The notes beneath the pieces were generated by a model, which saw nothing but the letters and a program-made list of their open reading frames with translations, was not told the origin of the DNA and made no database searches. Of a stretch of 64,000 bases of DNA, positions 1-64,000 are shown piece after piece. A program made the translations under genes and the position numbers. The DNA comes from Paracoccaceae bacterium. GTDB taxonomy: Bacteria > Pseudomonadota > Alphaproteobacteria > Rhodobacterales > Rhodobacteraceae. Every line of letters begins with the position of its first letter. The first letter of the stretch is position 1. The stretch is from positions 62,001 to 126,000 of the forward strand of contig JAAFAB010000002.1 in NCBI GenBank assembly GCA_018222585.1, given 5' to 3'.

Positions 1-2049
1 CTCGGCGAAGGTCCGGTCTTCGCGGGCCAGCCGCTTCAGCAGCGGGGCCGGGCGCAGGCGGTCTTCGCCGGTCTCCTCCGCCCAGGCAGCAAGGGCGCGG
101 GCGACGGTGCCCAGGCCCTCGCCGTCGGCCCAGTACATCAGCCCGCCGCGCCAGGCCGGGAAGCCGTAGCCATGCACATAGGTCACGTCGATGTCCGAGG
201 GGCGCGCGGCAATCCCCTCGTCCAGGATGCGCGCCGCCTCGTTCACCATCGGGTAGAAGATGCGGGCGCGGATCTCGTCATCGGTGAAGCTGCGCGGCGT
301 GATGCCGAGGCGATCCGAGACATCGGCAATGAGCTGATCCACCTCCGGGTCGGGCCGGGGCGTGCGCCCGTCCTCGTAGAGGTAATAGCCCTTGCCGGTC
401 TTCTGTCCGAAGCGGCCAAGGTCGCAAAGCGCATCGGCCACCGGCAGGGCATAGCCCTGGCCTCGGCGCACCATGCGGGCGACGTCCAGCCCGGCCAGGT
501 CGGCCATCTGGAACGGCCCCATGGCCATGCCGAAGCCAGTGATGACGCGGTCCACCGCCTCGGGGCGGGCGCCCTGCTGCAGCAGTTGTTCCGCCTGGTG
601 GTGGCGTTGCCGCAGGATGCGGTTGCCGACGAAGCCGGGGCAGTTCCCGACGATCACCGCCTGCTTGCCCAGGACGGCGGCAAGTGCCAGCGCCGTGGCC
701 AGGGTGTCGGCGTCCGTCCGTGCGCCGCGCACCACCTCAAGCAGGGTCATCACGTTGGCGGGCGAGAAGAAGTGCAGTCCGACCACGCGCTGCGGGCGCC
801 CGGTCGCGGCCGCCATCTCGTCGATGTCGAGGGACGAGGTATTGGTGGCCAGCACGGCCTCGGGTGCCAACAGGCCGTCGAGATCCCGGAACAACTGCTG
901 CTTCAGCGACATGTCCTCGAAGACGGCCTCGATCACCAGGTCGGCGTCCCGTGCGGCCTCAAGCGTCTGGGCCGGGGTGATGCGGGCCAGGCGCGCCTCG
1001 GCCTCGGAGGGGCTGAGGCGTCCGCGCTTCGCCGAGATCTCGTAGTTCTTGCGGATCCGGTCCAGGCCGGCGGCAAGGCCTTCGGCACTCTTGTCGATCA
1101 GGGTCACGGGAAGGCCCGCGTCGGCAAAGCACATGGCAATGCCGCCGCCCATGGTGCCCGCCCCGATCACCGCGGCGCGGGTGATCTTGCCGGCGGTGCC
1201 GGTCAGGCCTTCGGGCAGCCGGGCGGCGGCGCGTTCAGCGAAGAACAGATGGCGCATCGCGGCGGATTGCGGGCCTTCGCGCAGCCGCTGGAAAAGGGCC
1301 TGTTCGGCCTCTTGCGCTGCGCGCCCCTCTAGCGTGAAGGCATTGCCGATGGCCTCGACCAGCAGGTGTGGCGCCTCGGCGCCCCGGGCGCGCTTAAGCA
1401 GGCGCTCTGCGGCGGCTTCGAAGTCGGCGCGCGGACCCAGGGCCGCGCCGGTGGCGCGCCGCGGCGCGTCGAGAAGTCCACGGGCACAGGCGAGGGCGGC
1501 ACGGCGTAGGTCGGCGTGGTCCGACGCGACCTCGCTGAGCAGACCGATGTCCAGGGCCTCGGCGGCCGAGATGCGCCGGGCGCCGGCGATCAGGTCGAGC
1601 GCGGCGGCGGCGCCGATCACGGCGGGCAGGCGGAAGGTGCCGCCCGCGCCGGGGATCAGGCCCAGCTTGACCTCGGGCAGGCCCAGTTCGGTCCCGGGCG
1701 CCGCGACACGACCCGCGCAGGCCAGGGCCAGTTCGAACCCGGCGCCCAGCACCGGCCCGTGCAGTGCCGCGACCACGGGCTTTGCCATGGCCTCGATCCG
1801 CAGGAACAGCTCGGGGGAGGTCGGTTCGACCGGCGGCGCGGCAAGCTGGCGGATGTCGGCGCCGGCGCAGAAGGTCCGCCCCGTGCCCATCAGGACCACC
1901 CCGCGCAGGCTGTCATCGGCCTCGATCGCGTCCAGTCGGGCCGACAGCGCGGTTCGCACCTCATGGCCCATGGCATTCACCGGCGGATTGTCGATTGCCA
2001 GCACGGCGATCTCGCCGTCGCGCTCGAAGCGCACGTAGTCTTGCGTCAT
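1..2049 (-). CDS. FadJ-like enoyl-CoA hydratase / 3-hydroxyacyl-CoA dehydrogenase (3' end off window)
   Basis: Bifunctional beta-oxidation enzyme: hydrates 2-enoyl-CoA and oxidises the resulting 3-hydroxyacyl-CoA with NAD+. The reading frame starts at an ATG and runs 683 codons to the left edge without a stop, so only a short C-terminal tail is missing (family length is about 700). An N-terminal crotonase domain (about 1-190) shows the CAGADI oxyanion-hole segment and LPEVKLGLIPGAGGT. The dehydrogenase part starts near residue 290 with the Rossmann motif GAGTMGGGIA. It lies one base downstream of the tctA-like stop on the same strand, so it is probably the last gene of the carboxylase/transporter operon. 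Its natural acyl-CoA is unknown. Confidence 0.93.
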   Translation of the reverse strand, partial: MTQDYVRFERDGEIAVLAIDNPPVNAMGHEVRTALSARLDAIEADDSLRGVVLMGTGRTFCAGADIRQLAAPPVEPTSPELFLRIEAMAKPVVAALHGPVLGAGFELALACAGRVAAPGTELGLPEVKLGLIPGAGGTFRLPAVIGAAAALDLIAGARRISAAEALDIGLLSEVASDHADLRRAALACARGLLDAPRRATGAALGPRADFEAAAERLLKRARGAEAPHLLVEAIGNAFTLEGRAAQEAEQALFQRLREGPQSAAMRHLFFAERAAARLPEGLTGTAGKITRAAVIGAGTMGGGIAMCFADAGLPVTLIDKSAEGLAAGLDRIRKNYEISAKRGRLSPSEAEARLARITPAQTLEAARDADLVIEAVFEDMSLKQQLFRDLDGLLAPEAVLATNTSSLDIDEMAAATGRPQRVVGLHFFSPANVMTLLEVVRGARTDADTLATALALAAVLGKQAVIVGNCPGFVGNRILRQRHHQAEQLLQQGARPEAVDRVITGFGMAMGPFQMADLAGLDVARMVRRGQGYALPVADALCDLGRFGQKTGKGYYLYEDGRTPRPDPEVDQLIADVSDRLGITPRSFTDDEIRARIFYPMVNEAARILDEGIAARPSDIDVTYVHGYGFPAWRGGLMYWADGEGLGTVARALAAWAEETGEDRLRPAPLLKRLAREDRTFAE

Positions 2050-2050
2050 G

Positions 2051-3583
2051 TCAGTTGCTTTCAGTTCGTTCCGTTCCGGCGGCCGTTTCGCGGGCCAGCC
2101 GTTTGCGTCGGGCACTCAGGGCCTGCCAGATGGACAGGGCCAGCATCAGCGCGGCGCAGGTCAGCAGCCCGGCGCTGATCGGGCGCTCGACGAAGATTGC
2201 CAGGTCACCGCGCGATACCAGCAGGGCGCGCTTGAAGTGCTCTTCGATCAGCGGCCCCAGGATGAAGCCGAGCAGCACCGGCGCGGTCGGGTAGTTCAAC
2301 ATGTTCATCACCATCCCGATGAGGCCGAAGGCCAGGGTGACGCCGACGTCGAAGCCGTTGCCCCGGACGGAATAGACCCCGATGCAGATCAGGAAGAGCA
2401 TGGTCGGATACAGGATACGGTAGGGCACCGAGAGCAGCCGGATCCAGAGCCCGATCAGCGGCACGTTCAGCACCAGAAGGGCGATGTTGCCGATCCAGAA
2501 ACTGGCCACCAGGCCCCAGAACAGGCGCGGTTGCTGGTCGATGAACTCGGGGCCCGGAATGATGCCGTGGATCATCAGCGCCCCCAGCAGGATCGCCATG
2601 ACCGCATCGCCCGGCACGCCCAGGCTGAGCGTCGGGATGAAGGCCGCCTGTACCGAGGCGTTGTTGGCCGACTCCGGCGCCACGATCCCCTCGACCGCGC
2701 CCTTGCCGAAGCGGGAGGGATCCTTGGCCGCGCGGCGTTCAACCGCATAGGAGACGAAGGTGGCCATCGACGGGCCCGAGCCGGGCAGGGCGCCGATGAT
2801 CGAGCCGATGACGGCGCCGCGCGCCGCCGGCCAGGAGAAGCGCGACCAGTCATCGCGGGTCGGCAGCATCGAACGATAGGTGATGTGCTTGGCCAGCACC
2901 TTCGGGCGCTCGCGGCGGATCAGCATGGTCAGGATCTCGGACACGCCGAAGAGGCCCATGGCGATGGCCACCAGCTGAAAGCCCTCGGCCATCTCGAAGT
3001 ACCCGAAGGTGAAACGCATCTGGCCCGAGTTGATGTCGGTGCCCGGGATGGCCAGCGCCAGGCCCAGGACGACCATGGCCAGCCCCTTCAGCGGCGAACC
3101 GACGCCCAGCGTGGAGGCGGCGATGAGCCCCAGGAACATGGCGGCGAAATACTCGGCCGAGTTGAAGCTGAGGGCCAATTGCGACAGGGCCGGGGTGAAG
3201 AGCATCAGCGCGCAGATGGCGAAGACCCCGCCGGCGAAGCTGGCGATCGAGGTCATGAACAGCGCCACCCCCGCGCGCCCGTTGCGGGCCATGGGATAGC
3301 CGTCAAGGCAGGTGATCGCCGCCGTGGCGGTGCCGGGGATGTTCAACAGGATCGCCGCGGTCGAACTGCCATACTGCGCGCCGTAGAAGATCCCGGCCAG
3401 CATGATCAGGCCGACCATCGGGTCGAGGTAGTAGGTCAGCGGCAGCAGCATCGAGATTGCGGTCAGCGCTCCGAGGCCCGGGAGCACGCCGACGAAGGTG
3501 CCGACGGTGACGCCGATGAAGCAGAACATGAGGGCGTCCAGGCTGAGGGCCGCCGAGAAGCCTTGCAAGAGAGAGTCGAGCAT
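2051..3583 (-). CDS. tctA: Tripartite tricarboxylate transporter large permease, TctA family
   Basis: Large membrane subunit (510 aa) of a tripartite tricarboxylate transporter (TTT), which takes up carboxylates delivered by a periplasmic binding protein. The protein is a string of about 12 hydrophobic segments with the family hallmark near residues 30-90 (GVLPGLGALTAISMLLPLTY, then FYGAQYGSSTAAILLNIPGT) and a second conserved region around ALPGSGPSMATFVSYA. Length is normal for TctA. It sits 7 bp downstream of tctB and 1 bp before the FadJ-like gene, so all four genes on this strand look co-transcribed. TTT substrates (citrate, aromatic or dicarboxylic acids) cannot be told from the permease. 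Confidence 0.95.
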   Translation of the reverse strand: MLDSLLQGFSAALSLDALMFCFIGVTVGTFVGVLPGLGALTAISMLLPLTYYLDPMVGLIMLAGIFYGAQYGSSTAAILLNIPGTATAAITCLDGYPMARNGRAGVALFMTSIASFAGGVFAICALMLFTPALSQLALSFNSAEYFAAMFLGLIAASTLGVGSPLKGLAMVVLGLALAIPGTDINSGQMRFTFGYFEMAEGFQLVAIAMGLFGVSEILTMLIRRERPKVLAKHITYRSMLPTRDDWSRFSWPAARGAVIGSIIGALPGSGPSMATFVSYAVERRAAKDPSRFGKGAVEGIVAPESANNASVQAAFIPTLSLGVPGDAVMAILLGALMIHGIIPGPEFIDQQPRLFWGLVASFWIGNIALLVLNVPLIGLWIRLLSVPYRILYPTMLFLICIGVYSVRGNGFDVGVTLAFGLIGMVMNMLNYPTAPVLLGFILGPLIEEHFKRALLVSRGDLAIFVERPISAGLLTCAALMLALSIWQALSARRKRLARETAAGTERTESN

Positions 3584-3590
3584 GTCGCGG

Positions 3591-4034
3591 TCACCACCAG
3601 AAGGGATTGAGGGAGATGCGCAACCCGAGGACGAAGATCAGGTATCCCAGGGCTGCAATCACCAGCCCGGCGAGCGCGGCGCGCAGCGGGCGGAACGGGG
3701 CATCTGCGATTGCCGCCAGCACGACGACCCCCAGGGTCGCGGGGATGAGGCCAAGGGGCCGGGCCGCGGCGGCGAAGAACAGCATCGACGCCGAGACCGC
3801 CAGCACCGGGCGCCAGCTGAAGGGAAAGGGCCTGCGGGCGGCGAAGCCGCTCTCGATCACCAGGCCTGCGGAAAATCCGATCAGCGCCACGCCGATGGCG
3901 ACCGGCATGTAGCCGGGCCCCATCCGTTTCAGCGATCCCAGGGAAAGTTCGCTGCCCTTGAGAACCATGAAGGCCCCCAGAGCACCAATCGACAGTGCGG
4001 CCAGAAGCTCTGGCCAGTTGATTTGTCTCGACAT
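3591..4034 (-). CDS. tctB: Tripartite tricarboxylate transporter small permease, TctB family
   Basis: Small membrane subunit of the TTT transporter, 147 aa with four predicted hydrophobic helices (about 10-30, 45-60, 75-110, 118-140). It is poorly conserved in sequence, as TctB proteins are, but its size, topology and position directly before tctA make the call secure. A strong ribosome-binding site (GGAGGAG) precedes the ATG. The gene begins 24 bp after the carboxylase stop. The matching binding protein is encoded divergently at 7608-8588, so the transporter genes are split across the control region. Confidence 0.88.
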   Translation of the reverse strand: MSRQINWPELLAALSIGALGAFMVLKGSELSLGSLKRMGPGYMPVAIGVALIGFSAGLVIESGFAARRPFPFSWRPVLAVSASMLFFAAAARPLGLIPATLGVVVLAAIADAPFRPLRAALAGLVIAALGYLIFVLGLRISLNPFWW

Positions 4035-4058
4035 GTTCGGCTCCTCCCCAAGCCGCTC

Positions 4059-7000
4059 TTACCAGGCGTCGATCATTGGACGCTTCGAGTGCTTCGGCAG
4101 GCGCGCCTCGGGCACCGCCTGCATGGCGCGGGCCAGGGCCGAGCGGGTCTCTGCCGGGTCGATCACCGCGTCGATGCTGAGGAAGGGCGCGATGTTGACC
4201 GCCTTGCCCACCTCGTACATTTCCGCCACGATCTCCTGGTAGCGCGCTTCCCGCGCGCTTTCGTCCGCGATCGCCTCAAGCTCCCTGCGGAAGCCGAGCC
4301 GTGCCGCGCCCTCCAGTCCCATGGCGCCGAACTCTCCGGAAGGCCAGCTCAGCGTCATCTGGCTGCTTTCGTGGAAACTGCCCCCCGCCATGGCCATTGC
4401 GCCAAGACCGTAGGCCTTGCGCAGGATGACCGAGAAGAACGGCGTGTTCAGGCTGGCCCCGACCAGGAACAGGCGGCTGAAATGGCGCACGTTGGCCCGC
4501 GTCTCGGCATCCGGTCCCACCATGAAGCCGGGGGTGTCGATCAAGCTGATCACCGGCAGGTCGAAGGCATCGCAAAGCTGCAGGAACCGCGCCGCCTTGT
4601 CGGCTTCGTCGCGGTCCACCGCGCCGCCATTCACGGCCGCCACATTGGCCAGGATGCCGCAGGGTTTGCCCTCGATCCGTGCCAGGGCGGTGACCAGGGC
4701 CGGGCCGAAGCCGGCGCGCAGTTCCAGCACGCTGTCGCGGTCGGCCAGGGTTTCGATCAGCGGGCGCACGTCGTAGGCGCGCTTGCGATCCTCGGGCACG
4801 GCACCGCGCAGCTGGCGGGTGTCATTGGCCTCCCAGCTGTCGATCGGCCCCTGGAAGTAGGACAGGTACTTGCGGGCCGCCTCGGTGGCCTCCTGCTCGT
4901 CCGCGACCAGGATGTCGATCACGCCGTTGCGGCTGTGCACCGAGGTCGGGCCGACCTCTTCGGGACGGAAGACGCCCAGGCCGGCGCCCTCGATCATCGC
5001 CGGGCCGCCCATGCCGATATTGGCATCCTCGGTGGCGATCACCACGTCGCAGACGCCAAGCACGGCAGCATTGCCGGCAAAGCAGCGCCCCGAGACGATG
5101 CCCACCATCGGCGCCACGCCCGAGTGCCTGGCGAGTTGCCAGAAGGTCGGGTTGGCCAGGTTCACGCCGGGCCGGTTGTCGGTGTCGCCGGGCCGCCCGC
5201 CGCCGCCTTCGGCGTAGACCACCACCGGCAGGGCCGCGCGTTCGGCGACCTTCAGCAGCCGGTCCGTCTTGCGGTGACCGATGTTGCCCTGGGTGCCGGC
5301 AAACACCGTGTAGTCGTAGGACATCACCGCGGCGCGGCCCTTCTCCGCGCCGAAGGTGTCGGCGTTGATCGTGCCGATGCCGGCCACCAGGCCGTCGGCC
5401 GGGCTGATCTTGCGCAGGTGCTCCTCTGGGTGGCGGCTGCGTTGCGCGGCAACGGCCAGCGCGCCGTACTCCACGAAGCTGCCGCTGTCGCAAAGGTCGT
5501 CGATATTCTCACGCGCGGTGCGCTTGCCCTTGTCGTGGCGGCGCGCCACCGCCTCGGGGCGCGCAGCGTCCAGACCGCTGTCGCGCCGCGCCAGGGCCTC
5601 GGCCAGGTCAGGCCGGATCCGGTCAGGGTCGAAGGCGGCTTCCTCGCTGCGTGCCGCACCGGCGATCTCGCCCGGCTCGACCACGACCAGCGCATCGCCT
5701 GTCGAGACGACCTCGCCCGCGCACGCAAGGCGGCGCACATGGCCCGCCACATCCGCGGTGACCACATGCTCCATCTTCATGGCTTCCAGGACGGCGACCG
5801 GTGTGCCCAGGGCGACCGGTTCCCCCTCTTCCACCAGCAGCGAGACCAGCACCCCGCCCATGGGGGCCGCGATACCGGCTAGGCCGTCCCCGACCTCGGC
5901 CCCGGTCGGAGCTGTCGCGACAGGGCTGTCCGAAACGCCGCGGTGGCTTTGGGCCGGGGCCGGCGCGCGAACGAGTTCAGCGACCCGGTCATCAACCATC
6001 CGGGTGGTGACGGCCCCGGTATCGACCTCGTCGAGCGCCAGCAGCTTGCGCAGGAAGCCGATGTTGGTCTCGACCCCGGCGATCAGGAAGTCGGACAGCG
6101 CGCGGTCCAGGCGCTGACGCAGCGACGCCCAGTCATGGCCGCGAACGATGACCTTGGCCAGCAGCGAGTCATAGAAGGGAGAGAGCGTCAGACCTGCATA
6201 GCCGGAGCCGTCGATGCGCAGGCCGGGGCCCGTCGGCACCTCGTAGGAGGTGATCGTGCCATCGGCGATCCGGGCCATGCCGTCCTCGGACATGATCTCG
6301 GCATTGACGCGGGCCTGCACGGCGAACCCGCGGGGCGCAGGCAGGCTGTCCTGGGACAGGCCCAGATCGGCAAGGGTCTCTCCGGCGCAGACACGGATCT
6401 GTGCCGCGACCAGGTCGATGTCCATGATCTCTTCGGTCACCGTGTGTTCGACCTGGATGCGGGGGTTCACCTCGATGAAGGCGTAGTCTCCGCGGTCCTC
6501 GTCGACCAGGTATTCGACGGTGGCGAGGCCACGGTAGTTCACCGCGGCGGCCATGCGCACGGCATCTTCCTGCATGGCTTGGGTCAGGGCCTCGGGCACC
6601 CAGGGACTGGGCGCGATCTCGAGAAGCTTCTGGTTGCGCCGCTGAACGGTGCATTCGCGGTTCCACAGATGGACGATGCCGCCCTGTCCGTCGCCCAGGA
6701 CCTGCACCTCGATGTGGCGTGCGCGCTCGATCAGCCGTTCCATGTAGAGCGCGTCGTCGCCGAAAGCGGACTTCGCCTCGGCGCGGCAGCTCTTGATGGC
6801 TGCGTCCAGGTCTTCCGCCTGCCGCACCGTCCGGATGCCGCGACCACCGCCACCCGACACGGCCTTGACCATCACCGCGGTCCCTGCGGGCTGCGAAGTG
6901 AAGAAGGCCAGCGCATCCTCGGTCGAAGTCACGGCCTCGAGCCCCTCGACCACGGGAACGGCAAGCGATACCGCAAGGGCGCGGGCACGGGCCTTGTCGC

Positions 7001-7355
7001 CCAGCCGGGCCAGGCTGTCGGGCAGCGGGCCCACGAAGGTGATCCCCGCCTCCTCGCACTGGCGCGCGAAGGTGGCGTTCTCGGAGAGGAAGCCGTAGCC
7101 GGGGTGGACAAAATCACAGTCGGCGGAACGGGCCGCGTCAACGACTGCGTCGATGTCGAGATAGGCCAGTGCTCCGCGCCCGGGGATGAGTAGCGATTCA
7201 TTGGCTGCGGTCACATGGGCTGCAGACCTGTCATCTTCGGGGTGAATCGCCACGCTGATGATGCCGAGCTCGGCACAGGCCCGTGCCACGCGAATCGCGA
7301 TCTCACCCCGATTCGCGATCAGGAGTTTCTTTCCGGACAGACTTTTTTCCTTCAA
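4059..7355 (-). CDS. Single-chain biotin-dependent acyl-CoA carboxylase (BC-BCCP-CT fusion)
   Basis: A 1098-aa multidomain carboxylase that should biotinylate itself and carboxylate an acyl-CoA using ATP and bicarbonate. Domain order: biotin carboxylase (about 8-455, starting LLIANRGEIAIRVA, ATP-grasp loop KAVSGGGGRGI), biotin carrier domain (about 490-565, biotin site EAMKMEH), then fused N- and C-terminal carboxyltransferase halves (about 600-1090). This architecture and length match the single-chain long-chain acyl-CoA carboxylases described from Rhodopseudomonas palustris and Mycobacterium avium. It is not the two-subunit propionyl-CoA enzyme, which is encoded separately in this window. 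The chosen start is TTG, preceded by AGGAG at a spacing of 7, because the first ATG would remove conserved sequence. It leads the minus-strand operon with tctB, tctA and a FadJ-like gene. The acyl-CoA substrate is unknown. Confidence 0.93.
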   Translation of the reverse strand: MKEKSLSGKKLLIANRGEIAIRVARACAELGIISVAIHPEDDRSAAHVTAANESLLIPGRGALAYLDIDAVVDAARSADCDFVHPGYGFLSENATFARQCEEAGITFVGPLPDSLARLGDKARARALAVSLAVPVVEGLEAVTSTEDALAFFTSQPAGTAVMVKAVSGGGGRGIRTVRQAEDLDAAIKSCRAEAKSAFGDDALYMERLIERARHIEVQVLGDGQGGIVHLWNRECTVQRRNQKLLEIAPSPWVPEALTQAMQEDAVRMAAAVNYRGLATVEYLVDEDRGDYAFIEVNPRIQVEHTVTEEIMDIDLVAAQIRVCAGETLADLGLSQDSLPAPRGFAVQARVNAEIMSEDGMARIADGTITSYEVPTGPGLRIDGSGYAGLTLSPFYDSLLAKVIVRGHDWASLRQRLDRALSDFLIAGVETNIGFLRKLLALDEVDTGAVTTRMVDDRVAELVRAPAPAQSHRGVSDSPVATAPTGAEVGDGLAGIAAPMGGVLVSLLVEEGEPVALGTPVAVLEAMKMEHVVTADVAGHVRRLACAGEVVSTGDALVVVEPGEIAGAARSEEAAFDPDRIRPDLAEALARRDSGLDAARPEAVARRHDKGKRTARENIDDLCDSGSFVEYGALAVAAQRSRHPEEHLRKISPADGLVAGIGTINADTFGAEKGRAAVMSYDYTVFAGTQGNIGHRKTDRLLKVAERAALPVVVYAEGGGGRPGDTDNRPGVNLANPTFWQLARHSGVAPMVGIVSGRCFAGNAAVLGVCDVVIATEDANIGMGGPAMIEGAGLGVFRPEEVGPTSVHSRNGVIDILVADEQEATEAARKYLSYFQGPIDSWEANDTRQLRGAVPEDRKRAYDVRPLIETLADRDSVLELRAGFGPALVTALARIEGKPCGILANVAAVNGGAVDRDEADKAARFLQLCDAFDLPVISLIDTPGFMVGPDAETRANVRHFSRLFLVGASLNTPFFSVILRKAYGLGAMAMAGGSFHESSQMTLSWPSGEFGAMGLEGAARLGFRRELEAIADESAREARYQEIVAEMYEVGKAVNIAPFLSIDAVIDPAETRSALARAMQAVPEARLPKHSKRPMIDAW

Positions 7356-7428
7356 GTTTCAGCTCCTGGCAGGCGGTTTTCGTCATTGGTTGCGAACATG
7401 CTATCTCCCCCAATTCGTTCTTTTGAAT

Positions 7429-7442
7429 AGAACATATGGTCT
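7429..7442. promoter_or_regulatory. Near-palindromic operator box 1 (candidate IclR site)
   Basis: The box AGAACATATGGTCT is a dyad with 12 of 14 positions symmetric. It lies 74 bp upstream of the carboxylase start in the divergent control region. A second copy with one base changed lies 130 bp away at 7559-7572. Repeated dyads between divergent catabolic genes fit the binding mode of the IclR regulator encoded at 11069, but binding is inferred. Confidence 0.6.
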
Positions 7443-7539
7443 GAACTCGCCGCAAGAGCTATGTTTGGACATCTGGCGCTTTCGCGGGAAGATTTCAGTA
7501 TTCTCCCTGAATTTCCGAACCAAAGGGCATTGCCAGACG

Positions 7540-7553
7540 AGAAGATATGGTTA
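7540..7553. promoter_or_regulatory. Degenerate operator box (third copy)
   Basis: AGAAGATATGGTTA matches box 1 at 11 of 14 positions and lies 19 bp before box 2 on the same face of the sequence. It may be a weaker site that helps cooperative binding, or chance similarity in an AT-richer stretch. Confidence 0.35.
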
Positions 7554-7558
7554 TTTTC

Positions 7559-7572
7559 AGAACATGTGGTCT
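7559..7572. promoter_or_regulatory. Near-palindromic operator box 2 (candidate IclR site)
   Basis: AGAACATGTGGTCT differs from box 1 at a single central base, and the G after the box is also conserved. It ends 35 bp upstream of the tctC start codon, overlapping where the RNA polymerase or leader would lie. The 252-bp divergent gap (7356-7607) holds no gene and is clearly more AT-rich than its surroundings, as expected of a control region. Confidence 0.6.
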
Positions 7573-7607
7573 GTCAAAAGGACCATCTTGAGAATTTGGG
7601 AGGAACC

Positions 7608-8588
7608 ATGAAATCTTCGAAGACGCTCGCCCTTGGCCTTGCCCTTGGGCTTTCAACCGCATCCCTCGGACACGCCCAGGACTACCCGAGCGAGCCCATC
7701 AAGGTGCTGGTCGGCTTCAGCGCCGGCAGCTCGATCGACACTGTGGCCCGCATCATGGCCGAGAAGCTGACGGAGTCGCTGGGACAGCCGGTCGTGGTCG
7801 AGAACCGCACCGGGGCCAACGGGATGCTGGCGGCGACCGCCGTGGCCCAGGCCGATCCCGACGGCCACACTGTGCTGTTCTCGAACTCGAGCTCGATCAC
7901 CGTGAACCCGACGCTGTTCAAGGACATCCAGTATCAGCCGCTTGAGGATTTCGCACCGATCACAAAGGTCGTCGAAACGCCGTTCATCCTGGTTACCAAC
8001 CCCGAAAATGCCCGTACCGAGGGCGTGACGGATGTCGCGTCGCTGGTCGAGACCGCCCGCGCCGCACCGGGGGATCTGTCCTATGGCTCGGCCGGGATCG
8101 GCAACCTGATTCACCTCGCCACAGAACTGCTGGCGCAGAAGACCGGCACCGAGATGACCCACATTCCCTACAAGGGTGCGGCGCCGATGGAGGTCGGGCT
8201 GCTCTCGGGTGAGATCGATCTGGCCTTCGACACACCCTCGGGAATGCCCCAGATCGACGCAGGCCGACTGACCGCGCTGGCGGTGTCTGGGCCGGATCGC
8301 TGGCCTGGCCTGCCCGACACGCCGACGATGATGGAAGCCGGGATCGATGGCTTCAACGTGACCTTCTGGACCGGTGTCTTCATGCCGGACGGCACTGATC
8401 CCGCCATCGTCCAGACCTTCTACGACGCCATCGTAAGTGCGACCGAAGATCCCGACACCCGCGCCAAGCTGGAGCTGCAGGGCCGTCCGGTGGTGCCGAC
8501 CCCCGAGGACTTCCGCAGCCAGATCGAGGTCGAGACCGAGACCGCCGCGGAGATCATCAAGTCGGCAAACATCGTCGTCGGCCAGTAA
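7608..8588 (+). CDS. tctC: Tripartite tricarboxylate transporter substrate-binding protein (TctC/Bug family)
   Basis: Periplasmic binding protein of 326 aa that captures the carboxylate for the TctA/TctB permease. The N-terminus is a Sec signal peptide (two lysines, then a leucine/alanine-rich core, cleavage near GHAQD). The mature part begins YPSEPIKVLVGFSAGSSIDT, the usual Bug-family opening, and retains the VVVENRTGANG and PYKGAAP segments. I chose the ATG at 7608 because GGGAGGA sits just before it and the signal peptide begins there; an upstream in-frame extension has no homology features. It is divergent from the rest of the transporter and 76 bp before the acyl-CoA synthetase gene. Confidence 0.94.
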   Translation: MKSSKTLALGLALGLSTASLGHAQDYPSEPIKVLVGFSAGSSIDTVARIMAEKLTESLGQPVVVENRTGANGMLAATAVAQADPDGHTVLFSNSSSITVNPTLFKDIQYQPLEDFAPITKVVETPFILVTNPENARTEGVTDVASLVETARAAPGDLSYGSAGIGNLIHLATELLAQKTGTEMTHIPYKGAAPMEVGLLSGEIDLAFDTPSGMPQIDAGRLTALAVSGPDRWPGLPDTPTMMEAGIDGFNVTFWTGVFMPDGTDPAIVQTFYDAIVSATEDPDTRAKLELQGRPVVPTPEDFRSQIEVETETAAEIIKSANIVVGQ

Positions 8589-8664
8589 ACCCGACGGCTG
8601 TTTCAGTGCGCGGCCGGCTGGGGTCGGCCGCGCAAGACACTCCGCCAAAGAACAGAGATACCAG

Positions 8665-10842
8665 ATGACGCCTACCCCCCTTCGACCGAGCGCGCAGCTC
8701 GACCGGCTCTTCAATCCCCGGTCGATCGCCATTGTCGGCGCCTCGGCCAACGCCAGTTCCTTCGGTGGCCGCTTCATGCAGAACCTGTCGGGGTTCGATG
8801 GGGCCCTCTACCTGGTGAATCCGCGCTATGACGAGATTGGCGGCGTGCAGTGCCATGCCGCACTTGCGGATCTGCCCGAAGTGCCGGACTGCGTCCTGGT
8901 GGCGACCGGCCTGTCGATGGTCGAGGCGATCGTCGAGGAGGCCATCGCGGTCGGCGCGGGCGGTGTGGTGCTGATCGCGTCGGGCTTCGCCGAGACCGGC
9001 GATGCCGAAACCGCCGCCGTGCAGGACCGCATCGCAACCCGTGCACGGGAAAGCGGGATGCCCCTGGTGGGCCCCAATACCATCGGCTTCGTCAACTTCG
9101 CCTCGCGGGGCGGGGCCACGTTCCTCACCGGGCTTGACCTCGAGAAGGGGTTCGACACCCCCGCAGAGCGGCGTGCGATCGGCCTGGTCAGCCAGTCCGG
9201 CGCGCTTGGCCTGTCGCTGGCCCAGTCGATGAACCGGGAGATTTTCTTCAGCCATGTCCTGTCCTGCGGCAATTCCGCGGATGTCGACGTGGCAGATTGC
9301 GCCAACTTCCTCGTAGACGATCCGGGCTGCAAGGTGATCGTCTGCCTGCTGGAGGGGCTGGCAGAGCCGCGACGGATGGAAGAGGTCTGCCGCCGCGCGA
9401 CGCTGGCCGGCAAACCGCTGATCCTGTGCAAGATGGCCCGGGGCACATCCGGGGCCGAGGCGGCGGCCTCTCATACCGGCAGCCTTGCCGGATCCCAGGC
9501 GGCCTATCGCAGCATGATCGACCGGGCCGGCGGCATCATGGTCGACGACTTCGAGGACCTGCTCGAGATCGCGGCCTTCTTCTCCAAGGTCGGGGCGCCG
9601 TCGAGTGACGGCAGCATGGTCATCGCGACCTCCGGCGGGGCCGCCATCATGGCCGCCGACGCCGCTGAAACGGCGGGCGTTCCCCTGCCGCAGCCGGATG
9701 GCGCCGTCCTGGCGACCCTGGCCGAGCATATTCCCAGCTTCGGCGCAGTCCGCAACCCGGCGGATGTTACCGCCGAGGTGGTGAACAACATGGCCTCGTT
9801 GACCGCTTGCGTCGAGACCGTCCTGGCCGACAACAGCTATGGCCTGATCGTCATTCCGCATCCACTGGCCTATGACACGGCAACCCCCCGGATCCAGCTG
9901 CTCGACGACCTGGCGGGCAAGGCCGGCAAGGTGATCGCCATGGTCTGGCTTTCGGGGTGGCTGGAAGGGCCGGGCGCGGCAGAGATCGAGGCCAGCCGTA
10001 ACCTCGCGCTGTTCCGCTCCAATGCCACCTGCTTTACGGCGATCCGGTTGTGGGCCGACTGGCACCGCCGGCGGTCTGCGGCCGCAGAGCGGGCGCCGAG
10101 GCTGGTCGAAGAGGCCGCAAGGAGTGCGGTGGCCGGCAAGTTGGCTGCCTGGGGGACCTCCACGATCCCCGAGCGCGAGGCAAAGGCTCTTCTCGCCGCC
10201 TATGGTGTGCCCGTCACCGGCGACCGTCGCGCCGCCTCGGCCGAGGAGGTGCGCATCGCGGCCGCAGAGATGGGTGGGCGCCTGGTGATGAAGATCGACA
10301 GCCCCGACATTGCCCACAAGACCGAGGTCGGCGGCATCGCGCTTGGCCTGCAGGGCGCCGAGGCGGCTGTCGCGGCCTACGAGAAGATGGTGGTCGCTGT
10401 CCGCACGGCTGTACCTTCCGCGCGCATCGACGGGGTGATCCTGCAGCACATGGTGCCCGAGGGGCTGGAGATCGTCGTCGGCGCCCGCGTTGACCCGGCC
10501 TTTGGTCCTCTGGTGCTGGTCGGGCTCGGTGGCGTCCTGGTCGAACTGATGGCCGACAGCGTCACGGCACCTGCGCCGGTGTCTGCATTGCAGGCAAAGG
10601 CGATGCTGGCCAGACTGCGGGGCGCAAGCCTGCTGGATGGCTTCCGGGGGCAGCCCGCCGTCGATCGCAGGGCCCTGTCCGAAATCATCGCGCGGGTGTC
10701 CGAGTTCGCAGCCGATCATGGGGATGTCCTGGCGGAAATGGACGTGAACCCGCTCATCTGCCGGGGCGCCGAGATCATCGCGGCCGACGCCTTGCTGGTT
10801 CTAGGGGCCCGGGAGGCTGAGGATGCAGCAACTTCGGCATGA
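8665..10842 (+). CDS. ADP-forming acyl-CoA synthetase (acetate--CoA ligase family)
   Basis: A 725-aa fused ADP-forming acyl-CoA synthetase, which activates a carboxylic acid with CoA and ATP through a phosphohistidine. Domains in order: CoA-binding Rossmann domain (about 10-140, IAIVGASANASSFGG), succinyl-CoA-ligase-like domains (about 150-460) with the phosphorylatable histidine in AASHTGSLAGS, and a C-terminal ATP-grasp domain (about 490-710, LVMKIDSPDIAHKTEVGGI). It follows tctC on the same strand and probably activates the acid imported by that transporter, giving the acyl-CoA for the divergent carboxylase and FadJ-like enzyme. Substrate range in this family runs from acetate to aryl acids and cannot be fixed here. 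Confidence 0.92.
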   Translation: MTPTPLRPSAQLDRLFNPRSIAIVGASANASSFGGRFMQNLSGFDGALYLVNPRYDEIGGVQCHAALADLPEVPDCVLVATGLSMVEAIVEEAIAVGAGGVVLIASGFAETGDAETAAVQDRIATRARESGMPLVGPNTIGFVNFASRGGATFLTGLDLEKGFDTPAERRAIGLVSQSGALGLSLAQSMNREIFFSHVLSCGNSADVDVADCANFLVDDPGCKVIVCLLEGLAEPRRMEEVCRRATLAGKPLILCKMARGTSGAEAAASHTGSLAGSQAAYRSMIDRAGGIMVDDFEDLLEIAAFFSKVGAPSSDGSMVIATSGGAAIMAADAAETAGVPLPQPDGAVLATLAEHIPSFGAVRNPADVTAEVVNNMASLTACVETVLADNSYGLIVIPHPLAYDTATPRIQLLDDLAGKAGKVIAMVWLSGWLEGPGAAEIEASRNLALFRSNATCFTAIRLWADWHRRRSAAAERAPRLVEEAARSAVAGKLAAWGTSTIPEREAKALLAAYGVPVTGDRRAASAEEVRIAAAEMGGRLVMKIDSPDIAHKTEVGGIALGLQGAEAAVAAYEKMVVAVRTAVPSARIDGVILQHMVPEGLEIVVGARVDPAFGPLVLVGLGGVLVELMADSVTAPAPVSALQAKAMLARLRGASLLDGFRGQPAVDRRALSEIIARVSEFAADHGDVLAEMDVNPLICRGAEIIAADALLVLGAREAEDAATSA

Positions 10843-11068
10843 GGCCGTTTGCATCGGGTCGAAGGGCGGGTGTGCCGATCCCCGTGGACCTGAGGGGGAC
10901 GCCGGTACATCCGGCGTCCACGTCATCTGTCCGGGGAGCGAAGACGCATTGGTCGCCGCGGCCACTTCTGATAGAAATTTCCGGATGACACGGCCCAATC
11001 CCCGGGGTTCGATCAAAACGGGTTCAGGCGTAATGCCAATTCCAACCAACGAATAGGTCGAGGTAAAT

Positions 11069-11794
11069 GTGACAGCCCAGGACAGCACAAGTCCCGACAA
11101 GGATAAAGGATCGCGCGGTGTTGCCGCGGTGGACCGAGCGCTCTCGATCATCGCGGCTCTCGAAGCCAGCACGATCCCACGCAACCTCTCCGAGATCGCT
11201 CGTGCGACCGGGCTCTACAAGAGCACGATCCTGAGGCTGATGGAGTCATTGCAATCGGCCGGCTACGTGATCCGGATCGAAGAGTCCAAGTATGCACTAG
11301 GCCCGACCATCATGCAGCTTGGCCTGGCCTACGAACGCAGCAATCCGCTGCGCCATCACTTCCTGCCGGTCATGGAACGTCTCGTATCAATCGGAACGGA
11401 AAGCCCTTCTTTCCACGTGCGCCAGACCGCGACCGAGCGGCTGTGCCTGTTCAGGCTGGATTCGCATCATTCCACCCTGGACCGTGTGCATGTCGGGGAC
11501 CGCTTGCCGCTTTACCGAGGCGCGGCAGGTAAGATCCTGCGCGCTTTCGGTGATCCTCCCGAGCAGGGCAGCGATATGGATTTGATCCGGCAGGAGTGCT
11601 TCGCCATCTCGCTCGGAGAGAGGGACAAGCTTTGTGCAGGCATTGCCGCGCCCGTATTCGCCGGATCGGAGCGCCTGCTGGGGGCCCTGTCTTTTTCGGG
11701 GCCGAGGGAACGTTTCCGCGAAGAGGACATTGCTCGTATGCGGCCGCAGATGATGGATGCCGCAAGGGAGCTCTCCATCGGGTTGGGCGGTTAG
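11069..11794 (+). CDS. IclR family transcriptional regulator
   Basis: A 241-aa regulator with an N-terminal winged helix-turn-helix (about 13-75: AAVDRALSIIAALE, then LSEIARATGLYKSTILRLME) and a C-terminal effector domain (about 85-240, with the AGIAAPVF signature). The start is GTG at 11069, preceded by GAGG; no nearby ATG is in frame. It lies 226 bp after the acyl-CoA synthetase gene on the same strand, and that gap holds nothing else I can recognise. Position makes it the likely regulator of the transporter/carboxylase island, acting at the repeated boxes in 7429-7572. Its ligand could be the imported acid or an acyl-CoA. Confidence 0.92.
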   Translation: MTAQDSTSPDKDKGSRGVAAVDRALSIIAALEASTIPRNLSEIARATGLYKSTILRLMESLQSAGYVIRIEESKYALGPTIMQLGLAYERSNPLRHHFLPVMERLVSIGTESPSFHVRQTATERLCLFRLDSHHSTLDRVHVGDRLPLYRGAAGKILRAFGDPPEQGSDMDLIRQECFAISLGERDKLCAGIAAPVFAGSERLLGALSFSGPRERFREEDIARMRPQMMDAARELSIGLGG

Positions 11795-11803
11795 CGACCG
11801 TGT

Positions 11804-12245
11804 CTATCGGTCGGGCTGACTCTGCCACGGCTTGCCAGTTTTGATGATCGCGTTGGCGATTGTGACCAGCCTCCGCGCGATTGCGAGACTGACCAGCTTG
11901 TGCGGCTTTCCTCGCTTGTTGACACGCTTTGCTACCGGCTTTGGAACTGGATTGTGGGCGGGCTCAGGCAATTCGGCGATCAACATCGCCGCAGATACGG
12001 GCCCAATTCCGGGGATTGATCGGAAGAGGTTCGCCTTTGCTGCACGTGGCTCTGTCTGCGCAATGACGTTTTCGATCCTCCGTTCGATGGCAGAGATCTG
12101 GGCGTCGAGCTCTCGTCCTGCCTCAGGCCTGGATACCATGCAGCGTGCGATGAGTTCTGCGTCGATCCGGTCTGTCTTCACCCGCGTGCCCCGAGATAAT
12201 GCGAGGGCCCTGATCCGGGCGCGAGAAACCTGGTCAGATCAGCGG
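11804..12245 (-). pseudogene. IS110-family transposase remnant
   Basis: Decayed transposase. The frame reads through KTDRIDAELIAR, the N-terminal DEDD-type signature of IS110/IS1111 enzymes, and through SIPGIGPVSAAMLIAELPE, the helix-hairpin-helix segment of the C-terminal half. In intact relatives these motifs are well over 100 residues apart; here they are separated by only about 50, so an internal deletion is present. The C-terminal catalytic-serine region is also replaced by a short tail ending HKLVSLAIARRLVTIANAI. Homology appears to continue upstream of the only possible start (GTG at 12181) as far as an in-frame TGA near 12243, another sign of decay. It ends 10 bp from the iclR stop, in convergent orientation. 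Confidence 0.82.
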
Positions 12246-12620
12246 CGCTGAACGCGGCAAGGCGGTGACCGGGCGCGATTCCGCAACGGCCGTCGGTTCC
12301 GGGATCAAGGCCGGGAAGACCCGGCCTGACTGTCGCTCGCGCAGGAGGGGGAATTGGCCCCGCCTGCGGGTTTCGGAAAGCGGGGTGGTTGCGGCCCGAG
12401 CGGGTCGGACGGGGCCATCGCCTGCCCGTCCGGGCGCGCGCGATCCTTGCAGGGCTCGGCGCCCGAGGCGCAGAAGCCCAGTCCGCGCGGGGTGCCCGCG
12501 CAGGATACAGGTCAGCCAAAGGGGGATCCCGGGGAGCACCGTGCCGGCGGGGCTGGCAACCACGACCAAAGGCCCCTGTGGAAATACTCTTTCCGCATGG
12601 CCTCGGATCTGCGATAATTG
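12246..12620. other. Gene-free segment upstream of the cold-shock gene
   Basis: About 375 bp of very GC-rich sequence with open frames on both strands, none of which shows a recognisable protein, a plausible start signal or codon use like the neighbours. It may be leftover from the IS110 insertion. A perfect 8-bp hairpin (12308-12315 with 12320-12327) lies inside but has no T-run on either side. Confidence 0.5.
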
Positions 12621-12635
12621 AGTCGCTAAGCGACT
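12621..12635. promoter_or_regulatory. Inverted repeat in the cspA promoter region
   Basis: AGTCGCT-A-AGCGACT is a perfect 7-bp dyad around one base, 106 bp upstream of the cold-shock ATG. It begins within a TTGAGT that resembles a -35 element (12618-12623), with TATCGATA-like sequence about 15 bp further on. It could be an operator over the promoter or the stem of a 5' leader. Confidence 0.35.
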
Positions 12636-12741
12636 TCTATCGATACCCTGTTTCTCTACCCGGCGACAGTCTCGACTAGACGAAACTGACGCCATGCCGC
12701 CGCAGTTCCGCGGGCGGGACGAAAGACAGGAGATACGGATC

Positions 12742-12948
12742 ATGCCGACCGGCACCGTAAAATGGTTCAACACCACCAAGGGCTATGGCTTCATTGCCCC
12801 CGAGGGTGGCAGCAAGGACGTTTTTGTCCATATTTCCGCCGTCGAGCGCGCGGGCCTGACCGGCCTGCAGGACGGCGCCAAGATCAGCTTCGAGATCGAG
12901 ACCGGCCGCAACGGCCGCGAATCCGCCACGGATCTCGCCCTGCTCTGA
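12742..12948 (+). CDS. cspA: Cold-shock domain protein (CspA family)
   Basis: A 68-aa single cold-shock domain, an OB-fold that binds single-stranded RNA/DNA and melts RNA structure. Both RNA-binding motifs are present: KGYGFI (RNP1) and VFVHIS (RNP2), after the family N-terminus GTVKWFN. The start was placed at the ATG following ACAGGAGA, because an upstream in-frame ATG adds only unrelated residues. It is monocistronic and convergent with the enolase-superfamily gene. Several paralogues are usual in this group, so cold induction of this copy is not assured. Confidence 0.95.
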   Translation: MPTGTVKWFNTTKGYGFIAPEGGSKDVFVHISAVERAGLTGLQDGAKISFEIETGRNGRESATDLALL

Positions 12949-12963
12949 GCCCTTCCGGGTCCC

Positions 12964-12989
12964 GCTCCGGAGCCCGAGGGTTCCGGAGC
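12964..12989 (+). terminator. Hairpin after the cold-shock gene
   Basis: GCTCCGGA (12964-12971) pairs perfectly with TCCGGAGC (12982-12989) across a 10-base loop, starting 15 bp after the cspA stop. There is no T-run directly after it, so termination efficiency is uncertain. Confidence 0.4.
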
Positions 12990-13053
12990 CTCGCCGCCGT
13001 GAGGCCTGGCCACCGGTGCGGTCGAGCGCCCTTTTTCCTGAAAATCCCGATAT

Positions 13054-14280
13054 CTAGCTGTCCCGTGGCGCCCCGCCCTGGAAGGCGTTGTCGCCGTCGT
13101 AGCGGCAGGGGGCCTCCTGCATCTGCAGGTGCAGGTGGGTGCCCTGGAAGGGATGGGCGCGGGCCAGCGCCTCGTCGACCTCGATTCCCAGCCCCGGCGC
13201 ATCCGACAGGCTGACATGGCCCCCCTCGACGCGGATCGTGCCCTTGATGAGGGCGTCGTGGAACGGGGTCTCGATGGTCTCGGCCATCAGCAGGTTGGGG
13301 ATCGTCGCTGCCATGTGCAGGTTGGCCGCCCATTCGACCGGTCCCGCGTAGAGATGAGGCGCCATCTGGGCGCCGTAGCTCTGCGCCAGCACGGCGATCT
13401 TGCGCCCCTCCCAGAGGCCGCCCGTGCGGCCGAGAGCAGGTTGCAGGATTGCCGCGCCGGCCTCCAGCGCGGCCCGGAATTCAGGCAGGGTGGTCAGGCG
13501 CTCTCCGGTCGCGACGGGCAGGCCCGACGCGCGGCAGACCTCGGCCAGGCCCTGCAGGTCATCCGGCGGCACGGGCTCTTCGAACCACAGCGGATCATAG
13601 TCGATGATGGCACGGGCCATGCGCAGCGCGCCCGCCCCGGTGAACTGGCCATGGGTGCCGAAAAGCAGATCCGCATGGGTCCCGACGGCCTCGCGCACGG
13701 CGGCGCAGGTGCGCGCCGAAAGCGACAGGTCCGAAAGCGCCGGCATGTGCCCGCCGCGGATCGTGTAGGGCCCGGCGGGGTCGAACTTCACCGCCGTATA
13801 GCCGCGCGCCACCAGATCCCGGGCACTGTCGGCGGCCATCTCGGGGCTGGTCCAGAAGGCCGAGATATCGTGATGCGGCAGGGGATAGAGGTAGGAATAG
13901 CAGCGGATGCGCGGGTTCATCATCCCGCCGAGCAGGGCGTAAACCGGCCGCTCCCGCGCCTTGCCGAGGATATCCCAGCAGGCGATCTCCAGCCCCGAGA
14001 ACGCGCCCATGACCGTCAGGTCGGGCCGCTGCGTGAACCCGGCGGAGTAGGCGCGGCGGAACATCAGCTCGATGTTCTCGGGGGTCTCGCCCTGCATGTG
14101 GCGTGCAAAGACATCCTCGATCACCGCCCGCATGGCTTCGGGGCCGACCGAGGCCGCGTAGACCTCGCCCCAGCCGGTGATGCCGCAGGCGGTGGTCAGC
14201 TTGACCAGGATCCAGTAATGCCCGCCCCAGCCTGGCGCGGGTGGCGCGGTGACGATGATGTCGAGGTCGCTCAGTTTCAC
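13054..14280 (-). CDS. Mandelate racemase/muconate lactonizing enzyme family protein (probable acid-sugar dehydratase)
   Basis: A 408-aa enolase-superfamily enzyme. The N-terminal capping domain (about 1-125) is followed by the TIM barrel with KFDPAG on the second strand region, metal-ligand positions around the LLFGTHGQF, WFEEPVPP and ATGERL segments, and a late-barrel histidine in MAPHLYAG. Members of this group mostly dehydrate sugar acids after Mg2+-assisted proton abstraction; the exact acid cannot be assigned. It is 21 bp downstream of a zinc alcohol dehydrogenase on the same strand, suggesting a two-gene unit for a sugar-derived alcohol or acid. It could instead be a racemase or cycloisomerase. 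Confidence 0.88.
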   Translation of the reverse strand: MKLSDLDIIVTAPPAPGWGGHYWILVKLTTACGITGWGEVYAASVGPEAMRAVIEDVFARHMQGETPENIELMFRRAYSAGFTQRPDLTVMGAFSGLEIACWDILGKARERPVYALLGGMMNPRIRCYSYLYPLPHHDISAFWTSPEMAADSARDLVARGYTAVKFDPAGPYTIRGGHMPALSDLSLSARTCAAVREAVGTHADLLFGTHGQFTGAGALRMARAIIDYDPLWFEEPVPPDDLQGLAEVCRASGLPVATGERLTTLPEFRAALEAGAAILQPALGRTGGLWEGRKIAVLAQSYGAQMAPHLYAGPVEWAANLHMAATIPNLLMAETIETPFHDALIKGTIRVEGGHVSLSDAPGLGIEVDEALARAHPFQGTHLHLQMQEAPCRYDGDNAFQGGAPRDS

Positions 14281-14301
14281 AGGCTGCGGCCCCCCTCGGC
14301 C

Positions 14302-15387
14302 CTATTTCAGCACGATCACGTTGCGTCGCGCCTTGCCCTCCAGCGTGTCGGCGATCGCCTCGTTGATCTGGTCCAGCCGCCAGCGGCCCGAGATCAGCTC
14401 GTCCAGCTTCAGGCGGCCCTGGCGGTACATGTCGATCATCCAGGGGATATCGCGCTTGATCACCACGTTGCCCATCTTGGACCCGACGATGCCCTGGCCC
14501 GCATCGGCCATGATCAGCGGCGAGTAGCTGGAGGTCGTATCGCCGTGCGGCATCCCCACCATGACGATCCTGCCGCCGCGTGCAAGGTAGCGCGGTGCCA
14601 TGTCGTAGACCGCGCCGACACCGACGGTGACCAGCACCGCGTCGGCACCGCGTCCGAGGATCTTCTTCACCTCGCTCCAGGGCTTGCCCTCGGCGCTGAC
14701 CACGTCGGTGGCGCCGAACTCCGTCGCCGCGTCCAGCTTCTCGGCCACCAGGTCGACGGCGACGATGCGCCGGGCGCCGGCAATCCGCGCGCCCTGGATG
14801 GCGTTGAGGCCGACACCCCCCGCGCCGATCACCACCACATCGTCCCCGGCGCGGATCTCGCTGGCATAGACGGCGGCACCGACGCCGGTGATCACCCCGC
14901 AGGAGATCAGGCTGGCCGCATCCATCGGCACGTCCTCGGGGATGGCGACCACCTGGCTCTGGTCGATCACCATCTTCTCGGCGAAGGCGCCTGACGCCAT
15001 GGCCTGCATCACGGGGGTGCCGTCGGGCAGGCTCAGCGCACTCTGGCCGACGGGGTCGAAAGGCGTCTCGCAGATGGTCGGCTGGCCCGAGCCGCAGCAA
15101 TCGCAATGGCCGCAGGCGCGGATCAGCGTCACGCAGACCGCGTCGCCGACCGCAAGCCCCTGTACCCCGGCGCCAAGCGCGGTCACCCGCCCCGCCGCCT
15201 CGTGGCCGTAGACCGCCGGAAGATGGCCGCCGAAACCGCCCTGCCAGAACGAGATATCCGAGTGGCAGATCGCCACCGCCTCCAGCTCCACCTCGACCTC
15301 GCCCATGCCGGGCGCACGCAGGTGCACCTCCTCGATGGTCATCGGCGCGTTGTGGTTCCGGCAAATCGCCGCCTTGATCGTCTGCAT
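14302..15387 (-). CDS. Zinc-dependent alcohol dehydrogenase (MDR family)
   Basis: A 361-aa medium-chain dehydrogenase/reductase oxidising an alcohol with NAD(P)+. It has the catalytic zinc cysteine in AICHSD, the GHEAAG histidine-glutamate pair, a four-cysteine structural zinc lobe (CGHCDCCGSGQPTIC, about 93-107) and the dinucleotide motif GAGGVG near residue 188. Overall it resembles class III/formaldehyde-dehydrogenase-type enzymes, but that does not prove activity on S-hydroxymethylglutathione. It is the first gene of a unit with the enolase-superfamily gene. GGGAGG precedes the ATG. A dyad at 15449-15467 upstream might be its operator. Confidence 0.92.
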   Translation of the reverse strand: MQTIKAAICRNHNAPMTIEEVHLRAPGMGEVEVELEAVAICHSDISFWQGGFGGHLPAVYGHEAAGRVTALGAGVQGLAVGDAVCVTLIRACGHCDCCGSGQPTICETPFDPVGQSALSLPDGTPVMQAMASGAFAEKMVIDQSQVVAIPEDVPMDAASLISCGVITGVGAAVYASEIRAGDDVVVIGAGGVGLNAIQGARIAGARRIVAVDLVAEKLDAATEFGATDVVSAEGKPWSEVKKILGRGADAVLVTVGVGAVYDMAPRYLARGGRIVMVGMPHGDTTSSYSPLIMADAGQGIVGSKMGNVVIKRDIPWMIDMYRQGRLKLDELISGRWRLDQINEAIADTLEGKARRNVIVLK

Positions 15388-15448
15388 GTCTGCCTCCCGT
15401 CGGGTTCTCCGAAATCTTGGTATCGTGTTTGGATCGGTTGCGAAATAA

Positions 15449-15467
15449 AATTCCTCAGGTCGGAATT
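15449..15467 (-). terminator. Dyad at the end of the MFS gene (terminator or operator)
   Basis: AATTCC (15449-15454) and GGAATT (15462-15467) form a perfect 6-bp dyad over a 7-base spacer, overlapping the stop codon of the upstream MFS gene. Read on the minus strand it is followed by TTATTT, like a weak intrinsic terminator. It is equally placed, about 60 bp before the alcohol dehydrogenase start, to be an operator. Confidence 0.4.
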
Positions 15468-16713
15468 AGATGGCCGGGGGCGCCCCGCGACGCGGCACGT
15501 AGAGGGCGACCAGCACCATGGCGGGCAGCATCAGCAGCGCCGAGGCGCCGAAGGGCGCACCGGGCAGGTAGAGCGGGGCGTCCTCGGCGGTGAAGACGCG
15601 GAAGATCGAGGTCATCAGCAGCGGCGTGACGATCATCGCGACGGCCTGCAGGGACGAGAGCACGCCCTGCAGTTCGCCCTGCGCATCCTCAGGGGCGGCG
15701 TCGCTGGCGATGGCCGACATGGCGGGCTGGCTGATCTCTCCAAGCGCGGTGAAGGGGGTCATGATTAGGGTCAGCGTACCGCTCTTGATCACCGTCAGGG
15801 CGGCGAAGAACCCGGTGTTGATCCAGAGCCCGGCCAGCACCGTGGTGCGGGGTCCGAAGCGGCGGTAGATCGGCCCGAAGAGCACCGCCTGCACCACCGC
15901 CAGCGCAACGCCGTAGATGGTCAGCGAGAGGCCGACCAGCGTGACGTTCCAGCCGAATTGCGCCTGGGTGAAATAGGCCCAGATCACGCCGTAGACATGC
16001 AGGCCGATGAGGTACAGCAGGTAGGCGGTCAGCAGCGGTTTCAGCCCCGGCAGGCGGCTGGCGGCCCGCAGGGCGCCCAGCGGGTTGGCGCGGCGCCAGT
16101 CGAAGCGGCGGCGGGCCTCGGGGCGCAGGCTTTCGGGCAGCACGGTCAGCGCCATCAGGAAGTTGATCAGGCAGAGCACCGCCGCCGCCCAGAAGGGCGC
16201 GCGCACGCCGAAGCCCGCCACCAGCCCGCCAAGCGCCGGGCCCAGCACGAAGCCCATGCCGAAGCAGGCCTGGACCAGGCCGAAGTTGCGCGCCTTGTCG
16301 GACCCCTTTGAAATATCGGCCATGTAGGCGCTGGCCGTGGCGACGACCGCCGCCGTCGCCCCGGCCACCAGCCGGCCCGCCAGCAGCAGCCAGATGTTTT
16401 GCGCCAGGGCCATGATGACGTAGTCCACCCCCATCACCGCCAGGGCGACCAGCACCACCCGGCGCCGCCCGTAGGCATCCGACAGGTTGCCGATCAGCGG
16501 ACCGCAGAGGAATTGCGTCGCGGCAAAGGCGGTGATCAGCACGCCGCCCCAGAGGGCCGCCTCGGAGAGCGTGGCGCCCAGGATCTCCTTCAGCAGGTCC
16601 GGCATCACAGGGAAGATCACGCCGACCCCCATGGCCTCGATCACAACCGTCAGAAGGATGACGATTCGGGGCAGACGGCTGGCGGCTTGGGGGGTGGTCT
16701 CGAGGGGGGTCAT
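15466..16713 (-). CDS. MFS efflux transporter, TCR/Tet-like
   Basis: A 415-aa inner-membrane transporter with 12 predicted helices and a charged central loop (about 195-215). Family features are the GPLIGNLSDAYGRRRVVL motif between helices 2 and 3 and GMGFVLGPALGG in helix 5, as in TetA-type drug/proton antiporters. It is about the size of TetA. Environmental homologues are usually not tetracycline resistance proteins, so the substrate is unknown. It stands alone between the pca operon and the alcohol dehydrogenase unit, with no TetR gene beside it. Confidence 0.9.
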   Translation of the reverse strand: MTPLETTPQAASRLPRIVILLTVVIEAMGVGVIFPVMPDLLKEILGATLSEAALWGGVLITAFAATQFLCGPLIGNLSDAYGRRRVVLVALAVMGVDYVIMALAQNIWLLLAGRLVAGATAAVVATASAYMADISKGSDKARNFGLVQACFGMGFVLGPALGGLVAGFGVRAPFWAAAVLCLINFLMALTVLPESLRPEARRRFDWRRANPLGALRAASRLPGLKPLLTAYLLYLIGLHVYGVIWAYFTQAQFGWNVTLVGLSLTIYGVALAVVQAVLFGPIYRRFGPRTTVLAGLWINTGFFAALTVIKSGTLTLIMTPFTALGEISQPAMSAIASDAAPEDAQGELQGVLSSLQAVAMIVTPLLMTSIFRVFTAEDAPLYLPGAPFGASALLMLPAMVLVALYVPRRGAPPAI

Positions 16714-16738
16714 GGGCGCTCCGGACGGTGGCGCCGAG

Positions 16739-16771
16739 GGGCGCGCCGCCAGCTAGGCAAGAGGCGCGCCC
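16739..16771 (-). terminator. GC hairpin after pcaB
   Basis: GGGCGCGCC (16739-16747) pairs perfectly with GGCGCGCCC (16763-16771). It lies 40-70 bp past the pcaB stop and just ahead of the next gene on the same strand, where the pca transcript would be expected to end. There is no T-run, so it is only a candidate. Confidence 0.3.
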
Positions 16772-16810
16772 GGGGTCAATTGCGGAAACGACAGAAGCGG
16801 TCGCCCGGGG

Positions 16811-18139
16811 TCAGATTGCTGCCACTGCGGCAGCGAAGGCACGGGCATTGGCCGGGGCGTCGCCCATCTGCTCCTCGGGGGTGAAGAGGCCCGAGAGGTC
16901 GAGATCGGGCAGCGCCTCGGCGGCCAGCTCTCCCAGCGGGCGGCCGGTGGCCAGCACCTGCTGCGCCAGCTCCTTGACCCTGGCCTGCGCCTCGGGCCGG
17001 GGCATCTGCCCGGCCAGCCGGAACGACAGCGCCTCGGCGTGCAGCAGGCCCCTGGCCTCGGTGAAGACGGCGTGCATCTGTTCGGCCTTCGGCGTCAGCC
17101 CCGGGGCGACGGCGCGGGCGGTATTCAGCGCGGCGGCGGCAGAGAGGCAGAGCTGCGGGAAAACCAGCCACTCGGTGAACCAGGCGGCGCCGTCGCGTTC
17201 CTGTCGGGGCATCCCGGCGCCGTCCATCACCGCCTTCAGCCCCATCACCTGCCGCGCCAGCGCCAGCATGGCCGAGGGCTGCACGGGGTTCTGCTTCTGC
17301 GGCATGGTGGAGGATCCGCCCGAGGCCGACAGGCTGACCTCGGAGGTCGAGCTTTGCGCCATCAGGATCAGGTCGTCGCCCATCTTGCCAAGGCATTGGG
17401 CCATGCGCGCCAGCCATCCGGCAATGCGCAGCACCGGGCCTCGGTCCGCGTGCCAGCTGCGGCCCGGATCGGCGAGGCCCAGCCCCTCGGCCAGCGCGGC
17501 GCGCAGTTCTGCGCCCTTGCCGGCGAACTCGGCGCCCGTTCCGGCAGCGCCCGACAGCGAGACCCAGAGCGAGGTTTCCCGCAGCGTCGGCAGCTCCTTC
17601 AGCAGGTCCAGCAGCGGCCAGCCCCAGGCGGCGACATGGCTGCCGAAGCTGACGGGCGTGGCGAACTGGCCGTAGGTGCGCCCCGCCATCGGCAGTGCCG
17701 CATGGTCCGAGGCGAGACTTGCCAGAGCCGCCAGCAGCTCCTTCAGCCCGGTTTCGCAGAGCGCCAGCAACTGCCGCAGTCGCAGCATCTGCCCGGTGTC
17801 GGCGATGTCCTGCGAGGTCGCGCCCCAATGGACATATTGCGCATGTTCCGGGGCCTCCATGGCCTTGCGGAAGGCGCTGACCAGCGAGGGCACCGGCACG
17901 CCATTGCTGGCCACGCCCCCGGCCAGCGCACCCGGATCCAGCGGGATTTCCAGCGAGGCGCGGTGGATGAAGGCGGCCGAGACCTCGGGGATCATGCCGA
18001 GCGCCCCCTGCGCCTTCGCCAGCGCCCCCTCGACGATCAGCATCGAGCGGACCTCGGCACTGTCGGTGAACAGCCGCCCGGCCTCGCCCGCGTCGAACAG
18101 CTTGGCGTAGATCTGGCTGTCATGCACGGAACCGGCCAT
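16811..18139 (-). CDS. pcaB: 3-carboxy-cis,cis-muconate cycloisomerase
   Basis: Converts 3-carboxy-cis,cis-muconate to 4-carboxymuconolactone in the protocatechuate branch of the beta-ketoadipate pathway. The 442-aa protein belongs to the fumarase/aspartase superfamily and carries its signature GGSSTMPQKQNP (about 280-291) plus the WGATSQD segment near residue 105. Length is normal for PcaB. It is the last gene of the pobA-pca operon, 1 bp after the esterase-like gene. Confidence 0.95.
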   Translation of the reverse strand: MAGSVHDSQIYAKLFDAGEAGRLFTDSAEVRSMLIVEGALAKAQGALGMIPEVSAAFIHRASLEIPLDPGALAGGVASNGVPVPSLVSAFRKAMEAPEHAQYVHWGATSQDIADTGQMLRLRQLLALCETGLKELLAALASLASDHAALPMAGRTYGQFATPVSFGSHVAAWGWPLLDLLKELPTLRETSLWVSLSGAAGTGAEFAGKGAELRAALAEGLGLADPGRSWHADRGPVLRIAGWLARMAQCLGKMGDDLILMAQSSTSEVSLSASGGSSTMPQKQNPVQPSAMLALARQVMGLKAVMDGAGMPRQERDGAAWFTEWLVFPQLCLSAAAALNTARAVAPGLTPKAEQMHAVFTEARGLLHAEALSFRLAGQMPRPEAQARVKELAQQVLATGRPLGELAAEALPDLDLSGLFTPEEQMGDAPANARAFAAAVAAI

Positions 18140-18140
18140 C

Positions 18141-18854
18141 TCAGAGTTCCTCCGCGATGCGCGACAGCAGGGCGGCGAGGCCCTCGGGGTCTTCGAGGAA
18201 GGGGGAGTGTCCGGTGGTCATGTCGTATCTGTCCTTCGCCTCACAGCGGTCCGCCATCGCGGACTGGGCGTCCGGCAGGATGGTCTGGTCCCTTGTGCAG
18301 CGGATATAGGATCGTGGCACCCGGCGCCAGTTCTCGCCCAGGCGGATCGGCTCGGAGTGGGGGCGCATCGGCTCGACGGCCAGATGGGCGCGGGCCTCGG
18401 CGCGCAGGGGATCGGGCAGGGCGGCGTGGAAGCGCCCGTCGTCCGCCCCCTCGCGGATGAGATAGCCGCTGCGGTCTTCGGTCAGCCCGGCGATCCCGGC
18501 CAGCGGAGGGCGTGGCATCGCCCCGGCCATGTCGTTCAGCGACAGCCCGTTCTCGGGCAGGAAGGCACAGAGATAGACCAGCCGCTGCACCCGCCAGGGC
18601 GCCAGCTCGGCGGCGCGGGAAATCGGGAAGCCCCCGGCGGAATGACCGACCAGCACCGAGGGCTGCTCGGCGTGGTCGAGCACCGTGTGGGCATAGTCCT
18701 CGAGCGTCAGGTCGGCATGGGAACGGGGGTCGCCACCGCGCCCGGGCAGGTCGGGGGCGGTGACGTGGTGGCCCCGAGCCAGAAGCTCGGGGACCACCAG
18801 GTGCCAGCACCAGCCGGTATGGCAGGCGCCGTGGATCAGCACGAAACGGGCCAT
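18141..18854 (-). CDS. Alpha/beta hydrolase, methylesterase/hydroxynitrile-lyase-like, inside the pca operon
   Basis: A 237-aa alpha/beta hydrolase with the opening FVLIHGACHTGWCWH, nucleophile elbow GHSAGG (serine near 70) and a late histidine in TTGHSPF. This small-lid architecture resembles plant methylesterases and hydroxynitrile lyases. It is a separate protein from the enol-lactonase PcaD in the same operon. It starts 13 bp after pcaG and ends 1 bp before pcaB, so it is translated as part of the pathway operon. Hydrolysis of an aromatic ester that feeds 4-hydroxybenzoate or protocatechuate into the pathway is a reasonable inference, not shown by sequence. Confidence 0.88.
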   Translation of the reverse strand: MARFVLIHGACHTGWCWHLVVPELLARGHHVTAPDLPGRGGDPRSHADLTLEDYAHTVLDHAEQPSVLVGHSAGGFPISRAAELAPWRVQRLVYLCAFLPENGLSLNDMAGAMPRPPLAGIAGLTEDRSGYLIREGADDGRFHAALPDPLRAEARAHLAVEPMRPHSEPIRLGENWRRVPRSYIRCTRDQTILPDAQSAMADRCEAKDRYDMTTGHSPFLEDPEGLAALLSRIAEEL

Positions 18855-18867
18855 CAGCGTGACAGCA

Positions 18868-19467
18868 TCAGATGTCCAGGAAGACCGTTTCGCCTTCGCC
18901 CTGAAGGCGGATGTCGAAGGAGTATTTCCCCTCGGCGGTCTTCCTGGCGATCAGCGTGTCGACGCGGGGGCGCTGTTCGATCCTGTTCAGCAGCGGGTCG
19001 GCGCTGTTGTCCTCATCCTCGAAGTAGATGCGGGTCTGCAGGCCGATGTTGATGCCGCGTGCCACGATCCAGACCGAGATATGCGGCGCCTGCACCATGC
19101 CGCCCCGGCCCTTGGTCGCGCCGGGCTTGACGGTGCGCAGGGTGAAGTAGCCGGTTTCCTTGTCCGCGGTGAAGCGGCAGAAGCCCGAGACCTTGGGGTC
19201 CGCGCCGTCGGTGCCGGGGTAGATCCCGGCGGCATCGGCCTGCCAGCTTTCCATCATCGCGTCGCGCATCGCCCAGCCGGTGCCGTCGAAGACCTGGCCG
19301 GTGATCTCGATGATCTCACCCTTGGCACCGTCCTCGATGGGCGAAAGGGCGAGGTCCTCGGGGTAGATGCCTTCCAGACCGGCGAAGGTCGGAACGCAGC
19401 CGATGTGGACGTAGGGGCCCGCGGTCTGCGAGGGCGTTTCCTGCAGTGTGTCGAGTCGTTGTACCAT
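18868..19467 (-). CDS. pcaG: Protocatechuate 3,4-dioxygenase alpha subunit
   Basis: Alpha chain (199 aa) of the non-haem Fe(III) intradiol dioxygenase that opens protocatechuate to 3-carboxy-cis,cis-muconate. The beta-sandwich fold is evident from the TPSQTAGPYVHIGC opening and the APHISVWIVARGINIGLQTR strand region. As usual for PcaG, it lacks the full set of iron ligands carried by the beta chain. It follows pcaH with a 3-bp gap. Confidence 0.96.
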   Translation of the reverse strand: MVQRLDTLQETPSQTAGPYVHIGCVPTFAGLEGIYPEDLALSPIEDGAKGEIIEITGQVFDGTGWAMRDAMMESWQADAAGIYPGTDGADPKVSGFCRFTADKETGYFTLRTVKPGATKGRGGMVQAPHISVWIVARGINIGLQTRIYFEDEDNSADPLLNRIEQRPRVDTLIARKTAEGKYSFDIRLQGEGETVFLDI

Positions 19468-19470
19468 GAG

Positions 19471-20199
19471 TTACATCCCCTCAAGCTTGTTCTCGAACAT
19501 GGTCTGACGGCGGCCACGCAGGACCACGTCGAACTTGTAGGCCAGGAAGTCCATCGGACGCGCCTTGGCCATGTCCAGCGGTGCGACCAGGCGGTCGAGC
19601 TGGCTGCGGCTCTTGATCGTCGCGGCGATCGGGCAGCGGTCGATCAGCGGATCGCCCTCGAAGTAGAGCTGGGTGATCAGGCGCTGGCCGAAGCTGTGGC
19701 CGAAGACCGACATGTGGATGTGCATCGGGCGCCAGTCATTGCCACGGTTGGGCCAGGGATAGGCGCCGGGGCGGATGGTCAGGAACTCGTAATAGCCGTT
19801 CTCGTCGGTGATCGTGCGACCGCAGCCGCCGAAGTTCGGATCGAGCGGGGCAAAATAGGTGTCCTTCACGTGGCGGTAGCGCCCGCCCGCGTTGGCCTGC
19901 CAGATCTCGACCAGGGTATGGGGCACGGGGCGGCCGTTCTCGTCCAGAACGCGGCCATGCACCAGGATACGCTCACCCACGGCGGGGGCGGCGCCCTTGG
20001 TCCAGTTCAGGATCAGGTTGTTGTCCAGCGCGCCCAGCAGGCCGTGACCGAAGCGCGGCCCCGTTTCCTCAGACGGGGTCGATTCCATCGACAGCAGCGG
20101 CAGGTAGGGCGAGCGGGTGATGCTGGTCTTGTAGCCCGGGTCATAGGGAACCGGGTGGATCTCGCGGTTTCGCGGGATCAGCGGGCCGAGATCGGTCAT
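19471..20199 (-). CDS. pcaH: Protocatechuate 3,4-dioxygenase beta subunit
   Basis: Iron-bearing chain (242 aa) of protocatechuate 3,4-dioxygenase. The extradiol-free intradiol signature is present: the LVEIWQANAGGRYRH strand, a tyrosine in DTYFAPLDPNFGG, and the histidine pair in MHIHMSVFG that with two tyrosines ligates Fe(III). The N-terminal PcaH-specific arm (about 1-60) is intact. Its ATG overlaps the pcaC stop by four bases, indicating translational coupling. Confidence 0.97.
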   Translation of the reverse strand: MTDLGPLIPRNREIHPVPYDPGYKTSITRSPYLPLLSMESTPSEETGPRFGHGLLGALDNNLILNWTKGAAPAVGERILVHGRVLDENGRPVPHTLVEIWQANAGGRYRHVKDTYFAPLDPNFGGCGRTITDENGYYEFLTIRPGAYPWPNRGNDWRPMHIHMSVFGHSFGQRLITQLYFEGDPLIDRCPIAATIKSRSQLDRLVAPLDMAKARPMDFLAYKFDVVLRGRRQTMFENKLEGM

Positions 20200-20582
20200 T
20201 GGTCTTGCTCCTCCATTTCGGCGTAAGTGGCTTTCGCGAGCTTCAGGGCGTGGTTCGCCTTCGGAACGCCCGCGTAGATGGCGACATGCTGGAACGCCTC
20301 CAGCACGTCCTGCTTGCTGGCGCCGGTGCGGGCGGTGGCCCGGATGTGCATCGGGATCTCCTCGAAGTTCCCGGTGGCGGCCAGCAGCGCGAGGGTGATC
20401 ATCGAGCGTTCGCGGCGCGAGATACCGTCGCCGGCCCAGACGGTGCCCCAGGCCCCTTCGGTGATCAGGGTCTGGAACTGCAGGTCGAAGTCGGTCTTGG
20501 CGGCCTCGGCGCGGTCGACATGGGCATCGCCCAGGACCTCGCGGCGGACCTTCATGCCTCGGTCGAAACGGTCATTGGACAT
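20196..20582 (-). CDS. pcaC: 4-carboxymuconolactone decarboxylase
   Basis: A 128-aa protein of the CMD/AhpD-like fold that decarboxylates 4-carboxymuconolactone to 3-oxoadipate enol-lactone. The conserved GDGISRRERSMITLALLAA helix, the HIRATARTGASKQDVLEA segment and the terminal YAGVPKANHALK motif are all present. It is a stand-alone PcaC, not the PcaD-PcaC fusion seen in some bacteria. It overlaps pcaD by 11 bp and pcaH by 4 bp. Confidence 0.97.
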   Translation of the reverse strand: MSNDRFDRGMKVRREVLGDAHVDRAEAAKTDFDLQFQTLITEGAWGTVWAGDGISRRERSMITLALLAATGNFEEIPMHIRATARTGASKQDVLEAFQHVAIYAGVPKANHALKLAKATYAEMEEQDQ

Positions 20583-21362
20583 GTCCGGTCTCCTTGATGA
20601 AGTCAGAGAGAATACGGGCGTATTCCCCGGGGGTCTCGACGCAGGGCAGGTGACCCGCGCCGCGGATCAGCTCCAGCCGCGAGCCGGGGACCAGGTCCAC
20701 GGTCTCGCGCACCAGGTCGGGCGGGCTGGCGCCGTCCTCGGTGCCGGCGATGCCGAGAACAGGCAGGCGCAGGCCGGAGGTCGGCGTGTAGAAGTCCGTG
20801 CCCGCGATGGCGGCGCAGCAGCCGGTGTAGCCCTCGAGATCCTGCCGGGAGAGCATGGTCTGCCAGGCGGCAAGCTCAGGCGTGGCGCGGAATTTCTTGC
20901 CGAACCAGCGCTCCATGGTGGGCGCGGCGATAGAGGCGACGCCCTCGGCGCGGCACTTGGCGATGCGGTCGTGCCACATCTCCGCCGTGCCCATCTTGGC
21001 CGCCGAGTTCGAGATCACCAGCGCGCGCACCAGGTCCAGTCGCTTCACCGCAAGGCCCTGGCCGATCATGCCGCCGATGGACAGGCCGACGAACAGCGCA
21101 TCCTTGACCTTCAGGTGGTCCAGCAGCGCCTCGACGTCCGAAATCAGCGTGCCCATGGAATAGGGCGCGGGCGCGCCCTCGGTCAGGCCGTGGCCGCGCT
21201 TGTCGTAGCGGATAATGCGCAGGCCCTGAGGCAGCAGTGGCACCAGCTTGTCCCAAAGGCGCAGATCCGTGCCAAGCGAGTTGGCAAAGACGATGGGCGC
21301 GCCGTTCGGGTCGCCCTCGTCGGTGTAATGGATCTTCAGGCGGTCGAGATCGGCGATCTTCA

Positions 21363-21363
<1 letters not shown>
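20572..21363 (-). CDS. pcaD: 3-oxoadipate enol-lactonase
   Basis: Alpha/beta hydrolase (263 aa) that opens the enol-lactone to 3-oxoadipate. It shows IVFANSLGTDLRLWDKL near the N-terminus, the nucleophile elbow GLSIGGMIGQ (serine near 94) and a catalytic histidine in GAGHLPCVE. I placed the start at 21363, where the ATG shares a base with the pobA stop (TGATG), rather than at an upstream in-frame codon inside pobA that adds unrelated residues. Confidence 0.95.
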
Positions 21364-22586
<1,223 letters not shown>

Positions 22587-22646
22587 TTAAAATCGCGGCG
22601 AGATGTACACATGGCCTTTTCGGCAGGGTGGAGGTGAAAACGCGCA

Positions 22647-22678
22647 GGGGCCGCCCGGCCTTGCGGCGGGGCGGCCCC
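22647..22678 (-). terminator. Strong GC hairpin after the threonine/serine dehydratase gene
   Basis: GGGGCCGCCC (22647-22656) pairs perfectly with GGGCGGCCCC (22669-22678) over a 12-base loop. It lies 24 bp past the stop of the minus-strand dehydratase gene. On the minus strand a TTTT follows about 6 bases after the stem, consistent with an intrinsic terminator that also insulates pobA. Confidence 0.6.
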
Positions 22679-22701
22679 TTTCTGCCCGGCAGCGGGCGCG
22701 G

Positions 22702-23670
22702 TCAGAGCGTGGCGAGCGCGCGCGAGAACATCTCAGGGTCGACATTGCCGCCGGAAATCAGGGCGATCACCGTGTCGCCCTCCAGCTTGTCCGCGTGGTA
22801 GAGAGCGGCGGCCAGAGAGACGGCGCCACCCGGCTCGGCGACGATCTTCAGGCGCAGGAACGCCTGGGCCATGGCGGCCAGGGCCTCGTCTTCGCTGACC
22901 GCGATTCCGGGGCCGCAGAGCTCTTTCAGGATCGGGAAGGTGATGTCGCCCGGCTGCGGGGTGATGATCGCATCGCAGATATTGCCCGACAGCGCCGGGT
23001 TGCGGCGAATCTCTCCGTCGGCAAGCGAGCGTTTCACGTCGTCGAAGCCCTCGGGCTCGACAGGCCGCACGCGCAGGCCGGGCGCATGGGCCGCGCAGGC
23101 CAGCGCCACGCCCGAGGTCAGCCCGCCGCCACCGCAGCAGACCAGCACCTCGGCCCGCTCGATGCCGAGCGCCTTCGCATCCTCGGCGATTTCCAGCCCG
23201 GCGGTGCCCTGGCCGGCGATCACCAGCGGCTCGTCGAAGGGCTTGACCAGGGTCAACCCGCGCTCTTCGGCCAGTCGGGCGCCGATCTCGTCCCGGTCCT
23301 CGGTGGCGCGGTCGTAGGTCACAACCTCGGCGCCGAGCGCGGCGGTATTGGCCAGCTTCAGCGCGGGGGCGTCGGCGGGCATGACGATGACCGCAGGCAC
23401 GCCGTGGCTCTGCGCCGCTAGGGCGACGCCCTGGGCGTGGTTGCCGGACGAGAAGGCGATGACGCCCCGTGCCCGCACCTCGGGGTCCAGGGCGGAGATC
23501 GCGGACCAGGCGCCGCGGAACTTGAAGCTGCCGGTCCTCTGCAGGCATTCTGGTTTCACCAGCACCCGGCGCCCGGCGATCTCGTCGAGGAAAGGCGAGG
23601 ACAGAAGGGGGGTACGGAGGGCATGGCCCTGAAGCCGCAGGGCGGCGGCTTCGATCATCTCGATGTTCAT
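22702..23670 (-). CDS. PLP-dependent threonine/serine dehydratase family protein
   Basis: A 322-aa fold-type II PLP enzyme that deaminates threonine, serine or a hydroxy-amino acid to the 2-oxo acid. The PLP lysine is in RTGSFKFRGA (about residue 49), the phosphate-binding glycine loop is CCGGGGLTSG, and SSGNHAQG is present. It lacks the C-terminal regulatory ACT domain of biosynthetic IlvA (about 510 aa), so it is a short catabolic-type enzyme; threo-3-hydroxyaspartate ammonia-lyase is a possible alternative. Its ATG overlaps the upstream hydrolase stop by four bases. Confidence 0.9.
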   Translation of the reverse strand: MNIEMIEAAALRLQGHALRTPLLSSPFLDEIAGRRVLVKPECLQRTGSFKFRGAWSAISALDPEVRARGVIAFSSGNHAQGVALAAQSHGVPAVIVMPADAPALKLANTAALGAEVVTYDRATEDRDEIGARLAEERGLTLVKPFDEPLVIAGQGTAGLEIAEDAKALGIERAEVLVCCGGGGLTSGVALACAAHAPGLRVRPVEPEGFDDVKRSLADGEIRRNPALSGNICDAIITPQPGDITFPILKELCGPGIAVSEDEALAAMAQAFLRLKIVAEPGGAVSLAAALYHADKLEGDTVIALISGGNVDPEMFSRALATL

Positions 23671-24500
23671 TGCAGCAGGTCCAACCAGGTTCGAAGGGTG
23701 GCAAGCGCCTCGGGCTCGTCCAGGAAAGGGGTATGACCCCGGTCCGGCACCTCTGCAAGCACCATGGCCGGTGCGCGGGCCTGCATCCGCGTCACTGTCT
23801 GCCGGCTGAGCAGATCCGAGGTCCGCCCCCAGATCAGCGCCAGAGGTTTCGTCGCAAGGGCGTCGAACAGTGGCCAGAGGTCTGGCGCCGCGTCGGTGCC
23901 GCTTTCAAGAACGGCCTCGCGCAGGGCGGGATCGTAGTCGATCACCAGGCCCTCGGGCGTTTCGCGGGTGGTGTTGGCGATCATCTGGCGCCAGCGTCCG
24001 GCCGGGACACCGGGGAAGGCGGGATCACCGGCGCGCGCCTGCGCGGCCTCGTCCAGAGTGGCGAAAGGGGGATTGCGCCCGAGGTAGCCGGCGATGGCGC
24101 CGATGCCTGCGGTCTCGATCACCGGGCCGACATCGTTCAGCGCCGCGCCCAGAAGGCGATCGGGGGCCGTCACCGCCAGCAGCATCGCGATCAGCCCGCC
24201 GCGCGAGGTGCCGAGGATCGCCGCCTTGTCGATTCCCAGATGATCCAGCAGCGCCAGCGCGTCCTTCGCCTCTTGCGGCAGCGTATAGGTGGCGGCGCCG
24301 GTCCAGTCCGAGCGCGCCCGGCCCCGGTAGTCCATGCGGATCAGGCGAACCCCGGCCAGATGCGGCGCGACGAAATCGAAGTCGCGCCCGTTGCGGGTGA
24401 GGCCAGGGAGGCAGAGCAGCGGCAGCCCCTGGCCCATATTTTCGTGACCGGTGTCTTCGTAGTAGAGGGAGGCGCCGTCGGGGGCGGTGAAATGGGGCAT
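23667..24500 (-). CDS. Alpha/beta hydrolase
   Basis: A 277-aa hydrolase with the LLCLPGLTRNGRDFD oxyanion region, nucleophile elbow GTSRGG (serine near 100) and a catalytic histidine in DRGHTPF. It resembles the MhpC/epoxide-hydrolase-like broad family; no substrate can be named. The ATG shares a base with the stop of the dehalogenase gene (TGATG) and its own stop overlaps the dehydratase start (ATGA), so the three genes form a tightly coupled operon. An in-frame extension upstream of 24500 is only a shadow of the dehalogenase. Confidence 0.9.
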   Translation of the reverse strand: MPHFTAPDGASLYYEDTGHENMGQGLPLLCLPGLTRNGRDFDFVAPHLAGVRLIRMDYRGRARSDWTGAATYTLPQEAKDALALLDHLGIDKAAILGTSRGGLIAMLLAVTAPDRLLGAALNDVGPVIETAGIGAIAGYLGRNPPFATLDEAAQARAGDPAFPGVPAGRWRQMIANTTRETPEGLVIDYDPALREAVLESGTDAAPDLWPLFDALATKPLALIWGRTSDLLSRQTVTRMQARAPAMVLAEVPDRGHTPFLDEPEALATLRTWLDLLQ

Positions 24501-25183
24501 CAGAACAGGTCCAGGTCGGGCAGGGAGGAAAGGTCGGAGAGCACATGCGCGGGGGTGCCGGGCAGGCGTTCGGCGGGCTGGCCGGCGCGGTTCACCCAGG
24601 CGGTGACGAAACCGTACTCGGCCGCCGCGGAGGCATCCCAGCCATTCGACGACACGAAAAGCACCTCCTTCGGCGCGCAGCCGAAGTGCTGTCCGACAAG
24701 GTCGTAGACGGGGCGCGCGGGCTTGAAAACGCCGACGCTCTCGACCGAGAGCACGGCGCCGAGCAGGTCCTCCAGCCCCGCCGACTGCACCGCGCCCGAG
24801 AGCATCTCGGGCGAGCCGTTCGACAGGATGCCGGTGGCCAGGCCCCTGCCGCGCAGCGCCGCCAGCATGTGCGGCACCTCGGGGAAAGCGTCCAGTTGCC
24901 AGTAGAGCGACAGCAGGCGCTCGCGCAGCTCGGGGTCCTCGATGCCCTCGCTGGCCATGGCCCAGTCCAGCCCGTCCTGCGTCACCTGCCAGAAGTCGCA
25001 ATGAATGCCGCGGATGGCGCGCTGCCAGGAATATTCCAGCTGCTTCAGTCGCCATTTCTCGGCCAGCGCGGGCGAGCGGGCGGCGAACAGCGTCCGCCCC
25101 GGTTCCGCCGCGGCGGCACGGGCGGCGGCGTTCACGTCGAAGAGCGTGCCATAGGCGTCGAAGATGCAGGTGGTTATGGTCAT
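24500..25183 (-). CDS. Haloacid dehalogenase, type II
   Basis: A 227-aa HAD-superfamily hydrolase of the 2-haloacid dehalogenase group. The nucleophile is in FDAYGTLFDVN (aspartate near residue 9), motif II is LSNGSPEM, the lysine is in VFKPARPVY, and FVSSNGWDASAAAEYGF matches the SNxxD signature of L-2-haloacid dehalogenases rather than phosphatases. GGGAGA precedes the ATG. First gene of an operon with an alpha/beta hydrolase and a dehydratase. Activity on haloacids is inferred from family motifs. Confidence 0.9.
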   Translation of the reverse strand: MTITTCIFDAYGTLFDVNAAARAAAAEPGRTLFAARSPALAEKWRLKQLEYSWQRAIRGIHCDFWQVTQDGLDWAMASEGIEDPELRERLLSLYWQLDAFPEVPHMLAALRGRGLATGILSNGSPEMLSGAVQSAGLEDLLGAVLSVESVGVFKPARPVYDLVGQHFGCAPKEVLFVSSNGWDASAAAEYGFVTAWVNRAGQPAERLPGTPAHVLSDLSSLPDLDLF

Positions 25184-25402
25184 CGGGATCTCCCTTGCCC
25201 GGAAGCCGGGCACCGGAGGGAAGCCTGCCACGCGCGGGCCGGGGGTGAAAGAGCCGATGACAGGCCCCGCGCCGAAGCTCGCGCAGCCGTGCACGGGCAG
25301 GTGTTTGCGATCCTGCGCCCGCTGCGTTACGCTTGGGGTGAGAGCAGGCACCCGGGCGAGGCCCCGGCCCTCCAAACCCACCCCGAAAAGATTGGACAAG
25401 CC

Positions 25403-25831
25403 ATGAGCACAGCCAAATCGGGCGATACCGTCCGGATTCACTATACTGGTACCCTGACCGACGGCACCAAGTTCGACAGCTCCGAAGGCCGCGAGCCGCT
25501 GGAGTTTACCGTCGGCTCGGGCCAGATCATTCCCGGTCTCGACAACGCGATCCCCGGCATGGCGGTCGGTGACAGCAAGACCGTGCAGATCGCCTGTGAA
25601 GAAGCCTACGGGCCGCACAACCCCGAGGCCCTGCAGCAGGTGCCGCGCGGCGCCATCCCCGAGAACATCCCGCTGGAGCTGGGCCTGCAACTGCAGATGC
25701 AGACGCCCCAGGGCCAGGCTGTTCCGGTGACCGTGACCGAGATCACCGACGAGAACGTGACGCTCGACGCCAACCACATGCTTGCCGGCAAGGACCTGGT
25801 CTTTGCCGTGGAGATGGTCGAGATCCTCTGA
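25403..25831 (+). CDS. FKBP-type peptidyl-prolyl isomerase (SlyD-like)
   Basis: A 142-aa cytoplasmic prolyl isomerase/chaperone. The FKBP half-sites flank an inserted flap: N-terminal GDTVRIHYTGTLTDG and FTVGSGQIIPGLDNAIPGM, then an insert-in-flap region (about 70-120, including EEAYGPHNPEALQQVPR) and the closing AGKDLVFAVEMVEI strand. This is the SlyD/FkpB arrangement. It lacks the histidine-rich metal-binding tail of E. coli SlyD. Monocistronic, after a 219-bp gap with no recognisable gene. Confidence 0.95.
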   Translation: MSTAKSGDTVRIHYTGTLTDGTKFDSSEGREPLEFTVGSGQIIPGLDNAIPGMAVGDSKTVQIACEEAYGPHNPEALQQVPRGAIPENIPLELGLQLQMQTPQGQAVPVTVTEITDENVTLDANHMLAGKDLVFAVEMVEIL

Positions 25832-25845
25832 TCTGATCCGATCAA

Positions 25846-25870
25846 GGCCCTTCGCCCCAGGCGGAGGGCC
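25846..25870 (+). terminator. Hairpin after the FKBP gene
   Basis: An 11-bp stem with one G-T pair (25846-25856 with 25860-25870) around a 3-base loop, 15 bp after the stop codon. It lacks a T-run, so it may stabilise the 3' end more than terminate. Confidence 0.45.
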
Positions 25871-25957
25871 ACCCCTATCCGCGACGCGCCCTTGACCGTC
25901 ATCCCCCTGTCATGGCCCGATCCTAAGCCATCAGGACCGGCAAGGACGGAAGAGACG

Positions 25958-26590
25958 ATGACCGACAGGATCGACGAACTGCGCGCCCGCATCGCGGCGC
26001 TTCAGGACCAGCTGGAACGGGAATACGGCGCCCGGCGGGCGCGGCTGCTGCACCGTATCGAAAACGGCCGCGTGGTCTGGGAGGACGGCGTCCGCCGCAG
26101 CCACCTGGCGCTGCGTCAGCGCATTCCCGCCTTCCTGCTGGACAGTTCGATCCGCTACACGATCACCGCACCGGTGATCTATGCGTTGATCATCCCCTTC
26201 GCACTGCTCGACCTCTTCGTCTCGATCTACCAGGCGATCTGCTTCCCGGCCTACAGGATCCCCAAGGTTCGCCGCCGCGACTACATCCGCATCGACCGCC
26301 ACCAGCTCGCCTACCTGAACTGGATCCAGAAGCTGAATTGCGTCTACTGCGGCTATTGCAACGGGCTGATCGCCTACGTCCGTGAAATCTCGGCCCGGAC
26401 CGAGGCGTTCTGGTGCCCGATCAAGCACGCCATGCGCACCCGGGGGCTGCATCCCTACCACGCCGCCTTCTCGGCCTACGGCGACGGCGTGCATTTCCGG
26501 GAGGACTGGGAAGCGTCGCGGGCGCGGATGCAGGCGCTGAACTGCGAGGCGCTGAACTGCGACAAATGCGGCGGCGGCGACGCGACATGA
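25958..26590 (+). CDS. Conserved hypothetical membrane protein with cysteine clusters
   Basis: A 210-aa protein I cannot assign a function. A charged N-terminal segment (1-25) looks helical, one strong hydrophobic stretch spans about 70-96, and the rest is soluble. Cysteines are patterned: C128-x2-C131-x2-C134, C153, and C196, C201, C204 at the C-terminus, which suggests metal or iron-sulfur binding. The start at 25958 was preferred over an in-frame upstream ATG because GGACGGAAGAG lies just ahead. Convergent with irr. Confidence 0.8.
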
Positions 26591-26617
26591 AAAAGGCCCG
26601 GACCTTTCGGCCGGGCC
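26590..26617 (-). terminator. Intrinsic terminator of irr
   Basis: GGCCCGG (26595-26601) pairs with CCGGGCC (26611-26617). On the minus strand the stem is followed directly by five T residues (26594-26590), a textbook intrinsic terminator 24 bp past the irr stop. It overlaps the end of the convergent gene. Confidence 0.8.
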
Positions 26618-26640
26618 CGGAAACCAGCCTGTCAGGCGGC

Positions 26641-27060
26641 TCAGCCCTTCCTGCGCAGGCGGATCACCACGTCGACCTTCGAGATCGCCGCGCCATCGGG
26701 CGCCTTGGGCAGCCGCGAGATCTCCAGCTCCTCGGAAGGGGCATCGGAGAGCGAGCCGTTCTCTTCCCAGAAGAAATGCGGGTGGTCATGCATGTTGGTG
26801 TCGAAGTAGCTGCGCGAACCGTCGACCGTGATCTCGCGCATCAGGCCCGCGTCGCAGAAGGCGCGCAGGGTGTTGTAGACCGTGGCCAGGGAAACAGGCT
26901 GGCCCGCATCCTTGGCGGCGGCAAAGAGGCTTTCGGCCGTGACGTGCCGATCCTCTCCGTCACCGACGAGAAGGGCAGCCAGTCCAAGTCGCTGCCGGGT
27001 GGGGCGCAGGTCGGCCTTTGCAAGCCAGGTGGCGCCGCGTTCGGTTGCCGTTGTCGTCAT
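26641..27060 (-). CDS. irr: Iron response regulator, Fur family
   Basis: A 139-aa Fur-superfamily regulator of the alphaproteobacterial Irr type, which controls haem and iron metabolism according to haem status. The winged helix is clear ([14 protein letters not shown], then [13 protein letters not shown]), followed by the HDHPHFF histidine cluster used for haem/metal sensing. It lacks the CxxC zinc pairs of true Fur, as Irr does. It is divergent from fabA, an arrangement common in alphaproteobacteria. No classical iron control element is visible in the gap between them. Confidence 0.94.
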
Positions 27061-27090
27061 GCCGTTCTTGTATCCTTCAATTCAGCCGAC

Positions 27091-27120
27091 AATATAGGGA
27101 AAAACACCCCTCGAACGCAA
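27091..27120 (-). promoter_or_regulatory. Probable irr promoter
   Basis: On the minus strand TTGCGT (27120-27115) and TATATT (27096-27091) are separated by 18 bp, ending 30 bp before the irr ATG. This is the only convincing sigma-70-like pair in the 174-bp irr-fabA gap. Confidence 0.5.
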
Positions 27121-27234
27121 CCGGTCAGGCAGAGTGCCGCGGCGGGGGCGGCGGGCTCATACCTTGCATGGTTCGCTTGCGCGGTGATAGAGGGGGCAGG
27201 ATGCAGAAAAAGACATGGAAAGGGGCGCGCCTTA

Positions 27235-27744
27235 ATGGCTGACTATCCCAGCAGTTTCGATCGGGACGATCTTCTGAAGTGCGCACGCGGAGAGCTGTTC
27301 GGCCCCGGCAATGCGCAGCTGCCCGAGCCGCCCATGCTGATGATGGACCGGATCACGGATATCTCGGCTGATGGTGGCGCCCATGGCAAGGGTCATGTGC
27401 TGGCGGAATTCGACATCACGCCGGACCTGTGGTTCTTCGACTGCCATTTCCCGGGCAACCCGATCATGCCCGGCTGCCTCGGCCTCGACGGCCTGTGGCA
27501 GCTGACCGGCTTCAACCTGGGCTGGCGCGGCTGGCAGGGGCGCGGCTATGCGCTGGGCGTCGGCGAAGTGAAGCTGACCGGCATGGTCCGCCCGGACCGC
27601 AAGATGCTGACCTACAAGATTGATTTCACCAAGGCGATCCAGACCCGCCGCCTCACCATGGGTGTGGCTGACGGGGTTGTCGAAGCCGACGGCGAAGTCA
27701 TCTATCAGGTCAAGGACATGAAGGTCGCTCTCTCCGAGAGCTGA
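27235..27744 (+). CDS. fabA: 3-hydroxydecanoyl-ACP dehydratase/isomerase
   Basis: A 169-aa dehydratase-isomerase that introduces the cis double bond at the C10 stage of fatty acid synthesis. The hot-dog catalytic segment [20 protein letters not shown] carries the active-site histidine and the aspartate of the family. Length equals E. coli FabA (about 172). The ATG follows an AAAGGGG-like sequence; longer in-frame options run back through unrelated sequence. First gene of fabA-fabB-fabI. Confidence 0.97.
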
Positions 27745-27784
27745 TCCAGCGAAACGACTGCTCCCACAAGGGAAGGAGGGCACC

Positions 27785-29014
27785 ATGCGCCGAGTCGTGG
27801 TCACCGGGTTGGGGATCGTCTCCTCGATCGGGAACAACGCCGAAGAGGTCGAAGCCTCGCTGAAAGCGGGCAAGTCCGGGATCGAGGCATCCGCGGAGAT
27901 GGCCGAACACGGCTTCCGCAGCCAGGTCGCCGGGACGATCAAGATCGATCCCAGCGAACATGTGGACAAGCGCACCCTGCGCTTCATGGGACCGGGCGCC
28001 GCCTATGCCCATATCGCCATGCAGCAGGCCATCGCGGATGCGGGGCTTGAGGAAGGCGATATCGTGAACGAGCGCACCGGCCTGGTGGCCGGTTCGGGTG
28101 GCCCCTCGACCTCGGCCATGCTGCAGGCGCACCAGACGGTGCTGAACACCGGCGCCACCAAGCGCATCGGGCCTTTCGCCGTGCCCAAGTGCATGTCCTC
28201 GACGATCTCGGCCAACCTCGCGACGGCCTTCAAGATCAAGGGCATCAACTACTCGATCACCTCGGCCTGCTCGACCTCGCTGCATTGCATCGGGAATGCG
28301 GCAGAGCAGATCATGATGGGCAAGCAGGACGTGATGTTCGCCGGTGGTGGCGAGGAACTCGACTGGACCCTCTCCTGCCTCTTCGACGCCATGGGCGCGA
28401 TGAGCTCGAAGTACAACGACACGCCGGAGCTGGCTTCGCGCGCCTTCGACGCGGGCCGCGACGGCTTCGTGATCTCGGGCGGCGGTGGCATCGTGGTGCT
28501 GGAAGACCTTGATCATGCCCTGGCGCGCGGAGCGAAGATCTACGCCGAAGTGACCGGCTACGCCGCGACGTCGGATGGACACGACATGGTCGCCCCCTCG
28601 GGCGAAGGTGGCGAACGCGCGATGCGCCTGGCGCTGCAGACCCTGCCGGAAGGCCGCAAGGTGGGCTACATCAACGCCCATGGCACCTCGACCCCCGTCG
28701 GCGACGTGGGCGAAGTGCAGGCGGTGCGCCGGGTCTTCGGCGAGGGCACGACCCCGCTGATTTCCTCCACCAAGTCGATGACCGGCCATGCCCAGGGCGC
28801 TGCCGGCGCGCTGGAGGCGATCTTCTGCCTGGTCATGCTGGCCCGCGACTTCATTACACCGTCGATCAACATCCAGACCCTCGACGAGGCCCTGAACCCG
28901 TCGGAAATCGCCCGCACGCTGGTCGAGAAGGCGGGGCTGGACACGGTGATGACGAATTCCTTCGGTTTCGGCGGCACGAACGGCTCCATGCTGCTGTCGC
29001 GCTACATCGGGTGA
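27785..29014 (+). CDS. fabB: Beta-ketoacyl-ACP synthase I
   Basis: A 409-aa condensing enzyme that elongates unsaturated acyl-ACP with malonyl-ACP. The active-site cysteine lies in ITSACSTSLHCIG (about residue 163) and the two histidines in NAHGTSTPVGD and TGHAQGAAG. A strong GGAGGG precedes the ATG. It is 40 bp after fabA, confirming the KAS I assignment over FabF. Cytoplasmic. Confidence 0.97.
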   Translation: MRRVVVTGLGIVSSIGNNAEEVEASLKAGKSGIEASAEMAEHGFRSQVAGTIKIDPSEHVDKRTLRFMGPGAAYAHIAMQQAIADAGLEEGDIVNERTGLVAGSGGPSTSAMLQAHQTVLNTGATKRIGPFAVPKCMSSTISANLATAFKIKGINYSITSACSTSLHCIGNAAEQIMMGKQDVMFAGGGEELDWTLSCLFDAMGAMSSKYNDTPELASRAFDAGRDGFVISGGGGIVVLEDLDHALARGAKIYAEVTGYAATSDGHDMVAPSGEGGERAMRLALQTLPEGRKVGYINAHGTSTPVGDVGEVQAVRRVFGEGTTPLISSTKSMTGHAQGAAGALEAIFCLVMLARDFITPSINIQTLDEALNPSEIARTLVEKAGLDTVMTNSFGFGGTNGSMLLSRYIG

Positions 29015-29021
29015 TGGGACG

Positions 29022-29810
29022 ATGACAGGACAGATGCAGGGCAAACGCGGACTCGTGATGGGGGTCGCGAATGACCGCTCGATTGCCTGGGGGATCGCAA
29101 AGGCGATGCACGAGGCGGGGGCCGAGATGGCCTTTTCCTACCAGGGCGAGATGTTCGGCAAGCGCGTCGAGCCCCTGGCAGCCTCGATCGGGGTCGATTA
29201 CCTGCTGGATGTGGACGTCAGCAACGATGCCTCGATGGAAGCCGCCTTCGCCGACATCAAGGCCAGGTGGGGACAGCTCGACTTCATCGTCCACGCCATC
29301 GCCTATTCCAACAAGGACGAGCTGGCCGGCCGGTTCATCAACACCAGCCGCGACAACTTCAAGCACTCGCTGGATATCTCCTGCTACTCGCTGATCGACG
29401 TGGCGCGTCGTGCCGCGCCCCTGATGACGCAGGGCGGCACCATCCTGACCCTGACCTACCAGGGCTCGAACCGGGTGACGCCCTATTACAACGTCATGGG
29501 CGTGGCCAAGGCGGCGCTGGAATCGGCGGTCCGCTACCTGGCGAATGACCTCGGCCCTGACGGGATCCGGGTCAACGCGATCTCGCCCGGCCCGATGAAG
29601 ACCCTGGCTGGCGCCGCCATCTCGGGCGCCCGCAAGACCTTCCGCCAGACCGAGGCCAATGCGCCGCTGCGCGCCAATGCCACCCTCGAGGCGGTCGGCG
29701 GCACGGCGGTCTACCTGGCCTCGGACGCAGGCGCCTGCACCAGCGGAGAGATCATCCGGGTGGATGGTGGCTATCACGTGCTGGGCATGCCGCAGCCCGA
29801 GAACCTCTAA
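29022..29810 (+). CDS. fabI: Enoyl-ACP reductase
   Basis: A 262-aa short-chain dehydrogenase-like enzyme completing each elongation cycle with NADH. It has GLVMGVANDRSIAWGIA at the cofactor site and the FabI-specific YxxxxxxK pair in YYNVMGVAKAAL (tyrosine near 160). Eight bases separate it from fabB. Target class of triclosan; nothing in the sequence suggests altered sensitivity. Last gene of the fab operon, followed by a stem and the repeat described at 29845. Confidence 0.97.
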   Translation: MTGQMQGKRGLVMGVANDRSIAWGIAKAMHEAGAEMAFSYQGEMFGKRVEPLAASIGVDYLLDVDVSNDASMEAAFADIKARWGQLDFIVHAIAYSNKDELAGRFINTSRDNFKHSLDISCYSLIDVARRAAPLMTQGGTILTLTYQGSNRVTPYYNVMGVAKAALESAVRYLANDLGPDGIRVNAISPGPMKTLAGAAISGARKTFRQTEANAPLRANATLEAVGGTAVYLASDAGACTSGEIIRVDGGYHVLGMPQPENL

Positions 29811-29844
29811 AGGCAACCGGCGCGCCCCTGGCGGGCGTGCCAAT

Positions 29845-29877
29845 GCCTCCGGCGGGAGTATTTTCAGCCGTCGAATA
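29845..29877 (+). repeat. Left copy of a 33-bp inverted repeat
   Basis: Contains CCTCCGGCGGGAGTATTTT, whose CTCC/GGAG mini-hairpin plus T-rich tail looks like a small terminator for fabI. A 9-bp stem (GGCGCGCC type, about 29819-29843) precedes it. The right copy at 29995-30027 is its reverse complement with one mismatch. I recall very similar GCCTCCGGCGGG-type sequences at gene ends in many Rhodobacteraceae. Confidence 0.8.
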
Positions 29878-29894
29878 GAGAATATTAACTTTGC

Positions 29895-29992
29895 TCGTAG
29901 ATGATCGGGGCGCGGTACAGGGTGGAGACCCGATGACCGCGCCGAAGAATGGGCCTCTCGTCACGTTGGTTCGGGCGAGAGGTTCTTCTTTT
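29895..29992 (+). ncRNA. Candidate small structured RNA between fabI and trmB
   Basis: Two strong stems lie in tandem. Stem 1 pairs GGCGCGGT (29909-29916) with ACCGCGCC (29936-29943), with an inner GGGT/ACCC stem. Stem 2 pairs CCTCTCG (29954-29960) with CGAGAGG (29976-29982) and is followed directly by TTCTTCTTTT, like an intrinsic terminator. A TATTAA at 29883-29888 could be a -10. No protein frame here is convincing. The 5' end is a guess. Confidence 0.35.
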
Positions 29993-29994
29993 CA

Positions 29995-30027
29995 TATTCG
30001 ATGGCTGAAAATACTCCCGCCGGAGGC
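29995..30027 (-). repeat. Right copy of the 33-bp inverted repeat
   Basis: Reverse complement of 29845-29877 except at 30002. On the minus strand it gives the same mini-hairpin and T-rich tail, so it would terminate trmB transcription. It directly adjoins the hairpin at 30028-30050. Confidence 0.8.
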
Positions 30028-30050
30028 TTCGGGCCGTCTTGCGGCCCGAA
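30028..30050 (-). terminator. Hairpin at the 3' end of trmB
   Basis: TTCGGGCCG (30028-30036) pairs perfectly with CGGCCCGAA (30042-30050) over TCTTG, 8 bp past the trmB stop. On the minus strand it is followed by the repeat with its own hairpin and TATTTT. Confidence 0.55.
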
Positions 30051-30057
30051 ATCCCCC

Positions 30058-30777
30058 TCAGAGCTTGCGGAAGGTCAGGTAGTGGGGCGTGCGGCCCTCG
30101 CGCAGGGCCTTCTGTTCGTAGCGGGTGGACATCCAGTCGTCCCAGCTTTGCCGCCAGTCCTCGGGCCCCTCTGCCAGCCATTCGAAACCGGCTTTCGGCA
30201 CTTCCTGCAGGGTCTGGCGCACGTAGTCGGGGATGTCGGTCGCCACGCGGAAGATCGCGCCGGGCTTCAGGACGCGCGCCAGCGGTTCCAGGTGCTCGGG
30301 CGTGACGAAGCGGCGGCGGTGATGGCGTTTCTTCGGCCAGGGGTCGGGGTAGAGCAGGAAGGCGCGGCTGACCGAGCCTTCGGGCAGCACGTCGAAGAGG
30401 TCGCGCGCATCGCCGGGATGCACCGCGAGGTTTTCCACCTCCGCCTCGCGGATCTTGCCCAGAAGCATCGCAACGCCGTTGATATAGGGCTCGGCCCCGA
30501 TGATCCCGACACCGGGATTGCGGGCGGCCTGGTGCACCAGGTGCTCGCCGCCGCCGAAGCCGATTTCCAGCCAGAGATCCTTGCCGCCGAAGAGCGACGC
30601 GAGATCCAGGTGGGTTCGCTCCGGATTTTCCTCCCAGCTCACCGCGCCGGGCGAAAGCTTGTCGAGGTCCTCCTCCAGGTAGGTCTCCTGGTTGGGCCGC
30701 AGGCTCTTGCCCTTGAAGCGGCCGTAGAAGTTGCGCCAGGGCGCGCCGGAGGGGTGTTTGTCGGGGTTCTGGGTCAT
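30058..30777 (-). CDS. trmB: tRNA (guanine-N7)-methyltransferase
   Basis: SAM-dependent methyltransferase (239 aa) that forms m7G46 in the tRNA variable loop. It has WLEIGFGGGEHLVHQA (SAM motif I), IIGAEPYINGVA, and the TrmB hallmark LLYPDPWPKKRHHRRR. The ATG at 30777 gives the usual N-terminus; a TTG at 30813, overlapping the upstream gene, would add 12 residues. It lies downstream of metK, whose product makes its SAM, although a terminator intervenes. Confidence 0.95.
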   Translation of the reverse strand: MTQNPDKHPSGAPWRNFYGRFKGKSLRPNQETYLEEDLDKLSPGAVSWEENPERTHLDLASLFGGKDLWLEIGFGGGEHLVHQAARNPGVGIIGAEPYINGVAMLLGKIREAEVENLAVHPGDARDLFDVLPEGSVSRAFLLYPDPWPKKRHHRRRFVTPEHLEPLARVLKPGAIFRVATDIPDYVRQTLQEVPKAGFEWLAEGPEDWRQSWDDWMSTRYEQKALREGRTPHYLTFRKL

Positions 30778-30809
30778 GGCCGCCCTGTTAGCCGCAGCCG
30801 GGGCGCAGA

Positions 30810-31319
30810 TCAATGGCCGGGAAAGCCGTCGAGGAAGCGGCGTACCGCGCGGGGAGAGCGCAAGTGATGGACCGGCTTCCGGGTGGCCCAGCGGTCCAGC
30901 AGGGCTTCGAAACGCGGCCGGCGCTGGCGCATGTCCCAGGTGAAGCGCAGGAAGTCCGCGTCGATACGCTCCGGGCAGCCGGGGGCCATGTCGGGGCGGG
31001 TGCCGCCCCAGTTCGACAGCGCCCGGCGGGTGACGCGCCAGACCAGCAGCGCGGGGGGCAGATCCAGCCAGATGATCATCCGGGCGCGGGCCGCGCGGGT
31101 ATCCCAGCTGGCCGAGTGGTTGCCCTCGAAGACCCAGGCGGCGCCCTGCGCGGCGGTGTCAAAATCGCGCTGGATCTCCTCTGCGGGGCGCATCACCCAG
31201 CCGGGAGCCCAGTAGAAGTGGTCCGCGTGGATGACCGGCAGCCCGAGGCGCGCGCCGAGCTGACGCGCCAGGGTGGACTTGCCCGAGCCGGGGCCGCCGA
31301 TGATCATGATCCGTTGCAT
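30810..31319 (-). CDS. P-loop nucleotide kinase-like protein
   Basis: A 169-aa protein with Walker A GGPGSGKST (about 8-16), a HADHFYWAPGW segment and an arginine-rich lid, the pattern of small adenylate-kinase-like or topology-modulation (FlaR-like) proteins. Phosphoryl transfer to a small molecule is likely, but the acceptor is unknown. It sits 32 bp before the trmB ATG and 70 bp after metK, behind the metK terminator. Confidence 0.82.
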   Translation of the reverse strand: MQRIMIIGGPGSGKSTLARQLGARLGLPVIHADHFYWAPGWVMRPAEEIQRDFDTAAQGAAWVFEGNHSASWDTRAARARMIIWLDLPPALLVWRVTRRALSNWGGTRPDMAPGCPERIDADFLRFTWDMRQRRPRFEALLDRWATRKPVHHLRSPRAVRRFLDGFPGH

Positions 31320-31333
31320 GGCAGCCCCAAAGC

Positions 31334-31366
31334 AAAACGCCCGGCCCGCAGATAGCCGGGCCGGGC
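31334..31366 (-). terminator. Intrinsic terminator of metK
   Basis: GCCCGGCCCG (31339-31348) pairs perfectly with CGGGCCGGGC (31357-31366) over 8 bases. On the minus strand the stem is followed by GTTTT (31338-31334), 24 bp past the metK stop. Good stem and tail. Confidence 0.8.
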
Positions 31367-31389
31367 ATTCTGGTTCAAGTCCTGTCGCC

Positions 31390-32571
<1,182 letters not shown>

Positions 32572-32577
32572 GAGAAT

Positions 32578-32622
32578 TGCTCCGGTAATTTCAGACCTGC
32601 CCCGTCAGGAAGCCGTTGGGGC
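32578..32622 (-). promoter_or_regulatory. SAM/SAH riboswitch upstream of metK
   Basis: On the minus strand GCCCC (32622-32618) pairs with GGGGC (32603-32599) around the loop AACGGCTTCCTGAC, and GGAGCA follows at 32583-32578. Loop and 3' sequence match what I recall of the SAM/SAH riboswitch consensus, a class reported only in Rhodobacterales upstream of metK. The GGAG is also the ribosome-binding site, 8 bases from the ATG, so ligand-stabilised pseudoknot pairing with the TTCC of the loop would block translation. Confidence 0.88.
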
Positions 32623-32669
32623 GGCGTATGGTCTTGGTTAAGGCGCGCGGCGCCGAGGGTCAATTGCGT

Positions 32670-34184
32670 TTACGACAAGGCTCCTAATCTGCGGTGAATG
32701 AGGCCTGGAAGGGCGGAAAACAGCAACAGCAGGGCCAGCAGAAGCGCCGGAAGGTCGCCGCTGCGGCTGTAGGGCGTGGGGGCCGAGGGCGGCGGCAGCG
32801 CCAGGTCGAGGAAGCCCTCGGTGTTCAGGGCGAGGCTGTCCAGCACCGCGCCATCGGCTGAAATCAGGGCCGAGACGCCGGTATTGGCGACACGGATCAT
32901 CGGCAGGCCGTTCTCGACCGCGCGCAGCCGGGCCTGGGCGAGGTGCTGGTAGGGGCCGGAGAGGCTGCCGAACCAGGCGTCATTGGTGACCTGCAGCAGC
33001 AGGTCCGGGCGGGCCGGCGCGGCGCGGATGTCGCGCGGAAAGATCGCCTCGTAGCAGATCAGAGGCAGGGTGGCGCCGATGCCGGGGATCTGCAGCAGCG
33101 CCGCCCCCGGGCCGGCGCTGTAGCCGAAGCCTTCCTGGGCGGCGAAGGCGCGGATGCCCAGCTTTGCCAGCTGGTCGCCGAGAGGCAGGTACTCCCCGAA
33201 GGGCACCAGGTGATGCTTGTCGTAGACGTCATGTATCTCGCCCGACCTGTCCAGGACGGCCAGCGAGTTGTAGTAGCGCGCGCCCTCGCGGCGCTGGATG
33301 CCGACGGCCAGGGCGCTGCCCCGTGCGGCCTCGGCCAGTACCTCGGTCAGCGCCTCGCCTTCGTTCAGCAGGTAGGGCACCGAGGTTTCGGGCCAGATCA
33401 CCAGGTCGGGACGGCGCTGGTCCGGGCGGCTGGCGGCGGTGTAGCTCAGCATCCGGCGCCAGAAGACGGGAACCATCTCGGGGTCCCACTTCTCGCGTTG
33501 CGCGGCATTGGGCTGGACCAGGCGGATCAGCGGTGCATCGGGACCGGCGGGCAGGGCGCGCGGCGGCAGCACCAGCGAAAGCGACAGCGCGGCGATGAAG
33601 ATCAGCACGGCGACACCGCCCGGCAGCAGGCGGCGACGGGCGATGGCACGGCCCAGCAGGGCGGCGGGCAGCAGCACCAGCAGGCCAAGGCCATGGGCCC
33701 CGCCGAAGGCCGCCAGCGGCAGCAGCGGAGAGGCGATGAGCCCGTGGCCGATCAGCGCCCAGGGGAAGCCGGTGAAGATCCAGCCGCGCAGGGCCTCGGC
33801 CAGCACCAGCGCGCCCGCGAAGGCCAGCGCGGCCACCCGGCCCCGGGGCGCCAGCGCCTTCGCCGCCCAGAGCGCTCCGCCCCAGAACAGCGCCAGCCCG
33901 GTGGCCATCAGCACCAGTGCGAAGGGCGCCATCCAGCCGTCGCGGGCGGCGTCGACCATGAAGGGCTCGACGATCCAGAACAGCGCGGCGGCAAAGTAGC
34001 CCGTACCGAAGAGCCAGCCCCGGAAGGCGGCGCCGCGCGGAGTCCCGACACTCAGGTGGGCCTGGGCCAGGGCGGCAAACCCCAGGAACGCCATCGGCCA
34101 GAGCGACAGCGGCGCCTGGGCCGAGGCGGTGAGCGCCCCCGCCAGCAGGGGCCAGAAGCGCAGCAGACGGGGGGGCAGGGGCAT
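32670..34184 (-). CDS. lnt: Apolipoprotein N-acyltransferase
   Basis: Inner-membrane enzyme (504 aa) that adds the third acyl chain to lipoproteins. About six N-terminal membrane helices (1-190) are followed by a periplasmic nitrilase-like domain with the catalytic triad: glutamate in IWPETSVPYL, lysine in DKHHLVPFGEYLP and cysteine in LICYEAIFP. A final helix closes the C-terminus. It is downstream of corC in the conserved phoH-ybeY-corC-lnt order. Several lipoproteins in this window would be its substrates. Confidence 0.96.
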   Translation of the reverse strand: MPLPPRLLRFWPLLAGALTASAQAPLSLWPMAFLGFAALAQAHLSVGTPRGAAFRGWLFGTGYFAAALFWIVEPFMVDAARDGWMAPFALVLMATGLALFWGGALWAAKALAPRGRVAALAFAGALVLAEALRGWIFTGFPWALIGHGLIASPLLPLAAFGGAHGLGLLVLLPAALLGRAIARRRLLPGGVAVLIFIAALSLSLVLPPRALPAGPDAPLIRLVQPNAAQREKWDPEMVPVFWRRMLSYTAASRPDQRRPDLVIWPETSVPYLLNEGEALTEVLAEAARGSALAVGIQRREGARYYNSLAVLDRSGEIHDVYDKHHLVPFGEYLPLGDQLAKLGIRAFAAQEGFGYSAGPGAALLQIPGIGATLPLICYEAIFPRDIRAAPARPDLLLQVTNDAWFGSLSGPYQHLAQARLRAVENGLPMIRVANTGVSALISADGAVLDSLALNTEGFLDLALPPPSAPTPYSRSGDLPALLLALLLLFSALPGLIHRRLGALS

Positions 34185-34208
34185 GTTCAGCTCGGGCTCA
34201 GGTCAGGC

Positions 34209-35330
34209 TCATTCCGCCGGATGGGCGCCAAGACGCACCCGCAGCCGCTTGATGCGGCGCGGGTCGGCGTCGACCACCTCGAACTCGTGGCCCGCCGGGT
34301 GCACCACGACCTCGCCGCGCGCGGGCACGCGGCCGGCCAGCATGAACACCAGCCCGCCGAGAGTGTCGATTTCCTCTTCGTCGACCGAGTCGTCCTCGGT
34401 CAGGTTGACCGAGGTGGCGGCCTCGAAGTCCTCCAGCGGCGCCTTGGCCAGCGCCAGGTAGCTGCCGGCGGCCTCGCGGGTCCAGAGTGCATCCTCCTCG
34501 ACGTCGTGCTCGTCCTCGATCTCGCCGATGACCTGTTCGATCAGGTCCTCGATGGTCACCAGGCCGTCGACGCCACCGTATTCGTCGATCACCAGAGCCA
34601 TGTGGCGCCGTTCGCTCTGCATCTTCTGCAGCAGCACCCCGATGGGCATCGAGGGCGGCACGAAGAGCAGCGGGCGCAGCAGGTCCGACAGCACGAAGTC
34701 CGAATGGCCGTTCCAGCCGTGCTTCAGCGCGAAGTCCTTGAGGTGGACGAGGCCCTTGGGGCTGTCCAGCGTCTCGTCGTAGACGGGCAGGCGGGTCATG
34801 CCGGTGTCGCGGAACACCGCGACCAGGTCGTCCTGGGTGATGGTGGTCGGCACGGCAACGATCTCGACCTTGGGGATCGCGACATCCTCGACCCGCATGT
34901 TGCGCAGGTTCAGCAGCGAATGCCGCCGGATGGCAGGTGCCTGGTTCTGCTGGCTGTCCGAGGAGGTGCTCACGCCGTTCTCCGTCCTGTCGGCCCCGAA
35001 CAGGCGCGCCAGCCAGGAGCCGCGTTGTGCGCCCGCGTCATCGGACGCGGTGTCTGGGTCGGTCGCAGGTGCGGTGTCGGGCCGAGGCACGATCGCCTGC
35101 CCGCCCGGAACCTGTCCGTTCGCAACCTGTCCGGTCGGAGGGGCTCCTTTGGGGACGGACCCGGAGGCGGTGGACGCACCCGTCGGCGAGGGAACCGCAA
35201 TGGATGCGGTCGTGGCCGTGGTTCTTCCCGTCGAGTCGACCATGCGGGCCGCGGTATGCGGGGCAGGGTCGGGGGTCTGGGGACGCGCGCGCTGCGCTGC
35301 GTTAGAAGACCCGTCTATGCTGTCGCCCAT
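34209..35330 (-). CDS. corC: CBS-domain hemolysin-like protein, CorC/HlyC family
   Basis: A 373-aa cytosolic protein with two CBS domains (about 180-300, including VPTTITQDDLVAVFRDTGMTRLPVY and MALVIDEYGGVDGLVT) and a C-terminal transporter-associated domain (about 315-370), usually linked to Mg2+/Co2+ efflux. The first ~120 residues are low-complexity, rich in T, G, P and Q, longer than in most relatives. I chose the ATG at 35330 (MGDSIDGSSNAAQ), the usual start in this group, over an upstream in-frame codon overlapping ybeY. Confidence 0.93.
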   Translation of the reverse strand: MGDSIDGSSNAAQRARPQTPDPAPHTAARMVDSTGRTTATTASIAVPSPTGASTASGSVPKGAPPTGQVANGQVPGGQAIVPRPDTAPATDPDTASDDAGAQRGSWLARLFGADRTENGVSTSSDSQQNQAPAIRRHSLLNLRNMRVEDVAIPKVEIVAVPTTITQDDLVAVFRDTGMTRLPVYDETLDSPKGLVHLKDFALKHGWNGHSDFVLSDLLRPLLFVPPSMPIGVLLQKMQSERRHMALVIDEYGGVDGLVTIEDLIEQVIGEIEDEHDVEEDALWTREAAGSYLALAKAPLEDFEAATSVNLTEDDSVDEEEIDTLGGLVFMLAGRVPARGEVVVHPAGHEFEVVDADPRRIKRLRVRLGAHPAE

Positions 35331-35382
35331 CGTTCCTTTCCAGATAGCAGCCGCATCGGCGCGGCCTCGCCCAATATGGGGA

Positions 35383-35910
35383 CTAATATGGGTCAGCAAT
35401 ACCCATCTTGCCAAGTATTTCCGTTTCAAGCCCTTCCATCAGCTCCGCATCGCCGTCGCGGACGTGGTCGTAGCCCAGAAGATGAAGGATTCCGTGAACA
35501 AGCAGATGGGTTACATGGTGGGAAAAAGTCAGACCGCCCGCCGTGGCTTCACGGTCACAGGTGTCGAAGGAAATCGCGATATCGCCCAGCTCGGCCGGTC
35601 CGAAGAGCGCGGCCTGCGGATCGGGCTCGGGCAACTCCGGCACGGCGCCCTCGCCCTCGTCCTCGGGCGCGAGGTCCTCGGCGGGCCAGGACAGCACGTT
35701 GGTCGGAACCGGCTTGCCGCGGAATTCGGTGTTGAGCTCGGCGATGCGGGCATCGTCGCACCCCATGACGCAGAGCTGGAATGCCTCGGGATCGAGATCC
35801 AGCCGGGCAAGGACGGCCAGCGCGGCGCGCCGGGCGTGCCCGGACAGGTCAGCACTGTCCCAGCGGGGATCCTCGATCACGCAGTCGACGATATCAGGTG
35901 TTTCGGTCAT
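35383..35910 (-). CDS. ybeY: Endoribonuclease YbeY
   Basis: A 175-aa zinc-dependent RNase for 16S rRNA 3' maturation and ribosome quality control. The metal site HHVTHLLVHGILHLLGYDH (about 126-144) carries the three histidines of the family, and TNVLSWPAEDL precedes the catalytic region. The start at 35910 avoids a 12-residue extension from an upstream ATG. Between phoH and corC, as in most alphaproteobacteria. Confidence 0.96.
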   Translation of the reverse strand: MTETPDIVDCVIEDPRWDSADLSGHARRAALAVLARLDLDPEAFQLCVMGCDDARIAELNTEFRGKPVPTNVLSWPAEDLAPEDEGEGAVPELPEPDPQAALFGPAELGDIAISFDTCDREATAGGLTFSHHVTHLLVHGILHLLGYDHVRDGDAELMEGLETEILGKMGIADPY

Positions 35911-35972
35911 GGACCGGGCCATACAGCAAGGGCGCGGGGCCGCCAATCCTGGATCGGCGGCCCGGCGGGACC

Positions 35973-36995
35973 TCAGCTCTGTTCGTCGGCCTCATAGGCC
36001 TCGATGATCTTCGCCACGAGGTGATGGCGCACCACGTCCTTGGCGGTGAAGTAGTTGAAGCTGATGTCCGGGATCGACCCGAGCAGGCGCTCGGCATCGC
36101 GCAGGCCCGACTGCACGCCGCGCGGCAGGTCGACCTGGCTGCGGTCACCGGTGATCACCATCCGTGAGCCCTCGCCGAGGCGGGTCAGGAACATCTTCAT
36201 CTGCATGGTGGTGGCGTTCTGCGCCTCGTCCAGCACCACGAAGGCGTTCGACAGGGTCCGTCCGCGCATGAAGGCCAGCGGCGCGATCTCGATCTTCTTG
36301 GCCTCGCGCAGCTTGCCCACGTCCTTGGCGCCGAGGAAGTCGTTCAGCGCGTCATAAAGCGGCTGCATGTAGGGATCGACCTTTTCCTCCTGCGTGCCGG
36401 GCAGGAAGCCCAGGCGTTCGCCGGCCTCGACGGCGGGGCGGCAGAGGATGATCTTGTCGACATTGCCCTCGATGAACTGGTTCACCGCGACGGCCACGGC
36501 AAGGTAGGTCTTGCCGGTCCCCGCCGGGCCGATGCCGAAGCTCAGCTCGTGCTTGAAGAGGTTGCGGACATACGCCTTCTGGGCCTCGGTGCGTGGCTCC
36601 ACCATCTTGCGGCGGGTCTTGATCTCGACCTCGCCGCCGCGGAACATTTCCAGCTGGTCGCCGTCGGGCGTCGGAGAGGCCGGGGCCTGCGCCGCGGGGT
36701 CGCGCATCCGCAACTCGCGGTCGATATCGGCGGGGCCGACCTCGCGGTCGGCTTCCAGCCGGGCGTAGAGGGCGCGCAGGACGGTCACCGTCTCCTGCGC
36801 GGCGGCGGCATCGCCATGGGCGACGAGGTGATTGCCCCGGCGCAGGATCTGGATACCCAGTTGCTGTTCGAGATAGGCGAGATTGCGGTCATATTCTCCG
36901 CAAAGTTCGATCAGCAGGCGATTGTCGGGAAATTCGACGGCAACTTCGGCGAGAGGGGTGTCTTCCGCGTCAGGGGTCAGCAGGCTGCTTGCCAA
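35973..36995 (-). CDS. phoH: PhoH family ATPase
   Basis: A 340-aa PhoH-like protein with Walker [32 protein letters not shown], and the [20 protein letters not shown] helicase-like segment; probably an RNA-associated ATPase. No in-frame ATG fits the family N-terminus. TTG at 36995 is preceded by AAGGAG at a spacing of 6, and gives the normal start of the protein; an ATG at 37121 would add 42 unrelated residues. Leads phoH-ybeY-corC-lnt. Confidence 0.94.
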
Positions 36996-37109
36996 GGAGC
37001 GCTCCTTAAGATCGGGCCGGTGCGCGGCACCGGCGTGCCATGCTCCCAGCGTGGCAGGGGCGGGGCCGGGGGGCAAGCGCCGATTGCACATGCCGCGACC
37101 ATGGGACGG

Positions 37110-37138
37110 AAAATGCCGCAAGCGGAGGCTTGCGGCAT
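37110..37138 (-). terminator. Intrinsic terminator after the small lipoprotein gene
   Basis: ATGCCGCAAG (37113-37122) pairs perfectly with CTTGCGGCAT (37129-37138) over a 6-base loop. On the minus strand it is followed by TTT and then CC. It separates the envelope genes from the phoH operon, whose promoter must therefore lie in 36996-37110. Confidence 0.75.
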
Positions 37139-37190
37139 CGAGGTGTTTCCGTTGCGGCAGGGCGCCCGGAGGCGCGGGCCGGCGGTTGCG

Positions 37191-37514
37191 TCAGGTGCCG
37201 GGCGCCTGTGTCGGGTCGGGGATCGGCGAGCCGCGCTTGAAGCCGCCGGTGGCGGTGTTCGGCGGCGCGACGCCGGAACAGACGGGCTTGCCGTACTTGT
37301 CGAGCCGGGCATCGGCATAGCCTTCCAGGCCGTCGTCGATGATCCAGTGGTCGCAGCCGTTGGGGTCGACCCAGATGCCGGCCTTGAGGGTCGACAGGTG
37401 GTGGGCGTTGATGCCGCGGTCGATGCTCTTGTCGCCGGGCACGTTGGTCGGGTGGCCGCAGGCGGCGAGGCCGGCCAGCATCAGCAGCGCAGGGGCGGCT
37501 TTCACGAAATGCAT
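37191..37514 (-). CDS. Small lipoprotein with WVDP-GC-HW-DDG motif
   Basis: A 107-aa predicted outer-membrane lipoprotein: signal peptide with lipobox LAAC (cysteine near 19). The mature part contains a 35-residue block beginning IWVDPNGCDHWIIDDGLEGY and ending GKPVC. The same block occurs in the adjacent OmpA-like protein at residues about 45-80, so the two genes share a domain, probably by duplication. Function unknown; two conserved cysteines suggest a disulfide. It follows the OmpA gene by 11 bp. Confidence 0.85.
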   Translation of the reverse strand: MHFVKAAPALLMLAGLAACGHPTNVPGDKSIDRGINAHHLSTLKAGIWVDPNGCDHWIIDDGLEGYADARLDKYGKPVCSGVAPPNTATGGFKRGSPIPDPTQAPGT

Positions 37515-37525
37515 GTCAGGTCCCC

Positions 37526-38107
37526 TCAGCGGATGCAGATGATTTCGACGCGGCGGTTGGCAGCCATGCCGGCAGTCGTGTTGTTGGGCTGGGCCGGATA
37601 CCGCTCGCCATAGCCGCGGACATCCGAGATGCGGGCGCCGACGGACTGCGCCACCCCCGCGACCGACTTGGCACGGTTGTAGGACAGGGTCATGTTGTAG
37701 GCATCCGAGGCGCGGCTGTCGGTGTGGCCGATGATCACATAGGCCGAGGCCCCGGTCTGGCGGAAGAAATCGGCCAGGCGCTGCTTGTTGGCGGCGCTGA
37801 TCGCATAGCTGTCGGTGGCGAAGAACTGGTCGCTCTGCATCACGCCGCAGACATTGCCGCGACGGCAGACCGGCAGGCCCTGGCGGGTCAGGTGCGGGGT
37901 CATGTAACCCTCGGCACCGTCGTCCATCACCCAGTGCTCGCAGCCGTCGGGATCGACCCAGATCGTCGGGATATAGGGTTCGTTCCAGCCCTTGCCCTGG
38001 GCCTGTGCGGCGCCGGGCAGAGCTGCCAGCATCAGCACCATCGCCACCGCCACAAGGGCCAGGGCGCGGAACCGCGCGTTCCTCGCAGTCTCAACTACCA
38101 CAACCAT
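37526..38107 (-). CDS. OmpA-family peptidoglycan-binding protein
   Basis: A 193-aa exported protein: signal peptide (about 1-34, ending GAAQAQ), then the WVDPDGCEHWVMDDGAEGY block shared with the neighbouring lipoprotein, then a C-terminal OmpA domain (about 80-193) with IGHTDSRASDAYNMTLSYNR and the NRRVEI arginine that contacts peptidoglycan. The ATG at 38107 is only two bases from AAAGGA; a GTG two codons later has better spacing (7), so the true start may be 38101. Sits between miaB and phoH. Confidence 0.9.
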   Translation of the reverse strand: MVVVVETARNARFRALALVAVAMVLMLAALPGAAQAQGKGWNEPYIPTIWVDPDGCEHWVMDDGAEGYMTPHLTRQGLPVCRRGNVCGVMQSDQFFATDSYAISAANKQRLADFFRQTGASAYVIIGHTDSRASDAYNMTLSYNRAKSVAGVAQSVGARISDVRGYGERYPAQPNNTTAGMAANRRVEIICIR

Positions 38108-38294
38108 TTCCTTTCTGTCCCCGGGGCTCTGCACCCTGTCTGTCCCGGCATTCGGCCAAGGCCCGGCAATCATTTGCACTTTCACCATGACGTAGGGAAC
38201 GGCGCTTGTGAAGGCCCAACCATCCGCAGGGGCAGGCAAATATGGCTTTGAGGCCACGCGGTGCGGCAGCGGGTTCAGGCGGCGGGCGGGCGGG

Positions 38295-39620
38295 TCAGAC
38301 CAGCACCCCGGCCAGCGAGTTCGACCCGGCCTCGGTGATGCGCACCCGGCGCAGGTCGCCCGGCTGCAGACCTTCGGCGGTGACATGGACCGCGTGCAGG
38401 TGGTCGGACTTGCCGACCATTTGGCCCGGGTGGCGGCCCGCCTTCTCGAAGAGCACGCCGACCTCGCGGCCTACCATCGCCTGCTGGAACGCCTGCTGTT
38501 GCCTGCCCAGCAGGGCCTGAAGCTCGGTCAGGCGGGCCGAGGCCACGTCGGCGGGCACCTGGCCGCCGCGATCGGCCGCCGGGGTGCCGGGGCGCGAGGA
38601 ATACTTGAACGAGAAGCAGGCGGCGTAGTTCACCCGCTCGACCAGCTCCATCGTGTCGCGGAAGTCCTGGTCGGTCTCTTCCGGGAAGCCGACGATGAAG
38701 TCTCCGGACAGGGCGATATCGGGCCGCGCCTCGCGGATTCGGTCGATCAGCGCCATGTAGCTGTCGCGGGTGTGGCTGCGGTTCATCCGCTTCAGGATGC
38801 GGTCAGAGCCCGATTGCACCGGCAGGTGCAGGTAGGGCATCAGCTTGTCGCAATCTCCATGGGCGGCGATCAGGTCGTCTTCCATGTCGTTGGGATGGCT
38901 GGTGGTGAAACGGATGCGCTTCAGGTCGTCGATCTCGGCCAGCGCGCGGATCAGCCGCGCCAGCCCCCAGTCGCGCCCGTCGGGGCCCTCGCCGTGGTAG
39001 GCGTTGACGTTCTGGCCCAGCAGGGTGATCTCGCGCACCCCGCGCTCGACCAGGTCGCGAGCCTCGCGCAGCACCCGGTCCACGGGGCGGCTGACTTCGG
39101 CACCTCGGGTATAGGGCACCACGCAGAAGGCGCAGAACTTGTCGCAGCCTTCCTGCACCGTCAGGAAGGCCGTCGGGCCGCGCTTTGCCTTCGGGCGGTG
39201 CTTCAGCTTCTCGAACTTGTCTTCCTCGGGCATCTCGGTGTCGAGTGCCCTTTCGCCCGAGCGCACGCGCGCCTCCATCTCGGGCAGGCGATGGTAGCTC
39301 TGCGGGCCGACCACCAGGTCGACCATCGGCTGACGCAGCATGATTTCCCGCCCCTCGGCCTGGGCGACGCACCCCGCGACGCCGAACTTCAGGTCGGGTT
39401 TCGCCGCCTTCAGGTGCCGCAGGCGGCCCAGCTCGGAATAGACCTTTTCGGCGGCCTTCTCGCGGATGTGGCAGGTGTTCAGCAGGATCATGTCCGCCTC
39501 GTCCGGCGAGGCGACCTCGGTGTACCCCTGACCGCCCAGGGCCTCGGCCATGCGCTCGCTGTCGTAGACGTTCATCTGGCAGCCGTAGGTCTTGATGAAA
39601 AGCTTCTTGGGCTCGGACAT
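38295..39620 (-). CDS. miaB: tRNA-2-methylthio-N6-dimethylallyladenosine synthase
   Basis: A 441-aa radical-SAM methylthiotransferase modifying A37 of tRNAs. The N-terminal UPF0004 domain has [16 protein letters not shown] and GCVAQAEG cysteines for one [4Fe-4S] cluster; the radical-SAM cluster is in [15 protein letters not shown] (about 155-169). A TRAM domain follows (about 375-440). It precedes the phoH operon in conserved order, though the two envelope genes intervene here. Start ATG preceded by GAGAGG. Confidence 0.97.
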
Positions 39621-39731
39621 CTGGGCCTCTCCGGGTAGCGGGTCAGGGCGTGTGCCTACACCGAAACCACGGGTGCTTGCAATCGCCGGGCGGGTCGGGC
39701 TTCCTGTGGGCCGATTGTTCCGGGGATCGCG

Positions 39732-40598
39732 ATGCAGTTCAACTCTCTTCAATCCTTCCTGCGCCAGGGGCGCCACCTGCTGGCGCGTGGCCCCGTGGCC
39801 ATGGTCTTTGCCGAGGACGAGATCGAGCTGGACAGCACCCTGCGCCATCACCGCGACGCGGGGTTCGCCGAGGTCGTCCTGTTCGCGCCCGACAGCTTCG
39901 CCCTGCCGGGCGACCTGGCTGCCGACGTGCATCGCGTCAGCTACGAGATGACCCGCGACCAGGCGCTGACCCGCGCCGTCAACGGCGTGATCGAGGCGGC
40001 GGCGCCGGGCACCTGGCTGTATTACTGCTACAACGCCGAATACCTCTTCCACCCCTTCTGCGAGACCCGCACCGTCGGCGAACTGCTGACCTTCCATGGC
40101 GAAGAGCGGCGCGATGCCATGCTGACCTATGTCATCGACCTCTACGCCGACGACCTCTCGGCGACACCCAATGCGGTGTCCATCGAACGGGCGCACCTGG
40201 ATCGGGCGGGCTACTACGCGCTGGCCCGGCTGGACGCGCAGGGCAACGAGCGCGAGCGGCAGCTGGATTTCCACGGCGGGTTGCGCTGGCGCTTCGAGGA
40301 GCATGTGCCGGAGGGACGGCGCAAGATCGACCGGGTCGGCCTGTTCCGCGCCCGGCCCGGGTTGCGGCTGAGCGAGCAGCACCTGTTCAACGAGGCCGAA
40401 TACAACACCTATGCCTGTCCCTGGCACCACAACCTGACGGCCTGCATCTGTTCCTTCCGCACCGCGAAGGCGCTGACCTCGAACCCCGGGTCGCGCTTCG
40501 ATATCGCCAGCTTCACCTGGCACAACTCGGCGCCCTTCGAATGGCACTCGCGGCAGTTGCTGGATCTCGGGCTGATGGAGCCGGGGCAGTGGTTCTGA
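39732..40598 (+). CDS. Conserved hypothetical protein, possibly glycosyltransferase-like
   Basis: A 288-aa cytoplasmic protein divergent from miaB. I do not recognise it confidently. Its first half has an alternating strand-helix layout with [20 protein letters not shown] and [13 protein letters not shown], faintly recalling GT-A nucleotide-sugar folds. The second half ends with a tryptophan/histidine-rich segment ([27 protein letters not shown]). No signal peptide or membrane helix. Codon use matches neighbours, so it is a real gene. Confidence 0.8.
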
Positions 40599-40688
40599 GA
40601 ACGGGGGGGCTGCGGCGGGATTCCCTCAGGCAGGGCATGATGGCCTCTGGTCGCGACAGGCAGCGCGCGGGCGGGCGGGGCTCCGGTC

Positions 40689-41579
40689 TCAGGCCGCCAC
40701 GAGGTGCCTGCGGGCGGCGGCGCGGATGGCGGCGGTCAGCGGCGCGAGGCCGGGGGCGAGCAGGCGCGAGACCTGCCAGTAGAGGGGCGTGTCCCAGGGG
40801 CTTTCCGGGATCAACTCCACCAGTCGACCGGCGGCGAGGCCGGGGGCCATCAGCGCCTCGGGGTTGAGGCCCCAGCCGAGCCCGGCCTCGGCGGCCAGCA
40901 CGAAGCCCTCGGTCGAGGGCAGGCGATGCGTCGGCGGCACCGGCCCGGGGCCGAAATGGTGCCGCAGCCAGCCGGTTTGCAGGGCATCCTTGTCATTGAA
41001 GGCCAGCATGGGCGCGCGGCGCAGGGCCGGCCCGGTCACGCCGTCGCGCAAATGGGTCTCGACGAACTCCGGGCTGGCCGTGGCGCGGTAGCGCAGCGCG
41101 CCGAGGGCCAGCGCGTCGCAACCCTGCAGGCTGGCCCCCTCCGAGGTGATCGCCGCCGAGACCCGCCCCTCGCGAAGCCAGCGGGCCGAGTGGTCCTGGT
41201 CGTCGACCTCGATCTCGAAGGTGGTGCCGGGCATCCGCCGCTGCGTCTCGGCCAGGGCGGCGGGGATCCAGGTGGCAAGACTGTCGGCATTGACCGCAAG
41301 TCGGATGCGGGCCGTCCCGGGCACCAGGTCCATCCGCCGCAGGGTCTGGGCCTCGAGCAGGGCGACCTCATCGGCGTGGCGGGTCAGATGTGCCCCGGCC
41401 TCGGTCGCTGTCGCGGGCGGGCCGCGCCGCACCAGCGGCGTGCCGATCCGCTCTTCCAGGGCGCGCAGGCGCTGCGAGACGGCGGACTGGGTGATGCCCA
41501 GTTCCGCCGCCGCCCGGTCGAAGGCGCCATGGCGCAGGATGGCCGATAGCGCCGCCAGCTGTCCGCGGTCGAGCTGCAT
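40689..41579 (-). CDS. LysR-type regulator, ArgP/LysG group
   Basis: A 296-aa LysR regulator with an N-terminal helix-turn-helix (about 5-62, FDRAAAELGITQSAVSQRLR) and a substrate-binding domain. It is the ArgP/LysG subtype (QLAALSAILRHGAFDRAA opening), which senses lysine/arginine and activates a LysE-type exporter. The exporter gene is divergent, with an 87-bp gap holding a TCCAA/TTGGA dyad (41597-41601, 41612-41616) and a TATATT at 41619-41624. Convergent with the hypothetical gene before it. Confidence 0.93.
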   Translation of the reverse strand: MQLDRGQLAALSAILRHGAFDRAAAELGITQSAVSQRLRALEERIGTPLVRRGPPATATEAGAHLTRHADEVALLEAQTLRRMDLVPGTARIRLAVNADSLATWIPAALAETQRRMPGTTFEIEVDDQDHSARWLREGRVSAAITSEGASLQGCDALALGALRYRATASPEFVETHLRDGVTGPALRRAPMLAFNDKDALQTGWLRHHFGPGPVPPTHRLPSTEGFVLAAEAGLGWGLNPEALMAPGLAAGRLVELIPESPWDTPLYWQVSRLLAPGLAPLTAAIRAAARRHLVAA

Positions 41580-41596
41580 CAGTTTTACTTATCGAG

Positions 41597-41624
41597 TCCA
41601 AAAATCATTCATTGGATCTATATT
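41597..41624 (+). promoter_or_regulatory. Candidate LysR operator and lysE promoter
   Basis: TCCAA and TTGGA form a 5-bp dyad over ten bases, with a -10-like TATATT at 41619-41624 but no good -35, as at activator-dependent promoters. Located 43-70 bp before the exporter ATG in an AT-rich gap. Confidence 0.4.
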
Positions 41625-41666
41625 GTCCCGCCCGCTACCTCCGGCGCAACAGGCAAGGAGAGAGAG

Positions 41667-42266
41667 ATGGCGGAAGCCTATTGGGCCGGGTTCGGACTGG
41701 GGTTGTCGCTGATCCTGGCGATCGGGGCACAGAATGCCTTCGTGCTGCGTCAGGGGATCCTGCGCCAGCACGTCCTGCCGGTGGTGCTGCTCTGTGCCGC
41801 CTCGGACGCGGTGCTGATTGCGGTCGGGGTGGCCGGCTTCGGCGCGCTCAGCCGGGCGGCGCCCTGGGCGGTCGAACTGATGCGCCTGGGCGGCGCGGCC
41901 TTCCTGCTGGTCTACGGCGCGCTGGCCCTGCGCAGCGCCTGGCGCGGCGGGCAGGCGCTGGAGGCCGCCGCCACGGGCGAGCGCAAGCTGTGGCAGAGCC
42001 TGGCGATCTGCGCCGCCCTGACCTGGGGCAACCCGCATGTCTACCTGGACACGGTGGTTCTGCTGGGGGCGGTCTCGGCCGATTTCCACCCCCGCGCGGG
42101 TTTTGCCGCCGGGGCGATGAGCGCCTCTTTCCTGTTCTTCTTCAGCCTCGGTTTCGGCGCCCGCCTGCTGGCGCCGCTGTTCCGCCGGCCACTGGCCTGG
42201 CGCTGCCTCGATATCTCGGTCGCGCTGGTGATGTGGAGTGTGGCCGCCAGCCTGCTGTGGCCCTAG
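41667..42266 (+). CDS. LysE/ArgO family amino-acid exporter
   Basis: A 199-aa inner-membrane exporter with about six helices, exporting basic amino acids (lysine/arginine) or analogues. The LILAIGAQNAFVLRQG opening is the LysE/ArgO signature and LTWGNPHVYLDTVVLLGA is the second. Divergent from its probable ArgP-type activator. AAGGAGAG precedes the ATG. Confidence 0.94.
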   Translation: MAEAYWAGFGLGLSLILAIGAQNAFVLRQGILRQHVLPVVLLCAASDAVLIAVGVAGFGALSRAAPWAVELMRLGGAAFLLVYGALALRSAWRGGQALEAAATGERKLWQSLAICAALTWGNPHVYLDTVVLLGAVSADFHPRAGFAAGAMSASFLFFFSLGFGARLLAPLFRRPLAWRCLDISVALVMWSVAASLLWP

Positions 42267-42324
42267 CCTGTCGTGGTCCCGCGCGGGCCTTGCCCCTGTG
42301 CTGCGAAGGGCTTAGGGAAAATGC

Positions 42325-43230
42325 ATGACAGAGGCACATAAATCGCGGCCCGTGGTGGCGATCGGCTGGATGCTCCTGGCGGGGCTCTGCTTCGTCGGGG
42401 TGACGGCGATGGTCAAGATGCTGGGGCCGGCGGTGCCGGCCAGCCAGGCCGCCTTCCTGCGCTTCGGCTTCGGGCTGATCCTGCTGGCACCGATCCTGCC
42501 GCGCGTGATGCGCAGCCGTCTGGAGCCTCGCCACTGGCGCCTCGTCCTGCTGCGCGGGGTGCTGCACACCGGCGGCGTGGCGCTGTGGTTCTATGCCATG
42601 GCGCGTATCCCGATCGCCGATGTCACGGCGCTGAACTACCTCAACCCGATCCTGATCACCCTCGGCGCCGCGCTCTTCCTCGGCGAGAGGCTGGCCGCCC
42701 GCCGTCTCGGCGCCGTGGCAGTGGCGCTGCTCGGGGCGCTGGTGATCCTGCGCCCGGGGCTGCGCGAGATCGAGACCGGGCACCTTGCGATGCTGGTCAC
42801 GGCGACGCTGTTCGCCGGCTCCTACATGATCTCGAAGCGCCTGTCGGACGACCTGGAGGCCGGGGTGATCGTGGCGCTGATGTCGCTGACCGTGGCCGTC
42901 GGCCTGGCGCCGCTGGCCCTGCCGGTCTGGGTGACGCCGACGCCGGTGCAGCTGGCCCTGCTGGGCGGGGTGGCGGGCTGCGCCACGGCGGGCCATTTCT
43001 GCATGACGCTGGCCTTCCGCGCCGGGCCGATGACGGTGACGCAGCCGGTCACCTTCCTGCAACTGCTTTGGGCGGTCCTGCTGGGGGCGCTGTTCTTCGG
43101 CGAAAGCCCGGATCCCTACGTGATCCTCGGCGGCGTGCTGATCCTCGCCTCGGTGATCTTCATCACCTTCCGCGAAGCCCGGCTGAAGCGCCGCGACGCG
43201 GGCCGCTCGGTCGAGGCCACCCGGCCCTGA
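42325..43230 (+). CDS. DMT-superfamily transporter (EamA family)
   Basis: A 301-aa membrane protein with ten predicted helices in two EamA repeats (about 8-140 and 150-290). Opening MLLAGLCFVGVTAMVK and repeat boundary MARIPIADVTALNYLNPI are typical; the basic C-terminal tail is cytoplasmic. Substrate unknown; relatives export metabolites or amino acids. It starts 58 bp after the LysE-type gene and could be co-transcribed with it. Confidence 0.9.
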   Translation: MTEAHKSRPVVAIGWMLLAGLCFVGVTAMVKMLGPAVPASQAAFLRFGFGLILLAPILPRVMRSRLEPRHWRLVLLRGVLHTGGVALWFYAMARIPIADVTALNYLNPILITLGAALFLGERLAARRLGAVAVALLGALVILRPGLREIETGHLAMLVTATLFAGSYMISKRLSDDLEAGVIVALMSLTVAVGLAPLALPVWVTPTPVQLALLGGVAGCATAGHFCMTLAFRAGPMTVTQPVTFLQLLWAVLLGALFFGESPDPYVILGGVLILASVIFITFREARLKRRDAGRSVEATRP

Positions 43231-43237
43231 AGCGCGC

Positions 43238-43251
43238 TTGATCAAGGTCAA
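43238..43251 (+). promoter_or_regulatory. FNR/FnrL-type box
   Basis: TTGATCAAGGTCAA matches the FNR consensus TTGAT-N4-ATCAA at nine of ten defined bases. A TCTATT at 43272-43277 would be the -10, placing transcription start near 43284-43286, so the box would be centred near -41. That is the class II activation position. Downstream is the YdcH-family gene. Confidence 0.6.
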
Positions 43252-43311
43252 GGCGGGGCACCGGCGGGGGCTCTATTCCTGCGGGCAGGTAACAGGGCGA
43301 GAGGACAGGAC

Positions 43312-43563
43312 ATGTCGCACACACCGCATACGCTGGATCAGGAATTCCCCGAATTCGCCGCGCAGATCGACGCGCTGAAGGGCACGGACGCCCATTTCGC
43401 GCGGATCACCGAGGCGTACCACGAGATCAACCGCAAGATCCATCGTTGGGAAACCAACGTCGAGCCGGTCGAGGACCTGGTGCTGATCGAGGCCCGCAAA
43501 CAGCGCGGCGCCCTGAAGGACGAGATCTACGCCATCCTGCGCGCGGCCCAGCCGACCGCCTGA
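43312..43563 (+). CDS. YdcH family protein (DUF465)
   Basis: An 83-aa all-helical protein of the YdcH/DUF465 family, with HYHEIN-like core here as ITEAYHEINRKIHRWE and the LIEARKQRGALKDEIYAIL second helix. Function unknown; the hairpin of two helices is conserved. AGAGGACA precedes the ATG. The FNR-type box upstream suggests induction at low oxygen. Confidence 0.9.
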   Translation: MSHTPHTLDQEFPEFAAQIDALKGTDAHFARITEAYHEINRKIHRWETNVEPVEDLVLIEARKQRGALKDEIYAILRAAQPTA

Positions 43564-43577
43564 ATCGGGGCGCGGCG

Positions 43578-43633
43578 CCCTGCTCTGCCAGGTGGGCCTG
43601 TCCGGTTGGCCTAGCCGACCTGGTAGGGCAGGG
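43578..43633. terminator. Bidirectional hairpin between convergent ydcH and pccR
   Basis: A 16-bp stem (43578-43593 with 43618-43633) with only two G-T pairs spans the gap between the two convergent genes and includes the end of pccR. It has no T-run on either strand, but the long stem is likely to end transcription from both sides. Confidence 0.45.
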
Positions 43634-45011
43634 TGCCGCGTTCGTTGCTGTCGATGGTCAGCTGCCGTTCCAGCGGCGGGACCGAACGCTGGTGGCAATG
43701 CTCGCGCTCGCAGATGCGGCAGGAAATTCCGATGGGCTCGAAGCTGTCGGGACCTGTCAGATCCAGACCATCCGCATAGACCAGCTTGTCCGCATGGGCG
43801 ACCTCGCAGCCCAGCGAGATCGCGTAGCGACGCACCGGCGCCCCCCAGCGACCGCCGGGCTTGGAGACGTCACGCGCCAGGCTGATGTAGCGCACTCCGT
43901 CCGGCGTCTCGGCGACCTGGCGCAGGAACTGGCCGGGGGTCTCGAAAGCGCGGTGGACGTTCCACAGCGGGCAGGCGCCGCCGTAGCGGGCGAATTGCAG
44001 CCGCGTGGCCGAATGGCGCTTGGTGATCGTGCCCGCCTGGTCGACTCGGACGAAGAAGAACGGGATGCCCTTGGCGCCGGGCCGCTGCAGGGTCGAGAGC
44101 CGGTGACAGACCTGTTCGATCGAGGCGCCGAAGCGCAGCGAGAGCCGTTCCAGATCATGCCGCATCTCCTGCGCGGCCTCCAAGAACCGGGTGTAGGGCA
44201 TCAGCGCGGCGCCGGCAAAGTAGTTGGCCAAGCCGATCTTGGCGATGGAGCGCGCCGTGTCGGACTGGAAGCGCGCCAGATCCAGTGTCGCCTCAAGCAG
44301 CTTGTCCTGTTCCAGCAGGGCGACCTGCAACAGCAGCTGGAAGGTCTGCGTCTCGGGCGCGGCGCGCAGGGACAGCGTCAACTCCTTGCGCGCGGGGTCG
44401 TAACGGCGCAGTTCGTGCATGTCGTCGAACCTGGTGCGCACCCCGAGGTTGCCGAGGGCCGAGACGGCGCGCACCCGGATGTTGTTCTCGTTCCGGACGG
44501 GGGTCGCGAAGCGCTCTGCGGCATGGTCCACGGCGTCGATGTAGTTGTCGCAGTAGTGGAAGAAGTCACGCACCTCGTCCCAGGGCGAGGGGGTGGCGCG
44601 GGCGTCGTCGCGGCCAAGTGCCTCGTCCAGCGAGGCGAGGCGTTCGTGGGTCTGGCGGTAGGCGCGATGCAGGTGCAGGAAGGCGCGCGCCAGCGCCGGG
44701 GCGTTGGAGGCCGTCAGCCGCAGGTCCGCCATCGGCGGCGAGAGGTCGGCCAGCACCGGATCCGCCATCGCCTCTCGCATGTCCGAGACCAGCCGTTCGC
44801 TGTCGCCGGTCGATAGTTCCGTCACGTCGAAGCCGAATTCCTGCGCCAGCGACAGCACGACCGAGGTCGAGACCGGCCGGTTGTTGTTCTCCATCTGGTT
44901 CAGGTAGGGCAACGAGATGCCGAGCTTGGTGGCGAAATCCTTCTGGGTCAGGCCAAGCTTCTGCCGCGTCTCGCGCAGCTTTGCCCCGGCGTAAAGTTTC
45001 TGGTTGCCCAT
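43611..45011 (-). CDS. pccR: Short-chain fatty acyl-CoA regulator (ScfR family), PccR-like
   Basis: A 466-aa regulator of the ScfR group: XRE helix-turn-helix at about 8-62 (LRETRQKLGLTQKDFATKLGI), a long central domain, and a C-terminal cysteine cluster (CRICEREHC, about 433-441). PccR of Rhodobacter sphaeroides controls propionyl-CoA carboxylase genes, and pccB, pccA and mcm lie within 12 kb here. The ATG at 45011 gives the family N-terminus. TTTGCAAA-type sites in front of the gene suggest autoregulation. Confidence 0.9.
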   Translation of the reverse strand: MGNQKLYAGAKLRETRQKLGLTQKDFATKLGISLPYLNQMENNNRPVSTSVVLSLAQEFGFDVTELSTGDSERLVSDMREAMADPVLADLSPPMADLRLTASNAPALARAFLHLHRAYRQTHERLASLDEALGRDDARATPSPWDEVRDFFHYCDNYIDAVDHAAERFATPVRNENNIRVRAVSALGNLGVRTRFDDMHELRRYDPARKELTLSLRAAPETQTFQLLLQVALLEQDKLLEATLDLARFQSDTARSIAKIGLANYFAGAALMPYTRFLEAAQEMRHDLERLSLRFGASIEQVCHRLSTLQRPGAKGIPFFFVRVDQAGTITKRHSATRLQFARYGGACPLWNVHRAFETPGQFLRQVAETPDGVRYISLARDVSKPGGRWGAPVRRYAISLGCEVAHADKLVYADGLDLTGPDSFEPIGISCRICEREHCHQRSVPPLERQLTIDSNERGTLPYQVG

Positions 45012-45047
45012 GCCCCACCTGTCACGACGCCGCAAAGCCCCGCTGGC

Positions 45048-45084
45048 TTTGCAGATTAGCGCCCGGAGAGGCTAACTTTGCAAA
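45048..45084. promoter_or_regulatory. TTTGCA-type sites upstream of pccR
   Basis: TTTGCAAA at 45077-45084 and TTTGCAGA at 45048-45055 lie 37-73 bp upstream of the pccR ATG. As I recall, PccR recognises paired TTTGCAAA motifs, so these may be autoregulatory sites. Confidence 0.5.
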
Positions 45085-45126
45085 TCTTGCTTAACAAGCC
45101 GTAAGACAGGACAGGGGGCCAGCGTG

Positions 45127-45591
45127 TCAGAGCGTCGCGGCATAGGCCTCGAGCTGGCTGGCCACGGTGCCCCAGCCGTCGAAGAAGCCCATTTGTTCGT
45201 GCTGGGCGCAGGCTTCGGGTGAACGGTGTCGCGCGGTGGCGGTATAGCGCGTGCCTTCGCCGTCGTCCTCTAGGTCGAGGATCGCGGTCATGAAAGGGTC
45301 GGGGGCGGGCTTCCAGCCCTCCGAATAGGCGTCGGTGAAGACCAGTCGGCGGCCCTCGATGACCTCAAGGTAGACGCCGGTGTTCTCCATCACGTTGCCC
45401 TCGACCTCGAAGGTGGTGTTGAAGCGGCCGCCGACGCGCAGGTCGATGTCGCAGGCGGTCACCCTGTGCGGTGCGGGGATGAAGAAATGCGGGATATGTT
45501 CGGGGCGGGTCCAGCATTCCCAGACCAGCGCGCGGGGCACCGCGAGGTGGCGGGTGAAGCTGAGGTCGGTGCGCGGGCTCTGGTCGGTCAT
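45127..45591 (-). CDS. SRPBCC (AHSA1-like) domain protein
   Basis: A 154-aa single START/Bet-v1-type domain (LSFTRHLAVPRALVWECWTR, then the FTDAYSEGWKPAPDPF turn and a C-terminal helix with HEQMGFFDGWGTVASQLEAY). Such proteins bind hydrophobic ligands; the function here is unknown. Its start overlaps the ArsR gene stop by four bases, a widespread ArsR-SRPBCC pair. Confidence 0.92.
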   Translation of the reverse strand: MTDQSPRTDLSFTRHLAVPRALVWECWTRPEHIPHFFIPAPHRVTACDIDLRVGGRFNTTFEVEGNVMENTGVYLEVIEGRRLVFTDAYSEGWKPAPDPFMTAILDLEDDGEGTRYTATARHRSPEACAQHEQMGFFDGWGTVASQLEAYAATL

Positions 45592-45929
45592 GGTTTTCTC
45601 TCCTCCGAAAGCTGGGTGACATAGGCGTCGAAACGGTCGAGGCGGCCCTGCCAGAGGGCGCGCTGTTCGGCCAGCCAGTCCTGCACCGGTGCGAAGGCGT
45701 CGGGCGACAGCGCGCAGCTGCGCACCCGGCCTTCCTTCCTGCTGGTGATCAGTCCCGCGCCTTCAAGCTTCTTCAGATGCGCGGTGAACGAGGGCAGCGA
45801 CATGTCATGCGCGGCGTGCAGCTCGCTGACCGTGGCGGGGCCACGGGCGAGGCGCTCCAGGATCCGCCGACGGGTCGGATCCGAGAGGGCCGCGAAGGCC
45901 ATGTCGAGGGTGGGATCAAGCTTAGCCAT
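45588..45929 (-). CDS. ArsR-family transcriptional regulator
   Basis: A 113-aa winged-helix repressor (AALSDPTRRRILERLARGPATVSELHAAHDMSLPS, then a recognition helix at LKKLEGAG). It lacks the CVC-type arsenic site, so metalloid sensing is unlikely. It is translationally coupled to the SRPBCC gene. A dyad CTTAGC-N6-GCTAAG overlaps its own start codon, indicating tight autoregulation. Confidence 0.92.
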   Translation of the reverse strand: MAKLDPTLDMAFAALSDPTRRRILERLARGPATVSELHAAHDMSLPSFTAHLKKLEGAGLITSRKEGRVRSCALSPDAFAPVQDWLAEQRALWQGRLDRFDAYVTQLSEERKP

Positions 45930-45938
45930 GTGGCTAAG
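45921..45938. promoter_or_regulatory. ArsR operator, copy 1
   Basis: CTTAGCCA-TG-TGGCTAAG is a perfect 8-bp dyad that includes the ArsR start codon. Its core CTTAGC-N6-GCTAAG recurs at 45971-45988, 50 bp away. Confidence 0.6.
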
Positions 45939-45970
45939 TAATCCGCTTGCGGCGAGTCTGGCAAGGAAAA

Positions 45971-45988
45971 CTTAGCTGGATGGCTAAG
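45971..45988. promoter_or_regulatory. ArsR operator, copy 2
   Basis: CTTAGC-TGGATG-GCTAAG repeats the core of copy 1 with a different spacer, between the ArsR start and the MFS stop. The pair would flank the arsR promoter. Confidence 0.6.
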
Positions 45989-45993
45989 TGATG

Positions 45994-47211
45994 TCAGGCC
46001 ATGCCCATGCGGCGCTCGCGGCGCATGACGCCGGTGATGCAGAGCACCGAGGCGACGCCGCAGGCCAGCATCAGCCAGATCAGGGGGAAGGCGCCGGTGC
46101 CCTCGCCCAGCAGGCTGCCCGCGAAGGCCGACAGCGCGGCGCCGCCGCCGATCATCAGCGCGCCCCCCAGCCCCGAGGCCGTACCGGCGAGGTGTGGCCG
46201 GACCGAGAGCATCCCGGCATTGGCCGAAGGGATCGTCATGCCGTTGCCGAAGCCGACGAAGATCATGGTGCCGAAGAAGGCATAGGCGCCCCCGATCCCG
46301 GCCAGGGCAAAGACCAGAGACAGCACCATGCCGAGGGTCACGAAGGTGCCGCCCATCAGGATCATCCGGTTCATGCCGATCCGCGCGGCATAGAGGCCGG
46401 TGAACCAGTTGCCGATGAAGTAGCCGATCCCGGCGGTGGCATTGAAGATGCCAAACTCGGCGGGGGACAGGCCGAAGACCGAGGTGGCCACGAAGGGACT
46501 GCCGCCGATATAGGCGAAGAAGGCCCCGGAGGAGGTCGCCGCCGCCATCGAGTAGCCCCAGAACCGGAGCGACTTCAGCAATTCGGGGTATTCGGCGAAT
46601 TGTCCCAGGATCGACAGCTCGGAGGGGGTCGCGGTCTCGCCCAGATCGGCCCAGGTCAGCCAGAAGATGACGAGGCCCGAGGCAAAGAGCAGCCAGAACG
46701 AGGCCTGCCAGCCAAAGTATTCGTCCAATGCGCCGCCGAGGGCCGGGGCGAACATCGGCACCATGGACATGCCCATGGTCACGTAGCCCATCATCGCGGC
46801 GGCCCGGTCGGGGGTGTTGATGTCCCGCACCACGGCGCGGGACAGGGCCATGGCCCCGGCGACCGATGCCTGCAGGATGCGGAAGATCATGAAGGTGCCG
46901 AAGGTGGGCGCGAAGAGGCAGCCCAGTGTCGCCACGACGAAGATCGCCAGTCCGCCGAGCAGCATGGGGCGCCGCCCGTAGCGGTCGGCCATGGGCCCGA
47001 TGAACAGTTGCAGGAAACCCGAGGCGGCCAGGTAGCCGGCGATCGAGAGCTGCACGAGCTTGTAATCGACGCTGAAATGGTCGGCGATCTTCGGCAGCGA
47101 GGGCAGGAAGACGTTCATCGTCATGGCCCCCACTCCGGAAAGCAGGATCAGGGTCGAGATATGGGGTGGAGTGTGCCGGTTCAGGTACCGGCGGGCGTGG
47201 CTCTGGCTCAT
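45994..47211 (-). CDS. Bcr/CflA family multidrug efflux MFS transporter
   Basis: A 405-aa twelve-helix MFS transporter. It shows the GPMADRYGRRPMLLGGL loop and MVPMFAPALGGALDEYFGW motif of the Bcr/CflA drug-resistance group. Its start is divergent from pccB and it ends 65 bp upstream of the ArsR gene on the same strand. Substrate unknown. Confidence 0.92.
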   Translation of the reverse strand: MSQSHARRYLNRHTPPHISTLILLSGVGAMTMNVFLPSLPKIADHFSVDYKLVQLSIAGYLAASGFLQLFIGPMADRYGRRPMLLGGLAIFVVATLGCLFAPTFGTFMIFRILQASVAGAMALSRAVVRDINTPDRAAAMMGYVTMGMSMVPMFAPALGGALDEYFGWQASFWLLFASGLVIFWLTWADLGETATPSELSILGQFAEYPELLKSLRFWGYSMAAATSSGAFFAYIGGSPFVATSVFGLSPAEFGIFNATAGIGYFIGNWFTGLYAARIGMNRMILMGGTFVTLGMVLSLVFALAGIGGAYAFFGTMIFVGFGNGMTIPSANAGMLSVRPHLAGTASGLGGALMIGGGAALSAFAGSLLGEGTGAFPLIWLMLACGVASVLCITGVMRRERRMGMA

Positions 47212-47262
47212 GGCTTTGTGCTAGTCGCGTGCCTTGCGCATGTCCATGCGAACCACACGCGC

Positions 47263-47315
47263 TTTGCTGATTTGCAATTTGCAGCACCGGCTCTGCCAAT
47301 GATTTGCAAATTTGC
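47263..47315. promoter_or_regulatory. TTTGCAAA-type PccR sites upstream of pccB
   Basis: Two clusters: TTTGC at 47263, TTTGCAA at 47271 and TTTGC at 47278 in one; TTTGCAAA at 47303-47310 followed by TTTGC at 47311 in the other. They lie 100-155 bp before the pccB ATG in a gap that is otherwise AT-rich. The motif matches the site attributed to PccR. Confidence 0.6.
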
Positions 47316-47416
47316 CCCTTTTCCCTTTTTACCGGACCTTTCGGATTCTATGGTTCCCCTGCATGGATGGGAAGGGGCCGAGGCCCGCAGAAGCCCACAG
47401 AAGGAGGACTGGCGCG

Positions 47417-48949
<1,533 letters not shown>

Positions 48950-48965
48950 GCGGGTCGGAGGCCCC

Positions 48966-49322
48966 ATGGCACGCAACGGCTGGCATATCCTGCGGGATGA
49001 GGACCGGGTCACGGTGACCCGGCGCCTGCCCGTGCGCTTCGACCTCGCGGTCGAGGCGGCGCTGCCCTGCGACCGCGACGTCTCGTTGCGGCGGGTGGCG
49101 CAGCAGGTGCGCCAGGACATGTGGCGGCGGCTGCAGGATCAGCGCGGCTTCATCCCGGCGGTCGAGGTCCGGCGCGCGCCGGGCGGGCTGGTGATCCGGG
49201 CCGGGGGTGGGCTGCCGCATCCGGTCTCGGCGGCGCTGCGTGACCGGTTGGCCGGTCTGCTGGACAGCCCCGCCCACAGGACCCGCTGGATCGCCCATGC
49301 GGGACGGCGCGCCGATGGCTGA
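48966..49322 (+). CDS. Conserved hypothetical protein in the pcc cluster
   Basis: A 118-aa basic protein with no signal peptide or helix of membrane type. Features are an RRLPVRFDLAVEAALP strand and an RQDMWRRLQDQRGF helix. I do not recognise it. It follows pccB by 16 bp, so it is probably co-transcribed, and may be a lineage-specific accessory of propionyl-CoA metabolism. Confidence 0.78.
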   Translation: MARNGWHILRDEDRVTVTRRLPVRFDLAVEAALPCDRDVSLRRVAQQVRQDMWRRLQDQRGFIPAVEVRRAPGGLVIRAGGGLPHPVSAALRDRLAGLLDSPAHRTRWIAHAGRRADG

Positions 49323-49631
49323 AATCCGCCGCACCCCCGCATGTGCCGGCCGCCGCAAGTTCCGGCGCTTTCCGGCACCGCAGCCCGGCTCCACGCCGGA
49401 TCTGGAGGCGCGGAGGGCGCCGCTACAAGATATTGCGTGCGCAGGCGCAAACCCCTATCAGCCTGAGCTTTTCGAAACACAGGACGCTGCCGTGAACGCC
49501 CCCAGATATGAAATCTCCGGCCACTGGGCTATGATTCCTCCATGCCGTCATCGTGCGGCACAACCGGAATGTCCCGAACATCGAGGGCTGACAAGGCCCC
49601 GCGGGACCCAGAGGCATACCAGGAGTATCCA

Positions 49632-49775
49632 ATGTCTAAGCCCCTCAACCTTCTTCTCGCAGTTGCCTTCCTCGGCGGCCTTGCTGCCTGCGCCAAGGAA
49701 GCGCCCCAGGAATACGTCGTGGTCGAGCCCGAGCCGATCTCGAGCGAACCGGTCTACACCGGCAAGTACAAGTAA
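49632..49775 (+). CDS. Small lipoprotein, 47 aa
   Basis: Signal peptide KPLNLLLAVAFLGGLAAC ends in the lipobox LAAC (cysteine near 20), followed by an acidic 27-residue tail ending TGKYK. Too short to fold alone; an entericidin-like or membrane-tether role is possible but unproven. AGGAG precedes the ATG at 49632, supporting translation. Confidence 0.7.
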   Translation: MSKPLNLLLAVAFLGGLAACAKEAPQEYVVVEPEPISSEPVYTGKYK

Positions 49776-49847
49776 GACGCCTGTCGTCTGCACCGCGGGC
49801 CTGACCGGCCCGCGGTCGCCGCGCGCGGCTGCCGGGGGGATCCCGAC

Positions 49848-50210
49848 ATGCTGAAGCACCGCGGCTTTCCCGGGCGCCTGCCCGGCACCGACTTCCAGTT
49901 CACCATCCGCCGCGCCAACCCCAAGGGCGTGACGCCGATCACCCGGCGCGAGCGCTATCGCGACCGCCGCGCGCCCGACAAGCGCGCCGACGAAGGCTTC
50001 ATGGCCGCGCTCTGGGAACATTTCGGCGATCAGCCCTTCGAACGTGGCAACCTCGACGCCGGGCGCCTGTCGTGGCTCTTCGGCCGCGAGGTGCTGCCCG
50101 CGGAAGAGCCCTTCGATCCCGAAAGCTACGACGCGCTTCTGGTCATCGACGAGGCCGCCGCCCGCGCGGCCTTCCCCGGCGCCTTCGAAGAGGGGGAGGA
50201 TTGGGCGTGA
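49848..50210 (+). CDS. Conserved hypothetical protein
   Basis: A 120-aa basic, then acidic, soluble protein with RYRDRRAPDKRADEGFMAALW and a C-terminal EEGEDWA tail. I cannot name a family. It follows the small lipoprotein by 72 bp within the pcc region and has codon use like its neighbours. Confidence 0.7.
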   Translation: MLKHRGFPGRLPGTDFQFTIRRANPKGVTPITRRERYRDRRAPDKRADEGFMAALWEHFGDQPFERGNLDAGRLSWLFGREVLPAEEPFDPESYDALLVIDEAAARAAFPGAFEEGEDWA

Positions 50211-50559
50211 TCCTGCCTGCGGCCATCAGAATTGCGCGGGTTTCGGCCAAGGCTCCGGTGTCGATCACCGGAGGGCTTGCCGAGGCGCATTTCAAAGGTC
50301 GCTATGGGCGGGCCGCTTGCCCGGGTGTCCTGCCCGGGGACGTGGCGTGTCACTATCGTTACCCTTCCCCTCTCGGGCGGCCGTTTGTCCCCAATCCGCG
50401 GCCGCCCGTCTTTTCGGTCGGCCCCCTTGGTCGGATCCCGCGTAGGGACCGGCGCGTGCGGCTGGAAGAAAAAACGCAACGACACGTCGCGGCACGGGAA
50501 CTTTTGCGTCTCGGCGGCGTTTGGAACCGCAGAACGCTCCAACACGAAGGTAGTTATTC
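50211..50559. other. Gene-free segment, 349 bp
   Basis: Open frames occur on both strands but none has a plausible start or recognisable protein. The one clear feature is the terminator at 50375-50414. The second half probably contains the promoter of the small lipoprotein gene at 50560. Confidence 0.5.
50375..50414 (+). terminator. Intrinsic terminator
   Basis: GGGCGGCCG (50375-50383) pairs perfectly with CGGCCGCCC (50399-50407), followed by GTCTTTT. It would end the transcript of the pccB-associated small genes. Confidence 0.7.
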
Positions 50560-50766
50560 ATGTTCAAGAAATCCTGGATCCTCGCCGGTGTGCTGCTTAC
50601 CGGTCTTGCCGCCTGCGGCGACACCCTCGGTGAGCAAGCCGTCGTCGGCGGTGCAGCCGGCGTTGGCGCAGCTGCCGTCACCGGCGGCAGCGTGGGCACC
50701 GGCGCCCTGGTCGGCGCAGCCGGCAACGTCGCCTATTGCCAGGCAAACCCCGGCGCTTGCCGCTGA
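50560..50766 (+). CDS. Small glycine/alanine-rich lipoprotein
   Basis: A 68-aa protein: signal peptide with lipobox LAAC (cysteine near 19), then AAGVGAAAVTGGSVGTGALVGAAG-type glycine-zipper sequence and a terminal CQANPGACR that could form a disulfide. Resembles small glycine-zipper outer-membrane lipoproteins; function unknown. It has its own strong terminator, so it is monocistronic. Confidence 0.8.
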   Translation: MFKKSWILAGVLLTGLAACGDTLGEQAVVGGAAGVGAAAVTGGSVGTGALVGAAGNVAYCQANPGACR

Positions 50767-50837
50767 GTCCTGCCGTACTGACAGCGGCCTGACCGCGGCC
50801 CGCGCCGCGAATTCCGCCGCATCCAAGCATTTTCGCC

Positions 50838-50875
50838 CTCCGTCCTGCCTCGTGCAGGGCGGGGGGTTTTCTTTT
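50838..50875 (+). terminator. Strong intrinsic terminator
   Basis: An 11-bp stem (50838-50848 with 50854-50864, two G-T pairs) with a five-base loop is followed by TTTTCTTTT (50867-50875). It is 72 bp after the lipoprotein stop and 52 bp before pccA, so pccA has its own promoter or relies on read-through. Confidence 0.85.
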
Positions 50876-50927
50876 GCGCGCCGCACGGGTCCGGCGGGCG
50901 CGCCAAGACCTCGGGGAGGGGCCTGAC

Positions 50928-52973
<2,046 letters not shown>

Positions 52974-53139
52974 GCCATGCGCGGCGCTGTGCGATATCCC
53001 GACGGTGGCCAGCGGCCCCGGGTCCGGGCGGGCAGGTGCCGCGCATTTTCGATGAATGCGCCGTTTAAGGGCTTTGTCATCCCCGTCTCCGATAAGAGGG
53101 GAACTTTCCTTCTGGGGGCGACATGGGGGCTGGCGGCTG

Positions 53140-54123
53140 ATGGACGTGATCCTGCATATCGGCGCGCATCGCACCGCGACGACCTCGTTTCAGGGCTACC
53201 TGCGGGCCAATGCCCCGGCGCTGGCGGGGCTGGGTGTGGGCTTCTGGGGGCCGCGCCGGACGCGGGGCGGGGTGCTGGCCGGGGTGATCCCCGGGCCGGG
53301 GCCCCTGTCGCCGGCGCGTCAGTTCGACCGGGCGCGCGGGCGCATCGCGCTGAACCTCGCCAAGGCCGGGGACCGGCGGGTGCGGCAGCTGCTGGTGAGC
53401 GACGAGAACATCCTGGGCAGTCCGCGCGGCAACCTGCGGCGGGAACGGCTTTACCCGGACGCTGGGCCACGCGTGGCCGCCTTCGCCCGGGCCTTCGAGG
53501 GGCAGCTCGGCCGCATCGTGATCTCGGTGCGCGGGCAGGAAAGCTACTGGACCTCGGTGCTGTGTTTCGCCCTGGCGCGCGGCCATGCCCTGCCGCATCC
53601 GGCGACGCTGGACAGGCTGGTGACCCAGCCACGCGGCTGGCGCGAGGTGATCGAGGACCTGGCCGAGGCTGCGCCGGGGGTCGAGATCCTGGTCATGCCG
53701 CACGAACGTTACGCCGGCCTGCCCGAACGGCGGCTTGCGCGGATGCTGGGCGACGCGCCGGACCTCCCGCAGGCCCATGCGCGGCACTGGCTGAACCGCT
53801 CGCCCGATCTTGCGGCCCTGCGCAACCTGCTGGCCGAACGCGGCGAGGGTGGCCTGCCTGCGGGTCCCGGCCCCTGGCGGCCCTTCGACCACGCGCAACG
53901 CGCGGCGCTGAACGAACTCTACCAGGACGACATGTTCTGGCTCTCTGCCGGGGCCTCGGGCCTCGCCCGGCTGGCGCCGGACCCCTGGGAGGAGGGGGTG
54001 GAGGAGGCTTCCCCGACAGGACCAAACGGCGGGCAGCCAGCGGCGATAGATCCGCGCGCCCGGCTCAGGAGAAGAGGACAAGGCGATGACGACGAAGAAG
54101 GACGCATGGTCCGCACGCGCTGA
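53140..54123 (+). CDS. Sulfotransferase-like P-loop protein
   Basis: A 327-aa protein with [18 protein letters not shown] at its N-terminus, like the 5'-phosphosulfate-binding loop of sulfotransferases, and [11 protein letters not shown] later. No clear signal peptide. Acceptor substrate unknown; membrane or exopolysaccharide sulfation is possible. The stop lies 38 bp inside the methylmalonyl-CoA mutase gene, so the two are translationally coupled. Start at 53140 chosen over an in-frame codon 84 bp upstream, for homology. Confidence 0.75.
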
Positions 54124-56215
54124 AAAAGAGCTGCGCGGCCGCCCGCTGGAGGAACTGACCTGGCAGACGCTGGAGGGGATCGACGTCCAGCCGCTTTACA
54201 CAGCTGAGGACACGGCGGCGCTGCCGCATATGGGCAGCCTGCCGGGCGAGGCGCCGTTTACCCGTGGCGTGCGCTCGACCATGTATGCCGGTCGCCCCTG
54301 GACGATCCGGCAATACGCCGGTTTCTCGACCGCCGAGGAGTCGAATGCCTTCTACCGCCGCAACCTGGCCGCCGGTCAGCAGGGCGTCAGTGTCGCCTTC
54401 GACCTGGCGACGCACCGGGGGTATGACAGCGACCACCCCCGCGTCGTGGGGGACGTCGGCAAGGCGGGCGTGGCGATTGATTCCGTCGAGGACATGAAGA
54501 TCCTGTTCGACGGCATCCCGCTGGAAAAGGTCAGCGTTTCCATGACGATGAACGGCGCCGTGATCCCGATCCTGGCCAGCTACATCGTCGCGGGCGAAGA
54601 ACAGGGCGTCGACCGGGCGCAGCTGTCGGGGACCATCCAGAACGACATCCTGAAGGAGTTCATGGTCCGCAACACCTATATCTATCCGCCCGAACCCTCG
54701 ATGCGGATCATCTCGGACATCATCGAATATACCTCGAACGAGATGCCGAAGTTCAACAGCATCTCGATCTCCGGCTATCACATGCAGGAGGCCGGGGCGA
54801 ACCTGGTGCAGGAACTGGCCTATACCCTGGCCGATGGCCGCGAATACGTGAAGGCCGCGACCGAGGCCGGGATGGATGTCGACAAGTTCGCCGGTCGCCT
54901 GTCGTTCTTTTTCGCCATCGGCATGAATTTCTTCATGGAAATCGCCAAGCTGCGCGCCGCCCGAACCCTGTGGCATCGCGTCATGACCGAGTTCGGCGCG
55001 CAGGACGAGCGGTCGAAGATGTTGCGCACCCATTGCCAGACCTCGGGTGTCAGCCTGCAGGAACAGGACCCCTACAACAACGTCATCCGCACGGCCTATG
55101 AGGCGCTGAGCGCGGTGCTGGGCGGCACGCAATCGCTGCACACCAATGCGCTGGATGAGGCCATCGCCCTGCCCACCGACTTCTCGGCCCGCATCGCCCG
55201 CAACACCCAGCTGGTGCTGCAGGAAGAGACCGGCGTGACAAAGGTCGTCGATCCGCTGGCGGGCTCCTACTACGTCGAGAGCCTGACCAACGAGCTGATC
55301 GAAAAGGCCTGGGCGCTGATGCAGGAAGTCGAGGAGATGGGCGGCATGACCAAGGCCGTCGCCTCGGGGATGCCGAAGCTGCGCATCGAGGAAAGCGCGG
55401 CGCGGCGGCAGGCGATGATCGACCGCGGCGAAGAGGTGATCGTCGGGGTCAACAAGTACCGCAAGGACAAGGAAGACCCGATCGACATCCTGGATGTCGA
55501 CAACGTTAAGGTGCGCGACAGCCAGATCGCGCGGCTGGAGAAGATCCGCGCCAGCCGGGACGAACCCGCCTGCCAGGCGGCGCTGGACGAGCTGACGCGC
55601 CGCGCCAAGGAGGGCGGCAACCTGCTGGAGGCGGCCGTCGAAGCCGCCCGCGCCCGGGCCTCTGTCGGAGAGATCAGCATGGCAATGGAGAAGGAATTCG
55701 GCCGCCACCAGGCCGAAGTGAAGACGCTGGCCGGGGTCTATGGCGCCGCCTACGAGGGCGACGAGGACTTCGCCGCGATCCAGAAATCGGTCGAGGATTT
55801 CGCCGAGGAAGAGGGGCGCCGCCCCCGGATGCTGGTGGTCAAGCTGGGCCAGGACGGCCACGACCGGGGTGCCAAGGTGATCGCCACGGCCTTCGCCGAC
55901 ATCGGCTTCGACGTCGATGTGGGTCCGCTGTTCCAGACCCCGGAAGAGGCGGCGCAGGATGCCATCGACAATGATGTGCATGTCATCGGCCTCAGCTCCC
56001 AGGCGGCGGGGCACAAGACCCTGGCGCCGCAGCTGATCGAGGCGCTGAAGCAGAAGGACGCGGGGGATATCCTGGTGATCTGCGGCGGGGTGATCCCCCA
56101 GCAGGACTACGATTTCCTGCGTCAGGCCGGGGTCAAGGCGATTTTCGGGCCGGGGACGAACATTCCTTCGGCGGCGCAGGAGATCCTGCAGCTCATCCGC
56201 GCCGCGCGCGGCTGA
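54086..56215 (+). CDS. mcm: Methylmalonyl-CoA mutase
   Basis: A 709-aa adenosylcobalamin enzyme converting (R)-methylmalonyl-CoA to succinyl-CoA, completing propionyl-CoA assimilation. TIM barrel (about 40-400) with [18 protein letters not shown] and [20 protein letters not shown], then the B12 domain (about 575-705) with the DGHDRGAKV cobalt-ligating histidine. It is the single-chain homodimer type. Overlaps the sulfotransferase-like gene by 38 bp at its start and abuts the convergent cupin gene at its end. Confidence 0.97.
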
Positions 56216-56653
56216 TCAGCCGACCGCTTGCCCCGGCATCCAGCCGGGGCGCGCCAGCTCCCAGCCGTCGGAGGACGCGCCCGGGCTGACCACGCAGGAG
56301 ACCAGCGTCCAGCCCCGGACCGCCTCGGCGGTCTGCCACACGTGGCGCGGAATGAAGTGGCTGGGACGCTCGCCTGCGGTCACGTCGATCCCCAGCCAGT
56401 TCTCGGTCGGGGGCGTGTCGTCGTCGGGGGAGACCAGGCAGCGCAGGGCGCTTCCGGCGTGGAAATACCACATCTCGTCACGGTCTATGCGGTGCCAGTG
56501 GCAGCTCTGCCCCTCTTCCAGAAGATAGTAGATCGCCGAGACGCCGGGCCGCTGTCCGGCCGTCCAGTCCGGCAACCAGCTGTCCCTGTGCCAACCGCCT
56601 TCGGGATGTGGTGTCAGGCCCAGAACCTCGATCAGCTCCTGCGCTGTTGTCAT
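56216..56653 (-). CDS. Cupin-domain protein (DUF985)
   Basis: A 145-aa single cupin of the DUF985 family (HPEGGWHRDSWLP opening, HWHRIDRDEMWYFHAG metal-site strand, HFIPRHVWQTAEA). The function is unknown; related folds include isomerases and sugar epimerases. The stop abuts the mcm stop with no gap, convergent. Confidence 0.9.
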   Translation of the reverse strand: MTTAQELIEVLGLTPHPEGGWHRDSWLPDWTAGQRPGVSAIYYLLEEGQSCHWHRIDRDEMWYFHAGSALRCLVSPDDDTPPTENWLGIDVTAGERPSHFIPRHVWQTAEAVRGWTLVSCVVSPGASSDGWELARPGWMPGQAVG

Positions 56654-56760
56654 CTCTCGTTTCCCATCCGTTATTGGCCAGGCGCTCTTCGGGGCAGGAG
56701 CCGCCGCGGATTTGACGGTGGCCTGCCGGGGCGGACGTGCAAGGTGCTGCAGCGAAGGCG

Positions 56761-56778
56761 TGACGCTTATGAGCGTCA
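56761..56778. promoter_or_regulatory. Inverted repeat in the 56.65-56.86 kb gap
   Basis: TGACGCT-TATG-AGCGTCA is a perfect 7-bp dyad, 79 bp upstream of the acetyltransferase ATG. It may be an operator; no T-run makes it a terminator. Confidence 0.35.
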
Positions 56779-56856
56779 GTTGAGCATGTCCAGTGCCCTC
56801 TTGTCAAACCTGCTGCACTGCGGAAAAATGCAGCCACCCGCCGCCCCGGAGTTCGC

Positions 56857-57351
56857 ATGACCGTCTCAATTCGTCCCGTTGTTTCAGGTGATTATCCTCG
56901 CATCCTCGACATCTGGACGCCCTATTACCGCGAGACGACGGTGACATTCGCCTCTGAGGAGAAGACCGCCGTCACCCTGCCGCTTTACGTGGAAAATCGG
57001 CGTGCGGCAGGACGCGAGACCTTTGTCGCCGAGCGCGGTGGCGTGGTGCTGGGCTTTGCCTCCTACGACCAGTTTCGCGGCGGTAACGGATATGTGCACG
57101 CGATGGAACACACGATCATCCTGGCGCCCGAGGCGAAGGGGCAGGGGGCCGGCCGCGCACTGATGCGGGCGGTGGAGGCGCACGCCCGCGCGGCCGGGGC
57201 GCATGTGATGGTCGCCGGGGTCTCCGGCGAAAACCCGGCGGCGGTGGCCTTCCACGCCGCGCTCGGCTACGAGACGGTCGGGCGGATGCCCCAGGTGGGC
57301 CGCAAGTTCGACCGCTGGCTGGATCTTGTGCTGATGCAGAAAATTCTCTAG
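56857..57351 (+). CDS. GNAT acetyltransferase, phosphinothricin-type
   Basis: A 164-aa GNAT protein with the acetyl-CoA loop APEAKGQGAGRALM (about 92-105) and SGENPAAVAFHAALGYETVG, closest in pattern to the PAT/bar phosphinothricin N-acetyltransferase and methionine-sulfoximine group. Its role in chromosomal context is usually detoxification of amino-acid analogues. ATG at the end of a GC-rich leader. Confidence 0.9.
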   Translation: MTVSIRPVVSGDYPRILDIWTPYYRETTVTFASEEKTAVTLPLYVENRRAAGRETFVAERGGVVLGFASYDQFRGGNGYVHAMEHTIILAPEAKGQGAGRALMRAVEAHARAAGAHVMVAGVSGENPAAVAFHAALGYETVGRMPQVGRKFDRWLDLVLMQKIL

Positions 57352-57425
57352 CGCCCGCCCGCGACCTTTGGCCCCGGCCAACGCTGGCACGGGACATCCC
57401 GCCACAAGCAGGTTAGACTCTTTCC

Positions 57426-58112
57426 ATGTCCATCTGGTCCCGCATCCTCGAGGCGCTTCAGGCGCTGGCAAAAGGCGAAGCCCTCTCGGCGGTCTTCGAG
57501 AAGCTTCGCACGCCGCGCGAGCGCACGGTGGCCTTCACCATCGCGGTGATCGCCCTCGGGGCCAAGATGGCCAAGGCCGACGGGCTGGTGACCCGCAACG
57601 AGGTGACCGCCTTCCGCGAGGTCTTCCGCATCCCGCCCGAGGACGAGGCCGGGGCGGCGCGGGTCTTCAACATGGCCCGCCAGGACGTCGCGGGCTACGA
57701 GGATTATGCGCAGCGTATCGCGCGCATGTTCGGCCCCGACAGCCCGGTGCTCTGCGACCTGATGGAGGGGCTCTTTGCCATCGCGGTCGCGGATGGCACC
57801 TACCACGATGCCGAAGACCAGTTCCTGCGCCGCGTGGCCGAGATCTTCGGCCTCTCGGAAAGCCGCTTCCTGCGCGCGCGCTCCCGCTGGGTGCCCGATG
57901 CGCGGCCCGATCCCTTCGCGGTGCTGGGGCTGCCCTCGGATGCCTCGATGCCGGAGGCACGCAAGGCCTGGCGTGAGGCGGTGCGCGAAAGCCACCCGGA
58001 CCGGATGATCGCCCGCGGCGTGCCCGCAGAAGCGGTGAAGATGGCCGAGCGGCGGATGGTTGAGGTGAACCGCGCCTGGGAAGAGATCCAGGCGCGCGAA
58101 GCCGCCGGCTGA
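57426..58112 (+). CDS. TerB/DnaJ-domain protein, DjlA-like
   Basis: A 228-aa protein with a helical TerB-like domain (about 25-150, ALGAKMAKADGLVTRNEVTAFREVF) and a C-terminal J domain (about 163-225) with the HPD motif in ESHPDRM, which stimulates DnaK. Lacks the N-terminal membrane helix of true DjlA, so probably cytoplasmic. Divergence from it limits naming. Confidence 0.88.
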   Translation: MSIWSRILEALQALAKGEALSAVFEKLRTPRERTVAFTIAVIALGAKMAKADGLVTRNEVTAFREVFRIPPEDEAGAARVFNMARQDVAGYEDYAQRIARMFGPDSPVLCDLMEGLFAIAVADGTYHDAEDQFLRRVAEIFGLSESRFLRARSRWVPDARPDPFAVLGLPSDASMPEARKAWREAVRESHPDRMIARGVPAEAVKMAERRMVEVNRAWEEIQAREAAG

Positions 58113-58158
58113 GTGTCCGACACTTTGTCCTGTCACGCCCGGGGCCTATATCTGGGGC

Positions 58159-58560
58159 ATGAGACAGATTTTGCTGATTCCCCTTCTTGGCCTTTCCCTG
58201 CTGCAGCCCCTGCCGTCCGTGGCGCAGGAGCCCGCCCCCGAGGCCGAGGAGGCCCCGGGCAACACCGACCTCATGCGCGAGGGTCTGCGGCTGCTGTTCG
58301 AGGGCCTTTCGGGCGGGCTGGACGAGACCATGGACCAGATGGGCGAGGCCGCCGAGGAGGCCGCGCCCAAGCTGCGCGATTTCGTCGCCCGCATGGGGCC
58401 GGCGCTGGTCGAGGCGCTTGGCAAGGTCGGTGACCTGGCGAACTACGAGGCGCCGGTGGTCCTGCCGAACGGGGATATCCTGATCAAGCGCAAGGACGAG
58501 GCGCCGGATTACCTGCCGCCGGTCCCGGGCGAAAACCCCGACGGCTCGGTCGATCTCTGA
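58159..58560 (+). CDS. Secreted acidic hypothetical protein
   Basis: A 133-aa exported protein: signal peptide (LLIPLLGLSLLQPLPSVAQ), then an acidic helix-rich region (about 25-90) and a tail with DILIKRKDEAPDYLPP. Family function unknown to me, but the pattern of AAxLMREGLRLLFEGL-type amphipathic helix is common in Rhodobacteraceae periplasmic proteins. 46 bp after the DjlA-like gene. Confidence 0.85.
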   Translation: MRQILLIPLLGLSLLQPLPSVAQEPAPEAEEAPGNTDLMREGLRLLFEGLSGGLDETMDQMGEAAEEAAPKLRDFVARMGPALVEALGKVGDLANYEAPVVLPNGDILIKRKDEAPDYLPPVPGENPDGSVDL

Positions 58561-58572
58561 ACCCGGAGGGGC

Positions 58573-60126
58573 TCAGCTGCGCTGCGGCCCCAGTTTCAGC
58601 GAGACCTCGGCGTTCAGCGACGAGGCGAGGGAGCGGAAACGCGCCTCGGCCACCTCGCCGAAGAGCGGCCAGTGGGCTTCTTCCAGCTGCAGTTCCAGCA
58701 CCTTCTTCTTGGGGAACCAGCGCAGTTGGCCGATCGGCGTGTCCTTCTCGGGCCAGAGCATCGCGCCGAAGCGCATTGCCTTGCCCAGCACCTCGGCCTG
58801 CAGCTTCTCCTCGTCGGTCACCAGCTGAAAAAGCTCGTCAAACTTGGTGCCCTCGCGGCGGTTGCGGTAGCGGTGCAGCAGCGCCAGGCCCAGGAAGACC
58901 CGCTCGGAATGCTTCAGCCCGCCCATGTTGGCGCGGGTGGCATTGTCGAAGCAGACTTCGGCCCGGTAGTCGGGATGGGCGCGCCAGGTCACGTCGTGCA
59001 GCAGGCACGCCGCCTTGACCAGCCGCAGACGCTCGGGCCGCCAGGAGCGGAAGAGCGGCAGGATGAAGTCATAGAGCGTGCGGCCGAAACCGGGCAGGCG
59101 GGCGTCCTTCTTCTCGGCGAAGCGGCAGCTCTCGATCAGCGGATCGCGGTCGCGCAGCTTTTGCGGCATCTGCTCGTAGAGCAGCCCCTCGCGGATCCCG
59201 TAGGAGGAAATCGCGATGTCGTGGGGCTTGTAGCGTTTCACCACTTCCAGCAGCACTTCCGAGGCCAGGGGCACCAGGTTCATCCGCGTCGAGGAGAGGC
59301 TGCAACGCTTGCGCAGTGCCTCGATGTCCTGCTCGGCGATCCAGGCGACGGTGTCGCGCACCGTCTTCGCCGTCATCCGGTACTCGTGCAGGACGTGCAG
59401 GGGGTAACCGCGCCGCTCCATGTCGATGCGGGCGATGGCCCGCCAGGAGCCGCCGACCAGGAACAGCCGGTTGCGATCGGCGGGGATGGTGGCGGTCAGC
59501 TTCTCGACTTCGGTCTTGATATAGGCGCGCCGGCCCTTCTTGCCGCCCTTCACATCGGCCAGCTTCAGCGGCCCCAGCGGAGAGGTCTGCCGGTCACCCA
59601 CATGGCCGTCCATGATCCGCGCCAACTCCATCGAGCTGCCGCCGATGTCGCAGACCAGCCCGTAGGAGCCGGGCCAGCCGAGCAGGACGCCCTGGGCCGA
59701 CAGCCGCGCTTCCTCGTCGCCGCCGATCACGTGCAGCTTCATCCCGGTCAGCCGTTCCACGTCTTCGGCGAAGGCGGGCCCGTCCTCGGCGTCGCGCACG
59801 GCGGCGGTGGCCACTGCCGACAGCGGCGCGGCGTCCATCCCCTGCGCGAGAAGCTGGAAACGGTGGATCGCCGCCAGGGCCCGCTTGCGGCCCTCGGGGT
59901 TCAGCCGTCCCGATTCGGACAGGCCGGCGCCGAGGCCGCACATGATCTTCTCGTTGTAGAAGTAGGCAGGGCTGCGCGCCGCGCCGTCGAAGACCACCAG
60001 CCGGACCGAGTTCGAGCCCACGTCGACAACCCCCACGCGGCCTAGGGCGCGGGTTTCCGGGTCATCGAACAGCGGTCGCCCGAAGGGGCCCCAGTCGGCA
60101 GAGCTTTGCAGGTTATCCCCATCCAT
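58573..60126 (-). CDS. ppx: Exopolyphosphatase (Ppx/GppA family)
   Basis: A 517-aa actin-fold phosphatase that trims polyphosphate and possibly pppGpp. VGVVDVGSNSVRLVVFDG (about 31-48) and GLVCDIGGSSMEL (about 157) are the two phosphate-binding motifs, followed by an HD-type helical C-terminus. I take the ATG at about 60126; an in-frame TTG 13 codons upstream is possible. Downstream of ppk on the same strand. Confidence 0.95.
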   Translation of the reverse strand: MDGDNLQSSADWGPFGRPLFDDPETRALGRVGVVDVGSNSVRLVVFDGAARSPAYFYNEKIMCGLGAGLSESGRLNPEGRKRALAAIHRFQLLAQGMDAAPLSAVATAAVRDAEDGPAFAEDVERLTGMKLHVIGGDEEARLSAQGVLLGWPGSYGLVCDIGGSSMELARIMDGHVGDRQTSPLGPLKLADVKGGKKGRRAYIKTEVEKLTATIPADRNRLFLVGGSWRAIARIDMERRGYPLHVLHEYRMTAKTVRDTVAWIAEQDIEALRKRCSLSSTRMNLVPLASEVLLEVVKRYKPHDIAISSYGIREGLLYEQMPQKLRDRDPLIESCRFAEKKDARLPGFGRTLYDFILPLFRSWRPERLRLVKAACLLHDVTWRAHPDYRAEVCFDNATRANMGGLKHSERVFLGLALLHRYRNRREGTKFDELFQLVTDEEKLQAEVLGKAMRFGAMLWPEKDTPIGQLRWFPKKKVLELQLEEAHWPLFGEVAEARFRSLASSLNAEVSLKLGPQRS

Positions 60127-60180
60127 GGCGACATGCCCCCGGAAGTGTTTGATCTCTTGTGACAAGCCCTGCGGGTCAGG

Positions 60181-62361
60181 TCAACCGACAGGCGACTCGT
60201 GAGTCAGTTCCGGCACATCCGAGGCCCCCGCCGATCCCCGGCCCGAAAGCGAGGGGTTCTCCATGAAGAACCTGTGGCAGTTGAAGGCGGTTCCGTCCCG
60301 GGGCGGATCCGCCCGCAGGAAGCGGCCATCGGGCTGCATCACCCAGCTCTGTTCCGTGTCGCGCAGGTTGGCGGCCATGATCTGCCGCACGATCTGGTCC
60401 TTCACCGTGGGGGTCTTGCATTCCACCAGCGTCTCGACCCGGCGGTTGAGATTGCGACCCATCCAGTCGGCGGAGGAGAAGAACACCCGTGCCTTGCGCG
60501 AGGGCAGCCCGCCGCCATTGCCGAAACAGACGATGCGCGAATGTTCGAGGAAGCGGCCGACGATGCTTTTCACCCGGATGTTGGGGCTGAGGCCCTCGAT
60601 CCCGGGGCGCAGCCCGCAGATGCCCCGGATCACCAGATCGATGCGCACGCCAGCCTGCCCGGCGGCATAGAGCGCGTCTATCACGTCAGGTTCGATGACC
60701 GAGTTCATCTTGGCCCAGATCTGCGCCGGCCGGCCGGCACGGGCGTGCTCGGCCTCCTGGCCGATCATCGCGATCAGGTCGTCCTTCATCGCGTGGGGCG
60801 AGATCGAGATGTTCTCCAGCGTTTCGGGCTGGGCATAGCCCGAGAGGTAGTTGAAGACCCGTGCCGCATCGCGCCCCAGCCCCGCATCACAGGTGAAGAA
60901 GCTGAGGTCGGTGTAGATGCGCGCGGTGATCGGGTGATAGTTGCCGGTACCGTAGTGGGAATAGGTGACCAGCTCGTCGCCCTCGCGGCGCACCACGGTG
61001 CTGATCTTGGCGTGGGTCTTCCAGTCGACGAAGCCATAGACCACATGGGCGCCCGAACGCTCCAGCCGCCGCGACTGGTGGATGTTGGCGGCCTCGTCGA
61101 AACGGGCCTTCAGCTCGACCAGCGCGGTGACCGACTTACCCTCCTCGGCGGCCTCACAGAGCGCCTCGGTGATCGGAGAGTTCTTCGACGTGCGGTACAG
61201 CGTCTGCTTGATCGCCACCACGTCGGGATCCCGCGCCGCCTGCTGCAGGAAGCGGATCACCATGTCGAAGGTCTCATAGGGGTGATGCAGCAGCATGTCC
61301 TTCTGGCGGATCGCCGCGAACATGTCGCCGTCGTGGTCCTGCACCCGTTCCGGCACGCGCGGGGTGAACCGGGGCCAGAGCAGGTCGGGGCGGTCGTCGG
61401 TGACCAACTCGCTCAGCGAGGCGATGCCGATCAGCCCGTCGACCTCGATCACCTCGTCGTCGATCACCTTCAGCTCGCGCTTGATGACCTTCTTCAGACC
61501 CTCCGGCGCGAAGGAGGAGATCTTCAGCCGCACCACCTCGCCACGACGGCGCCGCTTCAGGGCGGTCTCGAATTCACGCACCAGGTCCTCGGCCTCTTCC
61601 TCAATCTCAAGGTCGCTGTCGCGCAGCACGCGGAAGGTGCAGTGGCCAGTGGCCCGGTAGCCCGGGAACAGCCGTTCCAGATGCACCAGCAGCACCTCCT
61701 CCAGAGGCAGGTAGCGATGCTGGCCTTCAGGGGCGGGCAGCCGCACGAATCGGTCGATCTGGTGGGGGATCGGCAGCAGGGCCTGCAGCGGGCGGCGATC
61801 GCGCTTGCGCTCGAGCTGCAGGGCCAGGGAGAAGCCGAGGTTGGGGATGAAGGGGAAGGGGTGCGCCGGGTCGATGGCCAGCGGTGACAGCACCGGGAAG
61901 ATGCGGCGCAGGAAGATGTCGCCCAGGAAATCGAGATCCTCGGCCGTCAGGTCCTCGTGGGTGAGGATGGCGATGTCGGTTTCCAGCATCAGCCCGCGCA
62001 GGTCCGACAGCACCTTCTGCTGGTGCTGCATCAGGCGGCGGGCGTCCTCGTTGATGCGTTGCAGCTGCTCGGCGGGGCTCATGCCGTCGGCGGCGGGGTT
62101 GGTATTGCCGGCCTTGGCCAGCTCGCGCAGGCCCGCCACGCGGACGGTGTAGAACTCGTCCAGGTTGTTGGCGCTGATCGACAGGAAGCGCAGGCGCTCC
62201 AGCAGCGGCACGGCGGGGTTTTCGGCCTCTTCCAGCACACGCCAGTTGAAGCCCAGCCAGCTCAGTTCACGATTGTGGAAACGCGAGGGCCCCGAGATGT
62301 CGATCTCGGGCATGGCCACGGGGGCGCCGGCGGGGCGGGAGAGGAAATCTGCGTCGGTCAT
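60181..62361 (-). CDS. ppk: Polyphosphate kinase 1
   Basis: A 726-aa Ppk1 that reversibly makes polyphosphate from ATP. The N-domain (about 18-125) is followed by the head domain and two PLD-like catalytic domains; the phosphorylated histidine is in [18 protein letters not shown] (about 450). The order hdaA-ppk-ppx on one strand is usual for Rhodobacterales. The 60-bp gap to hdaA has no recognised Pho box. Confidence 0.96.
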
Positions 62362-62421
62362 CTGTCCTGAATGCGGGGTAATCGTAACAGTTTTGCAAGG
62401 AACCCGGGCGTCAGGCCGATC

Positions 62422-63120
62422 CTATTGCGTCCCCTTGCCCGCTTCCAGCTGTTCCAGAAGGCGCGAGGCCATGGCGCGGGTCACCGGGCGCTTTTCGGCC
62501 AGCGATTGCGCGTCGAGCGCGGCGGCCACCTGGCGCGCCGCGGTGAAGGAGCGTTCGATGCGGCGCAGCAGGAAGGGGATCACGTCGGGGTGGGGCATCA
62601 CCTGGCGCTCGGCGAAGAACTTGGTCAGCAGCGCGCCAAGCAGCGCGTCGTCCGGGGCTTCGATGGTGACGGCGGGGCAGGCCTGCATCCGGCTGGCCAG
62701 GTCGGGAATCACCAGCGGCCAGAGCGCGGGGGCACGGTCGGCGGTGACCAGCAGCGAATGGCCCTCGGCCAGCACCAGGTTGTGCAGGTGGAACAGCGCC
62801 TCTTCCGCCGTCCGGTCGCCGGCGATCTTCGGCACGTCCTCGACGGCGACGGGGCCGGCGGCAAGCGCGGGGATGTCCTGTCCGGCCAGCGCGGTGGCAG
62901 AGAGCAGCCGCGCGCCCGAGGTCTCGGCCCAGATATGCGCCAGGTGCGTCTTGCCGGCCCCGCGCGGCCCGATCAGCGCCAGCTTGCGCGAGGCCCAGCT
63001 GTCGGGCCAGCTCAGCAGCATCGCCAGCGCCAGCTCGTTGCCGGGGCCGGTGATGTAATCCTCGCGCGTCATGCGACCTGGCGGGATCCGCAGGTCGAGG
63101 GGTTTCTGGGGCGGGCGCAT
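62422..63120 (-). CDS. hdaA: DnaA-like regulator HdaA
   Basis: A 232-aa homologue of the DnaA AAA+ ATPase domain without the DNA-binding domain, as in Caulobacter HdaA. It promotes hydrolysis of DnaA-ATP with the replisome to prevent re-initiation. The P-loop is LIGPRGAGKTHLAHIW (about 50). Upstream of ppk and 3 bp after the PerM-type gene. Cytoplasmic. Confidence 0.94.
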   Translation of the reverse strand: MRPPQKPLDLRIPPGRMTREDYITGPGNELALAMLLSWPDSWASRKLALIGPRGAGKTHLAHIWAETSGARLLSATALAGQDIPALAAGPVAVEDVPKIAGDRTAEEALFHLHNLVLAEGHSLLVTADRAPALWPLVIPDLASRMQACPAVTIEAPDDALLGALLTKFFAERQVMPHPDVIPFLLRRIERSFTAARQVAAALDAQSLAEKRPVTRAMASRLLEQLEAGKGTQ

Positions 63121-63123
63121 GGT

Positions 63124-64000
63124 TCAGACCCGACCCTGATCGTCCTGCGGGGCACTCTCGTCGGGGTCGTGGCCCTTGTAGAGCTTGCTCTGACGGTACT
63201 GCCGGACCATGAAGCGGGTCAGCACGCCGATGGCGGCGGCCAGCGGGACCGCGGCCAACATGCCGACGAAGCCGAAGAGCGACCCGAAGACCGACAGCGC
63301 GAAGATCAGCCAGACCGGGTGCAGCCCGACCGAGCTGCCGACGAGGCGGGGGGTCAGGAAGTTGCCTTCGGCGACCTGGCCGATGACGAAGATGCCGGTG
63401 ACGATGCCGATATGCAGCCAGTCGCCCCAGAACTGGAACAGCGCCAGGCCGATGGCCAGGGCACCGCCGACCAGGGCGCCGACGTAGGGGATGAAGGTCA
63501 GCAGGCCGGCCACGGCGCCGATCACCAGGCCGAAGTTCAGCCCGGCCAGCATCAGCGCGGCGGCATAGTAGGTGCCCAGGATCAGGCAGACCGAGCCCAT
63601 GCCGCGGATGAAGCCCGCCATCGAATTGTCGATGTCGCGGGCGATGGCGCGGATCGTCGGGGCGTGCTCGCGCGGCAGCAGGCTGTCGATCTCGGCGACC
63701 ATGTTGTCCCAGTCGTAGAGCAGGTAGAAGGCCACCACCGGCACGATGACGAAGAGCGTCACCACCGAGATCAGCGAACCGACCGAGGCCAGCGCGGTGT
63801 TCAGCACCTCTCCGCCCTTCGACTGGATGGTCTGGCCAAGCGCCGAAAGCGACTGGCGCAGCACCGAGCCCTCGTCGGCCAGGTCGGGGAAGCGTTCGGT
63901 CAGGAAGTTCTGCAGGTTCTGGAAGACCTTCGGCACGGTGTCGAAAAGGTCGAGGGCCTGGTTGATCAGGGTGGGCAGAATCAGCAGGGCGCCGACGACG
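63124..64000 (-). CDS. AI-2E family transporter/PerM-type permease (5' end off window)
   Basis: The open frame enters from the right edge with no start, and about 291 C-terminal residues are visible. Several long hydrophobic helices (VVTLFVIVPVVAFYLLYDWDN, MGSVCLILGTYYAAALMLAGL, GLLTFIPYVGALVGGALAIG) match the UPF0118 PerM fold, whose full length is about 350-380 aa. An internal GTG at 63936 is not the start, as conserved sequence continues upstream to the edge. Precedes hdaA. Confidence 0.9.
   Translation of the reverse strand, partial: VVGALLILPTLINQALDLFDTVPKVFQNLQNFLTERFPDLADEGSVLRQSLSALGQTIQSKGGEVLNTALASVGSLISVVTLFVIVPVVAFYLLYDWDNMVAEIDSLLPREHAPTIRAIARDIDNSMAGFIRGMGSVCLILGTYYAAALMLAGLNFGLVIGAVAGLLTFIPYVGALVGGALAIGLALFQFWGDWLHIGIVTGIFVIGQVAEGNFLTPRLVGSSVGLHPVWLIFALSVFGSLFGFVGMLAAVPLAAAIGVLTRFMVRQYRQSKLYKGHDPDESAPQDDQGRV

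What the first reader, a model, noticed from the sequence alone, without database searches (positions are those of the whole stretch)
1..11794. Coherent island for import, activation and carboxylation of an unknown acid
A tripartite carboxylate transporter, an ADP-forming acyl-CoA synthetase, a single-chain biotin-dependent acyl-CoA carboxylase and a FadJ-like enzyme sit around one divergent control region with an IclR regulator at the far end. The logic is import, CoA activation, alpha- or gamma-carboxylation, then hydration/oxidation. I know no described pathway with this exact set. Inference: the acid may be branched, isoprenoid-like or aromatic, since carboxylation followed by hydration is used in leucine and citronellate/geraniol degradation.
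Basis: partly seen in the sequence, partly recalled or inferred. Interest (0 to 1): 0.72.

Follow-up and report, generated by a model that had tools for sequence, protein, structure and literature searches.

The report
Co-regulated acid-degradation island, substrate unknown

Summary
In detail: TctA/B/C, an ADP-forming acyl-CoA synthetase, a single-chain biotin carboxylase, a FadJ-like enzyme and an IclR regulator lie as stated around one divergent promoter. The set is incomplete. Past the window edge the operon continues into a thiolase-fold protein with a DUF35 partner, then a second divergon (TcuBA, HIBDH-like, SMP-30 / hydrolase, ABC importer, aldehyde dehydrogenase). A sister genome of the same genus keeps the 25.35-kb order (two contigs, mostly 95.8% DNA identity, sharp ends). 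AGACCN4GTTCT occurs three times in the 5.15-Mb genome, all in this island's two divergent promoters; related sites sit at the core promoter of five other genomes with the IclR gene (one weak). The isoprenoid/gamma-carboxylation inference is not supported: the carboxylase is of the LCC/YCC group, nearer alpha- than gamma-carboxylating enzymes, and the host has its own PCC and MCC. The 'thiolase' has Gly at the nucleophile position and the YDxF tyrosine of Ltp2/Sal retro-aldolases, so aldol cleavage is likelier than thiolysis, not certain. Outside the genus the core divergon recurs; the carboxylase add-on was found only as remnants (Martelella). Substrate unresolved.

The parts
1..2049 (-). FadJ-like enoyl-CoA hydratase / 3-hydroxyacyl-CoA dehydrogenase (cut by window edge; whole gene G000:C35:61971 to about 64049). 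Followed outside the window by THIO (C35:60799-61965, -) and DUF35 (C35:60404-60802, -)
   Evidence: Pfam ECH_1, 3HCDH_N, 3HCDH; both active-site motif sets present
2051..3583 (-). TctA, large permease of a tripartite tricarboxylate transporter
   Evidence: PF01970 512.8 bits
3591..4034 (-). TctB, small permease
   Evidence: PF07331 58.3 bits
4059..7355 (-). single-chain biotin-dependent acyl-CoA carboxylase (BC-BCCP-CT), LCC/YCC group
   Evidence: Pfam domain order; PDB 4rcn 1050.9 bits full length, 5fif 606.5 bits; CT ranking; tree
7429..7442 (-). operator-like site 1, AGACCATATGTTCT
7559..7572 (-). operator-like site 2, AGACCACATGTTCT
7356..7607 (.). divergent promoter region between carboxylase and TctC
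   Evidence: nearly identical in G408
7608..8588 (+). TctC, periplasmic solute-binding protein (signal-peptide-like start, read by eye)
   Evidence: PF03401 210 bits
8665..10842 (+). ADP-forming acyl-CoA synthetase, fused alpha-beta
   Evidence: CoA_binding_2, Succ_CoA_lig, ATP-grasp_5; PDB 9y43/8wzu best; SHTGS histidine motif
11069..11794 (+). IclR-family regulator, right end of the island
   Evidence: HTH_IclR and IclR_C; 98% in G408, 79% in Martelella, 68% in Palleronia, 95% and 70% in G358 and G128
11804..12181 (-). IS110-type transposase remnant just outside the island
   Evidence: PF02371 24.1 bits, cut-off 21.3

Best explanation
It is one IclR-controlled catabolic island (G000:C35:48,441-73,794; window -13,559 to 11,794) of 21 genes in two divergons. 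SHOWN by sequence: the genes, their order, its conservation in a sister genome, purifying selection in the 15 genes compared, and an operator-like motif confined in this genome to its two divergent promoters. INFERRED, in order of confidence: (a) the IclR protein binds the motif and switches both divergons (about 0.75); (b) TctCBA imports an organic acid and the fused ADP-forming synthetase makes its CoA ester (0.7); (c) the FadJ-like protein hydrates and can oxidise the enoyl-CoA (0.7); (d) the single-chain carboxylase adds CO2 to the alpha carbon of that acyl-CoA or of a short acyl-CoA released later (0.5; alpha over gamma 0.75); (e) THIO with its DUF35 partner splits a 3-hydroxyacyl-CoA by retro-aldol chemistry, like Ltp2 and Sal, to an aldehyde or ketone and a shorter acyl-CoA (0.5), and the island's aldehyde dehydrogenase oxidises the aldehyde (0.4). 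The second divergon supplies a second importer, a hydrolase and lactonase-like protein, and alcohol/aldehyde and TcuAB dehydrogenases that probably release or prepare the acid. The substrate is not identified.
For: Gene identities. Same gene order in G408 on two contigs, mostly 95.8% DNA identity, sharp ends; dN/dS 0.019-0.31 in 15 of 15 genes compared. AGACCN4GTTCT: 3 sites in 5,151,146 bases, all in the two divergent promoters (reversed-pattern control 11). The equivalent core promoter has AGACCATTAGTTCT in G408, AGACCGATAGTTCT in Martelella, AGACCAAATGTTCT in G128, AGAACTCATGTTCT (1 mismatch) in G358 and a weaker GGATCAACTGTTCT (2 mismatches) in Palleronia, all with an IclR of 68-98% identity. 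Carboxylase. Synthetase beside carboxylase is recurrent: AMP-forming type within 8 kb in 38 of 87 loci, CoA-transferase III in 16. THIO: the thiolase nucleophile column is Gly86, and YD[S/A]F and the later His stand, in 9 of 9 sequences of its kind (window genome and sister included); Gly86 falls in the column of CtSal Gly89, the Gly that the Sal paper says replaces the nucleophilic Cys. DUF35 partner. Independent MaoC-THIO-DUF35 group next to a single-chain carboxylase in a gammaproteobacterial MAG, L087. ACS (53%) and HIBDH (67%) genes are neighbours in G318, which links enzymes of the two divergons.
Against: No biochemical data; no substrate. The FadJ-like protein keeps both catalytic motif sets, which fits a thiolase after it better than an aldolase. 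NCBIfam puts THIO in an 'acetyl-CoA acetyltransferase' subfamily (PRK06158, 513 bits, cut-off 421). THIO has a Cys (Cys87) next to Gly86, one pairwise HMMER alignment (BbsB) sets the catalytic Cys against Cys87, and 2 of 6 multiple alignments gap that stretch and decide nothing. THIO has Ser, not His or Cys, in YDxF, and His where Ltp2 has Tyr344, so its second catalytic residue matches neither Ltp2 nor Sal. Only 1 of 87 other carboxylase loci has a THIO neighbour and 0 of 87 an ADP-forming synthetase or IclR by this search. The add-on was not found in the stretches read around the core in G128, G358 and Palleronia, so the two divergons need not serve one substrate. G358 has no TcuAB near its core, and in G128 a second motif copy lies inside the hydrolase gene, whose match there is in two pieces.
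Confidence: 0.55

Rival explanations
1. Leucine/citronellate-type logic: gamma-carboxylation of a beta-branched enoyl-CoA, hydration, then HMG-lyase-type cleavage, with THIO-DUF35 standing in for the lyase.
For: HMG-lyase chemistry is itself a retro-aldol (recalled), which THIO-DUF35 could do; an AtuA-family gene lies beside the same core divergon in Palleronia.
Against: CT part far from MCC-beta (151 bits) and GCC-beta (129 bits) compared with LCC/YCC (588-595); host has a separate MCC; no AtuA or HMG-lyase gene among the 21 island genes named here.
Confidence: 0.12
2. THIO-DUF35 is a thiolase (BbsAB or archaeal type), and the pathway is ordinary beta-oxidation of an unsaturated or dicarboxylic acid, with the carboxylase handling a short acyl-CoA product.
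For: FadJ-like protein has both catalytic motif sets; NCBIfam subfamily name acetyl-CoA acetyltransferase, and BbsA/BbsB models and 7pxp/7yvy match; FadJ-like homologues elsewhere sit beside genes annotated as acetyl-CoA acyl- or acetyltransferase; Cys87 is next to the nucleophile position.
Against: The nucleophile column is Gly and the HDxF histidine is Tyr in THIO and the other 8 sequences of its kind, in the 4 of 6 alignments that resolve the stretch; 5 of those 9 have Ser or Ala at the Cys87 position.
Confidence: 0.25
3. Two unrelated pathways that happen to be neighbours: a tricarballylate-type core divergon and an acyl-CoA add-on.
For: Core occurs without the add-on in the stretches read from G128, G358 and Palleronia.
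Against: Shared motif in both promoters and nowhere else in the genome; both keep the same order in G408; Martelella keeps THIO-DUF35 and remnants of ACS and FadJ with the core; ACS-HIBDH pair in G318.
Confidence: 0.2

Closest known systems
Single-chain acyl-CoA carboxylases: MapLCC (PDB 4rcn) and Deinococcus radiodurans YCC (PDB 5fif; name and source recalled)
   Same: BC-BCCP-CT on one chain; full-length match 1050.9 bits to MapLCC; CT part scores 594.7 and 587.6 bits to the two
   Different: A long single branch inside no well-supported clade of the 105 relatives in the tree; paired with an ADP-forming synthetase and TTT, while many relatives pair with AMP-forming synthetases or CoA-transferases
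Steroid side-chain retro-aldolases Ltp2-ChsH2 and Sal-Shy
   Same: Thiolase-family sequence, DUF35 partner, Gly at the nucleophile column, YDxF tyrosine
   Different: YDSF, not YDHF/YDCY; His at the Tyr344/Gln352 position; bifunctional FadJ-like hydratase-dehydrogenase, where Shy is a MaoC-type hydratase (abstract)
Benzoylsuccinyl-CoA thiolase BbsAB
   Same: Thiolase subunit plus DUF35 subunit
   Different: HDAF is YDSF in THIO; catalytic Cys replaced by Gly in the alignments that resolve it, with a Cys next to it
Acyclic terpene utilisation (Atu) and leucine (Liu) pathways (recalled)
   Same: Activation, carboxylation, hydration, cleavage as a series
   Different: Carboxylase lineage differs; no AtuA or HMG-CoA lyase among the named island genes
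Tricarballylate utilisation TcuAB
   Same: TcuA 685.9 bits (cut-off 369) and TcuB 395 (cut-off 246.6) pass NCBIfam cut-offs (TcuB is below the second model, 438.1 against 524)
   Different: Embedded in a larger regulon with hydrolase, ALDH and acyl-CoA enzymes; substrate here not shown

Membership tests
Single-chain LCC/YCC carboxylase | BC, BCCP and CT on one chain in that order | tested here: met
   Pfam order Biotin_carb_N/CPSase_L_D2/Biotin_carb_C, Biotin_lipoyl, Carboxyl_trans in 1098 aa
Single-chain LCC/YCC carboxylase | CT closest to LCC/YCC, apart from PCC, MCC and GCC | tested here: met
   594.7 and 587.6 bits against 231 or less for the rest; apart from own PCC and MCC in the tree (those two branches are very long)
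Single-chain LCC/YCC carboxylase | preference for long-chain acyl-CoA (MapLCC) | not testable with these tools
   needs an assay
MCC/GCC gamma-carboxylases | CT of the MCC/GCC lineage, two subunits | tested here: not met
   best 151 and 129 bits; single chain
Ltp2/Sal retro-aldolase | DUF35 partner | tested here: met
   adjacent overlapping gene with zf-ChsH2 and OB_ChsH2_C
Ltp2/Sal retro-aldolase | no thiolase nucleophile Cys; catalytic Tyr in YDxF | tested here: met
   Gly86 in the column of CtSal Gly89, in 4 of 6 multiple alignments (2 gap the stretch); Tyr285; caveat Cys87 next to it and one pairwise alignment against
Ltp2/Sal retro-aldolase | second catalytic residue (Ltp2 Tyr344, Sal Cys304) | tested here: inconclusive
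   Ser287 and His335 at these places
SCP2-type or BbsAB thiolase | catalytic Cys nucleophile and HDxF | tested here: not met
   YDSF in all alignments; Gly at the Cys column where resolved, Cys87 adjacent
ADP-forming acyl-CoA synthetase superfamily | CoA-binding, Succ_CoA_lig and ATP-grasp parts and the phospho-histidine motif | tested here: met
   (role of the histidine recalled)
Tripartite tricarboxylate transporter | TctA, TctB and TctC together | tested here: met
TcuAB tricarballylate dehydrogenase system | passes curated TcuA and TcuB cut-offs | tested here: met
   TcuA passes both models, TcuB one of two
TcuAB tricarballylate dehydrogenase system | oxidises tricarballylate | not tested
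   no assay; a TcuA 75% identical to this one in Shinella lies beside acnA, with a PrpF-domain gene two genes further

The most novel reading that the evidence does not exclude
A new aerobic pathway for a polycarboxylate-bearing compound (for example a tricarballylate ester): hydrolase and TcuAB deal with the polycarboxylate, while the rest is activated by an ADP-forming ligase, alpha-carboxylated by a single-chain carboxylase and split by a thiolase-fold aldolase acting on an alpha-carboxylated 3-hydroxyacyl-CoA, which would give an aldehyde and malonyl-CoA, a cleavage I know from no pathway (recall, not searched).
Probability: 0.08. Interest if true: 0.8.

Novelty: new variant of a known kind. 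Interest (0 to 1): 0.46.

Why it matters
Single-chain carboxylases are widespread and structurally known, but few have an assigned physiological substrate (recalled). Here one sits in a defined, probably single regulon with a transporter, a ligase, a hydratase-dehydrogenase and a likely C-C cleaving enzyme, so its substrate can be found by growth and induction tests. The island also gives a testable regulator-operator pair and a YDSF variant of the DUF35-partnered thiolase-fold family.

Tried and rejected
Rejected: gamma-carboxylation/isoprenoid reading (kept as a rival at 0.12); carboxylase as the cell's PCC or MCC (both present elsewhere: window 47.3-52.3 kb and G000:C20); THIO as an ordinary thiolase (kept as a rival at 0.25). 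A formal resemblance to the thaumarchaeal 3-HP/4-HB cycle set (ADP-forming ligase, carboxylase, hydratase-dehydrogenase, DUF35-linked thiolase; recalled) was considered and dropped because of the THIO active site and because no 4-hydroxybutyryl-CoA dehydratase is among the genes identified. A fumonisin-type catabolic cluster was considered because recalled fum clusters hold TcuA/TcuB-like genes; of 31 papers 8 were listed (listing and abstract starts), none with the term 'tricarballylate dehydrogenase', and a term search in PMC4845651 gave no cluster; no aminotransferase was identified in the island, so it stays a recalled lead only.

Literature on the single-chain carboxylase of D. radiodurans: none found; the LCC paper PMC4319993 is not held. 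Several G318 open frames chosen for Pfam were wrong-frame or gave no family. GC content shows no clear step over the island; one 2-kb bin just left of it falls to 0.58. I made no structure prediction and no fold search. MapLCC and GCC are not in the tree; they are compared by score only. In one search the two host CT branches are very long, so the root is not informative.
Full report
WHAT IS THERE. The window is G000:C35:62001-126000. The genus is Pseudooceanicola by contig-length matches: same-genus contigs G398:C23 (690,946 bases) and G404:C13 (1,424,421 bases) have the lengths of named P. atlanticus and P. nanhaiensis contigs, and their carboxylase rows are identical to those. The left operon is tight: carboxylase, 24 bases, TctB, 7 bases, TctA, FadJ-like gene (1 base on if its ATG at 2049 is used, overlapping if the GTG at 2115 is), 5 bases, THIO, 4-base overlap, DUF35. 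THIO and DUF35 lie outside the window (C35:60799-61965 and 60404-60802).

THE ISLAND IS LARGER. Left of DUF35, convergent, lies an aldehyde dehydrogenase behind a branched-chain-type ABC importer, an alpha/beta hydrolase and a small unknown protein; divergent from these are an SMP-30 protein, a 3-hydroxyisobutyrate-dehydrogenase-like protein (below the NCBIfam cut-offs), TcuA and TcuB. That makes 21 genes in two divergons. About 1.6 kb left of TcuB lies a weak DDE-transposase match (21.5 bits, under the Pfam cut-off of 23), and about 10 bases right of the IclR stop an IS110 remnant.

CONSERVATION. In sister genome G408 the block is found on two contigs, 95.8% identical over 9,800 and 13,576 aligned bases and 92.8-93.7% in the FadJ part; the contig break lies in or near the FadJ-like gene, and the alignments stop at TcuB and at the IclR stop. 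A 5-kb piece elsewhere in the window is 91-93% identical to G408, so this is a close sister and the comparison does not by itself prove transfer. Synonymous and nonsynonymous rates give dN/dS 0.019-0.31 for the 15 genes compared (FadJ, two permeases, two ATPases and the small unknown gene were not compared). Martelella mediterranea plasmid pMM593 keeps the core divergon (63-84%), IclR 79%, THIO 85%, DUF35 64%, and only the ends of ACS (residues 554-713) and FadJ (538-713); carboxylase and TctABC gave no match in the 31-kb stretch. Palleronia, G128 and G358 have the core and IclR without the add-on in the stretches read; G358 also lacks TcuAB there. In 388 family genomes the ABC binding protein at E <= 1e-130 was found in 3 including the window's own.

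REGULATION. Two copies of AGAACATRTGGTCT lie in the carboxylase-TctC promoter; a relaxed palindrome AGAMCATRTGKTCT has no other place in the genome. Aligning the core's divergent promoter across G000, G408, Martelella and Palleronia exposed AGACCN4GTTCT. This has exactly three places in 5,151,146 bases, C35:52921, 69429 and 69559, i.e. the two divergent promoters of the island; the reversed pattern, as control, has 11. The motif was derived from these sites and Martelella's, so the count is not an independent test for them; the independent parts are its absence elsewhere in the genome and, at the same promoter, AGACCAAATGTTCT in G128 and AGAACTCATGTTCT in G358. G128 also has a copy inside its hydrolase gene, and Palleronia has only a 2-mismatch version. 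That IclR is the binder is inferred.

CARBOXYLASE. Best solved relatives are MapLCC and the chain 5fif, which I take as D. radiodurans YCC (recalled). Its CT part is much nearer these than PCC, and nearer PCC than MCC or GCC. PMC4673880 (passages) describes two lineages, alpha and gamma carboxylation; PMC6491548 (passages) reports LCC activity from C2 to C16 with a 350-fold lower Km for palmitoyl- than acetyl-CoA. In a tree of 108 CT rows (window, own PCC and MCC, 105 relatives) the window enzyme is a long single branch in no starred set up to half of the rows; five same-genus rows fall together in another clade. In the same genus 9 of 22 genomes, the window's included, match at E <= 1e-150; only G408 has the close one (98%; others 50-56%). 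Of 107 loci given, 87 had at least 2.5 kb on both sides: AMP-forming synthetase within 8 kb 38 (22 within 1.5 kb), ECH/FadJ 17, CoA-transferase III 16, ABC importer 9, acyl-CoA dehydrogenase 9, TctA/TctC 3, THIO 1, ADP-forming synthetase 0, IclR 0. Some loci are duplicates (L033/L153, L077/L156 identical; L026/L122 nearly so), so n is about 84. The link between activation and carboxylation is thus recurrent; here the synthetase and transporter types are others.

THIO-DUF35. The closest solved chain is 4u4e, named Thiolase (409 bits), then 9myr and 6ok1. 6ok1 is Ltp2 (PMC12329534, passages); 9myr is CtSal by its YDCY motif and by spacing, since its second Gly of LGGAS falls at number 89 when Tyr of YDCY is set to 302. 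The Sal paper says that a Gly of CtSal stands where SCP-2 thiolases have the nucleophilic Cys, so that CtSal cannot thiolyse (passage). In 4 of 6 multiple alignments THIO Gly86 shares the column of that Gly and of the Cys of 7yvy, BbsB and three gene products annotated as thiolases; 2 of 6 gap the stretch. Against this, the pairwise alignment with BbsB is shifted by one and faces its Cys with THIO Cys87. The HDxF histidine of thiolases is Tyr285 in every alignment, and the later His (335) stands where Ltp2 has Tyr344 and Sal Gln352. Hence aldol cleavage is favoured, not shown. The FadJ-like partner keeps both catalytic motif sets (their roles recalled), and NCBIfam names the THIO subfamily acetyl-CoA acetyltransferase.

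HOW IT MAY WORK. Acid in through TctCBA; CoA ester by the ADP-forming synthetase; carboxylation at the alpha carbon; hydration/oxidation by FadJ-like; cleavage by THIO-DUF35; aldehyde to acid by ALDH. The order of carboxylation and cleavage is not settled. ACS (53%) followed by HIBDH (67%) in G318 suggests that a HIBDH/ALDH oxidation product is what the synthetase activates. TcuAB suggests a tricarboxylate intermediate, but G358 shows that the core can occur without TcuAB beside it.

VERDICT. A real, coherent, probably single-regulon catabolic island with a rare enzyme combination and unknown substrate; the isoprenoid inference is not borne out. New variant of a known kind.

Noticed in passing
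window 13054-15387: Mandelate racemase/enolase-family sugar-acid dehydratase-like gene next to a zinc alcohol dehydrogenase, right of the IS110 remnant; outside the island.
   Followed up: partly
window 47312-52328: The host's own propionyl-CoA carboxylase genes; the beta subunit scores 1009.8 bits against PDB 3n6r.
   Followed up: yes
L087:7367-13384: In a gammaproteobacterial MAG a MaoC hydratase, THIO-type thiolase-fold gene and DUF35 gene lie divergent from a single-chain carboxylase: an independent case of the same association.
   Followed up: partly
L166:9085-10443 and L168:10556-12255: AtuA-family genes beside homologous ABC importers in Palleronia and Diaphorobacter; in Palleronia they lie next to the core divergon, which has no carboxylase add-on there.
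   Followed up: no
L108-L116: In nine genomes of the family the best match covers only residues about 480-1098 (BCCP plus CT), open frames 591-684 aa: a split form of the single-chain carboxylase.
   Followed up: no
L041:822-22203: A betaproteobacterial MAG has a single-chain carboxylase, a BCCP-CT fusion and a separate CT gene, three AMP-forming synthetases, two CoA-transferases and TctC genes within 23 kb.
   Followed up: no
L127:10959-11336: Small conserved gene between the core operator and the hydrolase; no Pfam match even at E 0.5, nor for the gene at the same place in Martelella.
   Followed up: partly
L189:5311-6188: In G128 the hydrolase homologue matches in two pieces with a 5-base gap, as if the frame were broken there.
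   Followed up: no
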